DNA of 64,000 nt, from NCBI GenBank assembly GCA_016789455.1, contig JAEUQU010000002.1:930001-994000 (forward strand). Direction: 5' to 3'. Source of the stretch: Candidatus Saccharibacteria bacterium. GTDB lineage: Bacteria > Patescibacteriota > Saccharimonadia > Saccharimonadales > Saccharimonadaceae. The position numbers and the translations under genes were made by a program. The notes beneath the pieces are model-generated. The model saw nothing but the letters and a program-made list of their open reading frames with translations. It made no database searches and was not told the DNA's origin. Positions 1-64,000 of this stretch are shown here, piece after piece. Position 1 is the stretch's first letter; each line of letters opens with the position of its first letter.

Positions 1-181
1 CCTGGGTTCTGCCCAGCTCAAGGCCGAAGCCATTATAGCGTATCGGAATCTGGACATCGCTGGGTTGCAGCCAAAGCACCAGCAACGCCGAAACAATCAG
101 GCAGGTCAAAGCCAGGCCGATAGCCATGCCGAGGGCCAGCCGATCGCGGGCAAACTTCTTGAATTCTTGTTTGGGTAACAT
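1..181 (-). CDS. Membrane protein, N-terminal fragment (cut by window edge)
   Basis: The first 60 codons of a gene running off the left edge. The protein starts MLPKQEFKKFARDR and then has one clear hydrophobic segment (about residues 15-40, ALGMAIGLALTCLIVSALLV), typical of an N-in signal anchor, followed by WLQPSDVQIPIRYNGFG. A TATAAT box lies about 16 nt upstream of the ATG. The segment after the anchor (IPIRYNGFG) should lie outside the cytoplasm. The family cannot be named from this fragment. Confidence 0.6.
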   Translation of the reverse strand, partial: MLPKQEFKKFARDRLALGMAIGLALTCLIVSALLVLWLQPSDVQIPIRYNGFGLELGRTQ

Positions 182-317
182 AGTCGCTGTCTGCCTATTA
201 TAGCAAACATCTGCCGTGGGCACTGCCCCATCCTGCCCGTTTTTCATCCTTTTGGAATCATCAGCGCACACACGCATGTACGAAAACGGTCTGATAAACA
301 GGCTGATCCATGTCCTA

Positions 318-366
318 CCCGTCCGCGCCACCAGCTAGCTGCACTAGTGGCGGCGCGGACGGACGG
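318..366 (-). terminator. Hairpin after the 346-residue membrane protein gene
   Basis: Arms CCGTCCGCGCC / GGCGCGGACGG pair around a loop containing CAGCTAGCTG, directly downstream of the stop at 370. There is no clear T-run after it on the minus strand, so termination is inferred from position and stem strength. Confidence 0.45.
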
Positions 367-369
367 GGT

Positions 370-1410
370 TCATGGCCCGTAGGCCTCCAGGGTGCCCAGG
401 TCGATGCCACCCGAGGCGTAGTCACCGGCGGCGTAGTCCACCGCCAGCAGCCGGCCTGGTTCGGTGCCGAAGCGCAGCACGTAGGCGGTGCTTGTCAGGC
501 GCCTCCGGGCCAGCGTGTCCGGCACAGGGCCAGGTGCCGGCTCGTCAACCTCGACGAAATCAAGATTGCTGACCAGTACCAGTAGGCCTTCATCACGCGA
601 GGCCACCAGCAGACACTGCGCCGAGCGCTCGTCCGGCGCACAGCCGGCCTTGAAGCCCCTGGCCCACCAGACGCGCTTGTCGAGCCAGTCCTCCGGGTCG
701 CCGCTTGGCGGATGGACGCTGCTGACGTTGTCCGCCAGGGCGTATAGGACGCCGGCGGCAACATAGGCGTCATTGCCGGTACCGATCGGCTTGCCCAGGG
801 CACGGGCCGCATCAAACCGCGGCTGGTTGGTCTCGCCGCTGCCCGTCAGAACGATGGACAGCTGCCCATCGCGCCGCTCGAAGTAGGCGAACGGGTCGGC
901 GAAGGAGCTCAGCTCCGCCTGCCGCTCACCCCATGCCGTCCCGCCAAGCGGGGCATCGGCGGGCGGCGGCAGAGCCCGGTAGAGACCGGTGAGCTGATTG
1001 ACCTTGCCGTGGTCGGCCGCCCGCTCCTGGAAGAAGCGGATGGCGCGCTGCTCGATGGTGAGCTGCTGGAGGTCGGCCGGAAAATCGGCGTACTCCAGGG
1101 TGACGGGCGCCTCTAGCTGGCGCCATTCACTGTGCAGTTGTGGCAACCCCCATTCACCATCTCTGGTGAATGTTTGGAAGGGGTCGTTCAGCACCTGCCG
1201 GCCATTGATGAGCCAGCGGGCACCGGAACCACCCTGAGCCGCGCTCAGGGTCTGCGGTGCGGGCGGCTGTGTCATGCGGATGGCGAGCGTGATGCTTGAC
1301 ACCACTGCCATGACGACCAAGGCGACCGCTCCCACGCGAATAACGCGGGAGTCGAGGCGCAGGGGCAGTCGCCGGCGGGTGGCGCGATGGCGCGCCGGTG
1401 TTTTCTTCAC
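370..1410 (-). CDS. Conserved-type membrane-anchored protein of unknown function
   Basis: 346 residues. A basic N-terminus (MKKTPARHRATRRR) precedes one transmembrane segment at about residues 25-45 (VIRVGAVALVVMAVVSSITL). The remaining ~300 residues should lie outside the cytoplasm (positive-inside rule). No recognised domain. Recurring features are FFQERAADHGKVNQL and a late HPPSGDPEDWLDKRVWW stretch. The start is GTG, preceded by AAGGTG at a suitable distance. A TTGACA-17-TATGGT promoter lies 145 nt upstream, implying a leader of about 140 nt. It could be an envelope or pilus-associated accessory protein, but nothing in the sequence proves this. Confidence 0.7.
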   Translation of the reverse strand: MKKTPARHRATRRRLPLRLDSRVIRVGAVALVVMAVVSSITLAIRMTQPPAPQTLSAAQGGSGARWLINGRQVLNDPFQTFTRDGEWGLPQLHSEWRQLEAPVTLEYADFPADLQQLTIEQRAIRFFQERAADHGKVNQLTGLYRALPPPADAPLGGTAWGERQAELSSFADPFAYFERRDGQLSIVLTGSGETNQPRFDAARALGKPIGTGNDAYVAAGVLYALADNVSSVHPPSGDPEDWLDKRVWWARGFKAGCAPDERSAQCLLVASRDEGLLVLVSNLDFVEVDEPAPGPVPDTLARRRLTSTAYVLRFGTEPGRLLAVDYAAGDYASGGIDLGTLEAYGP

Positions 1411-1555
1411 GGTGTCACCTTCTCTGTCGGAAGACGTATCGGGGCTGAATCATCGGCGGCCGTACGCCGCATATGGCCTCAGCCTGTTTATCAACGAACC
1501 TGTCCGCTCGGCCTGCTCTTACAGGAGCCGGCCGGACGGGCAATGGACGCCATTG

Positions 1556-1584
1556 ACCATAGCACAAAATTGTAATTTTGTCAA
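1556..1584 (-). promoter_or_regulatory. Promoter of the 370-1410 gene
   Basis: Minus-strand -35 TTGACA (1579-1584), 17-bp spacer, -10 TATGGT (1556-1561). The predicted transcript has an unusually long leader, about 140 nt, before the GTG start. Confidence 0.65.
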
Positions 1585-1624
1585 TATGCCTTGCTTACAG
1601 CTTGCCACGGGCGCGGCCGGCACA

Positions 1625-2386
1625 TTATTCATCAAAGAAATGCGGCGCCCGGCGGACACAAGCCAGAGCCGGGCCGTCCTTTGGCCGCGTCTTCTGCACC
1701 AGTGTCAGGGCGACGGCATAGTGCTTGCTGACGCGGCCGCGGAACTGCTTATCCACCAGCTGGCGCAGCTCTTCCATGAACGCGTCACGCTTTTCCGGCA
1801 CCAATGACTGGACGGCGGGCAGACTTTCAAACAGCTGGGCATAACGCTCGGTAGTATAGCGTACCACCAGCGGCGCCTTCCAAAAGCCTATTGGTTTGAA
1901 GCGCCGGACATCGGCCTGGGCGGGCTGGATGGCGGCCAGTTCCGGCAGTGGCAGGCGTTTGTGCAGGCCCGGGTGGAAATAACGGTCATACAGGGGGAGG
2001 CTGGCTGTGAGCGGCTTGTCACCTGCCCCGTCGGTGATGTGGTAGCTGTGCAGCATGGCCAGATAGCCATCGTCCTTCAGTAATTCATATGGTGTGTCGT
2101 AGACTTCGGCTGGCTCCTGGACATGGAGCGCGGTGGCGGCGAAGACCAGGTCGAAGGCGATGGATGGCAGATCGGCTGGGTCGGCGGCGGTGACGGTGTG
2201 GCCATGCTCCGCCAGTTGCGCGCCAAGCTGCTCGGTGCCAGCGCCATATCCAAGCAGACTGGCCTCCGGGGCGAGCTCAGCGGCAGTCAATAGCTGATCG
2301 ACAAGCTCAACGGGCGCCTGTAACCGGAGCCGTCCGGGTGGTATGGAAGCCTGGACATCACTGGTGGGAGCGGCACGACGCATCAT
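1625..2386 (-). CDS. Class I SAM-dependent methyltransferase-like protein
   Basis: 253 residues from the chosen ATG. The fold is suggested by a degenerate motif I (LLGYGAGTEQLGAQL, where a Rossmann methyltransferase has a G-x-G-x-G loop), the acidic strand-2 end TVTAADPADLP, and the motif IV region FDLVFAATALHVQEPAEV followed by LLKDDGYLAML. Substrate unknown. An in-frame GTG 9 codons upstream exists, but a TATACT -10 box (2393-2398) sits only 6 nt from ATG 2386, so the transcript probably begins at this ATG (leaderless). The C-terminal ~100 residues (RFKPIGFWKAPLVVRYTTERY onward) have no recognised domain. A SAM-binding function is likely but not certain, because motif I is imperfect. Confidence 0.7.
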   Translation of the reverse strand: MMRRAAPTSDVQASIPPGRLRLQAPVELVDQLLTAAELAPEASLLGYGAGTEQLGAQLAEHGHTVTAADPADLPSIAFDLVFAATALHVQEPAEVYDTPYELLKDDGYLAMLHSYHITDGAGDKPLTASLPLYDRYFHPGLHKRLPLPELAAIQPAQADVRRFKPIGFWKAPLVVRYTTERYAQLFESLPAVQSLVPEKRDAFMEELRQLVDKQFRGRVSKHYAVALTLVQKTRPKDGPALACVRRAPHFFDE

Positions 2387-2520
2387 ACCCCTAGTATACA
2401 GCCGCCAAGACACTCCGGAAACGAAAGATGCCCCTTACGGGCACCTCTCGTCTTGCATTGCTGTGGACGAAAGGCGCCCGGTAAGGGGCGGCGGCCGCGC
2501 GGAGCGGCCCCATGGGGCGT

Positions 2521-2910
2521 TCACGTGGCCCCGGCGGATGGCCGCTTCACCTCCAGGGTGAAGTTGCCGGCGATCTCGGTGGGCTGTACCGCCGGCGAAC
2601 CCGGGCGGCTGCCCTGCCGGCGTTCGGGCTGGATCTCACCCTCCACGGCGTAATTGTTCTTTTCACACCATTCTTGAACCCAGACGGCCGCCGTGTCGGT
2701 GGCGTCGGTGATGTCCTCGGAGGACCAAGGTTCAACGGTGGTGACGATCCGCCCGGCCTTGATGGCCGTGGCGCTGTCCTGCAGGACAGTGGCCGTGATG
2801 TGCCACTGTCCCTGAATGATGACAGTGTGGATGCGGAAGGTCAGCTGGCTTCGCCGCAGCAGGTGGCGCTGCACCTTGATGGGCTCGACATCTCGATACT
2901 CGAGTTTCAT
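2521..2910 (-). CDS. Hypothetical protein, possibly a small beta-rich domain
   Basis: 129 residues starting MKLEYRDVEPIKVQRHLLR. The first 80 residues alternate hydrophobic strands (LTFRIHTVIIQGQWHITATVL, IVTTVEPWSSEDI). The rest contains a WVQEWCEKNNYAVEGEI helix-strand and a basic, Pro/Gly-rich tail. No family recognised. The ATG has an AGAGGCGAG ribosome-binding sequence. Downstream, a long imperfect hairpin at about 2430-2490 (CCCCTTAC / GTAAGGGG ends) is a plausible terminator. Confidence 0.6.
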   Translation of the reverse strand: MKLEYRDVEPIKVQRHLLRRSQLTFRIHTVIIQGQWHITATVLQDSATAIKAGRIVTTVEPWSSEDITDATDTAAVWVQEWCEKNNYAVEGEIQPERRQGSRPGSPAVQPTEIAGNFTLEVKRPSAGAT

Positions 2911-3005
2911 ATGCTCGCCTCTGGTCGCTCGGAAAACGCGGAACCGCGCCCAACAGATGGGCGCTATGCAGATGATACAAGCTTAAAGATGCAATTGCAA
3001 ATTGA

Positions 3006-3743
3006 CTAGTTGATGCCATCCACGGCGTAACTGACGCGGATAATGCCCTTCTTCTCTTTCAGCTTGGTGAGGCGGATGGCACCCACCTGGTCGAGGCTGC
3101 GCACATGGGTGCCACCGCAGGGCACACCGAAGTCGTCGCCGTAGATGACCACCCGGCCCGGCTTGTTCTTTGGCAGATTCTCCGGTACGTGCCGGCAAAC
3201 GGTGTGCATCTGCTCCGGCGGCATGAAGCGGATAGTGTTCTCTATACCCTGCCCGATCAGCTCATTCGCCTTACGTTCGATGGCGGCACGGAGCGGCTCG
3301 GCCTGCTCCGGCTGCCAGGTGCCGGTGTATTCCACCGCCGAGAGGTGCGGGTAATGCTGGCCTTTGCCGCCGACCCAGTCCAGGCCAAGGCGGTCGATGG
3401 CCATGTCGATGACGTGCCCGGCCGAGTGCAGCCGGGTGTTGATGCGGCGCCGGTCGTAATCCACTTGGCAGACCACGTGGTCTTTGGGCGCCAATCGGCC
3501 ACTTTCGAAGCTGCCGATGTGGTGCGCCACGCCCGCCTCATCAAGGCGGACTTCTTCGACCCTGAAGACGGCCTCGCCGCTGCTGATGGTGCCTTGGTCC
3601 CAGTCCTGGCCGCCGCCGCGGGCGTAAAAGCAGGTGCGGTCAAGCATGATGGCCACCCGGCCGTCCTCGGTGTCGCGGACTGCCTCGACGGTAGCCTCGC
3701 AGTGTTCGACATCGAAATCCTGCATATAGAGTAGGTCTGTCAT
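3006..3743 (-). CDS. alaX: AlaX-type alanyl-tRNA editing protein
   Basis: 245 residues. A free-standing relative of the AlaRS editing domain, expected to deacylate mischarged Ser- or Gly-tRNA(Ala) in the cytoplasm. The two zinc-site motifs are both present: HSAGHVIDM (HxxxH) and VPCGGTHV (CxxxH), with the usual GGGQDWDQG early in the domain. The length fits an AlaX with an extended N-terminal beta-barrel. The start was chosen at MTDLLYMQDFD because it matches where the editing fold begins; an ATG 8 codons upstream (3767) is possible. Assignment is solid, exact substrate preference is not. Confidence 0.92.
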   Translation of the reverse strand: MTDLLYMQDFDVEHCEATVEAVRDTEDGRVAIMLDRTCFYARGGGQDWDQGTISSGEAVFRVEEVRLDEAGVAHHIGSFESGRLAPKDHVVCQVDYDRRRINTRLHSAGHVIDMAIDRLGLDWVGGKGQHYPHLSAVEYTGTWQPEQAEPLRAAIERKANELIGQGIENTIRFMPPEQMHTVCRHVPENLPKNKPGRVVIYGDDFGVPCGGTHVRSLDQVGAIRLTKLKEKKGIIRVSYAVDGIN

Positions 3744-3893
3744 GACGGATAATTCTGGCGCCGGCATAGGGGCGGCGCATACCTTTCTTTCCTATGGTAG
3801 AAGATTGCAGCCCAGGCTTCAATATGGTAAAAGTAATGCAACCCGGCCGACTGGCCGGCGTCACAGATCCCGACTCCGGTAAGCGAGAAGAAC

Positions 3894-4406
3894 ATGCCCG
3901 TCGTTTCCGTCAAGGCCTCGTACGAGTGGCTGGTCTCCCCCGGCTGCGGGGCCAGCAGCCGCGAGCAGGCACTGCTGCGCGACATCCTGGCCCAGCTGCC
4001 CGGCATCGTCATCAACGCCGTCAACGGGGTGGATGGCAGCGCCATGGACGAGAATGAGGTCATCATTCTCGCCGATCACTACCACCCCCTGAGCAAGAAC
4101 GTGCCCGACGTCTGGCTGGATATCCAGCCGGAACTCCTGGCGGGCGGCCCCCTGCCGGAGGATGTGCGGCGCACCAGGATCGCCGAGGCGGTACACCGCG
4201 CGCTGCGGGAGCTGCTCGAGCGCCGGAGCGACAAGCGGCCGAGCTACGACATCGAGGTACGGCCGCTGTCCGGCAGTGGCCTGTCGGTGGGCCGTCAGGG
4301 CCACATCACTCAGCGCTGGGGCGTACCGGCCTCGACGGCGGCACGCACCAATGGCGCGGACGCGCCGGCCGGTGCCATGCCCGCCCCCGCCGAAGCGCGC
4401 CAATAG
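3894..4406 (+). CDS. Hypothetical protein, tautomerase/isomerase-like size
   Basis: 170 residues, beginning MPVVSVKASYEWLVSPGCG. The central part reads as alternating strand and helix (VIILADHYHPLSKNVPDVWLDI, RTRIAEAVHRALRELLERR, YDIEVRPLSGSGLSVG). The ~30 C-terminal residues are Ala/Pro-rich and probably disordered. A strand-helix arrangement with a C-terminal strand might suggest a tautomerase-like fold, but no catalytic Pro1 can be confirmed. It is followed at once by a strong terminator, so this is a single-gene transcript. Function unknown. Confidence 0.65.
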   Translation: MPVVSVKASYEWLVSPGCGASSREQALLRDILAQLPGIVINAVNGVDGSAMDENEVIILADHYHPLSKNVPDVWLDIQPELLAGGPLPEDVRRTRIAEAVHRALRELLERRSDKRPSYDIEVRPLSGSGLSVGRQGHITQRWGVPASTAARTNGADAPAGAMPAPAEARQ

Positions 4407-4412
4407 CGCCCC

Positions 4413-4450
4413 CGTCCCAGTCTGCCCCGCCGGCAGACTGGGACGTTTCA
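4413..4450 (+). terminator. Rho-independent terminator of 3894-4406
   Basis: Perfect 14-bp stem CGTCCCAGTCTGCC / GGCAGACTGGGACG with loop CCGCC, followed by TTTCAATT. Confidence 0.85.
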
Positions 4451-4453
4451 ATT

Positions 4454-4485
4454 AAAAACCCCGCCGCCAGTGGTGGCGACGGGGG
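4454..4485 (-). terminator. Rho-independent terminator of 4501-5106
   Basis: On the minus strand CCCCGTCGCC pairs with GGCGGCGGGG (one mismatch), followed by TTTTTAATT. It lies back to back with the plus-strand terminator of the convergent gene. Confidence 0.8.
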
Positions 4486-4500
4486 TGGAACGGGAGATGC

Positions 4501-5106
4501 TCAGGCGGCTGCGGCAGCCCGCTCCTCCTCGAGTGCGGCCAGGACCTCCTCGAGGTCGGGGCCGCGCATCAGGCGTTGGGCGGCCGTCTGCGGGTCGTCG
4601 CTGCGCCGGACCACGAAGTCCCGGACCAGCCTGCCGGTGCGGTTGCGCTCCAGGTTGATGCGGTCCAGGACGAGGCGCGAGAACTGGACGTCCTCGTCCT
4701 CCTCGAACCCTGAGGTGGCCACGATGATGCCGCTCTGCCGGTCGATGACACCGCCGCCGTGCGGGTAGGCGCCGGAGATGCCGACTATCAGCGCCGGATC
4801 CAGGTGTGCCACCTCCAGGCTGTCCCGCTGGGTCGTTGCACAGATCCTGGCCTTGCCCTCGGCATTGGTGAGGTACCAGCCGGCGTCGTGCTCGCCGACC
4901 AGCAGACCGTTCTCGAGCAGGTCGAAGGTGATGCGCTGCACCGGCAGGTAGCTGGTGGGGTCGCAGTGCGCCTCGTCGTTGTGCCAGACGTAGGTGGCGA
5001 ACGAGTTGCGGCGCAGCGCACCGATGCTCATCTGCACCGCGGCCGTGGCCAGTGCGAAGTGCTCCAGCCGGTCGTGGTCGTACAGCGTATCGGGGTTGAT
5101 GGCCAT
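4501..5106 (-). CDS. Orphan island protein, unknown function
   Basis: 201 residues, MAINPDTLYDHDRLEHFAL onward. No recognised domain. Features: an acidic FEEDEDVQFSRLVLDRINLE segment, then a helical C-terminus rich in Ala/Glu (LEEVLAALEEERAAAAA). A second, longer reading frame overlaps it, but this frame has balanced composition and ends right before its own terminator. First member of the orphan island: GC-rich coding sequence, A/T-rich promoter, strong GC hairpin terminator. The ATG has GGA about 10 nt upstream. It is probably soluble, since no signal or membrane segment is seen. Confidence 0.65.
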   Translation of the reverse strand: MAINPDTLYDHDRLEHFALATAAVQMSIGALRRNSFATYVWHNDEAHCDPTSYLPVQRITFDLLENGLLVGEHDAGWYLTNAEGKARICATTQRDSLEVAHLDPALIVGISGAYPHGGGVIDRQSGIIVATSGFEEDEDVQFSRLVLDRINLERNRTGRLVRDFVVRRSDDPQTAAQRLMRGPDLEEVLAALEEERAAAAA

Positions 5107-5169
5107 GTGACATTCCTAACGGGTCGTGTAGTGCATGACGAGGCAGTTATAGCATATTTTGTAGTAATT

Positions 5170-5200
5170 GAAAACGCCGCCCTGCAGTGCGGGGCGGCGG
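5170..5200 (-). terminator. Terminator closing the micro-ORF transcription unit
   Basis: Minus-strand perfect 8-bp stem CGCCGCCC / GGGCGGCG with a 9-nt loop, followed by TTTTCAATT. It lies about 75 nt downstream of the second micro-ORF and upstream of the 4501-5106 start. Confidence 0.8.
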
Positions 5201-5273
5201 GGTGCCGTGCGGCGGGGCAGGGAGCAGACCCGCCGCCCGGCGGCAGTGCGACAGCGGCCACCGGGGCCGGGTG

Positions 5274-5294
5274 TCACCAGTTCCAGTTGCGCAT
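5274..5294 (-). CDS. Micro-ORF encoding the hexapeptide MRNWNW
   Basis: ATG CGC AAC TGG AAC TGG TGA. The start is preceded by AAGGAGG with 5 nt spacing (CACAT follows), an almost ideal Shine-Dalgarno sequence. It is the second of two near-identical hexapeptide ORFs between a promoter (5408-5436) and a terminator (5170-5200), with no longer ORF in the ~230-nt unit. It could be a regulatory leader peptide, a genuine short peptide, or an sRNA decorated with ribosome-binding sites. Translation is inferred, not shown. Confidence 0.5.
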   Translation of the reverse strand: MRNWNW

Positions 5295-5344
5295 GTGGCC
5301 TCCTTGCAGGGGCCGGCGGTTGGGGGGGCATTCGCCCCGCGTGA

Positions 5345-5365
5345 TCACCAGTCGCGGTTGCGCAT
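5345..5365 (-). CDS. Micro-ORF encoding the hexapeptide MRNRDW
   Basis: ATG CGC AAC CGC GAC TGG TGA, preceded by GGAAGTGAGGTGA about 6-10 nt upstream. It shares the first three codons (ATG CGC AAC) and the ending (TGG TGA) with the next micro-ORF 50 nt downstream. Two short ORFs with the same length, same MRNxxW pattern and each with a ribosome-binding sequence are unlikely to be chance. Confidence 0.5.
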   Translation of the reverse strand: MRNRDW

Positions 5366-5407
5366 GGCGCGTCACCTCACTTCCATCCGTAGACATACGA
5401 CCATTCG

Positions 5408-5436
5408 GTTATACCCTATCCGGGGCTAGGTGTCTA
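5408..5436 (-). promoter_or_regulatory. Promoter of the micro-ORF unit
   Basis: -35 TAGACA (5431-5436), 17-bp spacer, -10 TATAAC (5408-5413) on the minus strand. The -35 overlaps the stop codon of 5434-5949. Transcription would start near 5401, about 35 nt before the first micro-ORF. A CTAG-containing hairpin spans the -35 region. Confidence 0.65.
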
Positions 5437-5949
5437 GTCCCGGCAGGCGGCCACGATCGCCCGCCAGGCCATGGCGAACGCCGAGCGGTGTTCGTAGAGC
5501 CGCCGGTCGCAAGCGGTGACGTGGACGTGCCGGAACACCAGATGCCCGAACACGGCCCAGATGTTACCGGCCCGCAGCGGATTGCCCTCGCCCACCCGCT
5601 TCAGCTCCGACAGGATCAGCAGGCTCATCCGGTCGTAGAGGCTCAGCCGTTCGACGCTGAACATCTCCATCGTGTCCATCAGCCCGGCCAGCCGTTCACT
5701 GTGGTGCGAGAAGTCGTGGCAGGTGATGACATCGTCATTGCTGATGTCGGTGAAGGCCGGGACGATGCTGGGCGTACCGGCCGCCTGCCCCACCTCTACG
5801 CTCAGGTACCGGCCACCCTGGAGCGCCACTCCCTTGAACGTGCCGCATCGCATCACGATGCCGCTGACCACCTTGGCGCCCTGCAGGGCGGCAGCACCGT
5901 ATGGTACGGGCCGGCCCGAGGGGGCACGGTACTCAACTGCATCGATCAT
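5434..5949 (-). CDS. Orphan island protein, unknown function
   Basis: 171 residues. Contains a beta-rich N-terminal half (PYGAAALQGAKVVSGIVMRCG, VALQGGRYLSVEVGQ) and a helical half with several His residues (CHDFSHHSERLAGLMDTMEMF, FGHLVFRHVHVTACDRRLYEHR). A metal site is conceivable from these histidines, but there is no family match. The gene has a strong TTGACT-17-TATAAT promoter and runs directly into the promoter of the micro-ORF unit. Confidence 0.62.
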   Translation of the reverse strand: MIDAVEYRAPSGRPVPYGAAALQGAKVVSGIVMRCGTFKGVALQGGRYLSVEVGQAAGTPSIVPAFTDISNDDVITCHDFSHHSERLAGLMDTMEMFSVERLSLYDRMSLLILSELKRVGEGNPLRAGNIWAVFGHLVFRHVHVTACDRRLYEHRSAFAMAWRAIVAACRD

Positions 5950-5995
5950 GACTACCTCCAGATGTCGTAACTACTGGTCGTACGATGACCTTTCT

Positions 5996-6024
5996 ATTAT
6001 ATCATTTTACAGTAGTTTAGTCAA
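5996..6024 (-). promoter_or_regulatory. Promoter of 5434-5949
   Basis: -35 TTGACT (6019-6024), 17-bp spacer, -10 TATAAT (5996-6001) on the minus strand. Confidence 0.8.
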
Positions 6025-6075
6025 TGATTTGGCGCACAGCCGTCGTTGCGCGGACGGCGCGGATGACGCAGTGAC

Positions 6076-6122
6076 AAAGAAAAATGGCCCTGCGCACCCC
6101 CACCAGAGGAGTGCGCAGGGCC
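6076..6122 (-). terminator. Terminator of 6129-6845
   Basis: Perfect 12-bp stem GGCCCTGCGCAC / GTGCGCAGGGCC followed by ATTTTTCTTT on the minus strand, starting 6 nt after the stop codon. Confidence 0.88.
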
Positions 6123-6128
6123 AAGCTG

Positions 6129-6845
6129 CTAGGCCACCGACCGGTTGCCGTCGTTGGGGCCACGACCCCTGTCGCGCCCGCGTCCACGGCCGTGACCGCG
6201 ACGCCCACGGCCACGACGCTGGACGCCATCAGGGGAGCGGCGCGGTGCATCATCGCGCCGCCCGGGATTGTCGCCCGGACGGCCGGCGAACCAGCGTGGC
6301 GGCCTGGTGGTCCGGCTGCCCTCCCTGATCAGCGCGTCGGTGCTCATGAGGTAGGCATGCTCCATCCAGAACGCCAGACAGGCGTCCCGGCCGCCCTCCG
6401 CCTTGTCGGCACTGGACATCCAGGGCAACGGCGGCGTGTATTCGCCACCGTACGCCCGGATCAGCGTGGGCTTGTCGACCGTGCCGGTGAGCTCGATCGT
6501 CAATGGGCCCGTCGGCTCAGTAATGGCCTCGACCCTGCGGTCACCCTGATTGACCCACTTGGTACGTGGCGCAACGAACGGCGACAGCTTGGGCTCGCGG
6601 GCCCGGTGGCGGACGTGGACGCCCCAGATGCGCCGGCGCCCCAGCACCGGAACGGCCATGGGCAACACCGGCTCGCCGGTGTCCCAGAGCGTCTCGATGA
6701 TGTGTTGGCTGCCCCGCCAGGGGTCGATCTCGTCGAGCAGCTCCTGGACAAGGCCGGAGAACCGCCCGCCCGGCCGCATGGTGCGCGGCATGTCCGCCGT
6801 GCCGGCGATCAACACCCTGGCACCGCGGTACGTGTACCCTGCCAT
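6129..6845 (-). CDS. Orphan island protein with an Arg/Gly-rich tail
   Basis: 238 residues. The N-terminal ~180 residues look like a folded domain (VLIAGTADMPRTMRPGGRF, PWRGSQHIIETLWDTGEPVL, LTIELTGTVDKPTLI, CLAFWMEHAYLMSTDALI). Residues ~185-235 are a low-complexity tail rich in Arg, Gly, Asp and His (RGRGRRGHGRGRGRDRGRG), like RGG-type nucleic-acid-binding tails. No named family. The ATG is preceded by AAAGGGG. It has its own terminator. RNA or DNA binding is an inference from the tail only. Confidence 0.68.
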   Translation of the reverse strand: MAGYTYRGARVLIAGTADMPRTMRPGGRFSGLVQELLDEIDPWRGSQHIIETLWDTGEPVLPMAVPVLGRRRIWGVHVRHRAREPKLSPFVAPRTKWVNQGDRRVEAITEPTGPLTIELTGTVDKPTLIRAYGGEYTPPLPWMSSADKAEGGRDACLAFWMEHAYLMSTDALIREGSRTTRPPRWFAGRPGDNPGRRDDAPRRSPDGVQRRGRGRRGHGRGRGRDRGRGPNDGNRSVA

Positions 6846-6944
6846 CTACACCCCTTTCTAGAGTCGTGCAGGTACGGGCTTGATGACATCGTTGTCACAG
6901 CTTCTTGACCAAGATATCATAATATTTTAAAGTATCAAAGCTTT

Positions 6945-7454
6945 TTATCGCAAGGCGGCCTTGATCTTTTCAGCCACCTGCTCCGGTGTCAGGCCGTCGG
7001 TATCGATCACCAGCTCATCCCCGATCTCGGCCGTCTCGCGGCTGTTCAGATACTCATCAAGATCCTGTTTATTCTCAATCCGATACGGGTCATGGCGGCC
7101 TTCCACCCGCTCCAGCAGCGTCTCGTATGATGCAATCAGGCGGATCGGCTTGAATATGTAATCGGGGTTATCCGCGACCACCGCGCGGACGCCATCCACC
7201 GTCACCTTGTCCGGCGAGCAGCGGGTATAGATGATGTTGCCGCCCTGCCCCAACAGGTGCCGGATGACTGGCTGCGTCACCTCATCCATGAGGCGCGGGA
7301 TGCGGTGCTCCTTGACGATGTTGTACACGGCATTCTTGAGATCATGGAACCATAACACTTTCCAATCCAGCTCTTTTTCCAGGATGCGGGCGACGGTGAT
7401 TTTGCCGACACCGGGGTTGCCGCGGAGATATACGAAATAGTGCCCGGACCGCAC
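6945..7454 (-). CDS. P-loop kinase-like protein
   Basis: 169 residues. The Walker A motif is GNPGVGKIT at residues 12-20, followed by a small kinase-like fold: an acidic/helical FHDLKNAVYNIVKEH, an R-rich lid region (YETLLERVEGRHDPYRI) and a C-terminal VIDTDGLTPEQVAEKIKAAL, typical of small nucleotide or sugar kinases. Substrate unknown. No ATG fits the start. The first usable codon is GTG at 7454, and it lies inside the terminator hairpin of the upstream gene. Base composition is less GC-rich than the flanking orphan genes, so this may be a resident gene whose original 5' end was displaced by insertion of the orphan gene. Confidence 0.72.
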   Translation of the reverse strand: MRSGHYFVYLRGNPGVGKITVARILEKELDWKVLWFHDLKNAVYNIVKEHRIPRLMDEVTQPVIRHLLGQGGNIIYTRCSPDKVTVDGVRAVVADNPDYIFKPIRLIASYETLLERVEGRHDPYRIENKQDLDEYLNSRETAEIGDELVIDTDGLTPEQVAEKIKAALR

Positions 7455-7479
7455 TCCACGAAGGAGCGCGGTCCGGGCA
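7441..7479 (-). terminator. Hairpin after 7485-8714, overlapping the next gene's start
   Basis: Perfect 12-bp stem TGCCCGGACCGC / GCGGTCCGGGCA. No T-run follows (CTATTTCG). It covers the putative GTG start of the kinase gene, so it may both terminate the upstream transcript and hide the kinase start. Confidence 0.6.
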
Positions 7480-7484
7480 GTGGT

Positions 7485-8714
7485 TCAGGCCCAGTACGGC
7501 AGTTCCCAGCCGGCCAGCGGCAGGTCTTCCGGCCGCCGCCCGTCAGAGAACAGGCACTGCAGCCGCTCGCGGCCGTCCGCCAATGGCGGCAGGGCTGCCA
7601 GCTCAGACAGCAGCGGCCGGGTCGGCGGCAGCGGCAGTGTGTACAGCTGGCCGGCGGGACCGATGTGGCCGTGGCGTCCCCGGATCATGCCCGGGCGCAC
7701 CATGACCTCGTCGCCCGGCTGCAGTTGCCAGGGGACGTCGTCGCCGGGTTGGTGCTGCAGGATCAGCGGCAAGCCGCGCGGACGGCGAATGGTCACCCGC
7801 AGGTTGCCGTCCAGCTGCAAGAAGTGCCAGCCGTGGCGTTGGCTTGCCAGGACGGCACGGATCCAGGAGTCGTGCATGGCGGCTGCCATCGCCTCCTCGG
7901 GCGTGCGGCCCGAGCGGGTGCCCCTGGTGCGCTGCCGATCCTGCTGGTAGCGCAGCACGCCGTCGCAGTACAGCCGGTAGATCAGTGCCGCCCGCCTGGG
8001 ACGGCTCTGCAGGTGTTCATCGATCTTCTGGCGCAGCACGGCGAACCGGTCGGACCACTCGTCCTGTGCGATGCAGTAGGCCATCAGGACGAGGCTCCAG
8101 CTGCTGGCCGGGCACCGCTCGGCCACCTTCAGGCGGCTGGACGGGTCCAGTCTGAGCACCAGTCCGAGCTGATGTTCGTCGGCGATGCGGTACAGCCGCA
8201 GGGCGCCGGCCAGCTCGATGCAGATCAGGTCACCCTCTTCCATGACGCCGGTCGATGCCAGCCACTCGCGGAGCAGCCCGTTGTCGGAGCTTAGGAGCGC
8301 CGGCGCGTGGTAGCGCATGAGCGATGTGGCGAAGCCCATCACCTGTCCGCGGGTAGCGAACAGGCGCTGTGCCGCCCCATCCCGCAGGAAGCCCAGCAGG
8401 TGGTGGTACGGCGAATGGTGGTCATCGCCCGGGGTCAGGCAGAGACTTTCGACCACCCGGCGGGCGGTCTCGTCGCCCCGGTCCCGGCTGATGATGGGCA
8501 CGTAGCGCAGCCCGGTCACCCGGTTGCGGTCTACCGTGTCACGCCCCAGGAACCGGACGCAGGCCAGCACCAGGACGTCGTGGCCGGCACCGAGCTCGAG
8601 GGCGCGGCGCAGGTATGCCTCGTCGTCCGCCTCGTTGCCAAGTTCGGCGACGATGCCGTCGACGAGGTGCAGGTCATCCGGGTCGAGGGTGGTACGGCTG
8701 ATTCTCTCCGACAT
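7485..8714 (-). CDS. Large orphan island protein, unknown function
   Basis: 409 residues, the longest gene of this island. No known domain. The N-terminal third carries helical repeats (VDGIVAELGNEADDEAYLRRALELGAG begins at ~residue 20). The middle is helical with Arg-rich stretches (IYRLYCDGVLRYQQDRQR). The C-terminal ~120 residues are beta-like (HGWHFLQLDGNLRVTIRRP, LQPGDEVMVRPGMIRGRHGHIG), resembling an OB- or KOW-like barrel. It has a TATAAT box upstream (near 8808) and a hairpin downstream. Probably cytoplasmic. Confidence 0.66.
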   Translation of the reverse strand: MSERISRTTLDPDDLHLVDGIVAELGNEADDEAYLRRALELGAGHDVLVLACVRFLGRDTVDRNRVTGLRYVPIISRDRGDETARRVVESLCLTPGDDHHSPYHHLLGFLRDGAAQRLFATRGQVMGFATSLMRYHAPALLSSDNGLLREWLASTGVMEEGDLICIELAGALRLYRIADEHQLGLVLRLDPSSRLKVAERCPASSWSLVLMAYCIAQDEWSDRFAVLRQKIDEHLQSRPRRAALIYRLYCDGVLRYQQDRQRTRGTRSGRTPEEAMAAAMHDSWIRAVLASQRHGWHFLQLDGNLRVTIRRPRGLPLILQHQPGDDVPWQLQPGDEVMVRPGMIRGRHGHIGPAGQLYTLPLPPTRPLLSELAALPPLADGRERLQCLFSDGRRPEDLPLAGWELPYWA

Positions 8715-8830
8715 CAGTCTCTCACTTCGGGTCGGCGCGGCAGCACACGGCTGCCACGATGTATGGGTACGAAAAAACAGGTCTGGGCCTGTCCTATATT
8801 TATTATAGCATAAAAAGTAAAAATTACAAT

Positions 8831-8889
8831 TAAAACGGCCCCGGAGCGGCCACCAGCTGCAGCGCAGCTCCGGGGTCGCTTCGGGGCCG
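8831..8889 (-). terminator. Terminator of 8931-9359
   Basis: CGGCCCCGAAGCG pairs with CGCTCCGGGGCCG (one mismatch), followed by TTTTAATTG on the minus strand. Confidence 0.75.
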
Positions 8890-8930
8890 GGCGGCCCAGA
8901 TGATCTGGGGTTTGTCCGTCGATGGACGGG

Positions 8931-9359
8931 CTACCCGGTGACGGGCTTCAGGGCGCCGAAGAGCTCCATCAGCTGGCGGAAGTCATCTTCACTGCCGCGC
9001 AGGGCGGCCAGCAGCAGGCGCATCAGGTACTTGTCGCCGAGGCCTTCCATCACCTCCAGCGCGCCGCGGGCGTTGCCGGTCAGGATGTCCGAATGGAAGC
9101 TGTCCAGCCGTCGGTCGTGATCTTCCGTGCGCAGTGCCCGCTCGGCCGCCACGGCCAGTGCCGTGAAGCCGGCTTCGTGCTGCGAGATCCAGAGGTTGGC
9201 CGCCGCGGTGAGCTGGTGGCGTGGCGCGCTGCGCTTCACGTCGTCCGGCGCGTCAGTGCCGACCTCCGATTGGAAAATCATGTCCAGCAGCCGCAGCCCC
9301 ATCTCCACCCGCAGGTCCTCGACCGTCGCGGGCAGCGGCAGGGTCTCGTCGGTGTCCAT
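8931..9359 (-). CDS. Orphan island protein, all-helical, unknown function
   Basis: 142 residues, acidic and predicted mostly alpha-helical (VEDLRVEMGLRLLDMIF, ANLWISQHEAGFTALAVAAE, DKYLMRLLLAALRGSEDDF). No family recognised. The ATG has GGAG about 8 nt upstream. Its single-gene layout with terminator matches its island neighbours. Confidence 0.6.
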   Translation of the reverse strand: MDTDETLPLPATVEDLRVEMGLRLLDMIFQSEVGTDAPDDVKRSAPRHQLTAAANLWISQHEAGFTALAVAAERALRTEDHDRRLDSFHSDILTGNARGALEVMEGLGDKYLMRLLLAALRGSEDDFRQLMELFGALKPVTG

Positions 9360-9504
9360 CAGTCGTTCTCCGTTCAGTCGGTGGCCGGGATGGCCAGGGG
9401 GTTGGCCATGCGGTGTACTCCAAACTTCTCTCGGTGGGTCAATCTGGATTGCTATACTATAAAAGAAAACGTTGTATAAATCAATAACAATCCATCCTAT
9501 TGCT

Positions 9505-9533
9505 TTGACATTTTTAGTAAAAAATATTATAAT
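9505..9533 (+). promoter_or_regulatory. Perfect-consensus promoter of 9591-10211
   Basis: TTGACA (9505-9510), 17-bp spacer, TATAAT (9528-9533): both hexamers match the sigma70 consensus exactly. A small GGGCT/AGCCC hairpin follows in the leader. Confidence 0.9.
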
Positions 9534-9590
9534 ACATATATTGGGCTCTTGCAGCCCTCATTCCCTGCCACATCGACCAGTGAGGTATCC

Positions 9591-10211
9591 ATGCTGGAAA
9601 TCTTCGTCAGGTTCGCCGACCGCACCATTCACCTGGGCGACGGCACGCTCATCGAACCCGGGCGGTACTACCCGCTCGACGGCGAGCACCGCTTCGTCGC
9701 CCACCGCGTCGGCCTCAGCCGGACCCATCCGGACGGCTACGTCATCATGATCAAGCGGAGCCGCGAGACGGTGCGGAATGGCACCATCCGCTTCTACGGC
9801 AACCAGGAAGAGAACGGGCTCCGCAGCTTCGTCCTCGACCCGCGACAGCCCGTCGAGCCGTACGAGGAGCTCATCGCCGCCCTGCGAAACCTCGGTGTCG
9901 AGAACTGGCAGATCTTCCCGGTGCGTGGCATCCCCACCACCCGGGCGCTCAGCCTGAACACCCGCGCCACATCCGACGGCGGCATCCGGCGCTACGGCAC
10001 CACGGTGCGCGAAGGCGGCCGCGACGTGTCGATGGTCACCTACCACCTCACCGGCAACCCCACCTGGGTGGTGACCCGTACCACCCAGGACGGCAACAGC
10101 CAGGTCACCGGCGTCTACCTGCTGCCGGGTGCTGAAGCGCCGGACAAGCAGGCTGCACTGCTGGAAGCGGTGGCGGCACTGGCCGCAGACCCGCTGCCGG
10201 CAACCGCCTGA
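9591..10211 (+). CDS. Orphan island protein, beta-rich, unknown function
   Basis: 206 residues from the ATG that follows GAGGTATCC; an in-frame upstream start is not needed. The sequence is beta-rich (MLEIFVRFADRTIHLGDGTL, GTIRFYGNQEENGLRSFVL, DVSMVTYHLTGNPTWVVTRT) with an Ala-rich C-terminal helix. No recognised family. It is driven by an exactly consensus promoter, which suggests strong constitutive expression, and is closed by a strong terminator. Confidence 0.68.
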   Translation: MLEIFVRFADRTIHLGDGTLIEPGRYYPLDGEHRFVAHRVGLSRTHPDGYVIMIKRSRETVRNGTIRFYGNQEENGLRSFVLDPRQPVEPYEELIAALRNLGVENWQIFPVRGIPTTRALSLNTRATSDGGIRRYGTTVREGGRDVSMVTYHLTGNPTWVVTRTTQDGNSQVTGVYLLPGAEAPDKQAALLEAVAALAADPLPATA

Positions 10212-10229
10212 CCCACCGCCAGGCCCCAC

Positions 10230-10288
10230 GGCCCCGCGCACCGCTTGAGACAGATGGTCTCGCGGTGACGCGGGGCCATTTGTCTTTC
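10230..10288 (+). terminator. Terminator of 9591-10211
   Basis: GGCCCCGCG...ACCGC pairs with GCGGT...CGCGGGGCC, followed by ATTTGTCTTTC. Confidence 0.8.
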
Positions 10289-10305
10289 TATGGCCCATGT
10301 ACACT

Positions 10306-10376
10306 TTAAAAAGAAAAAGGCCCTACTGACACGGGAGCCGGCTGGCATTGCTGCCGGCTCCCGTGCGTTCGGGCCT
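10306..10376 (-). terminator. Two-tier terminator of the 11145-10422 operon
   Basis: An inner 12-bp stem ACGGGAGCCGGC / GCCGGCTCCCGT nested in an outer GGCCC / GGGCC stem, followed by TTTTTCTTTTT on the minus strand. Confidence 0.88.
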
Positions 10377-10421
10377 TTCCCACCACTGCGGGGCGATGAC
10401 TCACCCCGCCTCACTGCCAGC

Positions 10422-10757
10422 TCAGCCGAGCGACACGTCGACGTTCAGCAGAACGCCGACCATGACATCGCTCACGACGTAGCCGTGCCTGCGCAACTCT
10501 GCCGCCAGCTCCATCAGGAGCCCGCGGGTCCAGGTGCCGTTGTAGCTTCCGGTGCCCTCCAGGTCGGCGAGGTGCCGGACACGGCAGCCGAGGTTGATGA
10601 CACCCGGTTCACTGCGGTGGAGGCGGTACTGCCGGCTGACGTGGCAGCCGGAGGCCTGGTCGTAGGACGGGGCGCTGTTGATGTAGCCGGCGACGATCCG
10701 CTCGATGGCGGCCTCATCGAGGATCCGGCCCGCAGGGCGCTGGTCTGTGACGGTCAT
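10422..10757 (-). CDS. Orphan paralogue family A, copy 1
   Basis: 111 residues from MTVTDQRPAG. It is clearly related to the protein at 13005-13367. Shared features in order are YxxSAPxxD, a Val/Ser-Arg pair, LHR, Vxx-RV/PVxH, a Y-N-xx-WTxGLLxEL motif, a helix ending in xxKGY/RHGYxVS, and a C-terminal DVSL. Family and function unknown; probably a compact alpha/beta protein. It is the second gene of a two-gene operon with the membrane protein 10807-11145 (49 nt apart). Confidence 0.68.
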   Translation of the reverse strand: MTVTDQRPAGRILDEAAIERIVAGYINSAPSYDQASGCHVSRQYRLHRSEPGVINLGCRVRHLADLEGTGSYNGTWTRGLLMELAAELRRHGYVVSDVMVGVLLNVDVSLG

Positions 10758-10806
10758 GTGCGTACTCCGATCGTTGGTGGTAAGGATGAGCGGTGCGCAG
10801 GCGGGG

Positions 10807-11145
10807 TCAGGTACCCCACTTGCTATCGAGCGTGTCGCGCAGTTTGAGCAGGCCCATCGCGGCAAGCAACAGGCCCTCCAGGACGAGGAACGTCACGAAG
10901 GCCTGGCCGCCAGCCAGCTTGCCGTAGCCCCAGAAGGTCAGGCAGAACAGCGGCGCACCGATCGCCCACCAGCTGTAGGTCATCCCCCGCCTCGAGTCGA
11001 AGTACGAAGCGTAGATGAGCTGCAGGATGTACCGGATGGTCAGCAGGAACAGCGCAACGACGCTGCCGCCAGCCACTCCCAGTTCGACTGACCGGGTGAT
11101 GGTGCCGATGATGATACCAAGGATGGCACCAATGATGAATATCAT
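10807..11145 (-). CDS. Small multi-pass membrane protein of the orphan island
   Basis: 112 residues with about four hydrophobic segments (MIFIIGAILGIIIGTI, LGVAGGSVVALFLLTIRYI, WWAIGAPLFCLTFWGYGKL, FVTFLVLEGLLLAAMGLLKL). The start was chosen at MIFIIG because GGGGGT precedes it; in-frame upstream codons lack such a signal. First gene of an operon with paralogue-family-A copy 1. Upstream TTGATT and TATAAT boxes lie near 11280-11300. Function unknown. Confidence 0.66.
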   Translation of the reverse strand: MIFIIGAILGIIIGTITRSVELGVAGGSVVALFLLTIRYILQLIYASYFDSRRGMTYSWWAIGAPLFCLTFWGYGKLAGGQAFVTFLVLEGLLLAAMGLLKLRDTLDSKWGT

Positions 11146-11339
11146 GGTGTCACACCCCCTTTCACAGGGACGGAGCCGCTCACGCGGCACAGGGTTCGGA
11201 GTGAGTAGCAATGATGGGAACGATGACATGCGGCGGCAGGGCTTGTGGCCCTATGGTGCAACACGACAGGTCATTTATATTATTATATAACATTATTATA
11301 AATAATCAATAATGTCATCCGTCGGGCCGTCCTTATGTA

Positions 11340-11382
11340 TAAAGACCTCCCGGAAGCAGCCCAAAGCCGCCCCGGGAGGCCA
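11340..11382 (-). terminator. Terminator of 11386-11802
   Basis: CCTCCCGG / CCGGGAGG stem followed by TCTTTATAC on the minus strand, directly after the stop codon. Confidence 0.75.
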
Positions 11383-11385
11383 TCC

Positions 11386-11802
11386 TCAGGCAGCCAGGTC
11401 GGCGAAGACCTGCAGCACCTGCTTGAAGGCGTTTGGCAGGTCGATAGTCACGTTCACCATCTGTCCCAGCACGTGGCCGGGTGCCTGCTCCAGCAGCTGG
11501 CGGGCAGCCGTGGCGTCCGGGCCGAGCACCTGACTGAGGAAACGTTCCGGGGCCACCACGGGCGCCCGGTCGTAGTCGGCCAGTACCCGGCGGGCGAGCT
11601 GGGCCAGGCTTTGGACACCTTCGCTGCGCTCGGCGCACCAGGCTCCACCGGCGGCGAGCGCCGCGGCATCAGTCTCATCGGGGCGCATTGACAGACCGCC
11701 ATCGTCGGGTACGACGCGCAGATCGGTGCCCCTCAGGGCGATGCCGATAAGGCGCCTGCACTCCTGGGCGGTGACCGGGAGGCGGTAGTTCACATAGGTC
11801 AT
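11386..11802 (-). CDS. Orphan island protein, unknown function
   Basis: 138 residues from MTYVNYRLPVTAQECRRL. The start has GGAG 8 nt upstream; a longer in-frame extension would run through the divergent promoter region and is rejected. Mostly helical, acidic (SEGVQSLAQLARRVLADYD, TAARQLLEQAPGHVLGQMV). No recognised domain. It is transcribed divergently from 11930-12619. Confidence 0.62.
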   Translation of the reverse strand: MTYVNYRLPVTAQECRRLIGIALRGTDLRVVPDDGGLSMRPDETDAAALAAGGAWCAERSEGVQSLAQLARRVLADYDRAPVVAPERFLSQVLGPDATAARQLLEQAPGHVLGQMVNVTIDLPNAFKQVLQVFADLAA

Positions 11803-11857
11803 GGAAACTCCAGACGGATCGGACGTACGAAATGCCTCTGGCAGTATAGCAGAAGAT

Positions 11858-11886
11858 TTGTACAAAAGTAAAAACTGTGTTATAAT
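11858..11886 (+). promoter_or_regulatory. Promoter of 11930-12619
   Basis: -35 TTGTAC (11858-11863), 17-bp spacer, -10 TATAAT (11881-11886). A minus-strand TATACT box for the divergent gene lies within the same ~80 bp. Confidence 0.75.
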
Positions 11887-11929
11887 AAAATAGTAATCGT
11901 CTCTCCCAGCAAGTCCGAAAGGATGCACC

Positions 11930-12619
11930 ATGGTTTCCAGTGGCAACTGGCACTACGACGACGCACTGAAGCAGATCGCCCGGCTGATGGCCGCCCACAA
12001 AGACAGCCTCACCCCGTTCATCGAGGTGGAGCTGCCGGACGTCCTGGCGGCTTCGGCGCGCGACATCACGCCTGACTGCATCGCGGTCCTGCGCGAGGAA
12101 CTGGAGTACCGGGCACCCGGCTGGACCATCCGGCCGGCCATCCCCGAGCTGTACGACCCGCCGCTGCCCAAGCCGACCTACGAGTACTACCTGGTGGCGA
12201 TGTGCCCCGCCGGCACCCCGGAAGGGGCTGTGGCGGTGCGGCCGGCCGGCAACATCCGGCTGGTTGCCATCCAGCGCCTCGGGCGGCAGCACCGCTTCTA
12301 CGACGCGGCCAGTGAGGCAGTGGTCACCCAGCGGCGGCTGGCCAGCGGTTCGGAGCAACAGCGCCGCGAGTTCGACCTGCACATGCGCACCGTCGTCAGC
12401 CGCCACGTCGCACAGCAGGCACCGTTGCTGCGTGAACGGGCGGCCTCGGCCAACGACGAGGCGCGCTACGACGCCGAGCAGTACCTCGCTATCGCCGAGG
12501 ACGGCAGGAAGAGTAGTGGGGACCGCCTGCTGGCGCTCTTCGCCGCCGCCACCCTGCTGGACGAGAACCCGCCACGGGCAGCCCTGCCCGAAGACCACCT
12601 ACCCGCCACCCGCCGCTAG
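11930..12619 (+). CDS. Orphan island protein, unknown function
   Basis: 229 residues. N-terminal helical region (YDDALKQIARLMAAHKDSL, CIAVLREELEYRAPGW), then a short beta segment (YEYYLVAMCPAGTPEGAVAV, NIRLVAIQRLGRQHRFY), then a long helical C-terminus. No recognised motif and no membrane segment. The ATG follows GAAAGGATGCACC. It is flanked by its own promoter and a terminator. Confidence 0.65.
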   Translation: MVSSGNWHYDDALKQIARLMAAHKDSLTPFIEVELPDVLAASARDITPDCIAVLREELEYRAPGWTIRPAIPELYDPPLPKPTYEYYLVAMCPAGTPEGAVAVRPAGNIRLVAIQRLGRQHRFYDAASEAVVTQRRLASGSEQQRREFDLHMRTVVSRHVAQQAPLLRERAASANDEARYDAEQYLAIAEDGRKSSGDRLLALFAAATLLDENPPRAALPEDHLPATRR

Positions 12620-12623
12620 TCCA

Positions 12624-12658
12624 TGTTGGGCCCGCTGCGATGGCGGGTTCAACATTTC
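12624..12658 (+). terminator. Terminator of 11930-12619
   Basis: TGTTGGGCCCGC pairs with GCGGGTTCAACA (two G-U pairs), followed by TTTC. The next promoter's -35 lies inside its 3' arm. Confidence 0.7.
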
Positions 12659-12677
12659 ATGAATAATATTGTATAAT
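12648..12677 (+). promoter_or_regulatory. Promoter of the 44-residue gene
   Basis: -35 TTCAAC (12648-12653), 18-bp spacer, -10 TATAAT (12672-12677). The -35 is embedded in the terminator of the preceding gene. Confidence 0.6.
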
Positions 12678-12714
12678 ATAGCTGCCAATGTTCCTGTACC
12701 GAAAGGCGGACGAC

Positions 12715-12849
12715 ATGGTACTGCTGTGGATCATGCGCGACATACTGCGCGAGCTGGGTGACCCCCGCGATCCCCGCGCCCATCTGTACCACTGGCTGCG
12801 CGGTCGGCGACGGCCCGAGCGCTTCGGGATGGACCGGCGGCTCGGCTGA
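12715..12849 (+). CDS. 44-residue orphan protein
   Basis: Begins MVLLWIMRDILRELGDPRDP and ends RFGMDRRLG. It looks like an amphipathic or hydrophobic N-terminal helix followed by a strongly basic tail (10 Arg in the last 30 residues, around HWLRGRRRPERF). It sits between its own TATAAT promoter, an AAAGGCGGA ribosome-binding region and a 13-bp GC terminator, which together support a real gene despite the short length. Composition is compatible with a membrane-active or nucleic-acid-binding peptide, e.g. a toxin-like peptide; this is speculation. Confidence 0.6.
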   Translation: MVLLWIMRDILRELGDPRDPRAHLYHWLRGRRRPERFGMDRRLG

Positions 12850-12867
12850 GTCGCCGCGGTCCTCCTC

Positions 12868-12910
12868 CCCGGCCAGCCCCATCTGCGGGGCTGGCCGGGA
12901 CTTTTCTTTA
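12868..12910 (+). terminator. Terminator of the 44-residue gene
   Basis: Perfect 13-bp stem CCCGGCCAGCCCC / GGGGCTGGCCGGG, loop ATCTGC, then ACTTTTCTTT. Confidence 0.9.
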
Positions 12911-12924
12911 TCGCACTGTCACTA

Positions 12925-12986
12925 CAAATGGAAACACCCTCGGCCGAGGGGCTTCCGTGGTGGAGCCTCCCTTCGGTAGAGGGTGT
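12925..12986 (-). terminator. Terminator of 13005-13367
   Basis: ACACCCTC / GAGGGTGT stem enclosing a second GGAGGC-type hairpin, followed by TTCCATTTG on the minus strand. Confidence 0.7.
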
Positions 12987-13004
12987 GAATGGGGTCGCTT
13001 GGGA

Positions 13005-13367
13005 TCAGGCGGCGTCGGGCAGCGAGACGTCGATGCCGTCCGGCAGGTCGGTCACCTCGTCGATGATCACCTCGGAGACCTGATAACCCTTGGCCTGCAG
13101 GTCGCGGGTCAGCTCCAGCAGCAGGCCGTACGTCCACTCGCGGTTGTAGGTGCCTGCGTCGAACTCGTCCTTGCAGTGCAGCACCGGGCAGACCACGCGG
13201 ACGCCGAGGCCCTCACGGTGCAGGGTCACCCGCGGTTCACGGATGACCGTGACCCCGAGGCCCTCGTCGTGCGTGGGCGCGCTGGCGACGTACTCAGTGA
13301 CGGCGGCGCGGACCGCGGCGACGAAGGTGCGGCGGGTGGGGGCCGGCTGGGTGGGTGCTTCGGTCAT
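13005..13367 (-). CDS. Orphan paralogue family A, copy 2
   Basis: 120 residues. Paralogue of 10422-10757: shared YVASAPTHD, VTLHR, VVCPVLH, TYNREWTYGLLLEL, LQAKGYQVSEV and the C-terminal DVSL. The N-terminal ~12 residues are Pro/Thr-rich. Here the gene stands alone with its own promoter and terminator, whereas copy 1 is downstream of a membrane protein. Conservation of Trp-Thr-x-Gly-Leu-Leu and the buried-looking strands suggests a structured domain of unknown role. Confidence 0.68.
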   Translation of the reverse strand: MTEAPTQPAPTRRTFVAAVRAAVTEYVASAPTHDEGLGVTVIREPRVTLHREGLGVRVVCPVLHCKDEFDAGTYNREWTYGLLLELTRDLQAKGYQVSEVIIDEVTDLPDGIDVSLPDAA

Positions 13368-13416
13368 GCTGTGCTCCGATCTTGGAGGGGGTGACGCGAA
13401 TTGATGCGACTAAGTA

Positions 13417-13445
13417 TTAATAGAATGCTTGGTCGGATTAGTCAA
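13417..13445 (-). promoter_or_regulatory. Promoter of 13005-13367
   Basis: -35 TTGACT (13440-13445) overlaps the stop codon of the DUF2199 gene; 17-bp spacer; -10 TATTAA (13417-13422) on the minus strand. Confidence 0.65.
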
Positions 13446-13944
13446 TACCTGCGAATTGCGCCAGTTCGTGTGCACGGCCCAAAGACACTCCGTTGTGCTG
13501 GTCCTGACATAAAGGATGTAGGTTATCGTGATTCAACTCGAGCATTGGGCGCAATCCCCCACCCCTTAGGTGCGCATAAGTTTCAATCCGTGAGCAATCA
13601 GGATACGTAGGCAGCTCGTTCGCTAGCCAGCCAAAGTACGGCTCCTCTTCTAACTCCGCATCAGTACCGTACACTTTGCCGTAACGTTTGAAGTTTTTTT
13701 CGCTGAGCGACACCCAGACTCCCCACTCCAAACTATCCTCTGAGTCAATGATGGGAATCCGCAAGACGACGCGGATAAAAAAGTACTGATTATCAATTGT
13801 GCAGAAGTCGGAGCCAAGTGAATATCCGTACTTATGCTCATCGTTATCGTTCCAGGCGGCAGGCGCAGCAAACGCCAGCGCCGGCAGCTGGCCTTGGATG
13901 AGCTGACCGCAATGTGAACAAACAGTTTTATAGTCTTTTGGCAT
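13438..13944 (-). CDS. DUF2199-domain protein
   Basis: 168 residues matching the DUF2199 pattern: an N-terminal CSHCGQLIQGQLPALAF zinc-knuckle-like start, AWNDNDEHKYGYSLGSDFC, FFIRVVLRIPIIDSEDSLEWG, VWVSLSEKNFKRYGKVYG, PYFGWLANELPTYPD, and AHLRGGGLRPMLEL near the end. Full length for the family. The family is widespread, of unknown biochemical role, and often found near toxin-immunity or accessory loci. Marks the change from the GC-rich orphan island to AT-richer accessory DNA. Confidence 0.85.
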   Translation of the reverse strand: MPKDYKTVCSHCGQLIQGQLPALAFAAPAAWNDNDEHKYGYSLGSDFCTIDNQYFFIRVVLRIPIIDSEDSLEWGVWVSLSEKNFKRYGKVYGTDAELEEEPYFGWLANELPTYPDCSRIETYAHLRGGGLRPMLELNHDNLHPLCQDQHNGVSLGRAHELAQFAGID

Positions 13945-13971
13945 TGGGTTTATGATAACAGACTGGCTAGA

Positions 13972-14946
13972 TTACACTTCATTAACAACATCAAACCCGT
14001 TAGCGCTACCTGTAATCGCCAGTCCAACAAGCTTTCCCCGACAGATGCCACTATGTCGAATCTTTGCAGCCACTGCGTTCATGGTTGCGCCTGAGCCTAT
14101 GGCATCATCAATAATCAAGACATTTCCATAGACGCTCCTGTCCGTCAGGACAATAGTTTGTTCGGCATTAATTATGCGATCATTCAGTTTGTTCAACGTT
14201 TTTTGCGGCACTACGACTGGCGTCCTGACTTTTTCCAAGCTTACATTCCTAAGCGGTAGTGCAAGCTGCTTTTGAAGGACTTTCATAAACTGCCATTCCC
14301 GCTTGACAGTTGGCGGCACAAAAGCGACACCATCAATGTCGTACATATCCATGACATCGAGTACTTTAGGCCTGATATTCTCAATTACCTCTTTCATGAG
14401 TACAACATCCTGGCTTTGCTTAGCATGCAAGAGAAGTTGTCCAAGCTTAGTCTTCCCAAAAATTTCTACGCTATAAAAATCAGCGTAGTACACTGCGTCC
14501 AAGGCAACCTCACTAAATGTAGTGGTCATTTTAGTCATACCGTTTATGAGGCCATGTGACTTAAACTGTTCGTACTTGCTACGAACCCTAGCGTACTGCA
14601 CCGCCATTTGTGCAACATCTTGCCGCCTTTCAGTAACCCAAATAACAAATCCCGGCCATCCTAGCAGCTTTTCGCCCATCGGGGTGATATAGAGAAAATT
14701 ATCATCAATAATCTGCCTCGTCGAAGCATCTACTTCTACGGCTTTTGAGATAGGTGCATCATGAGCAATAGACACTGAGTAATACACTTTTGGCGGCGTA
14801 CCCATTTTCACCAGCTGCCTGTTAGCAATCATTCTTGCCAGATGCCGGTGCGTCGCTTGCCTGGAGATGCCCAAAAAGTTTGAGACATCATTTGCGGTGC
14901 GTGGGGATTGCTTGAGAAATCCAACTATTTTAGCCGGTGTATCCAT
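13972..14946 (-). CDS. HTH-phosphoribosyltransferase fusion, likely autoregulated
   Basis: 324 residues from ATG 14946. The N-terminal ~60 residues are a winged HTH (MDTPAKIVGFLKQSPRTAND, SRQATHRHLARMIANRQLV). The C-terminal half is a type I phosphoribosyltransferase-like domain with the PRPP loop VLIIDDAIGSGATMNAV. The fusion suggests a transcription regulator sensing a nucleotide or PRPP, as in PurR-type proteins. TATAAT (14954-14959) lies exactly 7 nt from ATG 14946, so the mRNA is probably leaderless. Longer starts would lie inside the promoter. A perfect palindrome overlaps the -35, implying self-repression. Confidence 0.82.
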   Translation of the reverse strand: MDTPAKIVGFLKQSPRTANDVSNFLGISRQATHRHLARMIANRQLVKMGTPPKVYYSVSIAHDAPISKAVEVDASTRQIIDDNFLYITPMGEKLLGWPGFVIWVTERRQDVAQMAVQYARVRSKYEQFKSHGLINGMTKMTTTFSEVALDAVYYADFYSVEIFGKTKLGQLLLHAKQSQDVVLMKEVIENIRPKVLDVMDMYDIDGVAFVPPTVKREWQFMKVLQKQLALPLRNVSLEKVRTPVVVPQKTLNKLNDRIINAEQTIVLTDRSVYGNVLIIDDAIGSGATMNAVAAKIRHSGICRGKLVGLAITGSANGFDVVNEV

Positions 14947-14953
14947 AATTTTC

Positions 14954-14997
14954 ATTATACACTGTTTACAGTTTACAGTCAAGTGTAAACTGTAAAC
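14954..14997 (-). promoter_or_regulatory. Promoter plus palindromic operator of the HTH-PRTase gene
   Basis: Promoter: TTGACT (14977-14982), 17-bp spacer, TATAAT (14954-14959). Operator: four heptads in the order GTTTACA GTTTACA gtcaag TGTAAAC TGTAAAC (14964-14997), a perfect 14-bp inverted repeat made of tandem half-sites that covers the -35 and most of the spacer. This fits binding of two dimers and repression by promoter occlusion. Confidence 0.8.
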
Positions 14998-15026
14998 TTC
15001 TTTTACTTGTTTTTCAGCACTACCCT

Positions 15027-15062
15027 TGGCGGTTCACAACGGCGGAAGTATGGAACTACTAT
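15027..15062. repeat. 36-bp motif, copy 3 (most diverged)
   Basis: Starts TGGCGGTTC and ends GGAACTACTAT. Same length as the motifs at 16835-16870 (28/36 identical) and 18322-18357. It lies between the HTH-PRTase operator and the end of the CPCC gene. It may be an old attachment-site scar. Confidence 0.5.
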
Positions 15063-15712
15063 CAAGCTAATTCGTTGGGCGTAGGCGGACGAGCATCCTT
15101 GATATAATGCTTCTCTACAGCCCCAAACTTCAAATAGTTCCTCCTTGCTCCTTCAAGGCTCAAATCACCATTTGGCCCGCCCCGCACTTCTTTGGGATTG
15201 TCATATTCGCCGTCATCTTCCCAAAGACAAACCGGGCAAATATCAAAGCTGCCGCGTTCAGAGATTGTTATGTTGCCACATACCAAGCAAGCCACGCCAG
15301 CAGGATGCTTAATTTTCTTACGGGTTTTTATGTAGTGATACGAGCCTGCTTTGTCCGTAAGAGTGCATTCCCATTTGCCGTCCACTCTGAAGCAAACTTC
15401 TTTGAATTTAAAGATTGGCGATCGATTGTAACCAACCCTTCCCATGAGCGCAGCTTTTGCCAGTTCTATATGGTACTCGAGATTTTCTTCTTCTGCCGTG
15501 TGCCAATGTCCACAGTCAACACCTTCAACTTCGAGTCCGACGAATGACCCGCCGCTATGCCACCAGTACAGCGCCACCGGCAGAGCGTTGCGGATACTGC
15601 TCGTGAATGCCCACTCCTCCCGATCCTCATTCTCAGAATAAGTCGCGATCACGTCCGGAATCACTTTCAATTCCAAATAGTAGCGCTTGAACATTTTCTC
15701 TTGCTCGCTCAT
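15062..15712 (-). CDS. CPCC-domain protein with extra N-terminal domain
   Basis: 216 residues from MSEQEKMFKRYYLELKV. The C-terminal third matches the cysteine-rich CPCC family: CLVCGNITISERGSFDICPVC then LWEDDGEYDN and GGPNGDLSLEGARRNYLKFGA. The N-terminal ~130 residues (IPDVIATYSENEDREEW, LPVALYWWHSGGSFVGLEV) are a separate unrecognised domain; most CPCC proteins are shorter. The longer in-frame upstream extension (to 15898) was rejected: it would overlap the divergent leucine-rich-repeat gene and lacks a start signal. A zinc-binding site from the four Cys is likely. Confidence 0.8.
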   Translation of the reverse strand: MSEQEKMFKRYYLELKVIPDVIATYSENEDREEWAFTSSIRNALPVALYWWHSGGSFVGLEVEGVDCGHWHTAEEENLEYHIELAKAALMGRVGYNRSPIFKFKEVCFRVDGKWECTLTDKAGSYHYIKTRKKIKHPAGVACLVCGNITISERGSFDICPVCLWEDDGEYDNPKEVRGGPNGDLSLEGARRNYLKFGAVEKHYIKDARPPTPNELA

Positions 15713-15797
15713 ACATACATCATACACTTCATAACGAACAAACCACCAACCCGCCACGTGAGCCACTAAGCCGTGAGAGTGGTTTATAGTAACAAGT

Positions 15798-16607
15798 ATG
15801 AAGTTCTTCAATCGCACACCAAAACTGAGAGTATTTATCGAAGATCTGGCGAAGCTCTCTCCTGATACCAAAAAGATACGCATCCACGGCAATGCCAAGA
15901 ACCTGGCATTTCTAGGAGAAATGCATCGTCTAGAGCGATTATCAGTCTACACCCTTAATCAAGCGCAACTAGAGCAGATCTGCTTGGTTGCCCGGCCAAA
16001 GTCACTGAGGCTGTACGAATTGCGGGCAACGGATTTGTCGCCACTCGCTCAACTATCAACCGTGGAGCAGTTAGAGCTGAACTGGAATACCAAAACCACC
16101 GAGTTGTGGGACATGCGCGACAACCTTAGGCTGATCAAGCTGAGTATCAATGACTTTTCTAAACTGCATGATATAGCGGCACTTAGTGACGCTACGCAGC
16201 TGACCGAGCTGTCCCTGACTGGTGGCATCTGGAATAAGCTTAAGTTACGATCTCTTGAGCCACTCAGTGCCTTGACATCACTGCGGAAGTTATGTTTGGC
16301 CAACCTCAGCGTCGCGCAGGGTGGCCTTAAGCCTTTGGCTAACCTTTCCAGGCTTGAAGAACTGGACCTATCAAGACAGTTTGATACCGAAGAGTATGCT
16401 CGTCTATCAGTTGCGCTGCCCAATACGCGTTGCGAGTATTTTGCGCCTTACGTATCCGTAAAAGGGGTCTTCCCTAATGCGGACGTTCAGGTTGTTGGTA
16501 GAGGAAAGCCATTATTGCATTCAAAACGGGATGCCGAGCGGCTGGCAAAATATTCGAAGCGGTTTGCGGAGATGCAGGAGAGGTTTAGAAATAAACACAA
16601 AATTTAG
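15798..16607 (+). CDS. Leucine-rich-repeat protein
   Basis: 269 residues. About six irregular LRR units are visible, each with LxxLxLxxL-type spacing (MHRLERLSVYTL, STVEQLELNWNT, NLRLIKLSINDF, ATQLTELSLTGG, LTSLRKLCLANL, LSRLEELDLS). The C-terminal ~60 residues are basic and helical (KRDAERLAKYSKRFAEMQERF). No signal peptide, so it is likely a cytoplasmic protein-interaction scaffold. The ATG lies 7 nt from TATAGT (15785-15790), consistent with a leaderless mRNA. Divergent from the CPCC gene. Confidence 0.78.
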   Translation: MKFFNRTPKLRVFIEDLAKLSPDTKKIRIHGNAKNLAFLGEMHRLERLSVYTLNQAQLEQICLVARPKSLRLYELRATDLSPLAQLSTVEQLELNWNTKTTELWDMRDNLRLIKLSINDFSKLHDIAALSDATQLTELSLTGGIWNKLKLRSLEPLSALTSLRKLCLANLSVAQGGLKPLANLSRLEELDLSRQFDTEEYARLSVALPNTRCEYFAPYVSVKGVFPNADVQVVGRGKPLLHSKRDAERLAKYSKRFAEMQERFRNKHKI

Positions 16608-16645
16608 AATCATAGGGTTTCGCTAAAGAATTTTGCGATTTTGCA

Positions 16646-16663
16646 TGGCGGGCCCGACCGGAT
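16646..16663. repeat. Left attachment site (tRNA-Asp 3'-end duplication)
   Basis: 18 bp identical to 26189-26206. Directly to its right the sequence diverges from tRNA (AATTCGCCCGC instead of TCGAACCGGCG), so this is the outer boundary of the element. Confidence 0.8.
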
Positions 16664-16679
16664 AATTCGCCCGCTTGGC

Positions 16680-16870
16680 TCGCTCATGCTAACCATGCCA
16701 ACACTGGTTGGCATGGCAGCGCCCGTACCGGCGATGATGCGCCTGGCGGCACATTGATCGCCGGTTCGGATCCGGGCGGTGCACGGCGGATAGAATCAAA
16801 AAATCACCCGTTGGGGTGATTTTGCGATTCTATATGGCGGGCCGTAGCGGAGGAAGTTTGGAACTATTAT
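16680..16870. repeat. Long direct repeat flanking the AlbA_2 gene, copy 1
   Basis: Shared with 18215-18357. Contains a stem-loop built on CCATGCCAAC / GTTGGCATGG, the block GCGCCCGTACCGGCGATGAT, a T-arm-like CGGTTCGGATCCGG, and the 36-bp motif at 16835-16870 (starts TGGCGGGCCG, ends GGAACTATTAT). It has an extra ~48 bp relative to copy 2 that includes a terminator. It is adjacent to the left attachment site. Confidence 0.75.
16797..16824. terminator. Bidirectional hairpin terminator near the left end of the element
   Basis: AATCACCC / GGGTGATT stem, loop GTTG, with A-run before and T-run after, usable in both directions. Confidence 0.75.
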
Positions 16871-16899
16871 GCCGTGTCAGCGGCTGCTAGAATATAGAC

Positions 16900-18183
16900 A
16901 TGAATATCCTTACTATGCCATTTCATAGCATTACATTCGAAAATGTTGTTGCCTTCTGTAAAACTGGGGCCTTAGAGTCATTCAATTTAGACTATAAGAA
17001 GAATATGACGGGCAGCTTGTCGAAGCATTTTGCCACATTCTCCAATACATTTGGTGGCTTAATAATTATTGGCGTTGAGGAAGATAGTACCGGAAGGCCC
17101 AGCACATACGATGGAATTGTTTTTGACGCCAAGTTGATTGATCAAATACACCAGCATGCGTCGAACGTCGATCCTTTTCCTCGCTACAGTGTTCGAGCAA
17201 CCGATGAAGTGAAAGGCAAGGTCTTTATTTTGATAAAGATTGCGGAAGGCGATCAGCCTCCATACATGCCAACCAACGACTTAACTATTAAGATGCGCAC
17301 TGGCAACGTTAGTACGCCCTTGCGTAATCCTGACTCTCGAGAGCTTGAGAAACTTTATGAAAAACGAGCAAAAGCACCACAGGCTCGCGCAAACGCATTA
17401 GATTTATCGTACGAAGTTTACCGGGCAGCATTACGTCCAAAGGCAGAGAAACGACACGCGGAAAAATCTTCGGCATTTGCCCTGCCACTCTCGCCGTACG
17501 ATATTGACGTAGACGTGCCGTATAGGATTTCAATTTTACCCGTGGCGCCCGCAGACCCCATTATCGATTACCGGATGATCAAAGCCCGCATGGATGACTA
17601 CCAGGTGCAAAGTAGGTACGATGACGACTTTCCTAGACACCCTTTGGAAACCATCCCCCGAGGAATTATGTTCTCAAGCACGGACGAGTCTATTTTAAAT
17701 TTTGAGTACGGTACTGTTTTAGACAATGGCTTAATAGATAACATTATAAATGTACTTTATATCGACCCGAAGGACGACAGCCAACAGCTGTGGATGACCC
17801 ACCTCACCAGGCCCCTAATTCGCCAGCTTGAGGTAGCCAGGAAGTTCTATAATCTGGCGGGATTTAATGGACTACTTAACTGCAGACTTACACTTGATAA
17901 TGCAAAAGGACTAACAGTGTATCCGCTTGCGCCAAGCGGTTGGCCCGCGAGTAATTACGGGCGCAAACGTAAGTTAGAAAAAATAGACTCATATGAATGG
18001 GAGCTTCCAGAGCTCGACACATTTAAGCTGAGTGACAAAGCGGCATTAATTTCTAAAGTCACAGAGTTAATAGAGCAATTCTACTGGGACTTTGGCATGG
18101 AAGCGCCACATAGTGAGATGATTAAGGCATACTTTGATGAGCTAGGGTGGAGCATCCCCAGCCCAGCTGAAGATAGGGGCTAA
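16900..18183 (+). CDS. AlbA_2 (Schlafen-type) domain protein, likely defence cargo
   Basis: 427 residues. The N-terminal ~140 residues match the AlbA_2 domain: E..xFNLDYKKNMTG, a helix SKHFATFSNTFGG and LIIIGVEEDSTGRP, the usual E-x-KK...ANTxGGxLxIGV signature. The C-terminal ~280 residues are an unrecognised domain (LPLSPYDIDVDVPYRISIL, WELPELDTFKLSDK). AlbA_2 proteins bind or cleave nucleic acid and occur in several antiphage systems. TAGAAT (16888-16893) is 6 nt before the ATG, so probably leaderless. The gene is bracketed by the 16680/18215 direct repeats, so it could move or be swapped as a cassette. Confidence 0.82.
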   Translation: MNILTMPFHSITFENVVAFCKTGALESFNLDYKKNMTGSLSKHFATFSNTFGGLIIIGVEEDSTGRPSTYDGIVFDAKLIDQIHQHASNVDPFPRYSVRATDEVKGKVFILIKIAEGDQPPYMPTNDLTIKMRTGNVSTPLRNPDSRELEKLYEKRAKAPQARANALDLSYEVYRAALRPKAEKRHAEKSSAFALPLSPYDIDVDVPYRISILPVAPADPIIDYRMIKARMDDYQVQSRYDDDFPRHPLETIPRGIMFSSTDESILNFEYGTVLDNGLIDNIINVLYIDPKDDSQQLWMTHLTRPLIRQLEVARKFYNLAGFNGLLNCRLTLDNAKGLTVYPLAPSGWPASNYGRKRKLEKIDSYEWELPELDTFKLSDKAALISKVTELIEQFYWDFGMEAPHSEMIKAYFDELGWSIPSPAEDRG

Positions 18184-18214
18184 ATTAGAGCGCAGGAGAG
18201 TTTACTTGTGTTGT

Positions 18215-18357
18215 TCGCTCATGCTAACCATGTCAACGCTGGTTAGCATGGCAGCGCCCGTACCGGCGATGATGCGCCTTCGGCACATTCATTGTCGGTT
18301 CAAAGCCGGACGAATTCTATATGGCGAGCCGTGGCGAAGGAAGTCTGTAACTATTAT
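18215..18357. repeat. Long direct repeat flanking the AlbA_2 gene, copy 2
   Basis: Same order of blocks as 16680-16870 but without the terminator segment. Contains the stem ATGCTAACC / GGTTAGCAT and the 36-bp motif (18322-18357; 31/36 identical to the copy at 16835). Lacks the 18-bp tRNA core. Confidence 0.75.
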
Positions 18358-18413
18358 TTTACAGCATAATGTACATGCTTGCTGATACGCCACCTTCAGC
18401 TTAAAATCAGCAC

Positions 18414-19391
18414 ATGAATGACCTTCTCGGCGCCTTAAGCCCTTCAGATGTTTTGAGGGCTATAGCAATCGCTCTACTTGGCCTGACCGCTTTGCTGGCG
18501 TTTTTGGCAGGTCTACTGGCCGGTGTACTCGGTAAAGATCGCGAACATCGTCTTTTCAAAATATCCGGCGGCACAATGATCCTGATGGTTGCAGTCGTCG
18601 CGAACCATGAGAGCGTGTACCTCACCGGTCTGTTCATAGGCGGACTTCTCATTGCTAGCGAAAACTTCATGCTTTTCTTAGCAGCTGTTCTTAACTCCAA
18701 TCACGAGGGAGTTAGCAAGATTGCTTATAACTGGCGAAAAATGAGCCAAGACAACGTGCGCGCCCGTCAGGAACTTGAAGCGGAGCGTGCCGCAGGCGAT
18801 GAGGACAAGGACGACCAGGACTCGGACGACGATGCAAGTGACGGCGGTGGTGGTGACGATAACGGACAACTCACCGACGAAAACGCCGACTCCGGCAAGC
18901 GCGACACCCCTGCTCAATCTACCCCTCGCACCGTTACACCGAAAAGCATTGACGAGGTTGAAAAGCTCGTCTTGGTTGAGCTGCACAGACAAATCGATCC
19001 GCAGAGCCAGTTCATTGAGCAGCATGTGCAGGTTGAGAATAGAAATGGGCCAGTTCAGTACGACGCCGTAATTATTGAGAACGAAACAAACAAAATTATC
19101 CTAGCCGTTGAGGTCAAATTCCAGACAGTAATTAACCCGTCTAGAGTTGAGCGCACCCTTGAGTTAATAGCGCAAAAGTACTTAACGCCAGACTATCCAA
19201 TTCTTATTGTCTTCGTATTTAGCAGATACGCGCACTCTGAAGCACGGCAACTTCTTGATATTAAAGAGAAGTTTAACCAGCAGTACCCAAGCAGTGGTGT
19301 GTCATTCTATACGCTAGACAAAGGTCACCTTAAATCAATTAATAAGACCGATATGAAGCGTCTTTTGCCGTCTACCCTGTACGGGTGGTAG
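18414..19391 (+). CDS. Membrane-anchored PD-(D/E)XK nuclease-like protein
   Basis: 325 residues. Two or three transmembrane segments in the first ~95 residues (AIAIALLGLTALLAFLAGLL, GGTMILMVAVVANHESVYL, GLFIGGLLIASENFML), then a very acidic linker of Asp/Gly-rich residues, then a ~140-residue C-terminal domain. The latter has the restriction-endonuclease-like pattern: YDAVIIENE (D), a strand IILAVEVKF (E-x-K) and a helix RVERTLELIAQKY, then YPILIVFVFSRY. Membrane-tethered nucleases of this kind appear in antiphage systems; catalysis is inferred. TAAAAT (18402-18407) is 6 nt before the ATG (leaderless). Confidence 0.72.
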   Translation: MNDLLGALSPSDVLRAIAIALLGLTALLAFLAGLLAGVLGKDREHRLFKISGGTMILMVAVVANHESVYLTGLFIGGLLIASENFMLFLAAVLNSNHEGVSKIAYNWRKMSQDNVRARQELEAERAAGDEDKDDQDSDDDASDGGGGDDNGQLTDENADSGKRDTPAQSTPRTVTPKSIDEVEKLVLVELHRQIDPQSQFIEQHVQVENRNGPVQYDAVIIENETNKIILAVEVKFQTVINPSRVERTLELIAQKYLTPDYPILIVFVFSRYAHSEARQLLDIKEKFNQQYPSSGVSFYTLDKGHLKSINKTDMKRLLPSTLYGW

Positions 19392-19623
19392 TTACATGCT
19401 ACAATCGGAGCGTTTCGTCTTTGGTGGAATGGATACATAGCCCCTTAGACTACTTGCCATAGTCAGCGTTGCCAGGACGGCAAAGTTTGCATCTAACATG
19501 GTGGACGCAACCAGATGTATGATTATCGTATACGCTTTCACCAACCTTGCCGATGCTAGTCAGCAGACAGCACCCGAACTCACTTAAGCGGTTGGATGGA
19601 TTTCAAAAACTACTTAGATTAAT

Positions 19624-20142
19624 ATGGCATACATGACAACTGAACCACTCAACTTACTGGTAGGCGCGCTGGGTGGCGCTGTGGTAACAAGCATTTTAGG
19701 CCCATACTTAATGCAATCAAAGGATAGACGCACAGCAAGAGCAAAAGCGCTCAACGCGATGCTGGAAGTAGAAGCGAATCGCTGGCACCCAGTTGGATAC
19801 GATACATTTAAATTAAAGGTAATTAAGCTAAGGGCAGCCGCCTTAATCGCCACTACAGATCGTGAACTTGTCGAATCATACATCTATATATCGGCAGTTG
19901 CCCATAACTACAGCTGTTCACCAGATAATGAGTTTAATGATGATGAACATAGTGGAGGCATTCCCGTAGAACTTGCAGCCGCCGCAAGAGAAGCTGGCGA
20001 GCATTTAACCAAAGTACTCTGGTATCCGGTGCGGACAGCTCCATTACTGTTTTACCTTAAACGAAAGCTAAATAGACGGCTTGCCGCAACGCGCAACGCG
20101 CTCAAAGATGACAATATTGTAACTTGGGGAGTTAAAGTCTAA
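19624..20142 (+). CDS. Hypothetical protein with one N-terminal membrane segment
   Basis: 172 residues. Hydrophobic stretch near residues 8-28 (LNLLVGALGGAVVTSILGPYL), then a mostly helical, charged cytoplasmic region (KDRRTARAKALNAMLEVEANR; LAAAAREAGEHLTKVLW). No family recognised. Its stop overlaps by 4 bp the end of the convergent AbiTii gene. The 231-bp gap upstream (19392-19623) holds a GACTA/TAGTC hairpin and a GTTGCC/GGCAA hairpin but no gene I can support. Start could also be the second ATG at codon 4. Confidence 0.62.
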   Translation: MAYMTTEPLNLLVGALGGAVVTSILGPYLMQSKDRRTARAKALNAMLEVEANRWHPVGYDTFKLKVIKLRAAALIATTDRELVESYIYISAVAHNYSCSPDNEFNDDEHSGGIPVELAAAAREAGEHLTKVLWYPVRTAPLLFYLKRKLNRRLAATRNALKDDNIVTWGVKV

Positions 20143-21110
20143 CTTAGCCCAAAGTATTTCATTATTGCTTCCGCCAATAGTGATCCAGAAGCATTAGTTA
20201 CTACTGAACCTCCGCCCTCGCCTGCCTTGCGCATCATCCTCCATAGCCATTCTTGTACGGCGGCGCCGGGACGTTTTCCTTGTTTCTCATCTTCGCCCAC
20301 GGCTTTTTCAAGTTCGTCAATTTGTACAGCAGCTAGTCCTTGGCTAGTCAAATAAGACCGTAAGCTTGCAAAATCTCCAGGCTGAATCATATCGACCGAC
20401 TGATGCACATCGGCTGAATTCGCGACCGCCACATTTGCAGCATTGCCATAAATGGTAGTATGAAATATTTGAGTCACCGTTTTATTGGATGGACTCTCAA
20501 TATATTCTGGTGCCTGCAAGGTTCCTGCACCCAAGTTTAGCTCCGCCTCAATGCTAATCACAAAGTCTAGAACTCTAGTCCTTACACTTTCAGCCACGCC
20601 ATGAAGCAAAGTGCGGTCAATCACCTTGGCCGCAGAACCTAGCACCATGCCCTCGAACATTTCTTTTCTTTGGTAGTAAGCAATAGCATTTCCATTCCAG
20701 GGCATACGAAGCATATTATCTTCGTTTGTCATGCTTGCACCAAGCTTTTCCAGCTCGGCAATAGGTTGCAGGAGCCTGATGCTGAAAAGGTTAGATATAT
20801 GATCAGTGTCAATTAAAAATTTTGGTATTGGTGCGTTTGTTAAACGACTACCCCCGTAACCAAAGAAGTTTCCCAGCACGTGCGCGTTAATAATTCTGTA
20901 TTCAGGAAGGTTTTCATCATTTTTATAGCCACCCGCTTCTGATCTTGCCCAGGAAAGCAGCTCCTCGTTACCTATCTTCGCTGCAAGCCTCATACACAGC
21001 CTTATCATTTCACCCACTGAGGACTTGCCGTCCGTGGCGCTCTCGCTAATGCGATTAAGAAGCCTAATCACTTCAGGGCCAGGTAGTCGTTTCTTCGCCT
21101 TTTTAAACAC
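20139..21110 (-). CDS. AbiTii-domain protein (abortive infection-like)
   Basis: 323 residues. The N-terminal ~100 residues fit the AbiTii domain: EVIRLLNRISESATDGKSS, MIRLCMRLAAKIGNEELLS, WARSEAGGYKNDENLPEYR. The central region is unassigned; the C-terminal part contains IQPGDFASLRSYLTSQGL and a WLWRMMRKAGEGGGSVV segment seen in AbiTii-associated proteins. Start is GTG with AAGGAGGCGATA before it. Lies between the nuclease-like and LexA genes in the mobile element, on the opposite strand. Role in phage defence is inferred from the family. Confidence 0.78.
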   Translation of the reverse strand: MFKKAKKRLPGPEVIRLLNRISESATDGKSSVGEMIRLCMRLAAKIGNEELLSWARSEAGGYKNDENLPEYRIINAHVLGNFFGYGGSRLTNAPIPKFLIDTDHISNLFSIRLLQPIAELEKLGASMTNEDNMLRMPWNGNAIAYYQRKEMFEGMVLGSAAKVIDRTLLHGVAESVRTRVLDFVISIEAELNLGAGTLQAPEYIESPSNKTVTQIFHTTIYGNAANVAVANSADVHQSVDMIQPGDFASLRSYLTSQGLAAVQIDELEKAVGEDEKQGKRPGAAVQEWLWRMMRKAGEGGGSVVTNASGSLLAEAIMKYFGLS

Positions 21111-21201
21111 TATCGCCTCCTTGTAGTCAACGTCAGTATGCCGTTCCTATATCCCGTTTAGCCCGAACTTGCCTCGTGGTCGACGTATGCGGTTATTACC
21201 C

Positions 21202-21240
21202 TTGCGTCACCAGCTATACATGCTGTATAATACTGTATAG
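21202..21240 (+). promoter_or_regulatory. LexA-like gene promoter with palindromic operator
   Basis: -10 TATAAT (21226-21231), weak -35 TTGCGT (21202-21207, 18-bp spacer). CTATACA (21214-21220) and TGTATAG (21234-21240) form an inverted repeat around the -10, a good self-repression site. The GTG start falls 8 nt past the -10, so the transcript is probably leaderless. Confidence 0.7.
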
Positions 21241-21878
21241 TGATCGATCATACAACTAGCCTGAATACTACCGAACAGTCCGCCTTCCGATATATACGTA
21301 ATCGGTTACTTAGAGGCGAAGGCTCACCATCGGTAAGAGAAGTTATGCGGCACATCAAAAAGAGCTCGCCGCGCTCCGCAGATTTAATTATCAATAAGCT
21401 GATCGCCAAGGACCTGTTGCAGCGCAAAGACAGCGGCCAGCTCCAGCTCGTCAAGGATGTCTTCGCCAGCCAGGAGCACGCCAGTACCGTTAGTCTGCCC
21501 ATTGTTGGTACGGTTGCGGCCGGTAGCCCCATCCTAGCGGAGCAGAACATTGATGCATATGTGTCGGTAGATGAGCGACTACTTGCAAAGGCCAAGGGCG
21601 CCAAGTGTTTCTTGCTTCGAGTCAGTGGGGACTCAATGGACAAGCGCGGCATTATGAACGGTGACCTCGCCATTGTGAGGCAGCAGCAGATCGCCAACGC
21701 CGGAGATAACATCGTAGCACTTATCGACGACAGCGCCACCATCAAAGAGCTCACCTTCGCAGAGGACAAGGTCGTACTCAAGCCCCACTCAACCAACGCA
21801 AGCATACGCCCCATCATCCTGCAGGAAGACTTCCTGATACAAGGGATTGTCATTGGCACCCTGCCCGATCCAACTTAG
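21240..21878 (+). CDS. lexA-like: LexA/S24-family repressor of the mobile element
   Basis: 212 residues. N-terminal winged HTH (AFRYIRNRLLRGEGSPSVREV, SADLIINKLIAKDLLQRKD). C-terminal S24 peptidase with the cleavage pair Ala-Gly in VGTVAAGSPILAE, nucleophile Ser in RVSGDSMDKRGI and general-base Lys in SATIKELTF. All residues for self-cleavage are present. Its position in the element suggests that DNA damage controls excision, as for CI/LexA in prophages and islands, although a captured chromosomal LexA is possible. An operator of CTATACA...TGTATAG type overlaps its promoter. Confidence 0.92.
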   Translation: MIDHTTSLNTTEQSAFRYIRNRLLRGEGSPSVREVMRHIKKSSPRSADLIINKLIAKDLLQRKDSGQLQLVKDVFASQEHASTVSLPIVGTVAAGSPILAEQNIDAYVSVDERLLAKAKGAKCFLLRVSGDSMDKRGIMNGDLAIVRQQQIANAGDNIVALIDDSATIKELTFAEDKVVLKPHSTNASIRPIILQEDFLIQGIVIGTLPDPT

Positions 21879-21989
21879 CCCTGAACTCCCTGACGGTACT
21901 CCATGCGAGTACCGGACTGGGCGCTTAGGCACTTACGCACCCGAACCTTAACAATCTTTAATTGGCGCTTAGCGCCAGGAACTAACACT

Positions 21990-22160
21990 ATGGCTAGATT
22001 TGAACACTTTAAAGCAACCAACGGCTTATGGTATTGGCGGCTCAAAGATGGCAATAACCGTATTATCGCGGACGGTGGCGAAGGCTACAGCTCCGAGGAC
22101 TCAGTGCGGCGAGCTGTCAACAATGTGAGCAGCACGGTAGTTAGTCTCTACGGCCGGTAA
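21990..22160 (+). CDS. DUF1508 (YegP-like) small protein
   Basis: 56 residues from MARFEHFKATNGLWYWRLK, after AGGA at a reasonable distance. One DUF1508 unit: F-x-x-Y/W-x-W-R-L-K, GNNRIIADGGEGYSS, then EDSVRRAVNNVSS. E. coli YegP carries two such units; single-unit copies are common. An upstream in-frame ATG (21903) is ignored because the extra 29 residues do not resemble the family. Likely co-transcribed with the LexA-like gene (gap 111 bp). Role unknown. Confidence 0.85.
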   Translation: MARFEHFKATNGLWYWRLKDGNNRIIADGGEGYSSEDSVRRAVNNVSSTVVSLYGR

Positions 22161-22221
22161 CGGCAACATTTGTTAGATTTGTATAATCCCAGTGTCGGCA
22201 TTGTACGCGTCTAATACGAAC

Positions 22222-22252
22222 AAACCCACCTGTTTGCGCAGGTGGGTTTTTG
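22222..22252. terminator. Terminator after the lexA-like/DUF1508 genes
   Basis: AAACCCACCTG / CAGGTGGGTTT stem with loop TTTGCG, then TTTTTGG. Works in both directions. A 14-bp palindrome TAGAAACGTTTCTA follows at 22258-22271. Confidence 0.88.
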
Positions 22253-22350
22253 GATAGTAGAAACGTTTCTAACTCGTACTATACATTTTTCTACATTAGT
22301 ACGCAAGCATAAGCATCATCATATTGCCCACGGGCGCCGTAGTGAAAACC

Positions 22351-22689
22351 CTACAGGTTTAGTGCTCTGAGAATCAACATTGCACCAATAGCTAGCGCCG
22401 GTATCCATAGCACCGATAGTAGCGTCGTGAGCGTAAATAGTATTAAAACGCCAATGCTATTGGTTTTTGGAACAATTTGGTGTTTTTTGTGCTTTAGCCA
22501 GTAGGTTGGTATTGATGCGAAAGATGCCAAGAATACTCCGGGCAGCACAAGCAACACCGTTGCCCAGCTCCATATATTTCCTGTTGCAAAGTTATAAATA
22601 CCGCCAACTAACAGCCACACAGTAATGGCATTTCCCGAGTGGGCGCTGGCGGCTTTTTCGTAGCCTTCTTGTTCGTGCATGGCTGTCAT
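22351..22689 (-). CDS. Small membrane protein
   Basis: 112 residues from MTAMHEQEGYEKAASAHSGN. About three transmembrane segments (AITVWLLVGGIYNFATG, WSWATVLLVLPGVFLASFA, VLILFTLTTLLSVLWIPALAI). Starts 1 nt after the stop of the upstream gene, so translation is probably coupled. Function unknown. Confidence 0.65.
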   Translation of the reverse strand: MTAMHEQEGYEKAASAHSGNAITVWLLVGGIYNFATGNIWSWATVLLVLPGVFLASFASIPTYWLKHKKHQIVPKTNSIGVLILFTLTTLLSVLWIPALAIGAMLILRALNL

Positions 22690-22690
22690 G

Positions 22691-22912
22691 CTATAACTTA
22701 ACCTTTGCATCAACAATTAGCTTTGCAACATAATGCGCTGACGCACCAAAAACTAGCGCCAGCACAAAAGTCTCAATCCAGCCCGTAAAAGTCCTACCTA
22801 CATATATCCCCACCACGCTGCCCAAAGCAAACGCCAAGCCAGTATAGTGGTTCATGATTCTATCTTTGCGCTCTGCTGGCGTTTCTTTTGCAGTATTCGT
22901 CTTACTAGTCAT
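22691..22912 (-). CDS. Small membrane protein
   Basis: 73 residues from MTSKTNTAKETPAERKDRIM, with two transmembrane segments (HYTGLAFALGSVVGIYVG, IETFVLALVFGASAHYVAKL). The longer ATG 11 codons upstream is possible but lacks a ribosome-binding site. Pairs with the next gene on the minus strand. Function unknown. Confidence 0.62.
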   Translation of the reverse strand: MTSKTNTAKETPAERKDRIMNHYTGLAFALGSVVGIYVGRTFTGWIETFVLALVFGASAHYVAKLIVDAKVKL

Positions 22913-23001
22913 ATTTAGTCTCCCATTGGCAATATTGGGCGGCAAACAAAAAGCTCACCGCCAGCGATAACCGAAGTCACCCGATACCGTTTCCAGTACC
23001 G

Positions 23002-23052
23002 ACCATTAGGAATAGTGCTCTGACGATGAGCTTGTTATTCCTAATGGTTTTT
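23002..23052 (+). terminator. Long inverted repeat, terminator-like
   Basis: Perfect 13-bp arms ACCATTAGGAATA (23002-23014) and TATTCCTAATGGT (23036-23048), 21-nt loop, then TTTTATG. Probably insulates the packaging-like gene downstream from upstream transcription. Confidence 0.6.
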
Positions 23053-23154
23053 ATGACCATGCCCCTACTAAGTAGAGGTTTAGGCCAACGTCGTCTGAAC
23101 GACTTGCTTTGGACTATACAATATTTTATAATAAATTACAAGCATAAGGACTTA

Positions 23155-23553
23155 ATGAGGACTCTCCATATGACGGGTGGCACACCAGCACACCGAGCTA
23201 ATCAATACACACGCGACCCACGTCAGAGGGCGTTTCTTAATGCTTATTACAGCCCCACTAGTGATACATATAGCAATGCCTATCAGTCAGCGCTTAGGAG
23301 CGGCTACAGTGAGGCTACAGCTAAAGATTTACTCCATAACCGCCCTAAGTGGTTATCGGAAACACCTGGAGACTCTCAGGCCCCTACAGCCAACCAACTC
23401 CTTGAGGCACTGGGTGAAATCATCAATAACTCAGCCACGGTGACGCGCGATAAAATAAAAGCCATCGAGTTACTCATGAAACATCACGGCATGCTCAAAG
23501 AGCGCGTCCAAGTCGATAGAACCATGATCAATATTCAAAGTGTACTGGACTGA
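23155..23553 (+). CDS. Terminase small-subunit-like protein
   Basis: 132 residues from MRTLHMTGGTPAHRANQ; AAGGAC precedes the ATG, and TTGCTT-17-TATAAT lies upstream. The core FLNAYYSPTSDTYSNAYQSA, SGYSEATAKDLLHN, PKWLSE matches the HTH of phage small terminases (a helix pair ending in GYSxxTAxxxxxxLLxxP). The C-terminal half (VTRDKIKAIELLMKHHGMLK) fits the oligomerisation region. No large terminase subunit is present in the element, as in satellites that redirect a helper phage's packaging motor. Alternative: a generic phage DNA-binding protein. Confidence 0.7.
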   Translation: MRTLHMTGGTPAHRANQYTRDPRQRAFLNAYYSPTSDTYSNAYQSALRSGYSEATAKDLLHNRPKWLSETPGDSQAPTANQLLEALGEIINNSATVTRDKIKAIELLMKHHGMLKERVQVDRTMINIQSVLD

Positions 23554-23570
23554 TATAAAATGGCCTGTAC

Positions 23571-24305
23571 ATGGCCATCCAGCAAGCTCCCTACTCTTTC
23601 ACTCAGTATCATCGCCTGCCTGAATGGCTCAAGCGTAGCTGGAGTATATTTGACCGCGTTCGCATACGTGCCGACTTTAAGAAAGACCTTGACGACACAC
23701 ATGAGCGCCTTGCCCAAGGAGCTGAACGTTCAGTGGAAGTTATTCGAATTCTCAAGACATACAGTTTAGGCCAAGGCATGGACCAACTAATCATAGCTTG
23801 CTTGGAAAACAAGGATATTACCGATGAAGCGCTCCTGAACATGATTCCTCCGCCCGTCAGATTTTTAAACCATGGATTCAAAGTAATTATTCCGGCCGCT
23901 GACCCGCAGGCCGCATACAATGATAATGAGCGGGCGCGTGAAGCCGTGAAGAAGATCAGTGACATCGACATTGCCACCTCAAAAGAAGTGACTTATTTGG
24001 TGATACCTCCCGGGATTAGCAAGGATGAGCTTAAGAACTTTATTGATGAGTACTATGAAGAGTTGCAGACTGCCATACAGGGAACCCAAGAGCTATACTT
24101 TGAGTCCGCACGAAATACTTCAAAGAGGATTCGGCGAGTATCTCCCGATGAAATAATAGATGAACGGATGCATGAGCTAAAAACCATGGGTCATAAGACC
24201 GCATCAATCGCCAGAGTAATCGAGAAGGAGTTTGGAAGACAGTTCACGGCGCCGGAGATTGCCAAGCGTGAGCTGCAGATGAGACGTCGCAAGAATCGTC
24301 AATAA
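23571..24305 (+). CDS. Element protein with C-terminal HTH, unknown function
   Basis: 244 residues. N-terminal part FTQYHRLPEWLKRSWSIFDR then a helical region (FKKDLDDTHERLAQGAERSVE, VEVIRILKTYSLGQG). Central alpha/beta with VTYLVIPPGISKDELKNF. The last ~45 residues look like a HTH (HKTASIARVIEKEFGRQFT, APEIAKRELQMRRRKNRQ). It follows the terminase-like gene by 17 nt, so the two are likely co-expressed. No family recognised; a replication, packaging or DNA-binding role is plausible. Confidence 0.66.
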   Translation: MAIQQAPYSFTQYHRLPEWLKRSWSIFDRVRIRADFKKDLDDTHERLAQGAERSVEVIRILKTYSLGQGMDQLIIACLENKDITDEALLNMIPPPVRFLNHGFKVIIPAADPQAAYNDNERAREAVKKISDIDIATSKEVTYLVIPPGISKDELKNFIDEYYEELQTAIQGTQELYFESARNTSKRIRRVSPDEIIDERMHELKTMGHKTASIARVIEKEFGRQFTAPEIAKRELQMRRRKNRQ

Positions 24306-24420
24306 GCCCTAGTTCTAGTGAAGATGTTTTAGGTTCAATTCACACTCTAAAGTAGGTTCCGTACTGCCCCTATGGAAACCGCCACATAGCGGCAGATGGC
24401 GGACTACCACATGGAGTCTT

Positions 24421-24606
24421 ATGAACGAACTTAAGAGCCGCACAGCGGCCACACCACCCGAAAGCGTACTAAGCCTGCTGGCGAAGACCAGGGACTCACC
24501 TATGGATGAACTGCCTACCGAGGCGCGCATGCTGTTTGAGCTTTGCATGCTTATCGTTAACATTCGATATCGTAGCTTATACGGAGAGGACAGTCGTGAA
24601 CAATAA
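24421..24606 (+). CDS. Small protein upstream of the recombinase
   Basis: 61 residues, acidic, with one helix (EARMLFELCMLIVNIRYRS). GGAG sits close to the ATG. It could be a recombination directionality factor by position only, since such factors are often small and next to large serine integrases; the sequence itself does not show a HTH, so this is speculative. An AT-rich hairpin region (CCGCCAcatagcggcagaTGGCGG) precedes it. Confidence 0.5.
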   Translation: MNELKSRTAATPPESVLSLLAKTRDSPMDELPTEARMLFELCMLIVNIRYRSLYGEDSREQ

Positions 24607-24679
24607 TGATCAGTGCTTCAATAACAACATCCTAGCCGTTGAAGCAATCTGCTAGGCTTAATTCAAAGGAGATACAGCA

Positions 24680-26230
24680 ATGGACTTTCAGGCCAAACTA
24701 CCCAAGAAAAAAGCGTTTGTCTATCTTCGCCGCTCCCAAGACCGTGACGACCGACAGATGCTATCTATAGATAAGCAGGATGCCCAGGTCCAGCAGGTTA
24801 TTAAACGTGAGAGCTTTAGTCCTATTCAACTTGCGCCAGAGGAGCGGTCAGCAAAATCACCAGGACGGCCCATCTTCAACGATATGATGGAGCGGATTAT
24901 GAATGGCGAAGCTCGATACATTGTTGTCTGGGCGCTCAGCAGACTGAGCCGTAATGCCGTGGACGGTGGCGCCATCATCCACGCATTCGATACCGGCAAG
25001 CTACTCGCCATCCATACTCCCAACGGTGTATACCGCAATAATAGCAACGACATAATGATGCTACAGTTTGAGTTTGCGATTGCTAAGAAGAATAACGATG
25101 ATCTTAGCTATCACGTTCGAGAGGGCTTTGCCATGAAGCGCGTCCATGGCCAGTATCCAGGCCCTGCCCCGCTTGGCTACAGGAATGCCATAGTTGGTCC
25201 TGGAATGCGGAATATAGTACCCGACCCCGAAAAGGCTCCTCTTGTAACCAAAGTCTATGAATTGGCGGCGAGTGGTACCTATACCTTGGATGAGCTATGG
25301 CGTGCTGCCCAGCAGATGGGATTATCATCCTCACGCAACAAGCCTATCAGTAAGCAGACTCTGGTTGAGTTATTGCGGCGGCGCGCCAACACTGGGGTAT
25401 TCCAATATGGTGGAGAAGAATGGCATGTAGGCACCTACTCTCCTTTGGTGAGTACTGATCTATACGATCAAGTGCAGGTAGCCATGGGCTGGAAGAAGCC
25501 GACCCACCGCCAATCCACCAGAGGGCGTCAATTCCCCTTCAAGGGCGTGTTGCTATATCATACCTGCGGTCATAATATAACAGCCTACACTAAAGCCAAG
25601 CGCTTATCCGGCGGCAGCACCGCCGAATATACCTATTACACCTGCACCAAAAAGAGTCGGACAGTAAAATGTGACGAAGCGCAGATCAGAAATACTGAAC
25701 TTGAGCGCGCCGTTCGTGAGCACCTTGCAGCTTTCGAGATAAGCGAGACGGAGGCCGCAGCAGCAATTGGCTGGTTGCAGCGTCTTTATGAAGAATCCCA
25801 AAGAGATACAGGAAAGAACAAGACTCGCTGGCTACGAGAGCAGAAAGAGGCTCAGAATGCTCTAGACAGGTTAGATGAGAAGCTTGTGACTGGAGTTATT
25901 GGAGACGACCGTTATAAGTTGCAGGCCGAGAAGTACCAGTCTGCACTTGTTAGAACTGACGCACTCCTGGCCAATCAGGAGCATGACGCCAAAAAGTGGC
26001 TAGAACTAGCTCAGAGTGTCTTCTCAAGCGCTATTAACCTGGGTGACGTTTTCATGGAGGCTAATGACACAGAAAAGCGACGCCTCATGCTTTATCTAGG
26101 TTCGAACTGGAAATTGAGCAACAAAAAAGTCCTGCTAACACCTAGAGAACCTTTCTCATACTTGCACAGCAGGACTAACGGTCTAAATTGGCGGGCCCGA
26201 CCGGATTCGAACCGGCGATCTCCTCCGTGA
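24680..26230 (+). CDS. Large serine recombinase (integrase) of the element
   Basis: 516 residues. Resolvase-type catalytic domain with YLRRSQDRDDRQMLS (nucleophile Ser), IVVWALSRLSRNAVDGG; Recombinase domain (GFAMKRVHGQYPGPAPLGYR, LSSSRNKPISKQTLVELLRR); zinc ribbon HTCGHNIT...YYTCTKKS..VKC; C-terminal coiled coil (QKEAQNALDRLDEKL). Start has AAAGGAGATACAGCA. The last 14 codons lie in the tRNA-Asp gene, so the C-terminus (WRARPDSNRRSPP) is encoded by the attachment site and changes upon excision. Confidence 0.95.
   Translation: MDFQAKLPKKKAFVYLRRSQDRDDRQMLSIDKQDAQVQQVIKRESFSPIQLAPEERSAKSPGRPIFNDMMERIMNGEARYIVVWALSRLSRNAVDGGAIIHAFDTGKLLAIHTPNGVYRNNSNDIMMLQFEFAIAKKNNDDLSYHVREGFAMKRVHGQYPGPAPLGYRNAIVGPGMRNIVPDPEKAPLVTKVYELAASGTYTLDELWRAAQQMGLSSSRNKPISKQTLVELLRRRANTGVFQYGGEEWHVGTYSPLVSTDLYDQVQVAMGWKKPTHRQSTRGRQFPFKGVLLYHTCGHNITAYTKAKRLSGGSTAEYTYYTCTKKSRTVKCDEAQIRNTELERAVREHLAAFEISETEAAAAIGWLQRLYEESQRDTGKNKTRWLREQKEAQNALDRLDEKLVTGVIGDDRYKLQAEKYQSALVRTDALLANQEHDAKKWLELAQSVFSSAINLGDVFMEANDTEKRRLMLYLGSNWKLSNKKVLLTPREPFSYLHSRTNGLNWRARPDSNRRSPP
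26189..26206. repeat. Right attachment site (within tRNA-Asp)
   Basis: 18 bp identical to 16646-16663. It covers the CCA end and acceptor/T-arm of tRNA-Asp. Confidence 0.8.
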
Positions 26231-26266
26231 CAGGGAGGCGTGATAGGCCGACTTCACTACGAGCCC
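26189..26266 (-). tRNA. trnD: tRNA-Asp (GTC)
   Basis: Acceptor GGGCTCG / CGGGCCC (one G-U), anticodon stem-loop CCTCC-CTGTCAC-GGAGG giving GTC, T-arm with GGTTCGAATCC, and an encoded CCA. Serves as the integration site of the 16646-26206 element. Confidence 0.95.
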
Positions 26267-26302
26267 ATCTAACCAGATGGCGGGACGCCAGAAGACTTTC
26301 AA

Positions 26303-26331
26303 AGCATAACAGACAGTTCCCTGTTTGACAA
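26303..26331 (-). promoter_or_regulatory. Promoter of tRNA-Asp
   Basis: -35 TTGTCA (26326-26331), 17-bp spacer, -10 TATGCT (26303-26308) on the minus strand, 37 nt before the mature tRNA. Confidence 0.65.
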
Positions 26332-26432
26332 GATGGATGTGGAGCGGGTCGCGCTGGGACAAAACCATTGCGCCAAACGCCCTTTTATACTGATAATGTA
26401 CACGGAGCCCATCGCACGACGAAAGGAGGCGG

Positions 26433-26774
26433 ATGTCCCGCCCGACGGATCCGCCGCAGTACGCGACGCCGGTGACGCACATCACCCTGGTCGTGCTGCT
26501 GACCGTGTTGTTCTGCCTGCTGTTCGCAGGACTGCTGTACGCCTGGCTATACCCCGTCAGCCGGCTGACCGGCCGGCGGATACACATGGGCATGTCCCCG
26601 CGGCTTGCCCTGACCAACCTGGCCCTGGTGGCCTTTCCTGCGGCGACCTGCTTTTACATCGTCGCTTTAAGCGGGATGTCAGGCCTGGTCGCCTTGGGCA
26701 CCAGCCTGGCGGTGGGGGCGATCTGTTTCTTCGGCGCCCAGCTCCACCAATGCTTCAGCTTCAGGCGGGAGTGA
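26433..26774 (+). CDS. Small three-pass membrane protein
   Basis: 113 residues. Strong Shine-Dalgarno AAAGGAGG 3 nt before the ATG. Three transmembrane segments (ITLVVLLTVLFCLLFAGLLY, LALTNLALVAFPAATCFYIV, LVALGTSLAVGAICFFGAQL). No recognised family. Its layout (own ribosome-binding site, GC-rich, hairpin GGAAAGCCT...AGGCTTTCC at 26787-26822) is like the orphan island genes. Confidence 0.65.
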   Translation: MSRPTDPPQYATPVTHITLVVLLTVLFCLLFAGLLYAWLYPVSRLTGRRIHMGMSPRLALTNLALVAFPAATCFYIVALSGMSGLVALGTSLAVGAICFFGAQLHQCFSFRRE

Positions 26775-26920
26775 AGCAGGCAGTGCGGAAAGCCTTGCCG
26801 GTGCGACTGGCGAGGCTTTCCAGTCCTCTTCGTGCCATATTGACATATATATCGTTTTATTTTATTCTGATGATAGTTGCAGGCGCCCCGCCCGCACCGA
26901 TCCCATGAGGAGCCCCGGCC

Positions 26921-27256
26921 ATGCACTGGCTACCCAACCCCACCGTCATCCTGCCCGACTGGCTGTTCAGCGGCCTGGTGGTCGCGCTGGCACTCAGCCT
27001 GATCGTCAGCGTGGGCTGCAAGATGTGCAGCTTCGACAGCTACGACTTCTGGCGGGAGCTGTTGGGGACGCTGGTCGTCAGCATTCCCATCATGCTGACG
27101 GAGACCTTCTTCCGGGCGCACGTCAGTGAACGTGCCGGTTTCATCGCCATGCTGGTCGCGGCCGCCGTCGTCTTCGGCATCTGGGGCCTGTACCGGAACT
27201 GGCGGGAAAAGCACCCCCGCGCACCGCGCGAGTACACACTCACCGTCCGGGACTGA
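26921..27256 (+). CDS. Small membrane protein
   Basis: 111 residues with about three transmembrane segments (PDWLFSGLVVALALSLIVSV, ELLGTLVVSIPIMLTETFF, AGFIAMLVAAAVVFGIWGLY) and a basic tail. GAGGAG lies upstream of the ATG. Unknown function; probably an independently transcribed orphan gene, as it is followed at once by a strong terminator. It resembles the preceding gene in size and topology but I do not see sequence similarity. Confidence 0.62.
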   Translation: MHWLPNPTVILPDWLFSGLVVALALSLIVSVGCKMCSFDSYDFWRELLGTLVVSIPIMLTETFFRAHVSERAGFIAMLVAAAVVFGIWGLYRNWREKHPRAPREYTLTVRD

Positions 27257-27273
27257 CCTCCCGGCCGCCCCTA

Positions 27274-27314
27274 CGCCGCTCCAGCCGGGCCTCCCCGGCC
27301 GGAGCGGCGTTTTC
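27274..27314 (+). terminator. Terminator of 26921-27256
   Basis: CGCCGCTCCaGCCGG pairs with CCGGCCGGAGCGGCG, followed by TTTTC. Confidence 0.88.
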
Positions 27315-27355
27315 AAATACCCGCGCCCATGGTACTATCGATGTGATTCATGTGT

Positions 27356-27431
27356 GCCACCTTAGCTCAGTTGGTAGAGCGACGCATTCGTAACGCGTAG
27401 GTCAACGGTTCGATCCCGTTAGGTGGCTCCA
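27356..27431 (+). tRNA. trnT: tRNA-Thr (CGT)
   Basis: Acceptor GCCACCT / AGGTGGC, D-loop TAGCTCAGTTGGTAGAG, anticodon loop TTCGTAA (CGT), T-arm CGGTTCGATCCCG, encoded CCA. Confidence 0.95.
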
Positions 27432-27460
27432 AGAGTCCGGGACGCTTTGCTCGAGCCCGA

Positions 27461-27511
27461 CATAAGGCCAAGACTTTGGCCTTATGGGTTCGATCCCGCC
27501 AGGTGGCTCCA
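27461..27511 (+). repeat. tRNA-Thr 3'-end duplication with hairpin
   Basis: 27487-27511 repeats the last 25 nt of tRNA-Thr (23/25 identical, ends AGGTGGCTCCA) without the 5' half. It is preceded by an 11-bp perfect hairpin CATAAGGCCAA / TTGGCCTTATG (27461-27486). A related CCCGACATAxGGCCAA block recurs at 27534-27550. This looks like the scar of an integration/excision event at the tRNA 3' end. Confidence 0.65.
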
Positions 27512-27552
27512 GATAATCCGAGAGGCGCCGCGCCCCGACATACGGCCAATGC

Positions 27553-27627
27553 GCGGGTATCGTATAGTGGTTAATATGCGACCTTCCCAAGGTCGAGCGC
27601 AGAGTTCGATTCTCTGTACCCGCACCA
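27553..27627 (+). tRNA. trnG: tRNA-Gly (CCC)
   Basis: Acceptor GCGGGTA / TACCCGC, D-loop CGTATAGTGGTTAATATG, anticodon stem-loop CGACC-TTCCCAA-GGTCG (CCC), T-arm AGAGTTCGATTCTCT, encoded CCA. Confidence 0.95.
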
Positions 27628-27788
27628 TGCGGCAGCCATTATGGCCAGCCGTACACACCCTACTTTTTGACTTTTTTGATAGTTAATGTTTTTATATAGA
27701 GAGGCCCATCCGGGTCTCTTTGTCCGTCAGGACACACCTGCACCACCACCCCGATGCTCCAGTACGGAGCGGAACGGATGAATTTCCA

Positions 27789-28229
27789 TGGAAGATAGCA
27801 ACATCCTCCTCTCGCCCTGCGTACGGGAGGCCACTGCCGCCCTGCTGCGGCTGGTGATGCTGGCGTCCCGACTCCAGCATCACCGCCAACGCCGCGTGGA
27901 GCAACTTCAGCTTCTTCGCCAAGATCACGGCCGGGCCAGTACTGCCCCGGCCGGGCGATCCGGGTGATCAGAACCAGCCGTCGCGCTACATCGACTTCTA
28001 CGCGCCCACGCTGCGTGGCGGCATGCAGAAGATCGCCACCGTCGAGCTGCGCGGCTACCGTGTCGATGGTGAAGATGCCATCAACTGGCGCGTCGTCGAG
28101 ATCTCGTACGCCCACCACTGGGACGGGCGAGCCAACTACGACTACCGCAGGCACACCCTGCCCTACACCGGCGAATCGTTCAAGGAGACCGACGCCGAGT
28201 ACGCCGTCACCATGATGACCCACAGCTAG
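27789..28229 (+). pseudogene. Orphan paralogue family B, copy 1, frameshifted
   Basis: The reading frame opened by ATG 27789 (MEDSNILLSPCVREATAALL) stops at 27968, but in the next frame a protein-like sequence begins right after a TGA at 27859 and continues to 28229 (SSITANAAWSNFSFFAKI, YIDFYAPTLRGGMQKIATVE, LRGYRVDGEDAINWRVVE). This second part aligns with paralogues 28247 and 28819 (ATVxLRGxRxDGxxxxxWR). So one indel near 27855-27880 joins the two. It may be a sequencing error, a real mutation, or programmed frameshifting. A leader hairpin GAGAGGCCC/GGGTCTC precedes it. Confidence 0.6.
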
Positions 28230-28246
28230 ACGAAAGGACGCTCCCC

Positions 28247-28645
28247 ATGGCTCCATCCATCTCGGTCTGCGAACGGCTGGCCAGCCAGGCCATCGATCTG
28301 CTGTGCCGCGGCCAGCTCCGCGCCGGCCGCCCCAGCGGCTGGTCACTCGCCGGCATCCAGGATGGCCGTTACCGCCTGGGCCGGATCGCGCCGGCCGGTG
28401 GCAGTGCGGCCTGCCGCATCTACGAGCGGCACGTGGAGTTCATCCTCCGCGGCCACAGCCTGGCGACCGTCACCATGCGCGGCTGCCAGAACCAGGGTGA
28501 ACGGCACATCCGCTGGTTCGTCAGCTGGCTGCAGTACAGGCCGGGCATGCGCCCAGACGCTCTCCTGCAGGACTGCAGCGTGAACGGCCTGGAACCACTG
28601 GTCAGCTCCCGCGCAGAAGACATGCCGGTACCGGCAAGGACCTGA
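28247..28645 (+). CDS. Orphan paralogue family B, copy 2
   Basis: 132 residues; ATG after GAAAGGACGCTCCCC, 17 nt behind the frameshifted copy, so probably co-transcribed. An N-terminal helix (RLASQAIDLLCRGQLRAGR), then a core ERHVEFILRGHSLATVTMRG followed by HIRWFVSWLQY, which aligns with copy 3. Beta-strand-rich core; unknown function. Confidence 0.65.
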   Translation: MAPSISVCERLASQAIDLLCRGQLRAGRPSGWSLAGIQDGRYRLGRIAPAGGSAACRIYERHVEFILRGHSLATVTMRGCQNQGERHIRWFVSWLQYRPGMRPDALLQDCSVNGLEPLVSSRAEDMPVPART

Positions 28646-28653
28646 CGGGCACC

Positions 28654-28698
28654 GTGCCGCGGAGGCCACTTCGGCCTCCGCGGCACCACCGCCTTTTC
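28654..28698 (+). terminator. Terminator of family B copies 1-2
   Basis: 14-bp stem GTGCCGCGGAGGCC / GGCCTCCGCGGCAC, then CACCGCCTTTTCC. Confidence 0.8.
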
Positions 28699-28710
28699 CT
28701 GCCGCCACTA

Positions 28711-28775
28711 TTGACTTCATATATGAAATGTTGTACATTCTGTTACGGCTCCCGATAATGGGAGCGTTTTTATTT
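28711..28775 (+). promoter_or_regulatory. Promoter and attenuator-like leader of family B copy 3
   Basis: TTGACT (28711-28716), 17-bp spacer, TACATT (28734-28739). Immediately downstream, in the untranslated leader, GCTCCC gataat GGGAGC is followed by GTTTTTATTT (28748-28775): a complete intrinsic terminator between promoter and start codon, i.e. a possible conditional attenuator. Confidence 0.65.
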
Positions 28776-28818
28776 CCGACGACCGGCCGGACATAGACCG
28801 GCAGAGAGGCTGGACATC

Positions 28819-29232
28819 GTGTCAACCTACCTGATAGGCCTGCCGCCCACCGCCGCCTGCGCCATCAAGCTGGTGGAGACCTGGCGCAACGGCATGCTGA
28901 CGGGCCTGCGGGCCCCGCAGTGGCGGCGGATGACGCCGTGGTTCGACGGCATCCTCATGCGCGAGATCCGGGGCGAGTACTCGGAGGAGCACGGCACCCA
29001 CTACGTCCGCGAGATCGTCTTCACCTTCCAGGGCCACGAGCTGGCGACCATCACCTTCCGCGGCAACCGCCATGAAGACGGTACGGCCTGGCGGGCGACC
29101 GCCCTCTCGTTCTTCCGCCGCTTCGACGGGGACGAGGCGGGCGACCAGAGCGGCGGCCCGGTGCCGCAGGGCCAGCAGCCGCTGCACAGCACCCACCCGC
29201 TCGACCAGCCCACGGCGGCCCTGGGTGCCTGA
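28819..29232 (+). CDS. Orphan paralogue family B, copy 3
   Basis: 137 residues; GTG start after GAGAGGCTGGACATC. N-terminal helix (PTAACAIKLVETWRNGM), then REIVFTFQGHELATITFRG, HEDGTAWRATALSFFRRF, matching copies 1 and 2. The last ~35 residues are Gln/Gly/Pro-rich and probably disordered. The GxELATxTxRGxRxxG core is the family hallmark. Function unknown. Confidence 0.66.
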   Translation: MSTYLIGLPPTAACAIKLVETWRNGMLTGLRAPQWRRMTPWFDGILMREIRGEYSEEHGTHYVREIVFTFQGHELATITFRGNRHEDGTAWRATALSFFRRFDGDEAGDQSGGPVPQGQQPLHSTHPLDQPTAALGA

Positions 29233-29304
29233 ACCCAGTCCACGGTGGACATGAGTGCCTGAGCGCGGCCGGGAGCACTCCGCCGTCCGGCACGCGGACA
29301 TGAA

Positions 29305-29341
29305 ACGTGCCGTGGGGGCCTCATTGGCTTCCACGGCACGT
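29305..29341 (+). terminator. Hairpin after family B copy 3
   Basis: ACGTGCCGTGG / CCACGGCACGT perfect 11-bp stem. A T-run (TATATTTTTTAC) follows about 10 nt later. Confidence 0.6.
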
Positions 29342-29383
29342 CCGACAACTTCGTATATATTTTTTACTGTTCAGGCCGGCGCA

Positions 29384-30427
29384 TCAACGTTCGACCGCGA
29401 TATATTCTTCAATCTTATTGTTCTTGCGCAGCTCTTTGAGGCGGCGCGGGAACTCCTTGAGCTGGGTAGTGATGTGGGCGACGTGGATCTCGTCGTCGCG
29501 CTTGTCGACGACCTTGGCGACGAAGTAGTTATCCGCACCCTGGGACACCTTGGAGAGCTTGCCCTTCTCCACGCCCCGGACGGCTTCGTATATGTCGTCG
29601 GGGTCATTGCTGTTGGGACCGATGAAGCCGATATCGCCGCCGTTCTTCTTGGTGGCGGCATCGTCGGATTTCTCAGTAGCGAGCTTGGCGAAATCGGCGC
29701 CGCCCTGCAGCTCTTTGAGGATGCCCTCGGTGCGGCTACGGGCAGGATCATCAATACCGAAGACGACTTTGCGGCGCAGAAGCTGGTTCTCGATGGACTG
29801 GCGGTACTCGTCAAAGCTCCAGTCGTAATACTCCTTGATGACTTTGCGGAAGTCCTCCTCGCTGGCACCCAGCTGGTTGGATTCCACCTGGGTCTTGATG
29901 AAGTCATCGACTTCCTGGCGGCTGACGGATATGTTTTCCTGGCGGGCCAGCTTGCGCACCAGGGTCTGCTCGATGACCTTGTTCAGGGCGACGCGCTTCT
30001 GGTATTCAAGCTGGTCGCGGCCGGCATCGGAGGCGAAGTTGATGGCTTCCTTGGTGCTGAGATAGTGCATGGCGCTGCGCAGCTCCAAAAGGTAATCGCG
30101 GTACGGTACGGCCTCGCCGTCGACACTGGCGACTGACATCGGGATAATCTGCGTCACGCGGTAAAAGAAGCCGGAGGTATCCTGGGCGCGGTACAGGCGG
30201 AACCAGGTCAGGATGGCCAGGCCGATAACCAGCAGGACGACGATCGCAATGGAGACCGCCACGGTCCGGTGCTTGGTCTGTTGCATCGGGTACTTGTAGC
30301 GCTTGCCCTTGGCGATAACGGCTTCACGGTGCTCTGCCAGCGTATCATTGGTGATACGCGGTACGGGCGCGGCCGCGTCCTGCCTGCGGCGCAGCTTGCC
30401 GCTAAGCTTCTTGAGATGTTTCTTCAT
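29384..30427 (-). CDS. Membrane-anchored parvulin-type peptidyl-prolyl isomerase (SurA/PrsA-like)
   Basis: 347 residues. Basic cytoplasmic N-terminus, one transmembrane helix at ~55-75 (TVAVSIAIVVLLVIGLAILT), a SurA-N-type helical region (YRDYLLELRSAMHYL, LNKVIEQTLVRKLARQENISV, VDDFIKTQVESNQLG), then a PPIC rotamase domain (ELQGGADFAKLATEKSDDA, NGGDIGFIGPNSND, FVAKVVDKRDDEIHVAHI). Expected to assist folding of exported proteins such as the surface proteins and pilins of this locus. ATG overlaps the upstream PH-domain gene by 26 nt, so the two are translationally coupled. Confidence 0.88.
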   Translation of the reverse strand: MKKHLKKLSGKLRRRQDAAAPVPRITNDTLAEHREAVIAKGKRYKYPMQQTKHRTVAVSIAIVVLLVIGLAILTWFRLYRAQDTSGFFYRVTQIIPMSVASVDGEAVPYRDYLLELRSAMHYLSTKEAINFASDAGRDQLEYQKRVALNKVIEQTLVRKLARQENISVSRQEVDDFIKTQVESNQLGASEEDFRKVIKEYYDWSFDEYRQSIENQLLRRKVVFGIDDPARSRTEGILKELQGGADFAKLATEKSDDAATKKNGGDIGFIGPNSNDPDDIYEAVRGVEKGKLSKVSQGADNYFVAKVVDKRDDEIHVAHITTQLKEFPRRLKELRKNNKIEEYIAVER

Positions 30428-30923
30428 AGGTGTTGTCTTGTATTCCTTTAGTATGCTCGTTGACGATTTTCAGCAGGTCATCGTAAATCTTTTCCGGGTC
30501 GTGCAGACGGTCAAGAATCAGGTCGCCAACGTAGGTCTGCACGGTTATTGTACCAAACTTGAAGATGGTCGCCGAAAAACCAGGCACGTTGACGATCATA
30601 TTCTGGATCTTGGTCAGGGCGACATCGATGACGCTGCGGTTATAAAAACCCCGCTGCGAAATCATCCGGATACGCTGGTCGGTAATGATGAAGACGCTGA
30701 AATACCAGCCCATCCAGAAGTAGAAGAAGCCCAGCAGGCCGAGACCGAAGCCACCGAGCGAGATCCACAGGAAGTTGATATTCTCGGGCCAGATGAGCGT
30801 CGGCAGCGAGCCCAACAGGAACGGTACCAACAGCACATAGAACCCCTTGCGCATAGCGATGGGATGGCGGCGGAATACCATCAATACGTTCTCGTCGTCG
30901 TGTTGGCCGTGGAATTGTGACAT
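30402..30923 (-). CDS. PH-domain (YdbS/bPH2-like) membrane protein
   Basis: 173 residues. Two transmembrane segments (FYVLLVPFLLGSLPTLIW, WISLGGFGLGLLGFFYFWMG) followed by a bacterial PH-like domain: ITDQRIRMISQRGFYNRSV, DVALTKIQNMIVNVPGFSA, FGTITVQTYVGDLILDRLHD. The Q-R-G-x-F-x-R-x-x-x-D pattern and VxLxxIQNV fit the family. Membrane-associated, role unclear. First gene of a pair with the isomerase. Confidence 0.85.
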   Translation of the reverse strand: MSQFHGQHDDENVLMVFRRHPIAMRKGFYVLLVPFLLGSLPTLIWPENINFLWISLGGFGLGLLGFFYFWMGWYFSVFIITDQRIRMISQRGFYNRSVIDVALTKIQNMIVNVPGFSATIFKFGTITVQTYVGDLILDRLHDPEKIYDDLLKIVNEHTKGIQDNTYEETSQEA

Positions 30924-30930
30924 AGCAACC

Positions 30931-31713
30931 TTACGTTTTGATGAACTCTGCTTTCTGGAGATATTCCTTCAGGACAGGCTTCTGTTCGTTATATACCTTG
31001 TTGAAATCTTCGAAGCCTGGCTCGGCGAACGGCATGTTCTCTGGCAGCTGCTCTACCAGCAGCTTGTCGCCCAGGTCGCGCAGGGTGTTGTTCTTGACGT
31101 ACTCGCCGGGCTCTTCGCCACCTTTATCGACGAAGTAGACAGAAGTGAGGTTGCCGACGTACCAGCCCCGCCCGGCCACATCAGGTACGCGCTCGATGGT
31201 GTTGAGCAGGCCACTGGTAGAAAACTCGACCACGTCGACGCCCTCGATCTTGTGATGGACGTAGGTCAGGCCGCGTAGGCGGTCATCGAAGTTGATCTTG
31301 AGGTTCAGTTCAGGGATGGAAAGCAGGTTCTCTTTGGTATCGGTGCTGTTGTCGATACCACCAGGCTCCCCGCCCGCTTCCTTGAGTTGCTTGTCCTTCT
31401 CTTTGTTGCTGGCCTCCAGCTTGGCGACCTGCGCCTGCAGCGCGGCTGCGCGGGCACTGGCCTGCCCCTGCACGGCACCGTAGACACCGGCGGCAGTCAG
31501 GCCGCACAGCACCAGGACGAGCAGGCTGACGCCAGCTACTTTCAACAACGTCTTACTGCCGCCTCCGGCAGCTGGAGGCGGTGGCGGCGCGGCCGGTTCC
31601 TGGAACGGTACCGGTGGCGGCAATTGCGGTTCGGGCGGCAGCCCGGCCTGCGGGACTGGCTCCGGAGCCGGCTGATTGGCGGAGGCGTAGCGTGGTTGGT
31701 CGTCTGGATACAT
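30931..31713 (-). CDS. Pro-rich membrane protein of unknown function
   Basis: 260 residues. The N-terminal ~50 residues are Pro/Ala/Gln-rich and cytoplasmic (QPAPEPVPQAGLPPEPQLPP). One transmembrane helix (LLKVAGVSLLVLVLCGLTAA) is followed by a short coiled coil (RAAALQAQVAKLEASNKEKD) and a globular outside domain (LNLKINFDDRLRGLTYVHHK, IERVPDVAGRGWYVGNL). Related architecture appears in the proteins at 61006 and 62154: membrane anchor, acidic linker, outside domain. Function unknown. Confidence 0.7.
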   Translation of the reverse strand: MYPDDQPRYASANQPAPEPVPQAGLPPEPQLPPPVPFQEPAAPPPPPAAGGGSKTLLKVAGVSLLVLVLCGLTAAGVYGAVQGQASARAAALQAQVAKLEASNKEKDKQLKEAGGEPGGIDNSTDTKENLLSIPELNLKINFDDRLRGLTYVHHKIEGVDVVEFSTSGLLNTIERVPDVAGRGWYVGNLTSVYFVDKGGEEPGEYVKNNTLRDLGDKLLVEQLPENMPFAEPGFEDFNKVYNEQKPVLKEYLQKAEFIKT

Positions 31714-31736
31714 GATAAAAGCTTATGCTTAGTATA

Positions 31737-32282
31737 CTACACCTGGGCGATAAAGCCCTTCCAGTAGACGCGCCAGGTCTCGCAGGCTTCGGCGCCGCGC
31801 AGCTTTTCCTGGGTGACCGTAAGAATGGCCTTGCCTCTACCGCCCGGCTTGTCCTGGGTGTTGACGACGGTCTGAGTGCCATCCGCCAGGGCACAGCGCC
31901 AGTGGCGCCACTTTTCCGTGGCGGTCCGGCGTGGCTCCCGGGCGATGAGAATACCATTGAACTCGGCCATGGCGCCGGCGATGGCCGCCCAGCGCTCCAT
32001 GACCTCGTCCATCGAACCCTCGACGGTCCGCGAGACCGATACGGCAAAATCACCGGTCGACTGCTGTCCCGGCTGCCGCCGTCCCACGTACTGCTCGTAC
32101 GCCACGGTCACGGCCTGCGCCCACCAGCCGTCCGCCAGCCCCTGGGCGGTGATGGCCCGGGCGATATCCTTATGTGTCAGCTGCTGAGCCTCGATATGTT
32201 CCATGAAAGCCAGCCACTCGGGCCAGCTCTTTCCTGTCGCCTTTTCGATGGCGGGGATGTTCGCTGCTTTCGGTTGTGTCAT
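31737..32282 (-). CDS. DUF4287 plus SRPBCC-like protein
   Basis: 181 residues. The N-terminal ~55 residues fit DUF4287 (KSWPEWLAFMEHIEAQQLTH, GLADGWWAQAVTVAYEQYVG). The rest has features of an AHSA1/START-like domain (FAVSVSRTVEGSMDEVMERW, WRHWRCALADGTQTVVN, EKLRGAEACETWRVYWKGFI). The fusion is known in other bacteria. Ligand unknown. ATG preceded by AAGGAC. Confidence 0.8.
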   Translation of the reverse strand: MTQPKAANIPAIEKATGKSWPEWLAFMEHIEAQQLTHKDIARAITAQGLADGWWAQAVTVAYEQYVGRRQPGQQSTGDFAVSVSRTVEGSMDEVMERWAAIAGAMAEFNGILIAREPRRTATEKWRHWRCALADGTQTVVNTQDKPGGRGKAILTVTQEKLRGAEACETWRVYWKGFIAQV

Positions 32283-32294
32283 GTCCTTATAGTA

Positions 32295-33122
32295 TCAGAC
32301 GAGGAAGCGGGCGATCATCGTCTCGCTCTCTTCCCAGAGTTTCTGGGCCAGCAGCGGATCGTAAGCCTGCTTGTTGGCGCGGGCGATGTGGCGCTTCTCG
32401 TAGTACTCGCCCGGCTTCCAGTCCTGGCCGGGCGTGCCCTTGGCCAGCCACAGCAGCGTCTCGGCGCCCTTCTGCGGCGTCATGAGGAAGCGCTTGAGAG
32501 GCGTCTGCCAGACCAGCCGCAGGTAGCTGGTGGAGTTGGCCGAGAAATTAGTGGCGACATTACCGGGATGGAAGGCCACGGCCGAGACGCCCTGGTCGCC
32601 AAAGCGGCGGTGCAGTTCGCGGGTAAAGAGGATGTTGGCCAGCTTGGTATTGCCGTAGGCGCGCTGCGGGTTGTAATCGATGTGCATGTCCAGATCGTTG
32701 ATATCGAAACGGGCGTAGATGCGGTTGGCGACGCTGCTGGTGTTGATGATGCTGGCCTTGTCGGCAATCAGCCGCGGCAGCAGCAGCCTGGTCAGCAGGA
32801 ACGGCGAGAGGTGGTTGATCTGGAAGGTCTGCTCATGGCCGTCAACCGTCTCCTGGCGTTCGCTCATGATGGCGCCGGCATTATTGATAAGGATGTCGAT
32901 ATGCGGAAAATCGGCCAGCAGCTTCTGACCCAGAGCCTTGACCTGGCTCAGGCTGGCAAAATCGGCCACGTAGTACGGCGCACCGATTTCCAGGGCGAAT
33001 TCCGCGGTCTTCTCCTGGTCGCGGCCAACTACAACCACGCGGTTCCCTAAGGACCGCAGAACCCTGGCCGCTTCCGCCCCAATACCATCGCTGGCGCCGG
33101 TAATGACAATGACTTTATTCAT
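32295..33122 (-). CDS. Short-chain dehydrogenase/reductase
   Basis: 275 residues, one Rossmann SDR domain: NAD(P)-binding TGASDGIGAEAA, VVVVGRD, ILINNAG, catalytic Ser in SIINTSSVANRI and YGNTKLANILF (YxxxK). PG motif FHPGNVATNF. Resembles retinol-dehydrogenase-like SDRs. Substrate unknown. Lies 12 nt upstream of the tRNA-Arg gene. Confidence 0.9.
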   Translation of the reverse strand: MNKVIVITGASDGIGAEAARVLRSLGNRVVVVGRDQEKTAEFALEIGAPYYVADFASLSQVKALGQKLLADFPHIDILINNAGAIMSERQETVDGHEQTFQINHLSPFLLTRLLLPRLIADKASIINTSSVANRIYARFDINDLDMHIDYNPQRAYGNTKLANILFTRELHRRFGDQGVSAVAFHPGNVATNFSANSTSYLRLVWQTPLKRFLMTPQKGAETLLWLAKGTPGQDWKPGEYYEKRHIARANKQAYDPLLAQKLWEESETMIARFLV

Positions 33123-33134
33123 GATTCAAAATTC

Positions 33135-33211
33135 TGGTACCCCGGGCAGGAGTCGAACCTACAACCTTATCCTTAGGACGGATCTGCTCTATCCAGTTGA
33201 GCTACCGAGGC
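33135..33211 (-). tRNA. trnR: tRNA-Arg (CCT)
   Basis: Acceptor GCCTCGG / CCGGGGT (G-U pairs), D-loop TAGCTCAACTGGATAGAGC, anticodon loop GTCCTAA (CCT), T-arm GTAGGTTCGACTCCTGC, encoded CCA. Confidence 0.92.
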
Positions 33212-33353
33212 GTACAGGCGGCTTCCTTTGGTGCCGGTTTAGCCCGACGGAAACCGACGGGAGACGCAGCCGTAGCGCGCCTCCCTCCATTTTACTACCA
33301 TTGTCTGCGCTTGTGAGCAACTTTGCGGCCGGAACCGGCCGGGAGTCAGTTGC

Positions 33354-33878
33354 CTACTTGGCTTCAGGCGTGCGGCCGCGGATAATGGCCTCGGCAGCAG
33401 TGGTGTACTCGTAGAGTTCGCCCTCGTCGAACCACAGCGGCACTTCCTGGGCAGCCTCTTCGGCGTCGCCGCTGGCATGCAGGATGTTTGGCAGGGTCTT
33501 GCCGCGCGGGTTGGTATAGGCGCGGGTGATGTGGGTGTAGTCGCCGCGGATGGTGCCTGGCTGGGAATCCTTGGGATCGGTCTTGCCGACCATCTTGCGG
33601 ACGTGCTCGACAGCCTCGACGCCTTCGATGACCATGGCGATGACCGGGCTTTCCGTCATCTGGCTCAGGGTGATGTGATAGATTTCCTCGCCCCAGCGGC
33701 TGATCAGCTTGCTGATGCCTTCGTAGTGCTTGTGGAAATGCTCCTCATCTGGGGCGACCATCTTCATACCGACGATCTTCAGGCCGGCCCGCTCCAGGCG
33801 GGTGATGATTTCGCCGACGAGGCCACGCTGGATGGTGTCGGGTTTGAGTACGATTAAAGTACGCTGGATTTCGCTCAA
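33354..33878 (-). CDS. ndk: Nucleoside diphosphate kinase
   Basis: 174 residues. QRTLIVLKPDTIQRGLVGEI, YEGISKLISRWGEE, VIEGVEAVEHVRKMVGKTDP, GTIRGDYTHI and active-site His in NILHASGDAEEAAQE. Catalyses phosphoryl transfer between NTPs and NDPs via a phospho-His. An insertion around the GKTDPKDSQPGTIRGDY region and the longer C-terminus (WFDEGELYEYTTAAEAII) resemble archaeal/CPR NDKs. The start is TTG with AGGAGTTAA upstream. Confidence 0.96.
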   Translation of the reverse strand: MSEIQRTLIVLKPDTIQRGLVGEIITRLERAGLKIVGMKMVAPDEEHFHKHYEGISKLISRWGEEIYHITLSQMTESPVIAMVIEGVEAVEHVRKMVGKTDPKDSQPGTIRGDYTHITRAYTNPRGKTLPNILHASGDAEEAAQEVPLWFDEGELYEYTTAAEAIIRGRTPEAK

Positions 33879-33939
33879 AAGATTAACTCCTGATTACTTA
33901 TTGCTTATTTAGGCTTATCATATCATAGGAAGCGGATTT

Positions 33940-33968
33940 TTGATTTTATTTAGATTATGTGCTATAAT
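33940..33968 (+). promoter_or_regulatory. Promoter of 34050-34532
   Basis: TTGATT (33940-33945), 17-bp spacer, TATAAT (33963-33968). Leader of about 75 nt. Confidence 0.8.
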
Positions 33969-34049
33969 AGTAGATTGGGGTAGACTCTGCCCTGTCTCAG
34001 GACTTAGACGCGCCCACCATGGGCCCGACACCTTAGGGAGCACCTAATC

Positions 34050-34532
34050 ATGTCACACACCGCCCGGGAACTGTCGCTCGACCAGCGCCTGGCCCGGCAC
34101 GGCCGTCCCCTGCGAATCCTCATCGCCAGCGAGCCCTGCGCAGAACGCGCCAAGCTCATCGATGATGAGCTCGCCAGGCCGCAGCACGTCACCATCGTGC
34201 TGGCAGAGACGGCCACGGATGCGCTGGCCAAGGCAGGCCAGGCTGAGGTCGTCATCGTCAGCGACCAGTTGCGACCGGCCATCGGTGCCCGGCCGCAGCC
34301 GACCTGGGGCGCCAACAGCCTGCTCGCCCACCTGCGGTCGCGCGGTGCGTTCTGTGTCGGCTGGCCGGCCTTCGCGGCCAAGCAGCCGCGCAGCCAGCAC
34401 TACGCCGATGTCACCGCGACCATGCGGGAGCTGTGCCACGCCATGCTGGTGGACGACCCGCGCCGTCCTGAACGGGTGGCGCTGGGCGTCCTGCTCGACG
34501 TCGTGGGCACCCCCCACCTGGTGGATGCCTGA
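34050..34532 (+). CDS. Orphan island-type protein, receiver-like fold
   Basis: 160 residues. LRILIASEPCAERAKLIDDE, VTIVLAETATDALAK, AEVVIVSDQLRPAIG form three alpha/beta units reminiscent of a degenerate CheY-like receiver, but a phosphorylatable Asp site is not convincing. The C-terminal part is helical (DVTATMRELCHAMLVDD). Own promoter and terminator, GC-rich coding sequence, as in the 4.4-13.4 kb island. Confidence 0.62.
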   Translation: MSHTARELSLDQRLARHGRPLRILIASEPCAERAKLIDDELARPQHVTIVLAETATDALAKAGQAEVVIVSDQLRPAIGARPQPTWGANSLLAHLRSRGAFCVGWPAFAAKQPRSQHYADVTATMRELCHAMLVDDPRRPERVALGVLLDVVGTPHLVDA

Positions 34533-34544
34533 GGCCACCCGCCC

Positions 34545-34600
34545 GCCGGATTCCGGAGCTGCACCCCCAAGTGCGGCTCCGGGGTCCGGCTTCAGTCTTT
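34545..34600 (+). terminator. Terminator of 34050-34532
   Basis: Two-tier hairpin with GCCGGA / TCCGGC outside and CCGGAGC / GCTCCGG inside, then TTCAGTCTTT. Confidence 0.78.
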
Positions 34601-35023
34601 AAGTTCGCTGAGTGGCATGAGATATTCCTGAAACGCCCCGATCAGTACCGTAATGTGCTTATCCATTTCTTCGCTCTTACTTTCGGCCACAAGACATGCA
34701 GCCTTATACATTTCATGAGGTGTAGCCTTAACGAATTTGCCATTCAGCACAAGAAAGACAACCGTAATGGTCACGGCCATTCTTTTATTGCCATTCTCAA
34801 AAGGATGATTCTTGATAATTAAGTAAAAGAGCATGGCTGCTTTTGCCGCCAGCCCTTCGTATAGCTCTACCCCTTCGTAAGTCTGGAAAGGCTGTTCGAT
34901 GCAACTCTCAAGCCTACCCGGATACCTAGTCTCAAAGTCCGGCAAGGGCTCATCAAACTGCATCCATTCCACTGCCAACGCATGTGCTATGTACTGCACA
35001 TCGCCAATGGACAGTCTTTTCAT
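34592..35023 (-). CDS. Fic/Doc-family toxin
   Basis: 143 residues. The catalytic motif HPFENGNKRMAVT (HxFx(D/E)xNKR, Doc-type) lies in AMLFYLIIKNHPFENGNKR. Doc-length domain; N-terminal LSIGDVQYIAHALAVEW and C-terminal KHITVLIGAFQEYL helices. Either AMPylates proteins or phosphorylates EF-Tu; the motif alone cannot say which. ATG overlaps the stop of the preceding 40-residue gene (ATGA), a typical antitoxin-toxin arrangement. Confidence 0.88.
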   Translation of the reverse strand: MKRLSIGDVQYIAHALAVEWMQFDEPLPDFETRYPGRLESCIEQPFQTYEGVELYEGLAAKAAMLFYLIIKNHPFENGNKRMAVTITVVFLVLNGKFVKATPHEMYKAACLVAESKSEEMDKHITVLIGAFQEYLMPLSELKD

Positions 35024-35142
35024 GTTTGAGCTAACATTTTGAGGGTCTTTTTGTATTTTTTAACAACAAGTTTAACGGCAGCATCAATTTCTGCTTTGCG
35101 CTGTGGCGTAGGCGGCACTGGTACGCTAGGTTGTTTGTTCAT
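35020..35142 (-). CDS. Small partner of Fic/Doc (antitoxin candidate)
   Basis: 40 residues starting MNKQPSVPVPPTPQRKAEID and ending KKTLKMLAQT. A Pro-rich N-terminus then one amphipathic basic helix. Too short to be recognised as Phd/YhfG by eye. Stop and the toxin's start overlap in ATGA. The mRNA appears leaderless: TATAAT lies 6 nt before its ATG. The antitoxin role is inferred from order and coupling. Confidence 0.65.
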   Translation of the reverse strand: MNKQPSVPVPPTPQRKAEIDAAVKLVVKKYKKTLKMLAQT

Positions 35143-35148
35143 ATTGTT

Positions 35149-35177
35149 ATTATATCACTTATTTGTTTTTTAGTAAA
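35149..35177 (-). promoter_or_regulatory. Promoter of the Fic/Doc module
   Basis: TTTACT (35172-35177), 17-bp spacer, TATAAT (35149-35154) on the minus strand. The start codon begins 6 nt after the -10. Confidence 0.75.
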
Positions 35178-35295
35178 TATTAGGCTTATGCTCAGTTTAT
35201 GGTATGTGTAAATAAAGCGTGCCTCTACTCTATGATATGCAATTTGCTTATTATTGAAAAGCTTATGTTAAGTCATAGTATAATGAGTAAATCAA

Positions 35296-36276
35296 ATGAA
35301 AATAAAGCCATCAGAGCCACTATACTTGAGCGACCTGCTAGCCGACTTCATCGAGCACGTCGAGGTTGAGCGCGGCCGGTCACAGAAGACCGCCGAGAAT
35401 TACCACCTCTACCTGCAGCGGCTGGTAGAGTTCGCCGACGACATCGACGTGCGCAGCATCGACGGCGAGCTGGTGCGCAAGTGGCGCCTGTGGCTTAACC
35501 GCTACACCAACGATGCCGGACTGGGCCTCTCTACCCTGACCCAGAGCTACCACCTGATCGCCCTGCGCAGCTTTTTGACCTACCTTTCCAAGCGTGAGAT
35601 TGAGACATTGACCCCTGAGAAGATCGAGCTGCCCAAGGTGCGGCGCAAACAGGTAAGTTTTTTGAACCATGAGGAGGTCGAGCGGCTACTGTCGGCCGTG
35701 CACACCAAGGCGAAGTCTGCCAAGGGTGACAAGCCGGCGGCGGCGCTGGCCATCGACGAGTTGATCGCCCTGCGAGACTTCGCCATCATCGAACTGCTGT
35801 ACTCCAGCGGACTGCGCGTATCTGAGCTGATCAACCTCAACCGTGACCACATCAACCTGAAGCGGCGCGAGTTCATGGTGCGCGGCAAGGGGCAGAAGGA
35901 CCGGCCGGTGTTCATTTCCCAACGTGCCGCCGATGCGGTGACGGCGTATCTGGAGAGGCGGGCGGATACGCTTGGTCCCCTGTTTATCTCGTATAGCGGG
36001 ATGGCCGCTGTCGATACTTCCGGTAATTACAAGCGGATCACGCCGCGGAGTGTGCAGCGGTTGGTGGCGCAGTATGCTAAGCTGGCGGGTATTACCAAGC
36101 ATGTGTCGCCGCATACGTTGCGCCATTCCTTTGCTACCGGGCTGCTTACTAACGGTGCTGACCTGCGTAGTGTGCAGGCGATGCTGGGGCATGCTAATAT
36201 CGCCACTACTCAGGTGTATACGCACGTGACCGATCCGCACCTGAAGGAAGTGTACGAGCGTTTTCACGAGAAGTAG
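35296..36276 (+). CDS. xer: XerC/XerD-type tyrosine recombinase
   Basis: 326 residues. N-terminal SAM-like domain (LADFIEHVEVERGRSQKTAE, LTQSYHLIALRSFLTYLSKR). Catalytic domain with Arg in SSGLRVSELINLN, Lys in VRGKGQKDRPV, HTLRHSFATGL (H-x-x-R), LGHANIATTQVY (His, Tyr nucleophile). Likely the chromosome-dimer resolvase or a Xer-type integrase. TATAAT lies 11 nt upstream, leaving a leader of about 4 nt. Directly followed by the structured stretch 36287-36648. Confidence 0.93.
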   Translation: MKIKPSEPLYLSDLLADFIEHVEVERGRSQKTAENYHLYLQRLVEFADDIDVRSIDGELVRKWRLWLNRYTNDAGLGLSTLTQSYHLIALRSFLTYLSKREIETLTPEKIELPKVRRKQVSFLNHEEVERLLSAVHTKAKSAKGDKPAAALAIDELIALRDFAIIELLYSSGLRVSELINLNRDHINLKRREFMVRGKGQKDRPVFISQRAADAVTAYLERRADTLGPLFISYSGMAAVDTSGNYKRITPRSVQRLVAQYAKLAGITKHVSPHTLRHSFATGLLTNGADLRSVQAMLGHANIATTQVYTHVTDPHLKEVYERFHEK

Positions 36277-36286
36277 GCCGGGGCGC

Positions 36287-36395
36287 GCGGGATATGCGCC
36301 TAGTATTTTCTCTGCACAGTCCTGAGCTCGCAGTATGCTTGGATAGCATACTGCTCGTGCGGAGGTGCCGAGAAAATACTAGGCGCATATCCCGC
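36287..36395. repeat. Cruciform A: 26-bp inverted repeat enclosing a conserved 53-nt core
   Basis: Outer arms 36287-36312 and 36370-36395 are perfect 26-bp complements (GCGGGATATGCG... / ...CGCATATCCCGC). The 57-nt loop holds a core at 36316-36368 with its own 10-bp hairpin GCAGTATGCT / AGCATACTGC (loop TGGAT). It starts 10 nt after the recombinase stop. Confidence 0.85.
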
Positions 36396-36534
36396 CCGAC
36401 GCCCGTGCTTTGGTGAAAGGATGCCGAACACGTCCGGTTTGGGCGTCGTGGCCATCCTCATGCATGGCGATGGTTGGCAAGCATCCGCCTGCAACAACCG
36501 GCGCATCGCTGCCGGATTTACTGCGCACGGCTTA
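36396..36534. other. Spacer between cruciforms, also strongly structured, no gene
   Basis: Hairpins CGACGCCC (36397-36404) / GGGCGTCG (36441-36448), CCGGC / GCCGG around 36498, and a GGATGC / GCATCC pair that would cross them like a pseudoknot. I do not accept the ORFs on either strand here: they are products of repeats in a non-coding region. Confidence 0.5.
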
Positions 36535-36642
36535 GCTGGCAGGGCGATTGCCTGGCTTCGACGCACCTCCGCACGAGGAGTGTGCTATCCAAGCACACTC
36601 CGAGCTCAGGACTGTACTAGAAACAGGCAACGCCCAGCCAGC
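36535..36642. repeat. Cruciform B: same core in opposite orientation, different outer arms
   Basis: Outer arms GCTGGCAGGGCGATTGCCTG (36535-36554) and CAGGCAACGCCCAGCCAGC (36624-36642) pair with few mismatches. The core at 36563-36615 is the reverse complement of core A (49/53 identical). The four differences fall in two base pairs of the inner hairpin and are compensatory (C-G to G-C, A-T to G-C). Confidence 0.82.
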
Positions 36643-36652
36643 GGAGAAGCCA

Positions 36653-36692
36653 CACATGAAAAACCGGCTGCGAGTCGCCGGTTTTTCATGTG
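36653..36692. terminator. Bidirectional terminator between structured region and pilin operon
   Basis: Perfect 16-bp stem CACATGAAAAACCGGC / GCCGGTTTTTCATGTG with loop TGCGAGTC. Serves the PilX-like gene on the minus strand and anything from the plus side. Confidence 0.85.
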
Positions 36693-36705
36693 GATTTAAC
36701 TTTGG

Positions 36706-37896
36706 TTATTTACCATAGCATTCGGGGCTGGTAGGCAGGAAGTTCGCCGGATTATCCGTGACAAAGAAGTCCTTACAAACGCTGTCACCCACTTCCATCA
36801 GGTAGCGCGGCGGCGTCGGCAGCTGCTCGGGGAAGGTCGTGCGCACCTCGACGCGGCGGAAGACATCCGCGGCCGAGCCGGTTGAGTCGATGGACGGCTG
36901 CACCTCATTGAAGTTGACGTTGGTGCCGTTGTTCATGAGTGACAGGCGGAAGTGCGTCTTGCGGTACAGCGGCGTCACGCGCAGGTAGTAGTTGTTGTTG
37001 GCGGTATCAAGCGCGCCACCGGGCAGCGTCACCGTCATCTGGCAGGCATAGTTGCCGGAGTTGGCGGCCGACTGGGCGGCATTCATACAGTTGGTGCGGA
37101 TCGGTGATGATTTGCTCATGTTGAAGCCACGCGGGTCGGCAACATTGGCCGTGACGGTAGTATTGAGCGGACCCTGTACGGGTACGCCGAAGAGCGTGAA
37201 GTTGCGCTGTTCCAGGGCGGCGTTATTGAAGTTGCCACTCTTGGGCAGGCCAAAGACCTGCAGGCGCATGTAGGCCGGTGGCTGCTGGCCATTGGCACCG
37301 CTGGTGTTGAACTGCTGGACGGTCGGGTTGAGCGGGTTGACGTTGGACGGGTTGGCAATGCCGTCGCTGTCGCTGTCAATCGAGCTGGAGTTGCGGTGCC
37401 ACTGCACCTTCACCTGGTTGTAGGCACCGGTACTGCGCAGCGGGATGATCTGACTTTCGTTGGCCGCCAGGGACGAGATGTAATCGGCGGTGTCCAGCCG
37501 GACGTTCAGACAGTTGTAGCGCAGGTTCTGCTGGTCCGTGGGCGAGACGGTGCCGCCCTCCTGGCCGCCAAGGCCGATGGAAGTGCGGACCGGTGAGCCG
37601 GCACCAAACAGGGTGTCGCAGGCTTGGCCGGTCAGTGCGGCCCGGTAGGCATCGCGCTCGGTGCCGTTTGGCAGCTGGGTGTATTTAAGGATGGCGCGCT
37701 TAGCGTCTTCGACGCCCGCCTCGGCGGCGGCCAGTGCGCGTGAGGTCAGGTCGTTATCAAGCGCCTGACGCTGCTCACGGTTCATGATACGGATAAAGCC
37801 GATGGTGATGACCGAAGCCAGCAAAGTGAAGAACACGACGCTGAACAGCGAGACGAAGCCGGCCTGACTACTCTGTGTTTTTTTGTAACTACTCAT
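36706..37896 (-). CDS. PilX-like pilus assembly protein
   Basis: 396 residues. N-terminal basic segment then transmembrane helix (GFVSLFSVVFFTLLASVITI) with GFVSL in place of the pilin-type GFTLxE. Followed by SRALAAAEAGVEDAKRAILKY, the amphipathic helix typical of PilX/PilW minor pilins. The long C-terminal domain has paired Cys and beta strands (NLRYNCLNVRLDT, YACQMTVTLPGGALDT). Probably a minor pseudopilin-type component placed at the end of the minor-pilin operon. Confidence 0.82.
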   Translation of the reverse strand: MSSYKKTQSSQAGFVSLFSVVFFTLLASVITIGFIRIMNREQRQALDNDLTSRALAAAEAGVEDAKRAILKYTQLPNGTERDAYRAALTGQACDTLFGAGSPVRTSIGLGGQEGGTVSPTDQQNLRYNCLNVRLDTADYISSLAANESQIIPLRSTGAYNQVKVQWHRNSSSIDSDSDGIANPSNVNPLNPTVQQFNTSGANGQQPPAYMRLQVFGLPKSGNFNNAALEQRNFTLFGVPVQGPLNTTVTANVADPRGFNMSKSSPIRTNCMNAAQSAANSGNYACQMTVTLPGGALDTANNNYYLRVTPLYRKTHFRLSLMNNGTNVNFNEVQPSIDSTGSAADVFRRVEVRTTFPEQLPTPPRYLMEVGDSVCKDFFVTDNPANFLPTSPECYGK

Positions 37897-37971
37897 TCCC
37901 CTCTTCCTTTGTCCCTATTCTACCCTGCTTATGCTTGAATCTCAATCTCTCACCTGTCCGGCCGCCCAACG

Positions 37972-38604
37972 TCAGTTGCGGTTGGCGACCGTGATGTCGA
38001 AGTAGGCAGTGGCGCAATACTCGCCCAGCTTGCCCGGCTGACATTCGTCGGAGCCCGGCGGCGGAGCATTGACGCCGCTACTACTGAACAGGATCTTGAT
38101 ACGGGTCAGACGGCCGTTATCGCCGTAGTGTGTGACGGTGTGGCGGATCTCGACGTTACTGTGGGCCATGATGGTCATGCCGGCCCGGTCGACGGCGGGC
38201 GGATTGGTGCCGCCGCTACAGTAGCGGCCGGCCGTGTCGGGGACGCGGATGACGCCGCCGATCTCCTCACCGTTGCCGGTGAAGCGGTTGCGCGGCTGGG
38301 TGTCGGGCGCGTTCCATATGTATGACTGGCCACCGACACACAAGCGGCCGTAGTCACTGTACTGCGTGTTGATAGTGGCCGCGCCGGCAACGCGCAGGTT
38401 GCGGGTCAGCTCCTCGGTGATAGTCCGGCCGGCCTGGTTGATCTCCTTGTAGACCAGCCCCTTGTTGTAGGTGGCGATCAGCTGGATCATGGCGACGACG
38501 ATGAAGAGCAGCAGGAAGGCCAAAAAGGCCATGGAGAGCATCAGCTCGACCAGCGTGAAGCCGGCAGTGTGGCGGCGGATTGCCACGGGTGTGGTTATTT
38601 TCAT
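37972..38604 (-). CDS. Type IV prepilin-like protein (PilW-like)
   Basis: 210 residues. Class III signal GFTLVELMLSMAFLAFLLLF: Gly at -1, Glu +5, hydrophobic stalk. The ATG chosen (MKITTPVAIRRH) follows GGAGGGAAG. The globular domain has four Cys (RLCVGGQSYI, GRYCSGGTNPP, DECQPGKLGEYCATAY), possibly disulfide bonded. ATG begins 1 nt after the stop of the upstream PilV-like gene. Confidence 0.87.
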   Translation of the reverse strand: MKITTPVAIRRHTAGFTLVELMLSMAFLAFLLLFIVVAMIQLIATYNKGLVYKEINQAGRTITEELTRNLRVAGAATINTQYSDYGRLCVGGQSYIWNAPDTQPRNRFTGNGEEIGGVIRVPDTAGRYCSGGTNPPAVDRAGMTIMAHSNVEIRHTVTHYGDNGRLTRIKILFSSSGVNAPPPGSDECQPGKLGEYCATAYFDITVANRN

Positions 38605-38605
38605 A

Positions 38606-39208
38606 TTAGCTTCCCTCCGGTACATAAAGCCGTACTACCGAGTTGACGTGCTGGTTGATGGAGCTGCCCAGGCCGATCCAGCAGCCGCGCAGGTGGAAAT
38701 CGATATAGGCCGGGCTGGCTCCGGTCGAGGCCACGCCCTCCACCCAGACGCCACGGCCAGGCACGGCGTGCGGCGCGGTGTCGTTGGAGGTGCCATCGTA
38801 CTCTACCAGGTCGATACGGGGTGCCTGGGAAACATCAAGGAAGGTGGCGACCAGATAGAAGGCCTTGCGCCCCGGGCCTGGCGCGCAGGCCTCGACGTCG
38901 GTGGGCGCCGCAGTGGCGACGTACTGGTTGCCCTGGTTGACGATCTTGCGCCACTGGGCACTGTTGAAGTCGTCGCTGCCGGCCTGATAGCCGTCACGAA
39001 GGTACCGCAGTAATTCGCCCTGGCTGGCAATGACATTGCGGACCTGGGTGTGCTCGACGGCGTTGATAGAACTGCGCAGACCGCTGTTCATGAGAATGCT
39101 GGCACCGACGATGACGGCGCTCAGGATCACCATGGCCAGCAGTACCTCGACCAGGGTGTCACCCCGTTGGCCGCGCGTCTGGTGGTGGGAGAAAAGCTTC
39201 TTAGACAT
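38606..39208 (-). CDS. Type IV prepilin-like protein (PilV-like)
   Basis: 200 residues from MSKKLFSHHQTRGQRGD. Prepilin-type motif GDTLVEVLLAMVILSAVIVG with Gly-Asp at the cleavage site (GD instead of GF), Glu at +5. Overlaps the stop of the upstream pilin gene by 8 nt. Two cysteines in the C-terminal domain (DVEACAPGPG, HLRGCWIGLG). Minor pilin, role inferred from neighbours. Confidence 0.87.
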   Translation of the reverse strand: MSKKLFSHHQTRGQRGDTLVEVLLAMVILSAVIVGASILMNSGLRSSINAVEHTQVRNVIASQGELLRYLRDGYQAGSDDFNSAQWRKIVNQGNQYVATAAPTDVEACAPGPGRKAFYLVATFLDVSQAPRIDLVEYDGTSNDTAPHAVPGRGVWVEGVASTGASPAYIDFHLRGCWIGLGSSINQHVNSVVRLYVPEGS

Positions 39209-39956
39209 TGTCACAATTTCCTGCTGGGGTTACATCGAACTGCAACCGGATATCGTTCTGGCCCTGGCCACCGGCGACGATCAGCATCGCAGGCAGGCCT
39301 GGCGTCTCAATACCCTGGAAACAGTAGTTGGTGGCGCGTTGGGTGGCGGCCGGCGTCAGGCGTGACGTCAGGCTGCTCATAGTGTTGAACTCGGTCGGCG
39401 TGGCATTGAAGGTATAGGAGACGATGCGCGAGGAACGCGGACTGCGCAGCAGCAGATAGGTGTTGGCCGTCTGCTTGTCGCTGGTGCGGCGGCTGCCGAT
39501 GATTTCGGCGCCCCAGGGAATCTCGAACTCTTCGACGCCGGTATTCTTGATGACGACCGGTTGGGCGGCAGTCGCGATCAGCTGCTCGTCGCTCAGCGTG
39601 GCGTCAGCGCCGGCCAGGTCGGGGATACGGGTGGCGATGACCGGGTAGGATTTGACCACGTCACTGTCAGTCTCAAAACGGATAAGCTTGCCGAGCAGCA
39701 GGCAGCGGCTGGAGCCGGCCCCGCTGGTAGCGCTGGCGGCGCAGGCAGCATTGGCGGTGCGCGGGTTGACGCCCGTCAGGATGTCATTGTACTGCCCCTG
39801 GACAAAGGCATGCAGGCTGCGCCCGCTGTCCGAGAAGCGGATCTGGCGCATCATTGAGCCGGTGCCGATCAGGGCGACCGTCAAAAGCAGGCCGCTCACC
39901 GCCAGGAAAAGCATGACCTCGATAATCGTGAAACCGCCGCTTTTTTTTGCCCACAT
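39201..39956 (-). CDS. Type IV prepilin-like protein (GspH/FimT-like)
   Basis: 251 residues from MWAKKSGGFTIIEVMLFLAV, a short class III leader with GFTIIE. A TATAAT box (39967-39972) stands 10 nt upstream of this ATG, so an ATG 19 codons further up is unlikely. First gene of the minor-pilin operon (39956 to 36706). Beta-rich globular domain with a C-terminal Cys pair (TNYCFQGIETPG, TPAGNCDNV). Confidence 0.87.
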   Translation of the reverse strand: MWAKKSGGFTIIEVMLFLAVSGLLLTVALIGTGSMMRQIRFSDSGRSLHAFVQGQYNDILTGVNPRTANAACAASATSGAGSSRCLLLGKLIRFETDSDVVKSYPVIATRIPDLAGADATLSDEQLIATAAQPVVIKNTGVEEFEIPWGAEIIGSRRTSDKQTANTYLLLRSPRSSRIVSYTFNATPTEFNTMSSLTSRLTPAATQRATNYCFQGIETPGLPAMLIVAGGQGQNDIRLQFDVTPAGNCDNV

Positions 39957-40025
39957 CTTGCTGGCAATTATAGCATAAGCCTTATTGAATACAGAACCTT
40001 TGAAGCTGTGCATAACTTCCCCGCC

Positions 40026-40967
40026 CTATAACCCGAACCATAGCAGGCTGAAGTGGCCGGCCAGGTACCACAATATCAGTTGGTCGCCCCAGAGGCCGGC
40101 GATGAAGAAGGCGGCGATAAGCATCGGACCGAACGGCACGCGGCTGTCGCGCTTGAGCTTGCCCAGAAGCAACAATGGGAAGACGATGATGCCGCCGATC
40201 AGGTTGGCGAACAAGAGGGCCATCAGCGCTTTCTGCCAACCCAGCACCAGTCCCATGAAAATACCGAGCTTGACGTCGCCGAAACCGACCATCCGGCCGC
40301 GTGAGAACATATAGATAACCCAGTACAACCCCGATATCGGCAGCAGCCCGTAGACGGCCATCTGCAGTATGTCAAACCGCTGGGTGTTGTCGAATGCAAA
40401 AATCACATGAATGGCCAGCTGCAGCAGCGCCAGCCCCACCAGCGTCCAGACAAGCTTGTCCGGCAGGATATACCAGCGCAGGTCATAGATGAACAGCGCC
40501 GCCAGCAGCACCACGTAGGCCAGCCAGAAGGCCAGGTCCATCCAGTCGTACCAGTAGGTCAGCTTGTCGGGCCAGCAGAGGTATGAGATGACGAACAAGG
40601 TGCCGACGGCGATCTCGACCAGCGGATACTGGACGCTGATGGGCTTCTTGCAGTACCGGCACTTGCCGCGCAGCCAAAGCCAGCTGAAAATCGGTACCAG
40701 GTCACGGGCAGCCAGCTGGTGGTGGCAGTTGGGGCACATCGAGCGGCCGCGGCTGATGGAATAGTCGTCACCCTCGTCCTGCGTGCCGGTGACGGCATGT
40801 TTGACGCGGCGGGCTACCTGTTTGACAACCTCACTGCCCTTTTCTAGCGCCGTGGCTTCTTCGCGCTCTTGCTGCTTGCGCAGCCGCCAGACCAGCGCAT
40901 TGACGAAACTGCCGAAGGCAACCCCCACGACCGCCAGCATCACAGTAAAAAGAACGTTCTCAATCAT
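40026..40967 (-). CDS. pilD: Prepilin peptidase / methyltransferase
   Basis: 313 residues. N-terminal zinc domain with two CxxC pairs (MCPNCHHQL, CRYCKKPI), then eight or so transmembrane helices. Catalytic Asp pair: FIYDLRWYILPDKL and MVGFGDVKLGIFMG (GxGDxKLG). Cleaves prepilin leaders and methylates the new N-terminus of the pilins in this cluster. An insert of ~45 residues between helix 1 and the zinc domain (EEATALEKGSEVVKQVARR) is unusual and may be a regulatory loop. Confidence 0.95.
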   Translation of the reverse strand: MIENVLFTVMLAVVGVAFGSFVNALVWRLRKQQEREEATALEKGSEVVKQVARRVKHAVTGTQDEGDDYSISRGRSMCPNCHHQLAARDLVPIFSWLWLRGKCRYCKKPISVQYPLVEIAVGTLFVISYLCWPDKLTYWYDWMDLAFWLAYVVLLAALFIYDLRWYILPDKLVWTLVGLALLQLAIHVIFAFDNTQRFDILQMAVYGLLPISGLYWVIYMFSRGRMVGFGDVKLGIFMGLVLGWQKALMALLFANLIGGIIVFPLLLLGKLKRDSRVPFGPMLIAAFFIAGLWGDQLILWYLAGHFSLLWFGL

Positions 40968-41032
40968 GTTTGTATACCCCTAATCATTAGCTTCATCTTA
41001 GCAGATTACTGCGGGGTTGGACAATCGGCAGC

Positions 41033-41058
41033 AAAAACGCCCCCATCGCTGGGGGCGT
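41033..41058 (-). terminator. Terminator of the major pilin gene
   Basis: ACGCCCCC / GGGGGCGT stem with loop AGCGAT, then TTTTTG on the minus strand. Confidence 0.9.
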
Positions 41059-41079
41059 CCTGCTCAACAAAGCGTATTA

Positions 41080-41565
41080 CTACTTGTTGTCCTGGCAGAA
41101 GTAACCACCCTGCTCGAGGTAGGTTACGACGGCGACGCTGCGGTTGCCGGCGCCGGCAGTCAGGACGTTGTTACCGTTACCACTGTCGTTACAGGCGGCG
41201 CTGGTGATGTAGTCTATGCGGCCAGCAGCAGTCGGAGCGGTGTACCCGGCCGAGTAGGTGCGGTACTGGACGGTGTAGTTGCTGCCCTGCGGGTCCTGGA
41301 AGCTCTGGCCACCATTGGTCATGTACGTGTTGATAAAGGTTGTCAGCTGTGCGGTGCTGCTTGGGTAATTGCCGTTGCGGTTACCGGCGTAGGCTTCAAG
41401 CTGGCTCAGCATGCGCGAGGCGTCTCCACGGCGCTGCGTGTCGCGCTGTGAGCGCTGCAGAGCTGGCAGAGCCAGGAAAACGATCAGGAAGATCAGACCG
41501 GCGATTGCCAGTACCAGCACGACTTCAATAATCGTGAAACCGTTTTTATTTGATTGTGTCTTCAT
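41080..41565 (-). CDS. pilA: Type IV major pilin (PilA-like)
   Basis: 161 residues. MKTQSNKNGFTIIEVVLVLAI: short leader, GF cleavage site, Glu +5, followed by the hydrophobic helix and then SQRDTQRRGDASRMLSQLEAY. Globular domain contains CNDSGNGN and a terminal QGGYFCQDNK Cys. Own terminator and its own operon (single gene), which suggests high-level expression compared with the minor pilins. Probably forms the pilus shaft. Confidence 0.92.
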   Translation of the reverse strand: MKTQSNKNGFTIIEVVLVLAIAGLIFLIVFLALPALQRSQRDTQRRGDASRMLSQLEAYAGNRNGNYPSSTAQLTTFINTYMTNGGQSFQDPQGSNYTVQYRTYSAGYTAPTAAGRIDYITSAACNDSGNGNNVLTAGAGNRSVAVVTYLEQGGYFCQDNK

Positions 41566-41642
41566 ACCACCCTTTCCTTAGATGAATATGCTTATGTTGA
41601 TACCGTCTATTATAAAGCTCAAGCGTGATATGGCAAGTCTGA

Positions 41643-41686
41643 AAAAGTGAAATGGGCCGCCTCACGGTGTTGTCGTGAGGCGGCCC
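41643..41686 (-). terminator. Terminator of the MFT-protein pair
   Basis: Perfect 12-bp stem GGGCCGCCTCAC / GTGAGGCGGCCC, then ATTTCACTTTTT on the minus strand. Confidence 0.85.
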
Positions 41687-41721
41687 GGGTTGGACGGCGG
41701 GCGGATGATGCCCGCCGGTGT

Positions 41722-42243
41722 TCAGCCGTCGCCGCGGCGATCCGGCCGCAGCGCCTGGCCGCGCCGCGCAGCAGCGATCTGCTCGATGACGGTGCCGTAC
41801 TTGCGCAGCCCCGTCGCCGCCAGCGGCAGCAGCAGGTTCTCGCTCAGCGGCGCCTGGGCCATTGTCCTGACGGCCGGCCAGCCGAAGCGCTTTCCGAGCG
41901 CGACCAGCCGTTCATCGTAGAACGGCAGAATGACGTCGTCGCCCCGGCGGCGCAGCTGGTAGGTGGCGTGGCAGTACCCGATGGCGATGGCCAGACAGGC
42001 CAGCGCCACGATGATGCCGCCCGCCATGACGATCCGCGAGGATCCCCAGGCGAACAGCATCACCGCGTCCAGCAGTCCGACGGACAGCACCGCCGGGAAG
42101 ATGCGCCCCAGCCAGCGGTAGGCATAGACCGTGAACGGCCCCTTGCGCTGCCCTCGCCGGCCGTAGCGGTCGACGAGGTGTCCGTAGAGGCTGAAGCGGA
42201 ACGGCGGCGGACCGATGAACAGGTCCTGGTCGTGGGTGAACAT
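41722..42243 (-). CDS. Orphan two-pass membrane protein, family C copy 2
   Basis: 173 residues. Paralogous to 42288-42779. Shared N-terminus MFTxxxxLFxGPPPxRFSLxxxLxxxY; two membrane segments (IFPAVLSVGLLDAVMLFAWG, RIVMAGGIIVALACLAIAIG); then a charged loop with RRxGDDVILPFYDERLV (copy 1: RSDDMILLVWGGRY) and a Leu-rich C-terminal region. Strong ribosome-binding site AAGGAG. Inserted with its partner between the major pilin and pilC, but codes on the same strand. No recognised function. Confidence 0.68.
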   Translation of the reverse strand: MFTHDQDLFIGPPPFRFSLYGHLVDRYGRRGQRKGPFTVYAYRWLGRIFPAVLSVGLLDAVMLFAWGSSRIVMAGGIIVALACLAIAIGYCHATYQLRRRGDDVILPFYDERLVALGKRFGWPAVRTMAQAPLSENLLLPLAATGLRKYGTVIEQIAAARRGQALRPDRRGDG

Positions 42244-42287
42244 GGCACTCCTTCTCGTGGGATGTGACAGGTAGGGTGGCCTGCGCC

Positions 42288-42779
42288 TCAGACGTACGTC
42301 CGCAGGTCCTCGACGATGGAATACATGCGCTCCCGCTCGTCGTTGTCCGGGCGGGCCAGGACGGCCAGCCGGGGCCAGAGGTCAGGCGAAGCGGCCAGGC
42401 GCGACAGGGCGTCGCGCCCCAGCACCTGTTCGGCGCGCCTGTAGCGCCCGCCCCAGACCAGCAGTATCATGTCGTCGCTGCGGGAATGCAGGCGCTCGCC
42501 GAGGAGCCAGGCATACCAGGCCAGGACCATCAGCAGCAGTGCCGGCACTGCGAACCACCACACCCGCGACAAGTCCGGGCGGATGAACGCCGCCAGCAGC
42601 GACACCGCCGACGACAACATCGCACTGAACAAGCCGATGCGGCGGGCCTGTCGTATGGCGTAGCGCCGGAACGACTCCGCCGGCATCACCTTGAAGTCGT
42701 ATGCCCGGATCAGCAGCCACAGCAGGCTGAACCTGCGGGGCGGCGGACCGACGAACAGGTGTCCACGATTGGTGAACAT
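42288..42779 (-). CDS. Orphan two-pass membrane protein, family C copy 1
   Basis: 163 residues, first of the pair. MFTNRGHLFVGPPPRRFSLL; membrane segments (IGLFSAMLSSAVSLLAAFI, WFAVPALLLMVLAWYAWLLG); cytoplasmic loop LHSRSDDMILLVWGG. AAAGGCGAC lies before the ATG. The pair has an exactly consensus promoter and a strong terminator, a layout identical to the 4.4-13.4 kb orphan genes, so it looks like an insertion into the pilus locus. Confidence 0.68.
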   Translation of the reverse strand: MFTNRGHLFVGPPPRRFSLLWLLIRAYDFKVMPAESFRRYAIRQARRIGLFSAMLSSAVSLLAAFIRPDLSRVWWFAVPALLLMVLAWYAWLLGERLHSRSDDMILLVWGGRYRRAEQVLGRDALSRLAASPDLWPRLAVLARPDNDERERMYSIVEDLRTYV

Positions 42780-42825
42780 GTGTCGCCTTTCTTCTCGAGG
42801 ATCGTGAATGTAGCTCCAACTTTAT

Positions 42826-42854
42826 ATTATATCAAATTTATTATGTTTTGTCAA
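42826..42854 (-). promoter_or_regulatory. Perfect-consensus promoter of family C pair
   Basis: TTGACA (42849-42854), 17-bp spacer, TATAAT (42826-42831) on the minus strand. Both hexamers are exact. Confidence 0.9.
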
Positions 42855-42863
42855 TTTTACACT

Positions 42864-42895
42864 AAAAAGTGCCCTGCGGAGGCAAGACACTTTTT
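42864..42895 (-). terminator. Terminator of the pilM-pilC operon
   Basis: AAAAAGTG / CACTTTTT arms around a 16-nt loop. A-run and T-run allow use in both directions. It overlaps the upstream edge of the family C promoter. Confidence 0.72.
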
Positions 42896-42909
42896 ACCAA
42901 ACGGTGCGG

Positions 42910-44124
42910 CTAGTTCAACGTCCCCGAGTTGATCAACCCGTAGACCGGCAGCAGGATGGCAGCCACCAGGCCACCGGCGACGACGGCCAGTACGACCATC
43001 AGGACCGGCTCGATGGCGGTGGAGAGCGCCTTGACGGCGTTATCGAGCTCGGCTTCGTAGAAGGAAGCGGCCTTGCCCATCATCTTGTCGATGCCGCCCG
43101 ATTGCTCACCGATGCTGATCATCTGCGGCACCAGGGGCTGGATGGCATCTTCGCTTTGCAGGGCTTTGCTTAGTGCCTTGCCGCCACGGACGCGCTCGGC
43201 AGCCTTGGAGATAGCGTCGGCCACGACGACGTTGTTGGCAGAACGTGCGGAGATGCTCAGGACTTCCAACATCGGCACGCCAGCGGCCAGCAGCGTCTCG
43301 CCGGTGCGGGTAAAGCGGGCCATGTACAGCTTGGACAGCAGCGGGCCGACCAGCGGCATGCGGAGCTTCAGCGTGTCCCAGGCGCGGCGGCCGCTATCGG
43401 TCTGGATGTAGCGGCGCAGGAAGTAGACGGCAAAGGCTAGGATGAGCAGCACCAGCCACCAGAAGCTGATGAAGAAATCGGCGATACCGACCATGACGGC
43501 GGTGGCGAACGGCAGTTCCTGGTTGAGGTCGTCGAACAGGCGTTCGATCTGCGGCACCACGGTCAGCAGCATGAAGGCGATGACGCCGACGATGACGGTC
43601 AGGACGATGATCGGGTAGACCATGGCGCCACGGACCTTGCTCATGATTTCGGCATCCTTCTCCTGCTGGTTGGCGATGCGCTCCAGCGACATGTCCAGCG
43701 TACCGGAGGCTTCACCGGCGGCGATCAGTGAGATGTAGACCTCGTTGAAGATGTCATGGTGGCGGGCAAAGGCGTCGGCCAGCGAGGAACCGCCTTCGAT
43801 GGAGGTGATGACATCGGCCACGACGCTCTTCAGCTTCTTGCTGTTGGTCTGCTCTACCACGGTGCGCAGCGCCTGGGCCAGCGGCAGGCCGGCATTGATC
43901 AGCGTGGCCAGCTGGCGGGTGAAGATGACCTTGTCCTTGGTGCTGACGCGGTCGGTGATGCGGCCAAGTAGGCCGCCACGGCCGCGCTCTTCGCGGATCT
44001 CGAGCGGGACGATGTCCTGGCTGAGCAGCAGCTTGGCGGCGGCGCGCTCGCTTTCGGCCTGGACGGTCGACTTTATGATTTTGTTACGCGTGGTGTCACG
44101 CGCGGTGTAGTTGAAGGTAATCAC
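42910..44124 (-). CDS. pilC: Type IV pilus inner-membrane platform protein PilC
   Basis: 404 residues, two T2SSF domains. FTRQLATLINAGLPLAQALRT and YMARFTRTGETLLAAGVPML (the repeated FxRxLxxLLxxGxPLxxxL motif), each with transmembrane helices (VYPIIVLTVIVGVIAFMLLT, WWLVLLILAFAVYFLR, VLMVVLAVVAGGLVAAILLP). Transmits motor force from PilB/PilT to the pilins. Starts 3 nt after pilT ends. Confidence 0.96.
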   Translation of the reverse strand: MITFNYTARDTTRNKIIKSTVQAESERAAAKLLLSQDIVPLEIREERGRGGLLGRITDRVSTKDKVIFTRQLATLINAGLPLAQALRTVVEQTNSKKLKSVVADVITSIEGGSSLADAFARHHDIFNEVYISLIAAGEASGTLDMSLERIANQQEKDAEIMSKVRGAMVYPIIVLTVIVGVIAFMLLTVVPQIERLFDDLNQELPFATAVMVGIADFFISFWWLVLLILAFAVYFLRRYIQTDSGRRAWDTLKLRMPLVGPLLSKLYMARFTRTGETLLAAGVPMLEVLSISARSANNVVVADAISKAAERVRGGKALSKALQSEDAIQPLVPQMISIGEQSGGIDKMMGKAASFYEAELDNAVKALSTAIEPVLMVVLAVVAGGLVAAILLPVYGLINSGTLN

Positions 44125-44127
44125 GGA

Positions 44128-45201
44128 CTATCCCCTTATCATCCTATCGAATTCAGAAAGATCGACTGCGTAGTTGCGGGCTTCATCGTAACTGACCGTA
44201 CCGGATTGGACCAGGTTGACCAGTGTCTTGTCCATCGATTGCATACCCTGGTCGGCACCGGTCTGGATGACGGCGTCGAGCTGGTGAGCCTTGCCCTCGC
44301 GGATGATGTTGCGCACGGCTGAGTTCGCAACCAGGATCTCGGCAGCGACGATACGGCCGCCACCCAGGGCTGGCACCAGGCGCTGTGAGACGATGGCCTG
44401 CAGGATGTTGGCCAGCTGGGCGCGGATCTGTGGCTGCTGGTGCGGCGGGAAGACGTCGATCATACGGTCGATGGACTGGGCGGCGCTGTTGGTGTGGAGC
44501 GTGGCAAAGACCAGGTGGCCGGTTTCGGCGATGGTGATGGCAGCCGAGATGGTCTCGAGGTCACGCATCTCACCGATCAGCACGACGTCCGGGTCCTGGC
44601 GCAGGCTGGAGCGGAGGGCGGCGCTGAACGAGTAGGTGTCGTAGTGGACTTCGCGCTGGACGACCACGGAGCGCTTGCTCTTGTGGGTGAACTCGATCGG
44701 GTCCTCGATGGTGATAATGTGATGGGCTTTTTCACTGTTGATCTGGTCGACCATGGCGGCCAGCGTGGTGGACTTACCGGAGCCGGTCGGGCCGGTGACC
44801 AGCACCAGGCCGCGCGGGAAGTTGGCGAAGGAGTTGACGACCTGGGGCATGCCCAGCTCGGCGATGGATTTGATCTCGTTGGGAATCAGACGCAGGGCGG
44901 CGGCCAGGTTGCCGCGTTCGTGGAAGGCGTTGACACGGAAGCGGCCGAGGTCGCCGAAGGCGAAGGAAAAGTCGAATTCCTTGTCCTTGAGGAGAATCTG
45001 TTTCTGGTCGTCGTCGAGGATGGAGAAGACCAGGCCTTCTACCTCTTCGGCGTTGAGCGGCTCGTAACCGGCAATCGAAAGCAGGCTCCCGTCCACGCGC
45101 AGCATCGGCGGCAGGCCGATCTGAATATGAAGGTCGCTGGCTTTCTTTCGGATGACTTCTTCGAGCAACAGCTCAATCCTTAGTGTTTCCTGGCTGTTCA
45201 T
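44128..45201 (-). CDS. pilT: Pilus retraction ATPase PilT
   Basis: 357 residues. Walker A GPTGSGKSTTLAAMVDQ, Asp box TIEDPIEFTHKS, Walker B DPDVVLIGEMRDLET, His box TGHLVFATLHTNSAAQSIDR and the AIVSQRLVP motif with a PilT-type C-terminus. Hexameric motor for pilus disassembly and twitching. The retraction signature (AIRNLIRE-type) appears as SAVRNIIREGKAHQ. Part of the pilM-N-O-x-B-T-C operon. Confidence 0.97.
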   Translation of the reverse strand: MNSQETLRIELLLEEVIRKKASDLHIQIGLPPMLRVDGSLLSIAGYEPLNAEEVEGLVFSILDDDQKQILLKDKEFDFSFAFGDLGRFRVNAFHERGNLAAALRLIPNEIKSIAELGMPQVVNSFANFPRGLVLVTGPTGSGKSTTLAAMVDQINSEKAHHIITIEDPIEFTHKSKRSVVVQREVHYDTYSFSAALRSSLRQDPDVVLIGEMRDLETISAAITIAETGHLVFATLHTNSAAQSIDRMIDVFPPHQQPQIRAQLANILQAIVSQRLVPALGGGRIVAAEILVANSAVRNIIREGKAHQLDAVIQTGADQGMQSMDKTLVNLVQSGTVSYDEARNYAVDLSEFDRMIRG

Positions 45202-45264
45202 ATCTCGATGCCCTCTTTCCTTATCCGTTCTATTCCCTTTTTAGCTGCTATGTTCGTTGTCCGG

Positions 45265-47046
45265 CTATGCCATGTTGGCTGCCACTCGGTTGACCTCGTC
45301 GAGGGTGGTGTAGCCCTGCAGTGCCTTGAGGTAACCGTCCTGGCGCATGGTAATCATTCCTTCGGCGATGGCCTGGCGCTGGATATCGGCGCTGGTGGCG
45401 TGCTGGATGATCAGCTTTTGGATATTTTCTGATACGTCCATCACCTCGTACAGACCCATCCGCCCCTTGAAACCGCCAGGCGTCTGAGCGCTGTCGCGGC
45501 CCTTGGCTAAAGTATAAGCTTTTTGCCCCGCCAGCGGCAAGTCCTTGTAGCCCATGTCGTCGCTGACGGCGGCGATATCGGCCTGCTTGGCAGGCAGAAG
45601 GCTGCCGATGGTCTCGTTGATGCTGGCGGCTTCGGCTTCGGTCGATTGGTAGGACTCACGCTTGTCGGTGAGGCGGCGCACCAGGCGCTGGCCGATGACG
45701 ACGTTGACGGTCGAGGCGATCAGGAAGGGCTCAATGCCCATGTCCAGCAGGCGCGGCAGCACACCTGCCGCAGAGTTGGTGTGCAGGGTGCTGAAGACCA
45801 GGTGGCCGGTCAGGGCGGCCTGGACTGCAAGGTTGGCAGTCTCCTTGTCGCGGATCTCCCCCACCATGACCACGTCGGGGTCCTGGCGCAGGATGGAGCG
45901 CAGACCACTGGCAAAGGACAGGCCGACTTCCGCGTTGACCTGGATCTGGTTGACGCCGTCCATCTTGTACTCCACCGGGTCTTCCAGGGTGACGATGTTG
46001 ATCTCGTCGTTCTTGATCTCCTGGATGAGGGCGTAGAGGCTGGTGGACTTACCGGAACCGGTCGGACCGCTGGTCAGGATCATGCCGTTGGGGCGGTTGA
46101 TGCCTTTGCGCACGGTGCGCAGGGCGCGGCCGGCGTAGCCCATTTCTTCCAGGGCGAAGCTGGAGCCACTCTTGTCGAGCAGACGGATGACCACCTGCTC
46201 GCCCCAGACCACCGGGCTGATGGCGATACGAAGGTCGACGTCCTTGCCGGCGACGTGGATGGCGAACTGGCCGTCCTGCGGGATGCGGTGTTCATCGATC
46301 TTGAGGTTACTCAGAATCTTGACGCGGGAGATGAGGGCCGGCTCGATGCTTTTGGGCAGGCGCATGATCTCACGCAGGACACCGTCGACGCGGGCGCGGA
46401 TCTTGAGCTCGTTCTCCAGCGGCTCGACGTGGATGTCGGAGGCGCGGGAGCGGGCGGCGTATTCCAGGATGGTGCTGAGGGCACGACTGATGGGCGAATC
46501 CTGCACCAGCGTGGTGATGGCACGGGTCTCACTGTTGGTCTGCGCCTCCTGCTTGGCGCCTTCCTCGGCGGAATCGATGGCGGCGCTGACGCCCTGCTGC
46601 AGGTCGGTGTGGTACTGGTCCAGAACGTGGTAAATGCCCTCTTCGGAGGCCATATAGACCTTGAGAGGGTGCTGGATCTTGGTTGAAAGATAGTCGACGG
46701 CCTGGACGTTGTTGGCATCCAGCATGGCGACGGCCAGGCGGTTGCTGACCTCGCCAAGTGGCACGGCCATGAAATGTTCGGCGGTGTCTTTGGGCAGGAG
46801 CTTCAGGACTGACTGGTCGATGGTGACATCGAGCAGGTTGACGTATGGCACGCCGTAGGCCTCGGCCATCATGCGCGTCATGTCCTCATTGGAGACGGTG
46901 CCGCTGTCAATCAGGTGCGCGACCAGGGTCTTCATGCCCTTTTCGGCATCAATCTTGAGCTGCTGCAGCTGTTCGGCCGTCAGCAGCTTATCCTTGATGA
47001 TCGAAGCTTCGAGTTTCTTCTGGTTGTCGTCGGTAAGTAGGCTCAT
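45265..47046 (-). CDS. pilB: Pilus extension ATPase PilB (no zinc tetracysteine)
   Basis: 593 residues. N-terminal GspE/PilB N1 domain (SIIKDKLLTAEQLQQLKID), then the ATPase: IHVAGKDVDLRIAISPVV, Walker A GPTGSGKSTSLYALIQE, DPDVVMVGEIRDKET, STLHTNSAAGVL. Drives pilus polymerisation. The usual CxxC...CxxC zinc loop before the GRMGLYEVMDV helix is absent; a 70-residue acidic/Lys-rich insert (TDKRESYQSTEAEAASINET) stands there instead. Confidence 0.95.
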   Translation of the reverse strand: MSLLTDDNQKKLEASIIKDKLLTAEQLQQLKIDAEKGMKTLVAHLIDSGTVSNEDMTRMMAEAYGVPYVNLLDVTIDQSVLKLLPKDTAEHFMAVPLGEVSNRLAVAMLDANNVQAVDYLSTKIQHPLKVYMASEEGIYHVLDQYHTDLQQGVSAAIDSAEEGAKQEAQTNSETRAITTLVQDSPISRALSTILEYAARSRASDIHVEPLENELKIRARVDGVLREIMRLPKSIEPALISRVKILSNLKIDEHRIPQDGQFAIHVAGKDVDLRIAISPVVWGEQVVIRLLDKSGSSFALEEMGYAGRALRTVRKGINRPNGMILTSGPTGSGKSTSLYALIQEIKNDEINIVTLEDPVEYKMDGVNQIQVNAEVGLSFASGLRSILRQDPDVVMVGEIRDKETANLAVQAALTGHLVFSTLHTNSAAGVLPRLLDMGIEPFLIASTVNVVIGQRLVRRLTDKRESYQSTEAEAASINETIGSLLPAKQADIAAVSDDMGYKDLPLAGQKAYTLAKGRDSAQTPGGFKGRMGLYEVMDVSENIQKLIIQHATSADIQRQAIAEGMITMRQDGYLKALQGYTTLDEVNRVAANMA

Positions 47047-47058
47047 ACTCCGCCTTCC

Positions 47059-47301
47059 CTATTGTTGGAATGGTTGGGTATTCGCCGCGTCGCCGATGTT
47101 GATTTGCACAGTAGGATCAATTGCCTGGTCATTGAAGATCTTCGGGCTGGGCGTCTCGAGCGACGGCGAAATCGGTTCGACCACTTCCGCTGTCAGCTTC
47201 TGCGTACTGGGCTTGCCCATGATTGCACCAAGCAGGAAGTATGAGGTGACCAGGCTGATGGAAACCACCAGGATGATCAGGGCGATATCGTTCTTTTTCA
47301 T
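47059..47301 (-). CDS. Small single-pass protein of the pilus operon
   Basis: 80 residues: one N-terminal transmembrane helix (IALIILVVSISLVTSYFLLG) and an acidic, Pro-rich tail outside (ISPSLETPSPKIFNDQ). Overlaps the end of pilO by 4 nt and is 12 nt before pilB. Position between pilO and pilB recalls pilP, but it is much shorter and lacks a lipobox, so I give no symbol. Probably part of the alignment complex. Confidence 0.72.
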   Translation of the reverse strand: MKKNDIALIILVVSISLVTSYFLLGAIMGKPSTQKLTAEVVEPISPSLETPSPKIFNDQAIDPTVQINIGDAANTQPFQQ

Positions 47302-47960
47302 TCTTTTACCACCTCTTTCTTGACCTCGACGGTCTTCTTTGGCTGGTAGTACGTCGTCAGCTCGATGGTGGCGCGGGTGTTGCTGTCAGAACCTGAGAGG
47401 TTGACCTTGTTAAACTTGATCGGGCGGATGACCAGCTCCATGTCCTTCACGAAGTTGGCGACCTGGTCGTAGTTGCCGCTGACTGCGACGGTGGCGCGCA
47501 GTTCCTGCGGGGTGGGCGTCAGGGCGACCGGCTCTTCACCTTCGACAGGCTCCAAGCCTTCGGTGTTCAAGGCGGTGCGGTCGATACTGACGGTTTCCAG
47601 AGTGACACCGGACTTGGGGGCGACGGCCTGCTGGATGGAAGTACCGAACGCGCTCGGGTCAAGCTCGCTTGGCAGGGCGTTGAGCACCTTGCGCGAGTTG
47701 ACGTTCTTGTTGCCGTGATCGAGGGTAGTGAACTCTTTCTTGAGCGTCTCAATGTTCTTGAGGTTCTCATCAAGCTGGCTGACAGCCTTATTCTTGATGC
47801 CCAGCACCTTGGCGTTGTAGTTGAAGCGCTGGATAAGGAACTGTGATGCCACCAGCAGGAAGGAGACGGCGACCGAGGCCGCGACTATCCACAGCAGCAT
47901 GGTGCGGTTGGCGCTGCTGATTTCCTGGCGTTTGCGTAGTCCTGTCGTTTTCGTACTCAT
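47298..47960 (-). CDS. pilO: Pilus assembly protein PilO-like
   Basis: 220 residues. Cytoplasmic start, transmembrane helix (TMLLWIVAASVAVSFLLVAS), a coiled coil (NKAVSQLDENLKNIETLKKE), then a ferredoxin-like domain (RATVAVSGNYDQVANFVKDME; IKFNKVNLSGSDSNTRATIE). Pairs with PilN in the inner-membrane alignment complex. Length and order match PilO. Confidence 0.86.
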   Translation of the reverse strand: MSTKTTGLRKRQEISSANRTMLLWIVAASVAVSFLLVASQFLIQRFNYNAKVLGIKNKAVSQLDENLKNIETLKKEFTTLDHGNKNVNSRKVLNALPSELDPSAFGTSIQQAVAPKSGVTLETVSIDRTALNTEGLEPVEGEEPVALTPTPQELRATVAVSGNYDQVANFVKDMELVIRPIKFNKVNLSGSDSNTRATIELTTYYQPKKTVEVKKEVVKE

Positions 47961-47964
47961 ATGT

Positions 47965-48708
47965 TTATTCTCCGCTCTCTACTCTCGGCGCTTCCTCAAA
48001 GAGGCTTGGCGCGTTAACTGCAGACTGGGTGGTTTCCTTTTTCGGGACGCTCAGGACCGGGTCGGTGTTAGCCGGGCTGAAGCCTGGTTCGTTGTAGCGG
48101 ATGCGCATGGTAAAGGACAGCTCCTGCTTGCCTTCGCTGCGGGTCAGGTCCTGCTGGTCGACGATGATGCTTCCCTCTTCGAATAGCAGGTCGCCTTCTT
48201 TAGTCTCGCCGTCAACCTTGTAGGACAGCTTGGCGTTCTTCAGGGTGTCCTGGAAGACGCTGAAGGCCTGGAAGTTGTCGGTGGCGCCGTTGATGGAAAT
48301 TTCTTTGTTCTCTTCGTCGACGACCAGACTGGCCAGGCGGACGTTGTTGGGGGCGGCCGGGTTCAGGGTCTTAAGGTAGCTGAAGATGCGTGAGTAGAGC
48401 ACCTTGCCTTCGTGCAGTTCGGGCAGTGAGTTGAGCTGGTTCTGGACGGTCAGGTACTTCTCGATGTCTTTGACGCCCTTGAGCTGCTTGGTCTTGCTGT
48501 CGACGGCTGCCTGCGCCCCGCCGATCAAGCCTGGCTGGACCAGGTAGACCAATGCGAAGAAGATGGCGGCCAGGCCGGTGGCACCGATGGTAGTCAGCAC
48601 ACAGATGCTGATCAGGGTATTCTTGGTCCGCTGGGACTGCAGGTACTCTTTCTTGACGTCCGGCAGCAGGTTCAGCTGGACGGATGACTGGTGGCTTGAT
48701 TGACTCAT
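47965..48708 (-). CDS. pilN: Pilus assembly protein PilN-like
   Basis: 247 residues. Begins with the PilM-binding type motif VQLNLLPDVKKEYLQSQRTK (INLLP-like), a transmembrane helix (VLTTIGATGLAAIFFALVYL), coiled coil (VDSKTKQLKGVKDIEKYL), and a PilN-type domain (VRLASLVVDEENKEISINGA, AFSVFQDTLKNAKLSYKVDG). ATG abuts the pilM stop. Confidence 0.88.
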   Translation of the reverse strand: MSQSSHQSSVQLNLLPDVKKEYLQSQRTKNTLISICVLTTIGATGLAAIFFALVYLVQPGLIGGAQAAVDSKTKQLKGVKDIEKYLTVQNQLNSLPELHEGKVLYSRIFSYLKTLNPAAPNNVRLASLVVDEENKEISINGATDNFQAFSVFQDTLKNAKLSYKVDGETKEGDLLFEEGSIIVDQQDLTRSEGKQELSFTMRIRYNEPGFSPANTDPVLSVPKKETTQSAVNAPSLFEEAPRVESGE

Positions 48709-49755
48709 TTAGGCGCTCCTCTGGGCGAGCCCGGCTGCGACAGCGAACTTTGGTGCCAGCTGCAACAGGTTTTGTTCTTGGTCAGTGCTGTAGTGAATCT
48801 GCTGCCATGGGTTACCGACAACCATCGGCAGGCTGGTCTTAGAGGTCATGTACTCGTTGAAGGCTGGCACGGAGACAGCGTAGCCGCTGAGGATGCACTG
48901 GCCGATCGGCACGTTGGGGTAGCGGGTCTGGAAGAATTTGACGGTCTTGTTGACCTCGGCGACGAACTGCTCGAGCGAGCCTTCCAGCGCCTTGTAGATC
49001 TGGCCTTCCAGACGGTCCGGATAGAGGCCGAACTTCAGGATGAACTGGCTGGCCTGGGCGCTATCAATGCTCAGGTTCTGCTCGGTGGCCTTGATGAGGG
49101 TCTGCATGCCGGTCGGCAGTGAGCGGACCAGGCGCGGGGTGTTGCCGATGACGGCGACGATGTCGGTGGAGAAATCGCCGATGTCCATGATCAGCGCGCC
49201 GCTGGCCGGATTGGCGCCGGCTGGCACCAGTGAGCGGACAAGGGCGATGGAGTCCGGCTCGAAGGCGACGACGTTGAGACCGATGCCCTCGATGAGGTCG
49301 AGGCGGTCTTCGCTGAACTTGTTGGCGACGCTGGCCAGCAGGACTTCAACCTTGTTCTCTTCACGCATGGACTTGCCCAGTGAGGACCAGTCAACCTTGG
49401 CCTCTTCGAGGCTCATCGGAATGTACTGCTCGGCCTGGTACTTGATAGTACTGGCCAGCTCGGCATGGGAGACGTCCGGCAGGTCGACGATGGTCACGAA
49501 GGTCTTGTTGGATGGGATGCCAACGGCGACGTTCTTGGTCGTGATGCCTGCCTGTGTGATTAAGTTGCTAATTACTTCTGCAAGGCGCTTGCGATCTTCT
49601 GGGCTGTCGCTCGTAGCTACCTTCATGTCAACGGGAGCCGAGCCGTAGCGCACAAGCGACCACGAACCCGGAGCACCCCTTAACTCTAGTGCTCGCACTG
49701 CTGTTGTTCCAATGTCCAGTGCGAAGAAATCGCCCACCGTTTCGAATAGTTTCAT
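48709..49755 (-). CDS. pilM: Pilus assembly ATPase-fold protein PilM
   Basis: 348 residues, actin-like fold: FFALDIGTTAVRALELRG, VAVGIPSNKTFVTIVDLPDV, ALIMDIGDFSTDIVAVIGN (phosphate-2 loop), TEQNLSIDSAQASQFILKFG, CILSGYAVSVPAFNEYM. Cytoplasmic partner of PilN. First gene of the seven-gene operon ending at 42910. Confidence 0.93.
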   Translation of the reverse strand: MKLFETVGDFFALDIGTTAVRALELRGAPGSWSLVRYGSAPVDMKVATSDSPEDRKRLAEVISNLITQAGITTKNVAVGIPSNKTFVTIVDLPDVSHAELASTIKYQAEQYIPMSLEEAKVDWSSLGKSMREENKVEVLLASVANKFSEDRLDLIEGIGLNVVAFEPDSIALVRSLVPAGANPASGALIMDIGDFSTDIVAVIGNTPRLVRSLPTGMQTLIKATEQNLSIDSAQASQFILKFGLYPDRLEGQIYKALEGSLEQFVAEVNKTVKFFQTRYPNVPIGQCILSGYAVSVPAFNEYMTSKTSLPMVVGNPWQQIHYSTDQEQNLLQLAPKFAVAAGLAQRSA

Positions 49756-49842
49756 AACTTATCCCCGATTATATACGTAAGCGTTTTGTTTGTGAAGCCT
49801 TTTGCCGTGCTCATGATGCCCTCTTTCCTTATCTTCCCTCCC

Positions 49843-52242
49843 CTAGAAACGGATGGGCAGGTCCTGTTCGTTGACTACCTGCGGACGGGCATTGCTGCTG
49901 GGTTCGAGGACGTTGTTGTATAGCAGTTCGATGCCGTAGGTGAAACGTTCGGCCGGTTCGGAGTTGCCGCTGTCGTCGGCGCCGTAGGTGCGCATCAGCT
50001 GCAGCCGGTCGGTATAGATGGCACCATTGACGGCCAGTTGCCGGTTGCAAATGTTTGACGAAAGGTTGCCAGTGGCGCCACAGGTAGCGAAGGTGCCACG
50101 GCTGAAGTAGCTGCCGTCCAGGCGGGTGACGTTGCCGTCGACGGTGATGTCGCCGCGGGCGACGATGGCGATGGACGGGATTTCATCGCGGTTGGCATAC
50201 TCGGACGGATAGGTGATGTCGCCGTTGACAGTGACGTTGCCGTCGGCCACCACCAGCAGGCGCTTGCCGGGCTGGATGGCCGAGGCGCCGATGGTGACGT
50301 CGCCGTTATAGCGGACGACTTCCCTGTTGACCGTGGCCAGGTCGAGTGGTGACGGTGCCGCTTCCGGCGATTGCTGCGGACTGAAGCGGGCGTAGTAGTC
50401 GGTCATACAGTGCGGTGCGTCGCCAAGATTGCCGGCCGGGTTGGATGTATTGGCGAAAGACAGGCGCCAGGCGGTGATGCGCTGGGCATCAGTGCCGGGA
50501 ATGCCGCCCGTACCGAAGCCGCGGCGGCTGCCGGCGTTGTGGTTGATCTTGCCGCGGATCATGGCGGCGTATTCGACGACCGAGCCGTTAGTGCCGGAGT
50601 TGGCAACCGTGAAGACATTGCCGCTGTCCGGACGGTGCGTGCAGTCGCCGGTACTGGTGGGGTATGCCCCGCCGACGCTGATGTCGCCACCCATGAAGTG
50701 GACGGTCGGGTATTTGCCAGTGATGACACAGGCGGGCGTACTCCAGCGGCTGCGCGGGCTGTTGCTCTGGGTTGGCGGGTCGACTGCCAGGACGCGGCAG
50801 ACCCTGGTGCCGGCCGGGTAGCCGGTCAGGTCAATGGTAGAGCCGGGGTTATTGGGGATGGTAGTACTGCCGGCATTGAACGACATCTGGCCGCCGTCGT
50901 GGATCTGCGAGCAGGTCACACTGGCGCTGCTATAGAGGGCGCAGGTGGCGGAATCGGTGTAGTTGGCCGGCAGGTTGATGGAAGATCCTGGCTCGGCGAC
51001 GATCTGCTGAATGGTCCAGCCGGTAGCGGCATTACTGGCCGTCTGGCCGGCGTTGTTGACGGTAAAGGTGAAGGTAGCCATGCCGCCGATATTCAACGGT
51101 TCGGAGACAGAGGCCGAGGGCACCAGGTCGTAGTTGTAGGCCACCTGCACACAGGCCTGGATGGGCTGGCCGCCGCCGGTGCCGTTATCGGTGTTGCTGC
51201 GCGGGGTGAAGCTGATGTGCTGGCAGTATTGCTGGCCCGGAGTGGCGTTTGACGGGATGGTGAAATCGTTTTCATTGACCGTATCCGTCTGGTTCGCGTT
51301 CAGCGTGATGGAGCCGGGATTCGTTTGTGGCCTGTTCGCGGGCGCATTGCTGACATTGCCGCCCGGGTCGATGCGCCTGACGGTGTAGTTGATGGCGCCG
51401 GACCTGCTGCAGTTGTTGCAGTTCCTTAGGATGTGCGAGAACCTGACGGTACTGCCTGGCAAGGCGCTAATCTGTTTCCTGCCGGTGACGTAGCGGCCGT
51501 CGGTGTTCTGGTCGGCACCGCTGACTACACTGTCGCCATCGATGGCGTAAGAGCTGGGGGCGGGGTTGCCATTGCCTGGATTGCCGCCGTTGCCCGGGTT
51601 GGCCGGCACGGTGTGCTTCTTGAACTCACCATCGCCGACAATATTGCCGCAACCAGTCTCGATCATGAACGGCCGGCCGCCGTCCGGAGAGCGGAAACGG
51701 GTGACGCCGATGGTCTCGCGCTCACTGGAGTAGCCGTACATGTCGGCCATAGAGGGTACAAACCCGCTGTTAGAGTAGCCCTCCGGCCCGGCGTACCGGT
51801 AGTCATAATCGATCAGCCCACGGTTGTCGGCATCACGGACGGCAGCCTCCCACTGGTCCCATAGTGCGCGGGCGCGGCTGATGCCGGCATCCCTGTCGCC
51901 GTTGAACGAGTTGAGGTTCTGTCCCATCATCAGGTTGATAATCAGCGAGGCTGAGATGTTGTCCTGACGGTTGTTGCCGTTAAGATATTCATCCATGCTC
52001 GATACCGTCTCTTCGATATCGTCAAAATAGGCTTCATCGCTGAGCGGAAGATCATCTCCGCCATACCCGACGAATCTGTTGGTGTAAAATCCGTAACAGT
52101 CCTGGCGGCCGAATCGCCGGCCGTCCTGGCAGTCTTCCTCTTCCACTTCCGCATTGGCAACCGGCTGTGGCACCAGGGCCACGGCCGTCAGTATGAGCGG
52201 CAGTGCAAGGACAGCCAAGGCTATCCGTTTATAGCTCTTCAT
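49843..52242 (-). CDS. Large secreted surface protein, copy 2 (candidate pilus-tip/adhesin)
   Basis: 799 residues. Signal peptide (IALAVLALPLILTAVALVPQPVANA). N-terminal helical module (DDIEETVSSMDEYLNGNNRQ, MMGQNLNSFNGDRDAGISRA). Middle: Cys-containing Ig-like/CARDB-like repeats (MATFTFTVNNAGQTASNAAT; GSTVRFSHILRNCNNCSRSG). C-terminal part resembles a beta-helix (VTINGDI-like: GNVTVNGDITYPSEYANRDE, PSIAIVARGDITVDGNVTRL). Closely paralogous to 52913-55249 along its length. Follows a TPR gene with 14 nt overlap. Adjacent to pilM. Confidence 0.83.
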   Translation of the reverse strand: MKSYKRIALAVLALPLILTAVALVPQPVANAEVEEEDCQDGRRFGRQDCYGFYTNRFVGYGGDDLPLSDEAYFDDIEETVSSMDEYLNGNNRQDNISASLIINLMMGQNLNSFNGDRDAGISRARALWDQWEAAVRDADNRGLIDYDYRYAGPEGYSNSGFVPSMADMYGYSSERETIGVTRFRSPDGGRPFMIETGCGNIVGDGEFKKHTVPANPGNGGNPGNGNPAPSSYAIDGDSVVSGADQNTDGRYVTGRKQISALPGSTVRFSHILRNCNNCSRSGAINYTVRRIDPGGNVSNAPANRPQTNPGSITLNANQTDTVNENDFTIPSNATPGQQYCQHISFTPRSNTDNGTGGGQPIQACVQVAYNYDLVPSASVSEPLNIGGMATFTFTVNNAGQTASNAATGWTIQQIVAEPGSSINLPANYTDSATCALYSSASVTCSQIHDGGQMSFNAGSTTIPNNPGSTIDLTGYPAGTRVCRVLAVDPPTQSNSPRSRWSTPACVITGKYPTVHFMGGDISVGGAYPTSTGDCTHRPDSGNVFTVANSGTNGSVVEYAAMIRGKINHNAGSRRGFGTGGIPGTDAQRITAWRLSFANTSNPAGNLGDAPHCMTDYYARFSPQQSPEAAPSPLDLATVNREVVRYNGDVTIGASAIQPGKRLLVVADGNVTVNGDITYPSEYANRDEIPSIAIVARGDITVDGNVTRLDGSYFSRGTFATCGATGNLSSNICNRQLAVNGAIYTDRLQLMRTYGADDSGNSEPAERFTYGIELLYNNVLEPSSNARPQVVNEQDLPIRF

Positions 52243-52852
52243 CTTCAGCTCCGCTTTCCGCCTCTGCAGCCCGCTGCTGCAACTCCTCTATGTGGTTGCG
52301 GTTGGTCTCGACGATGCGGTCGCCATCTTTGTTGCCACGCAACTTAAGTGTATCAACGACCTGGGTGAAGTATTCGATGGCCCGGCCGTACTCATCCTTG
52401 CCTTCGTAGGCGTAACCCAAGCCCTGCAGAACTGCAATTTTGGTCTCGTCGTCCTCGGTGCCGACTTTCTCGTACTCGGCGATAGCTTCATCATACTTCT
52501 GCTGGTTCTGATAGGCGGCGGCAAGCTTGAGGCGGGCGTCATTTGCCTGCTCTTTAGGCGGCTGTGTGGCCAGGTACTGCTGGATGGCCGCTTCGGCGGC
52601 GGCGTCATCGCCGGACTCCGACTTGGCATCGGCTTCCTTGGCGGCAGCATTATATTTCACCTCTGCCTCAGACAGCTTCTTTTCCTGGGCCGGCCCCGGA
52701 CCCTGCTCGCGGCTGTTGAGCCAGAGATAGCCGCCGATACCGGCAGCCACCAGGACGGCAGTGACCGCGATGGCCAACACGTATTTTCGCCTCATGCTTC
52801 TTCTACCCTTCCCATAGTCTTTGATGGTCTTTGACTTTTCGTTGCGGCTCAT
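52229..52852 (-). CDS. TPR membrane protein, copy 2
   Basis: 207 residues. Basic start, one transmembrane helix (VLAIAVTAVLVAAGIGGYLW), then TPR units (AEAAIQQYLATQPPKEQAND, ARLKLAAAYQNQQKYDEAIA, EYEKVGTEDDETKIAVLQGL, GYAYEGKDEYGRAIEYFTQV). Paralogue of 55242-55769. Likely assists the large surface protein encoded by the overlapping next gene. Confidence 0.85.
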   Translation of the reverse strand: MSRNEKSKTIKDYGKGRRSMRRKYVLAIAVTAVLVAAGIGGYLWLNSREQGPGPAQEKKLSEAEVKYNAAAKEADAKSESGDDAAAEAAIQQYLATQPPKEQANDARLKLAAAYQNQQKYDEAIAEYEKVGTEDDETKIAVLQGLGYAYEGKDEYGRAIEYFTQVVDTLKLRGNKDGDRIVETNRNHIEELQQRAAEAESGAEDEEL

Positions 52853-52912
52853 GCGGCCGACTTAACCATAAGTATATTGCTCAAACAGCGTACCGGCAAG
52901 CCCCGGCCGCGC

Positions 52913-55249
52913 TTAGTAGCGCGGCGGCAGGTCCTGCTGGTTGATGGTGTCAATGTGTTTGAGGCTCCCGCTTGGCTCCAGGACGTTCTTGTACAGGAGC
53001 TCGGCACCGTAGACAAAGCGCTCGGCCGGGTCGCTGTTCTCACCGGCGGTGCGGCGCAGCTGCAGCTTATCGGTATAGAGCGCGCCGTTGAGGACGAGCT
53101 GCTGGTTGCACAGGCCGGTCGAGAGGCGGCCGGTCACCTGGCAGGTCTCGAAGGTACCGCGGGTGAAGTAGCTGCCATCGAGGCGCTTGACCCCTTCTTC
53201 GACGATGATACTGCCGCGGGCAACGATGGCAATTGACGGGATGGCATCGAAGTTGGCGTAGCTGCCTGGGTAGGTAATGTCACCGGCGATAGTCACTTTG
53301 CCGTCGACGACGACGATCAGGCTCTTGCCAGCAGGAATCTGCGAACGCTGGATGCGGATGTCACCGGTGTAATGGATGCGGTTCTGGTTGATGGCGCCCA
53401 GGTCGACGGACGGCGGGCTGGCCTCGCCGCCGATCTGCGGAGCGAAGCGTGAGTAGTAGTCGGTCATACAGTGCGGGTCGTCACCGAACTTACCGGCCGG
53501 GTTGCTGCTGTTGGCAAAGGCCAGGCGCCAGGCGGTGATGCGCTGGGAGGCCGTCGCCGTCAGGCTGGCAGTACCAAAGCCCTTCTTGCTGCCCGAGTTC
53601 TGGTTGATACTGCCGCGGATGAAACCGGCATACTCGACGGTAGAGCCACTTGTTGTTGAGTTCGCAACAGTGTAGACATTACCGCTGTCCTGGCGGTGGG
53701 TACAGGTGCCCGCCGCGCTGGGATATGCCCCGCCGACGCTGATGTCGCCGCTCATGAAGTGGACGGTCGGATATTTGCCGACGGTCACACAGCTGGGCAC
53801 GCTCCAGCGGTTGCTGGGGTTGTTGTTCTGGGTCGGTGGCGCCACGGTCAGGATGCGGCAGATCTTGGTGCCGGCCGGGTAGTTGCTCAGGCTCAGGTTG
53901 GTGGCCGGGTTGTTCGGCAGCGTGGTGGTGCCTGGGGAGAAAGGCTGCGGGTTACCGCTGTGAATCTGACTACAGGTCACCCCCGCCCTCACAAAATTGG
54001 CACAGCTGGCGTTGTCGGTGACGGTGCCAGGCAGGTTGAAGGTGGTGCCCGGCTGGATGACCAGCTGCTGGACCGTCCAGGTGGTGGTCGAGCGGCTGGT
54101 AGTCTGGCCGGTGTTGTCAATCGTGTAGGTGAAGCTGACTGTCGTACTGTTCGAGCCGGTCGTCTCCGAGGCGGTGGCCGATGGTCTGAGCGAGTAGTTG
54201 TAGGCGACTTCGACACAGGCCTGCTTATCCCGCCGGTTGGAGGCGCCGCTGTTGGTAGTGCTGGTCGGCTGATAGCTGACGTACTGACAGTAGACCTGCC
54301 CCGGCTGGGCATTGGCCGGCACAGTGAAGTTGTTCTCGTTAATCAGCTGCCGCTCATTCGGGGCCAGGCGTATATTGCCGGGGTTGGCGCGAGCCGGGTT
54401 GGTCGTCTTGGGCGGTGCCGGTTGCTGTGAGCCGTTAGGATTGACCTGCTGGACGGTGTAATTGGTGTTGCCAGGAGCTTCGCCGGTGTTGGTCAGGGTG
54501 TGGCCAAAGCGCACCGTGGTGCCAGGCATGGCGTAGATATATTTCTTGTCGTTGACATAATTACCACCACTGTTCTGGTCCTGGCCGCTGACGGTACTGT
54601 TGGCGTCAAACTCGTAGTTGGTCGGCTTGGGCGGTGGCAGTTCGCCGCGGCCGGTGAAGTTGCCGCAGATACGCTGGATAGTGTACGGCTCCCCGCCGAC
54701 GCCGGGTGGCATGCGGAAGCGGATGACCTCGATGGTCTCGCGGTCGAGCGTAAAGAACGACAGGTCGTGGTAGCGGATATCGTACGATGAATTAATGTAG
54801 TTGTCGGGAGTTGACCATCGGTAGTTCCAGTCGATGAGGCCCAGTCGATCGTATTCACGGACCAGGGACTCCCAGCGGCCAAAGTTATCGCGGGCAAACC
54901 TGATGCCATTGTCCTGGCTGCCACCGAACTCCGGGCCATCTTTGCCGAGCATGATGTTGACTTCCATGGAGGCACCCACTTGGTCCTGGCGGTTGGAGCT
55001 GTTGAGGTAGTTGCGGATGGAGCTGACGAAGTCATTGATGTTGTTGACGAAGATACCGTTGCGCAGCGGGAAATCGTCGGGGTGCAGCCCTTCATTGGTG
55101 TAGTACCCAAGACACAGGTAGCGGCCGTGCATGCGCTGGTCGCTACAGCGCTCGCTGTCATCGGCACGGGCGGTTGCCGGCGGCACCAGGGCGGCCAGCG
55201 ATGAAGCTATCACCAAGGCAGCAAAAAAGATACGGGCAAGCTTATTCAT
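52913..55249 (-). CDS. Large secreted surface protein, copy 1
   Basis: 778 residues from MNKLARIFFAALVIASSLAA, a signal peptide ending ATARADD. Same order of domains as 49843-52242: SDQRMHGRYLCLGYYTNEGL, NNINDFVSSIRNYLNSSNRQ, Ig-like segments (VSFTYTIDNTGQTTSRSTTT), and a beta-helix tail (GKVTIAGDITYPGSYANFDA, SIAIVARGSIIVEEGVKRLD). A longer start (MMNHTSGSWEDRP) lies in the TPR gene and is rejected; ATG 55249 overlaps that stop by 8 nt. Confidence 0.84.
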   Translation of the reverse strand: MNKLARIFFAALVIASSLAALVPPATARADDSERCSDQRMHGRYLCLGYYTNEGLHPDDFPLRNGIFVNNINDFVSSIRNYLNSSNRQDQVGASMEVNIMLGKDGPEFGGSQDNGIRFARDNFGRWESLVREYDRLGLIDWNYRWSTPDNYINSSYDIRYHDLSFFTLDRETIEVIRFRMPPGVGGEPYTIQRICGNFTGRGELPPPKPTNYEFDANSTVSGQDQNSGGNYVNDKKYIYAMPGTTVRFGHTLTNTGEAPGNTNYTVQQVNPNGSQQPAPPKTTNPARANPGNIRLAPNERQLINENNFTVPANAQPGQVYCQYVSYQPTSTTNSGASNRRDKQACVEVAYNYSLRPSATASETTGSNSTTVSFTYTIDNTGQTTSRSTTTWTVQQLVIQPGTTFNLPGTVTDNASCANFVRAGVTCSQIHSGNPQPFSPGTTTLPNNPATNLSLSNYPAGTKICRILTVAPPTQNNNPSNRWSVPSCVTVGKYPTVHFMSGDISVGGAYPSAAGTCTHRQDSGNVYTVANSTTSGSTVEYAGFIRGSINQNSGSKKGFGTASLTATASQRITAWRLAFANSSNPAGKFGDDPHCMTDYYSRFAPQIGGEASPPSVDLGAINQNRIHYTGDIRIQRSQIPAGKSLIVVVDGKVTIAGDITYPGSYANFDAIPSIAIVARGSIIVEEGVKRLDGSYFTRGTFETCQVTGRLSTGLCNQQLVLNGALYTDKLQLRRTAGENSDPAERFVYGAELLYKNVLEPSGSLKHIDTINQQDLPPRY

Positions 55250-55769
55250 TGGTCTGTCCTCCCAGCTGCCTGATGTATGATTCATCAATCTTGATTCTCA
55301 TGGCATGCTTCTGGTCGTCCTGGGCTTTCATGAACTCGATAGCCTGCCGGTACTGCTCAATAGCCTTGGCCTTATCACCTTTGTCGGTGTAGGCCAGAGC
55401 AAGACCGTGCAGAACTGCCAGTTTGGTCTCGGGATTGTCGGTGCCGATCAGCTCGTACTCGGCGATGGCGCGGTCGGGCTGCTGCTGGTTGAGGTAGGCT
55501 GCCGCAAGCTTGAGGCGGGCCTGGTCGGCCTGGACTTTTGGCGGTTCGGTATCAAGATAGTTCCGCAGCTCATCGGCACTACCGCCGGTTTCGCCGATGT
55601 TCTCTTTTTCTTCAGCGGCCTTACTGGCAGCCTCGAACCGCTGCTGTTCATTGCTCTGCGGATTGAAGACGCTCCACTCACGAGCATTAAAGATAATCGC
55701 GACACTGACAAATACGACTATCAGCACCACGACCGCCCCACCGATCATCAAGTTCTTTTTCTGCCCCAT
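55242..55769 (-). CDS. TPR membrane protein, copy 1
   Basis: 175 residues. Transmembrane helix (LMIGGAVVVLIVVFVSVAII), coiled segment, TPR units (LRNYLDTEPPKVQADQARLK, LAAAYLNQQQPDRAIAEYEL, IGTDNPETKLAVLHGLALAY, TDKGDKAKAIEQYRQAIEFM). Leads the copy-1 pair. Promoter at 55897-55926 and a 16-bp palindrome just before the ATG. Confidence 0.85.
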   Translation of the reverse strand: MGQKKNLMIGGAVVVLIVVFVSVAIIFNAREWSVFNPQSNEQQRFEAASKAAEEKENIGETGGSADELRNYLDTEPPKVQADQARLKLAAAYLNQQQPDRAIAEYELIGTDNPETKLAVLHGLALAYTDKGDKAKAIEQYRQAIEFMKAQDDQKHAMRIKIDESYIRQLGGQTNE

Positions 55770-55784
55770 ACCCTCTTTTTCTCT

Positions 55785-55800
55785 TGGGACGATCGTCCCA
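55785..55800. promoter_or_regulatory. 16-bp palindrome before the TPR/surface-protein operon
   Basis: TGGGACGATCGTCCCA, perfect, 16 nt upstream of ATG 55769. Position between promoter and start suggests an operator or mRNA hairpin controlling the tandem surface-protein genes; the binding protein is unknown. Confidence 0.5.
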
Positions 55801-55896
55801 TCCTATTCTTATGTATTCTTACTCTTTTTATCCCTCGCCATGCACGTGTATGCATGGGTATCCCAATTCTCACCAATCAGGAGTAACTACGCTCGT

Positions 55897-55926
55897 AGTA
55901 TAAATTACTTATACAATGAATTGCAA
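55897..55926 (-). promoter_or_regulatory. Promoter of the TPR/surface-protein operon
   Basis: TTGCAA (55921-55926), 18-bp spacer, TATACT (55897-55902) on the minus strand. Confidence 0.6.
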
Positions 55927-56964
55927 CTATGTTCGTGGCTCCGCCCCTGATAGGCGCCGTGTATTTTTGACTATAGGCAGTTTGACGACGAAGGTAGCGC
56001 CCTTGCCCGGCCGGCTCTTGACGGCGATGCTGCCGCCAAGCTGCGTCACCAGCTTGCGGGCGATGGAGAGGCCCAGGCCATAACCTTCCACGTGCTGGCG
56101 CGAGCGTGATTGATCGGCCCGGTAGAAGCGCTCAAAAATGCGGTCAGCCTCTTCCGGCTCAATGCCCGGTCCCTGGTCGCTGACTTCGATGGAGGCCAGC
56201 GTCCCCTGCCGCACCGCCCGCAGCGTGACGGCGGTGTCGGCCGGACTGTACTTAATGGCGTTATCGAGCAGCGTCACCAGCACCTGCGTCAGGCTGGTCA
56301 GTTCGGCCATGACCGTCAGCTCGGCGTCCTCGCGCTTAAGCGTCACGCGCCGCTCGGCGGCCTGGGCCGTCACCCGGTAGAGCGCCTCGTCGACTGCCGC
56401 TTTGATGGGTACCGGCTCGCGCTGCGGGGCTTCGTCGCGCGCCAGGCGCAGCAGCCCGTCAGCCAGGCCGCGCAGCTTGGTCACCTCTTCCACGTTGCTC
56501 TGCAGCAGTTCGCGGGCCCGGGCCAGCGTCAGGCTGCGGCTGCGCAGCGCCACCTCGTTCTCTACCTGGATGGCAGCCAGCGGCGTCCGCAGCTCGTGCG
56601 AGGCATCGAGGGTGAAGCGGCTCTGGCTCTCCATGGCGTTCTCTATTGGCAGCAAGGTCCGGCGGGCCAGTACATAGCTGATGCCCGCCCCGGCCAGCAG
56701 AGTCAGACAGTTTAATGCCACCAGGTTCAACAACAGATGCGAACGCCCCTCGTTCAGCCGGTCTTCAAAGAATTTGTTGATGATAGGATCAACTTCATCA
56801 AAGCGGTTCAGTATCCGCTCCGGCGGCATCTGGCGCTGCAGCTCGCCAATCGAAGTGTTGTAAAAAATTATACTAAAACCGATGCTCATGAACATGATGA
56901 TGAGCAGATAGGACAACGTTAACCGTACTGTCGCCGACTTCATGAAAGAAAAGACATTATCCAT
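55927..56964 (-). CDS. Sensor histidine kinase
   Basis: 345 residues. Two transmembrane helices (LSYLLIIMFMSIGFSIIFYN; LVALNCLTLLAGAGISYVLA) enclose a short (~60 residue) outside sensor. H-box FTLDASHELRTPLAAIQ, N-box LLDNAIKYSPAD, G1 VSDQGPGIEPEEADRIFERF, G2 GYGLGLSIARKL. Lacks an obvious full HAMP domain. Pairs with the response regulator 25 nt upstream. Confidence 0.95.
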   Translation of the reverse strand: MDNVFSFMKSATVRLTLSYLLIIMFMSIGFSIIFYNTSIGELQRQMPPERILNRFDEVDPIINKFFEDRLNEGRSHLLLNLVALNCLTLLAGAGISYVLARRTLLPIENAMESQSRFTLDASHELRTPLAAIQVENEVALRSRSLTLARARELLQSNVEEVTKLRGLADGLLRLARDEAPQREPVPIKAAVDEALYRVTAQAAERRVTLKREDAELTVMAELTSLTQVLVTLLDNAIKYSPADTAVTLRAVRQGTLASIEVSDQGPGIEPEEADRIFERFYRADQSRSRQHVEGYGLGLSIARKLVTQLGGSIAVKSRPGKGATFVVKLPIVKNTRRLSGAEPRT

Positions 56965-56989
56965 CAGTGTCTAGTGCTTGTCTGCCGCC

Positions 56990-57664
56990 TTACGCATCAA
57001 TCTTATATCCGAATCCCCTGACGGTCTTGATAAGCGGCTCACCTTCGAACGGCCGGTCGATCTTGCCACGCAGGTACGTGATGAAGACCTCGACGGTATT
57101 AGGCAGGATATCCGCGTCAAAATCCCAGACATGGCTGATGATGGTCTCCTTGCTGAGCACCTTGCCTTTATTGCGCAGCAGGTACTCCAGTAAGGCGTAT
57201 TCCTTAGCCGAGAGCGTGATACTCTGCCCCGCCCGGCTCACCTCCTTGCTGACGGTGTTGAGCGTCAGGTCGCCCGCTTCCAGCGTCTCGCCCAGGGCCT
57301 CATGCGGGCGGCGCAAGAGGGCGCGGACGCGGGCCAGCAGTTCTTCAAAGGAGAAGGGCTTGATGACGTAATCGTCGGCACCGGCGTTCAGGCCGGCTAC
57401 GCGGTCGCGCACCATGTCGCGTGCGGTCAGCATCAGGATGGGCGTATGGTTGCCCTCGGCCCGTAGCGTCTGGCAGATTTCCAAGCCGTCCATACCTCCA
57501 GGCAGCATGCGGTCCAGGATAATGAGGTCATAGGGTTCGTAGCGGGCGGCATTCAGGCCTTCCTGCCCGTCATAACAGACATCGACGGCGTAGGCCTCCT
57601 GAGTAAGGCCCTCCTTGAGCGCGTTGGCTATCTTGTGCTCGTCCTCGATGACTAATATCTTCAT
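56990..57664 (-). CDS. OmpR/PhoB-family response regulator
   Basis: 224 residues. Receiver domain with acidic pocket EDE (ILVIEDEHKIA), phospho-acceptor in YDLIILDRMLPGGMDG, LTARD and KPFSFEELLAR. Winged-helix effector: LTLSAKEYALLEYLLRNKGK, VLSKETIISHVWDFDADIL, NTVEVFITYLRGKID, IKTVRGFGYKI. First gene of the two-component operon. Confidence 0.96.
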   Translation of the reverse strand: MKILVIEDEHKIANALKEGLTQEAYAVDVCYDGQEGLNAARYEPYDLIILDRMLPGGMDGLEICQTLRAEGNHTPILMLTARDMVRDRVAGLNAGADDYVIKPFSFEELLARVRALLRRPHEALGETLEAGDLTLNTVSKEVSRAGQSITLSAKEYALLEYLLRNKGKVLSKETIISHVWDFDADILPNTVEVFITYLRGKIDRPFEGEPLIKTVRGFGYKIDA

Positions 57665-57735
57665 ACCTATATATTAGCCTAGTCGCACTGAAGGTAAGCT
57701 GAAAATCTAATTGACAATAGAGAAAATAAGTGGAA

Positions 57736-57777
57736 GGCCACCGCTCCCCACTGTGCGAGTAGCGGCGAACGGTGGCC
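57736..57777 (-). terminator. Terminator after the winged-helix regulator
   Basis: GGCCACCG / CGGTGGCC stem, then TTCCACTTATTTTC on the minus strand, between 57810-58076 and the response regulator. Confidence 0.65.
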
Positions 57778-57809
57778 CATACAAGATTCTAAGCGGTGGT
57801 AAAGCAGTG

Positions 57810-58076
57810 TTACATCATCTGCGGCATCAGGCGCGACTCCGGCCACATACTGTCAATCAGGCGCTGGCCGCGGCGCGTCAGACCGATCCACATGTCCTGG
57901 TAGTCGCTGCGGCGGATCAGGATCAGGCCTTTGTGCTGCAGGGCGCGGACGATGTGGGCCAGACGCTTCTGGTCGTAGCTGAGCGATTCGGCAAGGCTGG
58001 TGAATTCTTCCGTGCCGGCGTCGTTAACCTGGGCCAGCACCAGCGCATAGTCGTGAGGTAGTGATGTTGCTTTCAT
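57810..58076 (-). CDS. Small winged-helix (MarR-like) regulator
   Basis: 88 residues from MKATSLPHDYALVLAQVNDA; the 49 upstream in-frame residues are dropped because they overlap the promoter region. Winged HTH: TEEFTSLAESLSYDQKRLAH (recognition part) and ALQHKGLILIRRSDYQDMWI, GLTRRGQRLI (wing). No ligand domain, so it is shorter than MarR itself. Located upstream of the two-component genes and downstream of the ABC exporter; a target is not evident. Confidence 0.7.
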   Translation of the reverse strand: MKATSLPHDYALVLAQVNDAGTEEFTSLAESLSYDQKRLAHIVRALQHKGLILIRRSDYQDMWIGLTRRGQRLIDSMWPESRLMPQMM

Positions 58077-58215
58077 GTGTTCCTCCTGTTTAGCACTGTC
58101 CACTATAGGCGGGCTGTCTGAAGGAATTCTGAGGATTTGTAAATATAACATTCTTATTGCGCCGTTTTCACAGGGGTCGAATAGTTCCGTGAAAACGCCG
58201 CAGAACATTGCCTGG

Positions 58216-59997
58216 CTACTCAATCATGCCATCGCTCTGGTGCTGCCAGAGCCGCCAGTAATGGCCTTTTTTGGCCAGCAGTTCGCGGTGACTGCCCTGC
58301 TCGATGATGCGCCCGTCCTCCATGACGACGATCCGGTCCATGTTGCGCAGCGTCGACAGCCGGTGGGCGATGGCGATGACCGTCTTCTCATGCCACAGAT
58401 CCTCCAGGGCCTCCTGCACCAGCACTTCGCTCTCAGAATCCAGGGCACTGGTGGCTTCGTCCAGCACCAGCAGCGGCTTGTTGTCCAGGAAAGCCCGGGC
58501 GATGGCGATGCGCTGCCGCTGCCCCATCGACAGCTTGATACCGCGCTCACCCACTACCGCTTCGTATTGCTGCGGCGTCTTCTGGATGAACTCGTGAGCG
58601 TGGGCGCGTTTAGCGGCTGCCACGATATCCTCCTGCGAGACATGATGATCCGCGCCATAGGCGATATTGCCGCTGATGGAGCGGTGAAAGAGCGAGGTAT
58701 CCTGCGGCACATACGACACCAGGTGGACCAGCTGGGTGGCGTCAATTGATTCACCGTCGACGGTCAGCACACCCGGCGGAATATCATAGTACCCCAGCAG
58801 CAGCTTGGTCAGCGTCGTCTTGCCGGAGCCGCTGCGCCCGACGATGCCGACCTTCTCGTTCTTCTTAATGCTCAGGCGGATATCATCCAGCACCCGCTCC
58901 TCCGGCTGGTCCGGATAGGAGAACGACAGGCCGTGCAGCTCCATAACATCCGTATAGGCCGGCGGCTTCTTATCAGTAAAGAGCTTGCCCTCATCGCGGC
59001 TCCTGATGAACTCGCGGACAATGTCCCCCTCCCCAAACAGGTAGCGGTACGATTCCTCCATACGCGAAAGCACCAAGGTCAGCTGCGAGGTATGGAACAC
59101 CACCGTCCAGACATATTCCGAGAAGATGACGATGGCCGAGAGGAAAGTAATCAGCTGTGCGATGGAGATCTCTCCCTGGATGAACAACTGCACGTTGAGC
59201 AGGATGGTCAGCGGCCAGACCAGCCAGCGCACCACCAGGCTCATGGTCGACCAGAACGTCACCGCCCAGAGGTAGGAGCGTTTGGCCGTATCCTTGACCT
59301 CCTCGCGGTGGCGGCGGATACGGTAAAACTCGGCCGCCTCCTTCTTGAAGGCCTTGATGCTGACGAAGTTGGAAATGACGTCGATAGTGCGGCCATCCAT
59401 GGTCGATTTGGCGTCAGCCGCCTGCTGCTCGGCACTATTCATCTTCCCCACGCTGAGGCGGCCGGCAGCGAACATGACCAGGATCGAACCGACGAAGATA
59501 AGGCCGGTCATAGTGTTGACGCTGAACATGATGATGACCAGCGCCGGCAGCTTGATCAGCAGATCGCCATAGCTATAACAGACGCGGCTCAGGAACTGGC
59601 GGAACTCACTGCTCAGCGTACTGACGTAGCTGCCGATCTTGCCGGTGAACTTGCCGACGAAGTACGGATATTTCTGGTTGATGACCGCCCGGAAGACCAT
59701 GTCCTCGTACTCGTAGGCCCGGCTCAGCAGCAACTTGACGTAGAGCAGCTCCGCTGAGTGCCAAAAGATGCTATGGGCGATGCTGACGGCCGCCAGCGCC
59801 CCGGTAAGCCAGTAGATGCGGTCGGTATCGAGCGGCTGGGTGGTCAGACTGGCAGTGAGCTGCCCGATCAGCACCGGCACCAGCGTCAGTAAGGCGCCGG
59901 CAATGATAAAGAAGGAAAAGACGAAAACGAAGCGCCACTTGAAGGTCGCAATATAGCTGATGTAGGAGCGGAGTGAATAATAGTTGCGACGCGCCAC
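58216..59997 (-). CDS. ABC exporter, fused permease and ATPase
   Basis: 593 residues from the GTG at 59997 (a GTG 6 codons upstream is possible, but TATACT ends 8 nt before 59997). Six-helix ABC membrane domain (FVFVFSFFIIAGALLTLVPV, TGLIFVGSILVMFAAGRLSV) and ATPase domain: Walker A VGRSGSGKTTLTKLLLG, signature LSMGQRQRIAIARA, Walker B PLLVLDEATSALDSES, H-loop AIAHRLSTLR. Half-transporter of the MsbA/LmrA type, must dimerise. Substrate unknown (lipid, peptide or drug). Confidence 0.93.
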   Translation of the reverse strand: MARRNYYSLRSYISYIATFKWRFVFVFSFFIIAGALLTLVPVLIGQLTASLTTQPLDTDRIYWLTGALAAVSIAHSIFWHSAELLYVKLLLSRAYEYEDMVFRAVINQKYPYFVGKFTGKIGSYVSTLSSEFRQFLSRVCYSYGDLLIKLPALVIIMFSVNTMTGLIFVGSILVMFAAGRLSVGKMNSAEQQAADAKSTMDGRTIDVISNFVSIKAFKKEAAEFYRIRRHREEVKDTAKRSYLWAVTFWSTMSLVVRWLVWPLTILLNVQLFIQGEISIAQLITFLSAIVIFSEYVWTVVFHTSQLTLVLSRMEESYRYLFGEGDIVREFIRSRDEGKLFTDKKPPAYTDVMELHGLSFSYPDQPEERVLDDIRLSIKKNEKVGIVGRSGSGKTTLTKLLLGYYDIPPGVLTVDGESIDATQLVHLVSYVPQDTSLFHRSISGNIAYGADHHVSQEDIVAAAKRAHAHEFIQKTPQQYEAVVGERGIKLSMGQRQRIAIARAFLDNKPLLVLDEATSALDSESEVLVQEALEDLWHEKTVIAIAHRLSTLRNMDRIVVMEDGRIIEQGSHRELLAKKGHYWRLWQHQSDGMIE

Positions 59998-60058
59998 AGC
60001 TGAAAAGTATAGCACTTATGGCAGAATTTGCCAGAGAAATAACAGATTGAAAGACCGG

Positions 60059-60859
60059 TTAGTAGCTGGTGCCGCCGCTTATGCCAAAGAATTCTTCCAG
60101 GGTGGGATAGCCGCGGGCGTGGATCTCGGCCGCCAGCTCCCGCCCCACGTAGCGGAAATGCCAGCTTTCCGGCTCGTAGCCGGTGATGGCCTCCTTGCCC
60201 TCCAGGTAGCGCAATATGAAGCCGTACTCGTAGGAATGCTCCGCCAGCCACTTGCCTTCCGGCGTGCCGCCGAAGCAAGCGTTGAGGTGACAATCACCAG
60301 ATGTTGTACCAAAATCAACAGTTAGGCCGGTCTGGTGTTCGGAGTAACCGGGCCGGGCACTGAAGGTCTCGGTGGCCTCGCGGCCATATTCGCGGGCGTA
60401 GTCCTCATGCAGGGTGTGCTGCTGGCCGTGCGAGCGATAGCCGCTGATGAGTTTGAGGGTGTGGCCGTCTTTGGCGGCCGCCGCCAGCAGGGCCTGCAGG
60501 TCATCACGGGCCACCACTGCCACGGAGACGCCTTGGACGGTCGCCACCTCTTTAGGCGCGTAGTCCTTGGGGTTGAGCGGGTGCTGTTTGTTGGCGACGA
60601 CCCAGAGGCTGCCGGCGGTGGCGGTGGAGTGGCGGAGTTTGTTGAAGGTGGGTGGTTTGGGGGCGGATGGCGCTTCCCCGTCGGGCGAGGAGGGCGTGTC
60701 GGCTATGGCCTGTTTTTGTGGCTCCTGCGCAGCGTCCCGCCTAGCTGGCTGCGGAGATGGTTGCGTCAGGAGCAACAGCGCAATGAAGCCGCCGATGATC
60801 AGGAGGATGGTGGCGAGGACGGGCCACCAGTGGGCGGCGAGGGTGCGGGCGTTTTTCAT
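60059..60859 (-). CDS. D-alanyl-D-alanine carboxypeptidase, VanY/DacB type (M15B)
   Basis: 266 residues. Membrane anchor (VLATILLIIGGFIALLLLT), Pro/Ala-rich linker, then M15 metallopeptidase: LKLISGYRSHGQQHTLHEDY, the zinc motif PGYSEHQTGLTVDFG (SxHxxGxAxD), and EPESWHFRYVG (ExxWH). Trims peptidoglycan stem peptides at the cell surface. Residues complete, so likely active. Confidence 0.93.
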   Translation of the reverse strand: MKNARTLAAHWWPVLATILLIIGGFIALLLLTQPSPQPARRDAAQEPQKQAIADTPSSPDGEAPSAPKPPTFNKLRHSTATAGSLWVVANKQHPLNPKDYAPKEVATVQGVSVAVVARDDLQALLAAAAKDGHTLKLISGYRSHGQQHTLHEDYAREYGREATETFSARPGYSEHQTGLTVDFGTTSGDCHLNACFGGTPEGKWLAEHSYEYGFILRYLEGKEAITGYEPESWHFRYVGRELAAEIHARGYPTLEEFFGISGGTSY

Positions 60860-61005
60860 GGCTTTATTTTACACGATATTTTGGGCTTTTTATCAACTGT
60901 CTCACCTTGAAAGTGAAGGAACTACCTGGAACATTAAAACCATTTCAAGACTAGGTAGGCGTGGCCTAGGGCTGATATATTTTTAACTATACATGTGAAT
61001 CTTGT

Positions 61006-61710
61006 TTACTTAAAAGCAATGTATTGAACCAATGTATCCATCATTTCAGGAGTTGCCAGTTTTCCGCCCCTGCAGGTAAATTCATAAGTTTTATTGGCCT
61101 CTTCTGCTGCTATGAAGTAAACATTTTTTGTATAAACATCTTTCACTGCAGCATTTCGAACAGTGACAACGTAACGAACTGCTTGGTTGCCGCTTAGCGC
61201 AAACTGGTCACTTTCTTTAATATCGTGCCAGATAACATTGAGAGATGGATCAATAGTCCCCGGATCATCACGGTCAGTCTTCTCGTATTTGTCAATTGTA
61301 TTGGCAAAGGCGTCGTTAATTGAGCGTATTCCGCAGCTATTATTGTTACCTTCCGTAGTTAAAGATATATTTACCTCTCCAGGATCTTCAGAACCAGTAA
61401 CGTTCATGGCCTGCTTTATTTTCCAGTTTTCTGGAGCCGACAAGCGTAGATCGGCTCTATCTGAAGAATAGCTCGACCATCCAGCAGGAGCTGCCCGGCT
61501 TTCTATTGCCCGTATCTTATCCACTTGGCTTATGTTAATGTTTGACGAGGGTTGGGCGTTATTCGTGCCAGAGTCTTGATTGTTTATGGTTGACTGAGGT
61601 GTAGATTGTCTTTTTGGCCATGCTGCATATGCGAGTGCTGATAATGATGCTACTAATAATAGCGATAAAAGTGCATAGGCCAACTTACCATTAAGAGCAA
61701 TTTTTGTCAT
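61006..61710 (-). CDS. Membrane-anchored secreted protein, paralogue 2
   Basis: 234 residues. Signal anchor (LAYALLSLLLVASLSALAYA), Asn/Ser/Gln-rich linker, and an outside domain that aligns with 62154-62882: APAGWSSYSSDRADLRLSAP, DDPGTIDPSLNVIWHDIKES, DQFALSGNQAVRYVVTVR, FTCRGGKLATPEMMDTLVQY. The shared core DDPGTIDP-x3-xxWxDIKxSDxFxLxGxxAxRY is the family hallmark. Function unknown. Confidence 0.75.
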   Translation of the reverse strand: MTKIALNGKLAYALLSLLLVASLSALAYAAWPKRQSTPQSTINNQDSGTNNAQPSSNINISQVDKIRAIESRAAPAGWSSYSSDRADLRLSAPENWKIKQAMNVTGSEDPGEVNISLTTEGNNNSCGIRSINDAFANTIDKYEKTDRDDPGTIDPSLNVIWHDIKESDQFALSGNQAVRYVVTVRNAAVKDVYTKNVYFIAAEEANKTYEFTCRGGKLATPEMMDTLVQYIAFK

Positions 61711-61737
61711 AATGTTTTACCCTCTGTATTATCAATT

Positions 61738-62028
61738 TCAATAACATATAGCCCTCTGTACGACATCCGAGCAATCTAGGTCGTCATACTGATTAGTTAG
61801 ATTGTTGAGCCACTTTGATTTTATAGTAAAGTCTACCATTCCTTTTTTTATAGCGTCCCAGTCGTCATGATCATCTGTAAATAAACCGCTTGAGTAACTA
61901 ACCTCTAGCAATGGCTCCGGGCTGTTCATTACGGAATAGTTCATTACCCCATTATAGCCAGTAGACGTTGTCTCGGTTATCTCAACCGTAGTTCTTTGAT
62001 CAACTTTTGGAAAAGCACATGTTTCGTC
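61738..62028 (-). pseudogene. Decayed 3' end of a second metalloprotease gene
   Basis: Open minus-strand frame ending ...DVVQRAICY. It corresponds to the last ~90 residues of 62883-64000: TCAFPKVDQRTTVEITETTS, TGYNGVMNYS, VSYSSGLFTDDHDDWDAIKK, GMVDF match TCIYSKVDGATSVTHSMTEN, TGYYGIMNYN, VSYSEGLYNDDHNDWVAVKK, GMKDF. The catalytic HExxH part is missing and a TAA (62029-62031) cuts the frame. It lies between the two paralogous secreted proteins. The ~120 bp to its right (62032-62153) carries a 64-residue open frame with no match, presumably scrambled protease DNA. Confidence 0.78.
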
Positions 62029-62153
62029 TTATATCAAATACATTATGCTTGAACGACGCTTACGGGAATTTTCAGAGAAGCGGAAGAGTTTACATTTATT
62101 GTCGGATGTAGTAAATGCCTCATCGTAGTACTTATGCGGGTGGGATATGTTGT

Positions 62154-62882
62154 TTACGTAAAGCTGATATAGTGAATCATCTCGTCCATTAAGGCTGGAG
62201 TGTCCGGATTCATACTCTCGCAAAAGAAGTGAAATGTACGGTCCGGTATCTTCGACTCAATGTAGTAGACGACTATTGTGCGAGCCTGCTCCGAGCCTGA
62301 GAACCGATACGTTTCCTGGTAGCGGATTGCTCGTTGCCCATTCAGAGTGAAAGCATCACTTTGTTTGATGTCTCGCCAAGCTTTGTCCAGCGCTGGATCG
62401 ATGGTGCCGGGGTCATCATCATCGCCTCCTTCATGGGCTGCCGTGGCTTCTTCGAAGCTGATTGGTCGTGTGGCTATTGTACACCTGTCGTCGGAAGAGT
62501 CACTGGACAGTGAAATTGTCCTAAGTGATTGATTTGGGTTGGAAGTGAGCGGAGATCGTTCTTCTGTAGTCCAGCCGTTTGGATAGTGAATTTTAATTTT
62601 TGCAGTATCGGCTGCGTGTTTTTTCCAGTCGGATGGCGCTGGTACGCTAGTAAGTACCTTTAGATTATCAACGCGCTCAATTATGCTTGTATTGATAGGT
62701 GCAGAGGGTGCGGGGCTGTTCGAAGTTGTGTCAGCATCAGTATCACCTTGTTGGGGTCGGACTTGTGAGGATATGTACATCGTAGTTGCAATTGAGCCAG
62801 CGATGGCCACAAGTAGAACTAAGACTATGTAAAGTATTTTCTTTCTTTTGCTTTTCATGCGTTTTGCAATCTCCTCACCCAT
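62154..62882 (-). CDS. Membrane-anchored secreted protein, paralogue 1
   Basis: 242 residues. Lys-rich start, transmembrane anchor (ILYIVLVLLVAIAGSIATTM), Asp/Ser/Pro-rich linker, outside domain with SDWKKHAADTAKIKIHYPN, DDPGTIDPALDKAWRDIKQS, DAFTLNGQRAIRYQETYR. Starts immediately after the metalloprotease stop, so co-expressed with it. Possibly an inhibitor, substrate or partner of the protease; unproven. Confidence 0.76.
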   Translation of the reverse strand: MGEEIAKRMKSKRKKILYIVLVLLVAIAGSIATTMYISSQVRPQQGDTDADTTSNSPAPSAPINTSIIERVDNLKVLTSVPAPSDWKKHAADTAKIKIHYPNGWTTEERSPLTSNPNQSLRTISLSSDSSDDRCTIATRPISFEEATAAHEGGDDDDPGTIDPALDKAWRDIKQSDAFTLNGQRAIRYQETYRFSGSEQARTIVVYYIESKIPDRTFHFFCESMNPDTPALMDEMIHYISFT

Positions 62883-64000
62883 TTAAAAGCACAGAACCAT
62901 ATGCTCTTCTTCATTACAATCAACAGTGTCGAGCCCTGTAGTGGTGAAATCTAATTCAAATTTAAGCTTAGGCAAACTGAAGTCCTTCATGCCCTTTTTT
63001 ACAGCTACCCAGTCGTTGTGGTCGTCGTTATACAAACCTTCTGAGTAACTCACACTGCTTAGAGGGCTAGTATTCGTGCCAATGTTGTAATTCATTATGC
63101 CGTAATAACCAGTGCCATTCTCCGTCATTGAATGGGTGACGGATGTAGCTCCATCAACCTTAGAGTATATACAGGTACTATCCTGGAACTCATACCTGGC
63201 GATGGGCGTTAAGCACAAGCTATGTCCCATCTCGTGCATAACTGCTTTTGATAACCTCACATCAAAATCGTTTGGTGCTACAATGCCCACTGATTCATAT
63301 GCTATCAACATGTCATCATCTCCGCCTATTGCCGTGCCGAGCTTAATAGAGTTGGGATCATCGTCAGGAATAAATCGACTAAATAACATGTAACGCCACA
63401 CCCCTCTTCGTTTATCACTGAAGTTCGAAGTCAGATTGTTTTGCGTGTCGCCTTTTTTGTAGTCTGTAATGTCAAGGCTAAACTCATTTAAGTCTACAGT
63501 GTCGCCTCGATAAGGCACTTGATTGCCTCCGCCAAAATCTTTTATGTCATCGTCTACGCCCACGCTTAAGGCACTGCCTATATTATGGCCTACGTCGAAG
63601 TGTGTTTCGATGCCAAACTCTCTAAAAGCCTCTACGACGGGCATCAGTTGATCGGGGGTTGGCTGAGTTGAGTAGTTATTGTCTTTTGTCCAGTCAATCT
63701 GCACAAACAAATCTTTCTGAAGAGGATTTGGAGCGGCGCAGTTTATGGGATTATTTTGAGTATCTGTATTGCAATAAGTTACGATTTTATCTGAGTACCA
63801 CTCGGACTCTTTATTGTCATCGATGCCATCATCGTCAAAGTCTTGCGAATAATCACTTGTACCTTGCTGGTTCTCATGGAACATATTTAACTTATCGCCA
63901 TCCATATCAATCTCTTCATAGTCATAACTCGTCAGCGGCTCAGACCGCGGATACCTATCCCCAATAACATTGACCAGGTCCAGCACCGTCACATAGGTAT
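62883..64000 (-). CDS. Secreted zinc metalloprotease with Ca-binding repeats (N-terminus cut by window)
   Basis: At least 372 residues; the frame stays open to the right edge. Asp-rich calcium-binding repeats (DYEEIDMDGDKLNMFHENQ; DFDDDGIDDNKESEWYS) resemble thrombospondin type 3 or dockerin loops. Catalytic site LSKAVMHEMGHSLCL (HExxH), with a downstream Met-turn-like GIMNYN, metzincin-style. The region DLFVQIDWTKDNNYS and HFDVGHNIGSAL precede it. Probably exported; partner of the adjacent anchored protein. Confidence 0.82.
   Translation of the reverse strand, partial: TYVTVLDLVNVIGDRYPRSEPLTSYDYEEIDMDGDKLNMFHENQQGTSDYSQDFDDDGIDDNKESEWYSDKIVTYCNTDTQNNPINCAAPNPLQKDLFVQIDWTKDNNYSTQPTPDQLMPVVEAFREFGIETHFDVGHNIGSALSVGVDDDIKDFGGGNQVPYRGDTVDLNEFSLDITDYKKGDTQNNLTSNFSDKRRGVWRYMLFSRFIPDDDPNSIKLGTAIGGDDDMLIAYESVGIVAPNDFDVRLSKAVMHEMGHSLCLTPIARYEFQDSTCIYSKVDGATSVTHSMTENGTGYYGIMNYNIGTNTSPLSSVSYSEGLYNDDHNDWVAVKKGMKDFSLPKLKFELDFTTTGLDTVDCNEEEHMVLCF

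Follow-up and report, generated by a model that had tools for sequence, protein, structure and literature searches.

A tRNA-Asp island of Saccharibacteria with an orphan terminase small subunit, a large serine recombinase and a possible phage-satellite lifestyle

Introduction

What kind of mobile element occupies the tRNA-Asp locus of this Candidatus Saccharibacteria genome, and might it live as a satellite of phages? The locus lies in a stretch of 64,000 nucleotides (contig JAEUQU010000002.1), which was analyzed as a whole and is referred to here as the window. An initial annotation, made from the letters alone, had described a phage-satellite-like island integrated in a tRNA gene of a Saccharibacteria-type host. 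The host type was corroborated, since homologous loci found elsewhere belong to Candidatus Saccharibacteria. The host is a tiny, probably parasitic bacterium. No phage satellites of Patescibacteria were described in the published literature that we searched.

Results

Boundaries of the island

As annotated initially, the 3' end of tRNA-Asp is present as an exact 18-bp direct repeat (TGGCGGGCCCGACCGGAT) at 16647-16664 and at 26189-26206; the right-hand copy coincides with the 3' terminus of the minus-strand tRNA gene itself (26189-26266). An exact 18-mer at this spacing is far beyond chance. The repeat thus stood, but its left copy is probably not the edge of the element. On the left-hand side, the 9-nt core was found only at 16835 and 16647. 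Of these two, the core at 16835 probably represents the attL of the recombinase itself and lies 188 bp to the inside of the former boundary; the 18-bp copy at 16647 is probably not an attL of this recombinase. Comparable outer copies of the tRNA end were observed for islands L057 (21 bp) and L054 (19 bp). The island probably extends over ~9.35 kb, from 16835 to 26188, at the 3' end of tRNA-Asp (Table 1).

The GC content of the island was 0.45 to 0.52, versus ~0.6 to 0.65 in most of the flanks. Low GC starts already at ~13.9 kb, left of 16647, so foreign DNA extends beyond the element reported earlier. An empty tRNA-Asp site in close relatives had been proposed as a check. Genome G026, from the same genus, shares the tRNA-Asp/Thr/Gly synteny and lacks both the recombinase and the terminase gene there, but this one other species of the genus that was compared did not offer a clean empty site, an unrelated low-GC stretch following the tRNA. 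A search for an empty site of the L054 island within its genus gave no useful match.

Table 1. Features of the island and its surroundings in window coordinates
Feature	Position	Strand	Evidence or remark
Relic LSR tail (WRFTTAEVWNYYQANSLG...), older insertion at the same tRNA-Asp	15027..15105	+	Repeat D1
Outer exact copy of tRNA-Asp 3' end, earlier left boundary	16647..16664	+	188 bp outside probable attL
Probable attL core TGGCGGGCC	16835..16843	+	9-nt match to attR core/tRNA-Asp end; LSR frame runs on
Detached native LSR C-terminal tail (WRAVAEEVWNYYAVSAAARI-stop)	16835..16897	+	In frame with LSR
SLFN/AlbA_2-domain protein, probable defence cargo	16900..18183	+	PF04326, 2e-9
Relic/duplicated attL and LSR tail (WRAVAKEVCNYYFTA-stop)	18322..18369	+	In 143-bp duplication of left end; repeats D1, D2, D6
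Protein with hydrophobic N terminus, weak PD-(D/E)XK nuclease match	18414..19391	+	PDDEXK_4, 0.038, below cut-off
172-aa protein	19624..20142	+	No Pfam or PHROG match
AbiTii-family protein, probable antiphage cargo	20139..21110	-	PF18864, 4e-35; PADLOC AbiTii, 1e-34
LexA-like repressor with S24 autopeptidase	21240..21878	+	PF00717, 8e-26
56-aa protein, PHROG_1422 (unknown function)	21990..22160	+	3.7e-9
LOOT RNA (RF03000)	22966..23086	-	82.2 bits, E 1e-14; gathering score 46.4
Orphan terminase small subunit (TerS)	23155..23553	+	PF03592; PHROG_51, 5.6e-9; family alignment A1
244-aa protein, function not assigned	23571..24305	+	In tandem with TerS
61-aa protein, candidate excision factor or regulator	24421..24606	+	Just upstream of LSR
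Large serine recombinase (LSR)	24680..26230	+	PF00239, PF07508; PHROG_95, 2e-57
attR core TGGCGGGCC	26189..26197	+	At tRNA 3' end
tRNA-Asp (GTC), integration target	26189..26266	-	

A probable attachment site within the recombinase gene

The large serine recombinase (LSR) proposed for one end of the element was recovered by domain searches, its zinc-ribbon domain falling just short of the cut-off (PF13408, 5e-5). With Resolvase, Recombinase and zinc-ribbon domains, the protein is an LSR of the phage-integrase type. Its last codons (WRARPDSNRRSPP) are an antisense reading of tRNA-Asp. At the opposite end of the island lies a detached tail that, in a circle, would be fused to the LSR body at 26188. 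On tail score alone the window tail ranked 25 of 36,643, which is weak by itself. Thirteen other islands show the same arrangement, the recombinase frame continuing at their far ends into a C-terminal tail that is conserved. In 10 of these, a leave-one-out analysis placed the native in-frame tail at the far end first among 4,777 to 9,556 open positions, each time together with a core of 6 to 9 nt, and the three further islands carry 56-aa far-end tails that are homologous to one another. Moreover, a contiguous LSR without a tRNA (L178) has a tail resembling that of L061.

This continuation of the LSR frame into conserved tails at the far ends argues that attP lies within the recombinase gene and that the last 20 to 56 codons are swapped for antisense-tRNA codons. 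With attP in the 3' part of the gene, the recombinase would carry its native tail in the excised circle; upon integration this tail would be left at the far end, and the gene would gain a new end in which the tRNA is read antisense. While the in-frame tails were observed directly, excision and the effect of the tail swap are what we infer from them.

A small gene occupies the same position before the LSR in many islands, and the 61-aa protein of the window resembles that of L053. A known excisionase was considered for this gene and rejected, as no PHROG match was obtained.

An orphan terminase small subunit

The initial annotation had called the 23155 protein similar to terminase small subunits and had proposed HMM searches for it and its neighbor. 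The 23155 protein indeed fell into a phage family, its match to Terminase_2 (PF03592) lying just above the cut-off, and the 244-aa neighbor at 23571 had no homologue among the 295 genomes of the order. In phages, the genes most closely related to this terS directly precede a gene for a large terminase (TerL), and a family HMM retrieved such TerL-adjacent phage homologues at E values of 1e-16 to 1e-23. The likeness to phage TerS extends over the whole length, taking in both an HTH motif near the N terminus and the V-x-(L)NI sequence at the C terminus. The top Foldseek matches were all small terminases (3zqq, 6w7t, 7joq, SF6) in a search with a low-confidence model (pTM 0.45) in which no fold match reached E 0.001. 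By sequence and fold, the 23155 protein is a genuine homologue of terminase small subunits. These homologues were recovered with an alignment query; single-sequence peptide patterns found nothing in genome and viral collections.

No TerL was detected in the genome of the window or in any of the 11 genomes searched, the control being positive in 11/14. The island TerS is thus an orphan that is not adjacent to terL, and the earlier statement that the large terminase is missing held across the genome. Viral, phage and plasmid collections contained no close relatives of this TerS. Among helper candidates, prophages with TerL in other Saccharimonadales carry a TerS unlike that of the island, bar one weak match.

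Regulator and cargo

The S24 domain of the repressor, annotated as self-cleaving and LexA type, was clearly recognized, but its LexA DNA-binding match was weak; no other protein of the genome matched S24 over its full length. Of the probable antiphage cargo proposed, the AlbA_2 and AbiTii proteins were recognized by family, and the former has a homologue in the L062 island, while the "membrane nuclease" reached only a subthreshold PDDEXK_4 match. Pfam and PHROG scans of the element's ORFs revealed no AlpA, primase or Rep families, and neither a replication or AlpA/Stl-type module nor structural genes were recognized in the window element. Its gene content argues against a complete or defective prophage, since structural and large-terminase genes were not recognized.

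LOOT RNA

The LOOT RNA of the window covers the full RF03000 model (positions 1 to 121 of 121). LOOT is encoded by 6/10 TerS elements; none was found in L053, L054 and L056, even at a relaxed threshold. It is enriched in tRNA-LSR islands, nearly always in the orientation opposite to the LSR. LOOT does not mark these islands exclusively, since about half of 39 non-TerS LOOT loci have no nearby LSR, and six of these lie in one conserved chromosomal gene cluster. The published literature searched yielded neither a function for LOOT nor a link to mobile elements. This orphan RNA family thereby gains a recurrent genetic home.

A family of islands in Saccharimonadales

TerS homologues were found in 10/295 Saccharimonadales genomes. 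Every locus whose contig permitted the test had a same-strand LSR downstream, and these LSR 3' ends overlap a tRNA 3' end in antisense (Asp, Pro, Glu, Lys, Gly, Leu) or, at L063, abut tmRNA. TerS is the only nonrecombinase protein common to all of these TerS islands. Sizes of 4.3 to 9.4 kb recur, and the variable cargo is often defence-like (AbiTii, SIR2, a PD-T4-6-like kinase, HNH/SRA, AlbA_2). Most LSR islands lack TerS, and packaging is thus not shared by the backbone at large. Descent of TerS-LSR as a single vertical lineage was rejected: TerS-positive LSRs are interspersed with TerS-less ones, requiring at least six forced changes, no better than with shuffled labels. TerS was therefore gained or lost repeatedly. 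The window island appears to belong to a previously unrecognized family that combines a tRNA/tmRNA LSR with an orphan TerS, often LOOT, and exchangeable cargo.

Discussion

The reading that we favor, with somewhat better than even confidence, is that of an integrative tRNA-Asp island of a Patescibacteria family with LSR and orphan TerS, with attP in the LSR gene and a phage-satellite lifestyle. Upon phage infection the island would excise, its TerS would steer the large terminase and capsid of the phage onto island DNA, and its cargo would blunt phages. Satellite life is the best reading of these genes, in which use of a helper and packaging are presumed. Against it stand the lack of a resident phage with TerL in the host genomes, the lack of recognized structural genes and of a replication or AlpA/Stl module in the window element, the absence of TerS from most LSR islands, and the weak tail match of the window.

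Alternatively, TerS might have been domesticated as a DNA-binding regulator or as a factor for excision, replication or maintenance, the island moving otherwise, by natural transformation or generalized transduction, with no redirected packaging. We consider this unlikely, though worth weighing: large terminase and structural genes are missing, only some of the LSR islands that are otherwise alike carry the gene, and it has no close relative in the viral, phage and plasmid collections searched. However, resemblance to phage TerS at both ends of the protein speaks against domestication, repeated gain or loss across LSR clades in the absence of TerL suggests selection for the ancestral role, and a general excision factor would not be missing from most LSR islands. 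It is improbable that the island is a defence island hitch-hiking by generalized or lateral transduction, in which TerS would be a passenger and a satellite cycle of its own would be lacking; the diverse cargo, defence families among it, and relic tails pointing to repeated insertion at the same tRNA would fit, but a passenger would hardly be common to all of these islands. A degraded prophage that kept its integrase, repressor and TerS is very improbable. In its favor, prophages typically carry these three genes, including a LexA-like repressor, and the LSR is of phage type (PHROG_95). However, at least 10 islands, each with TerS and LSR intact, would have had to shed TerL and every structural gene independently, which is implausible; sizes of 4.3 to 9.4 kb recur, and no partial structural genes were recognized in the islands.

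The islands could constitute an undescribed satellite family of Patescibacteria, a proposal that we hold at slightly less than even confidence. It would comprise an LSR with attP in its gene, a tail exchange switching between circular integration-competent and integrated forms, an orphan TerS, LOOT as a regulator carried by the element, and interchangeable antiphage cargo. Satellites shape phage defence in other bacteria, and this small, easily recognized TerS and LSR family offers a handle on the conflict between phage, host and satellite in uncultured, genome-reduced episymbionts. The recombinase design is also new, as integration into the tRNA would rewrite the recombinase C terminus, which could govern directionality. 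Serine recombinases specific for many tRNAs (Asp, Glu, Pro, Lys, Gly, Leu and others) may serve as integration tools.

PICIs are defined by a specific att site with an integrase at the end, their own terS without terL, and alpA/stl and pri-rep modules in conserved order, together with induction by a helper phage, on which packaging into phage-like particles also depends (PMC6092414). Like PICIs, including SaPIs, the window island is small and has a specific att site, an end integrase, TerS without TerL, a repressor gene and phage-resistance cargo. The att site and integrase correspond to the LSR 3' end in tRNA-Asp and the direct repeat on the opposite side, and terS without terL is present as well; in place of alpA/stl and pri-rep there is only the LexA-like S24 repressor. 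The hallmark of satellites such as PICIs seen by the initial annotation thus survives as an orphan TerS beside a tRNA-LSR in many genomes, and, with no AlpA/Stl or replication module recognized, the island is not a PICI by definition. Further differences from PICIs are that its integrase is a serine enzyme instead of the usual tyrosine type, that attP lies within the LSR gene, that LOOT RNA is present and that the hosts are Patescibacteria.

PICMIs are minimalist satellites of Vibrionaceae with a core of integrase, AlpA and primase, for which no TerS homologue was found (PMC10803314). The window island is likewise very small and would depend on a helper for structural parts; unlike the PICMI core, it combines an LSR with TerS and has no AlpA or primase.

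In SSV-type archaeal integrases, which are tyrosine recombinases, attP lies inside the integrase gene, and integration splits the gene. The LSR of the window similarly has attP inside its gene; in contrast, it is a serine recombinase that loses only its C-terminal tail, and tRNA-antisense codons take over.

An island with an orphan terminase gene at tRNA-Asp

The window's genome (1.44 Mb in two contigs) carries at tRNA-Asp a large serine recombinase (LSR) island with an orphan small terminase subunit (TerS), a LOOT RNA (RF03000), defence-like cargo and an LSR tail at its far end. The 3'-terminal 18 bp of the tRNA recur as an exact copy at 16647-16664, and between the two copies lie genes for SLFN/AlbA_2, AbiTii and weak PD-(D/E)XK proteins, a LexA-like S24 repressor, the TerS homologue and the LSR. 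The LSR open reading frame crosses the repeat and terminates within tRNA-Asp, on the opposite strand to the tRNA.

The terminase-small-like protein of the initial annotation was borne out by profile matches to PF03592 (at threshold) and PHROG_51 (6e-9). An alignment-based scan revealed a YxxPxSxTFGNSYQSA motif common to this TerS and relatives in viral contigs, where the large subunit (TerL) was the downstream neighbour in 6/6 tested; phage TerS of that kind scored E 1e-16 to 1e-23 with the TerS family HMM. The AlphaFold model was modest (pLDDT 73, pTM 0.45), and its best Foldseek matches were phage small terminases throughout, headed by a full-length SPP1-like protein (probability 0.97). A TerL profile (PHROG_2), positive in 11 of 14 control genomes, found no match in the window's genome or in ten others (nine TerS carriers and the congeneric genome G026). 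Judged by these matches, the gene is a real terminase gene, and an orphan.

Features of the window island and far-end LSR tails of other islands
Feature	Location	Strand	Detail
tRNA-Asp	26189-26266	minus	
Second copy of tRNA-Asp 3' end	16647-16664		18 bp, exact
LOOT RNA	22966-23086	minus	Rfam, E 1e-14
TerS homologue	23155-23553		
Far-end LSR tail	L054		LVNHLQSNWNDILSDIGDWYQVLR
Far-end LSR tail	L055		LVNYLRSNWNAILLELDNWYTTLV
Far-end LSR tail	L056		LVTLIESNWNSILSEIARWWGLLR
Far-end LSR tail	L062		MVNHIRTNWNNILEEINNWYDILK
Far-end LSR tail	L154		LVARLKSDWNLICSELSRWKQQLE
Far-end LSR tail	L060		LVRYVGEKLHELGVEINRWRDILAVPY
Far-end LSR tail	L156		MVRYLGKFLHEIDDEIDRWREILTVPY

TerS is linked to tRNA-targeting recombinases

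TerS homologues occurred in 10/295 Saccharimonadales genomes, with two copies in the window's genome, and in the rest of the phylum only as distant matches. About 20 kb was inspected around each locus; L059 was truncated by its contig end. Each of the ten complete loci had an LSR downstream of TerS on the same strand, with the LSR 3' end lying antisense over a tRNA 3' end (Asp, Pro (2), Glu (4), Lys, Gly, Leu); at L063 a tmRNA adjoins. Since we estimate the chance of a same-strand LSR within 7 kb at about 0.025 per locus, assuming a generous 7 LSRs per Mb, this linkage is not due to chance. The three distant TerS matches from other patescibacterial families also lay near an LSR ending in a tRNA-Asn, tRNA-Gln or tmRNA-like 3' end, one of them with a Prim-Pol gene. 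Besides TerS and LSR, no protein family was common to all TerS islands, whose cargo included HNH/SRA, PD-T4-6-like kinase, SIR2-like, PIN/DUF4411 with IrrE-HTH, AlbA_2 and AbiTii proteins.

In a maximum-likelihood tree of 29 LSRs, the ten TerS-associated ones were scattered among TerS-less ones, with at least 6 forced changes in TerS presence and clustering no greater than in shuffles. The tree indicates that TerS was repeatedly gained or lost, or else that LSRs were swapped. Most sampled full-length Saccharimonadales LSRs (L003-L031, L142-L176) overlap a tRNA 3' end antisense, with or without TerS; tRNA-targeting LSR islands are thus common in this order. Directly outside the far end of the second TerS island of the window's genome (L053, contig C1, tRNA-Pro) lies a UG13b defence reverse transcriptase (7362-8708). 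Outside the L056 TerS island, a DUF3800-I RNA (RF02969; 5199-5318) sits beside a relic LSR tail at 5428.

The attachment site lies within the recombinase gene

If an LSR crosses over at a tRNA's CCA end, the island's far end (attL) is expected to keep just a few tRNA nucleotides. Reading in the LSR frame from the shared core at the far end (TGGTGA, TGGCGGGCC and so on) yielded open tails. A leave-one-out tail score over every open position (4,777-9,556 positions) ranked the attL site first in 10/10 non-window islands, each with a 6-9 nt core; the score is blind to the core match, yet the sites were originally chosen using it. Tails of L053, L149 and L153, from another LSR clade, are exactly 56 codons each and mutually alignable. 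In L178, an uninterrupted LSR without a tRNA, the tail WLTTIEDVITTIKQDL is close to WYSTVQEVVTCIHNDI, found at the L061 far end. The far-end in-frame tails and the contiguous L178 gene together indicate that integration detaches the native tail and replaces it with codons read antisense from the tRNA, which places attP, the site in the excised circle, within the LSR gene.

Immediately upstream of the LSR, five islands (L054, L055, L056, L062, L154) encode a protein of 41-87 aa that contains an EARKLLG motif, and in other LSR clades this position is occupied by small proteins of other kinds; these are candidate recombination directionality factors.

Boundaries of the window island

Following the same logic, the attL of the window LSR is probably at 16835, which has a 9-nt core and an LSR frame that runs on as WRAVAEEVWNYYAVSAAARI to a stop. 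By tail score alone this site ranked only 25 of 36,643; in its favour, 9 matching core bases occurred among inspected sites only there and at 16647, and two sibling tails, at 15027 and 18322, share EVxNYY. With this attL the element would span 16835-26188 (9,354 bp). Of the initial annotation's boundary, the 18-bp repeat itself stands but its role as the LSR's attL probably does not: it is an additional tRNA-end copy, 188 bp outside the probable attL, comparable to outer copies at L057 (21 bp), L054 (19 bp) and L053 (partial). The sibling tails at 15027 and 18322, together with low GC from 13.9 kb onward, indicate repeated insertions at this tRNA-Asp.

The low-GC stretch 15062-16607, beyond the element and bounded by the relic LSR tail at 15027, encodes two proteins, one of the cysteine-rich CPCC type and one with leucine-rich repeats, and probably represents an earlier insertion into this tRNA-Asp. 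In G026 (L038, 7057-9100) the DNA that follows the same tRNA-Asp site is also low in GC but differs from the window's; it has an HNH-like gene and lacks an LSR. Another low-GC stretch (0.41-0.45) occupies the window's right end (61001-64000). Directly outside the probable attL, a strong hairpin is followed by a T-arm/acceptor-like fragment on the opposite strand to the target tRNA and then a bidirectional terminator (whole arrangement: window 16665-16834 and 18215-18321; L057 9598-9735; L053 about 8800-8950). This arrangement resembles the 3' half of a tRNA-like RNA in convergent orientation.

LOOT RNA is enriched in, and not exclusive to, LSR islands

LOOT was also present in five other TerS elements, opposite in strand to TerS and LSR in 6/6, and occurred in 53/295 genomes of the order versus 0/14 controls. 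Of 39 other inspected LOOT loci, 18 had an LSR match within the fetched stretch, 17 of these on the opposite strand. Confinement to islands was ruled out, other LOOT loci being chromosomal; LOOT is enriched in LSR islands. Its second recurrent context is a conserved chromosomal gene cluster unrelated to them, seen in six genomes (L148, L155, L162, L165, L170, L171). The papers searched gave no function for LOOT.

Proposed mechanism and relation to known satellites

In the circular form, full-length LSR would act on the tRNA site attB; after integration, the altered C-terminus, probably along with the small upstream protein, would control excision. Upon infection, TerS would turn a helper phage's TerL toward island DNA. 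The main rival explanation is that TerS has been domesticated for another use. The packaging role that we favour is modelled on PICIs, which use TerS to redirect helper TerL to island DNA (PMC6092414). The orphan TerS and defence-like cargo fit the PICI-like satellite initially proposed, whereas no PICI regulatory or replication modules were recognised in the window island. PICMIs, for their part, lack the TerS (PMC10803314) that this island has. On these grounds, and because the induction and packaging steps are conjectural, the element is best described as satellite-like rather than as a PICI.
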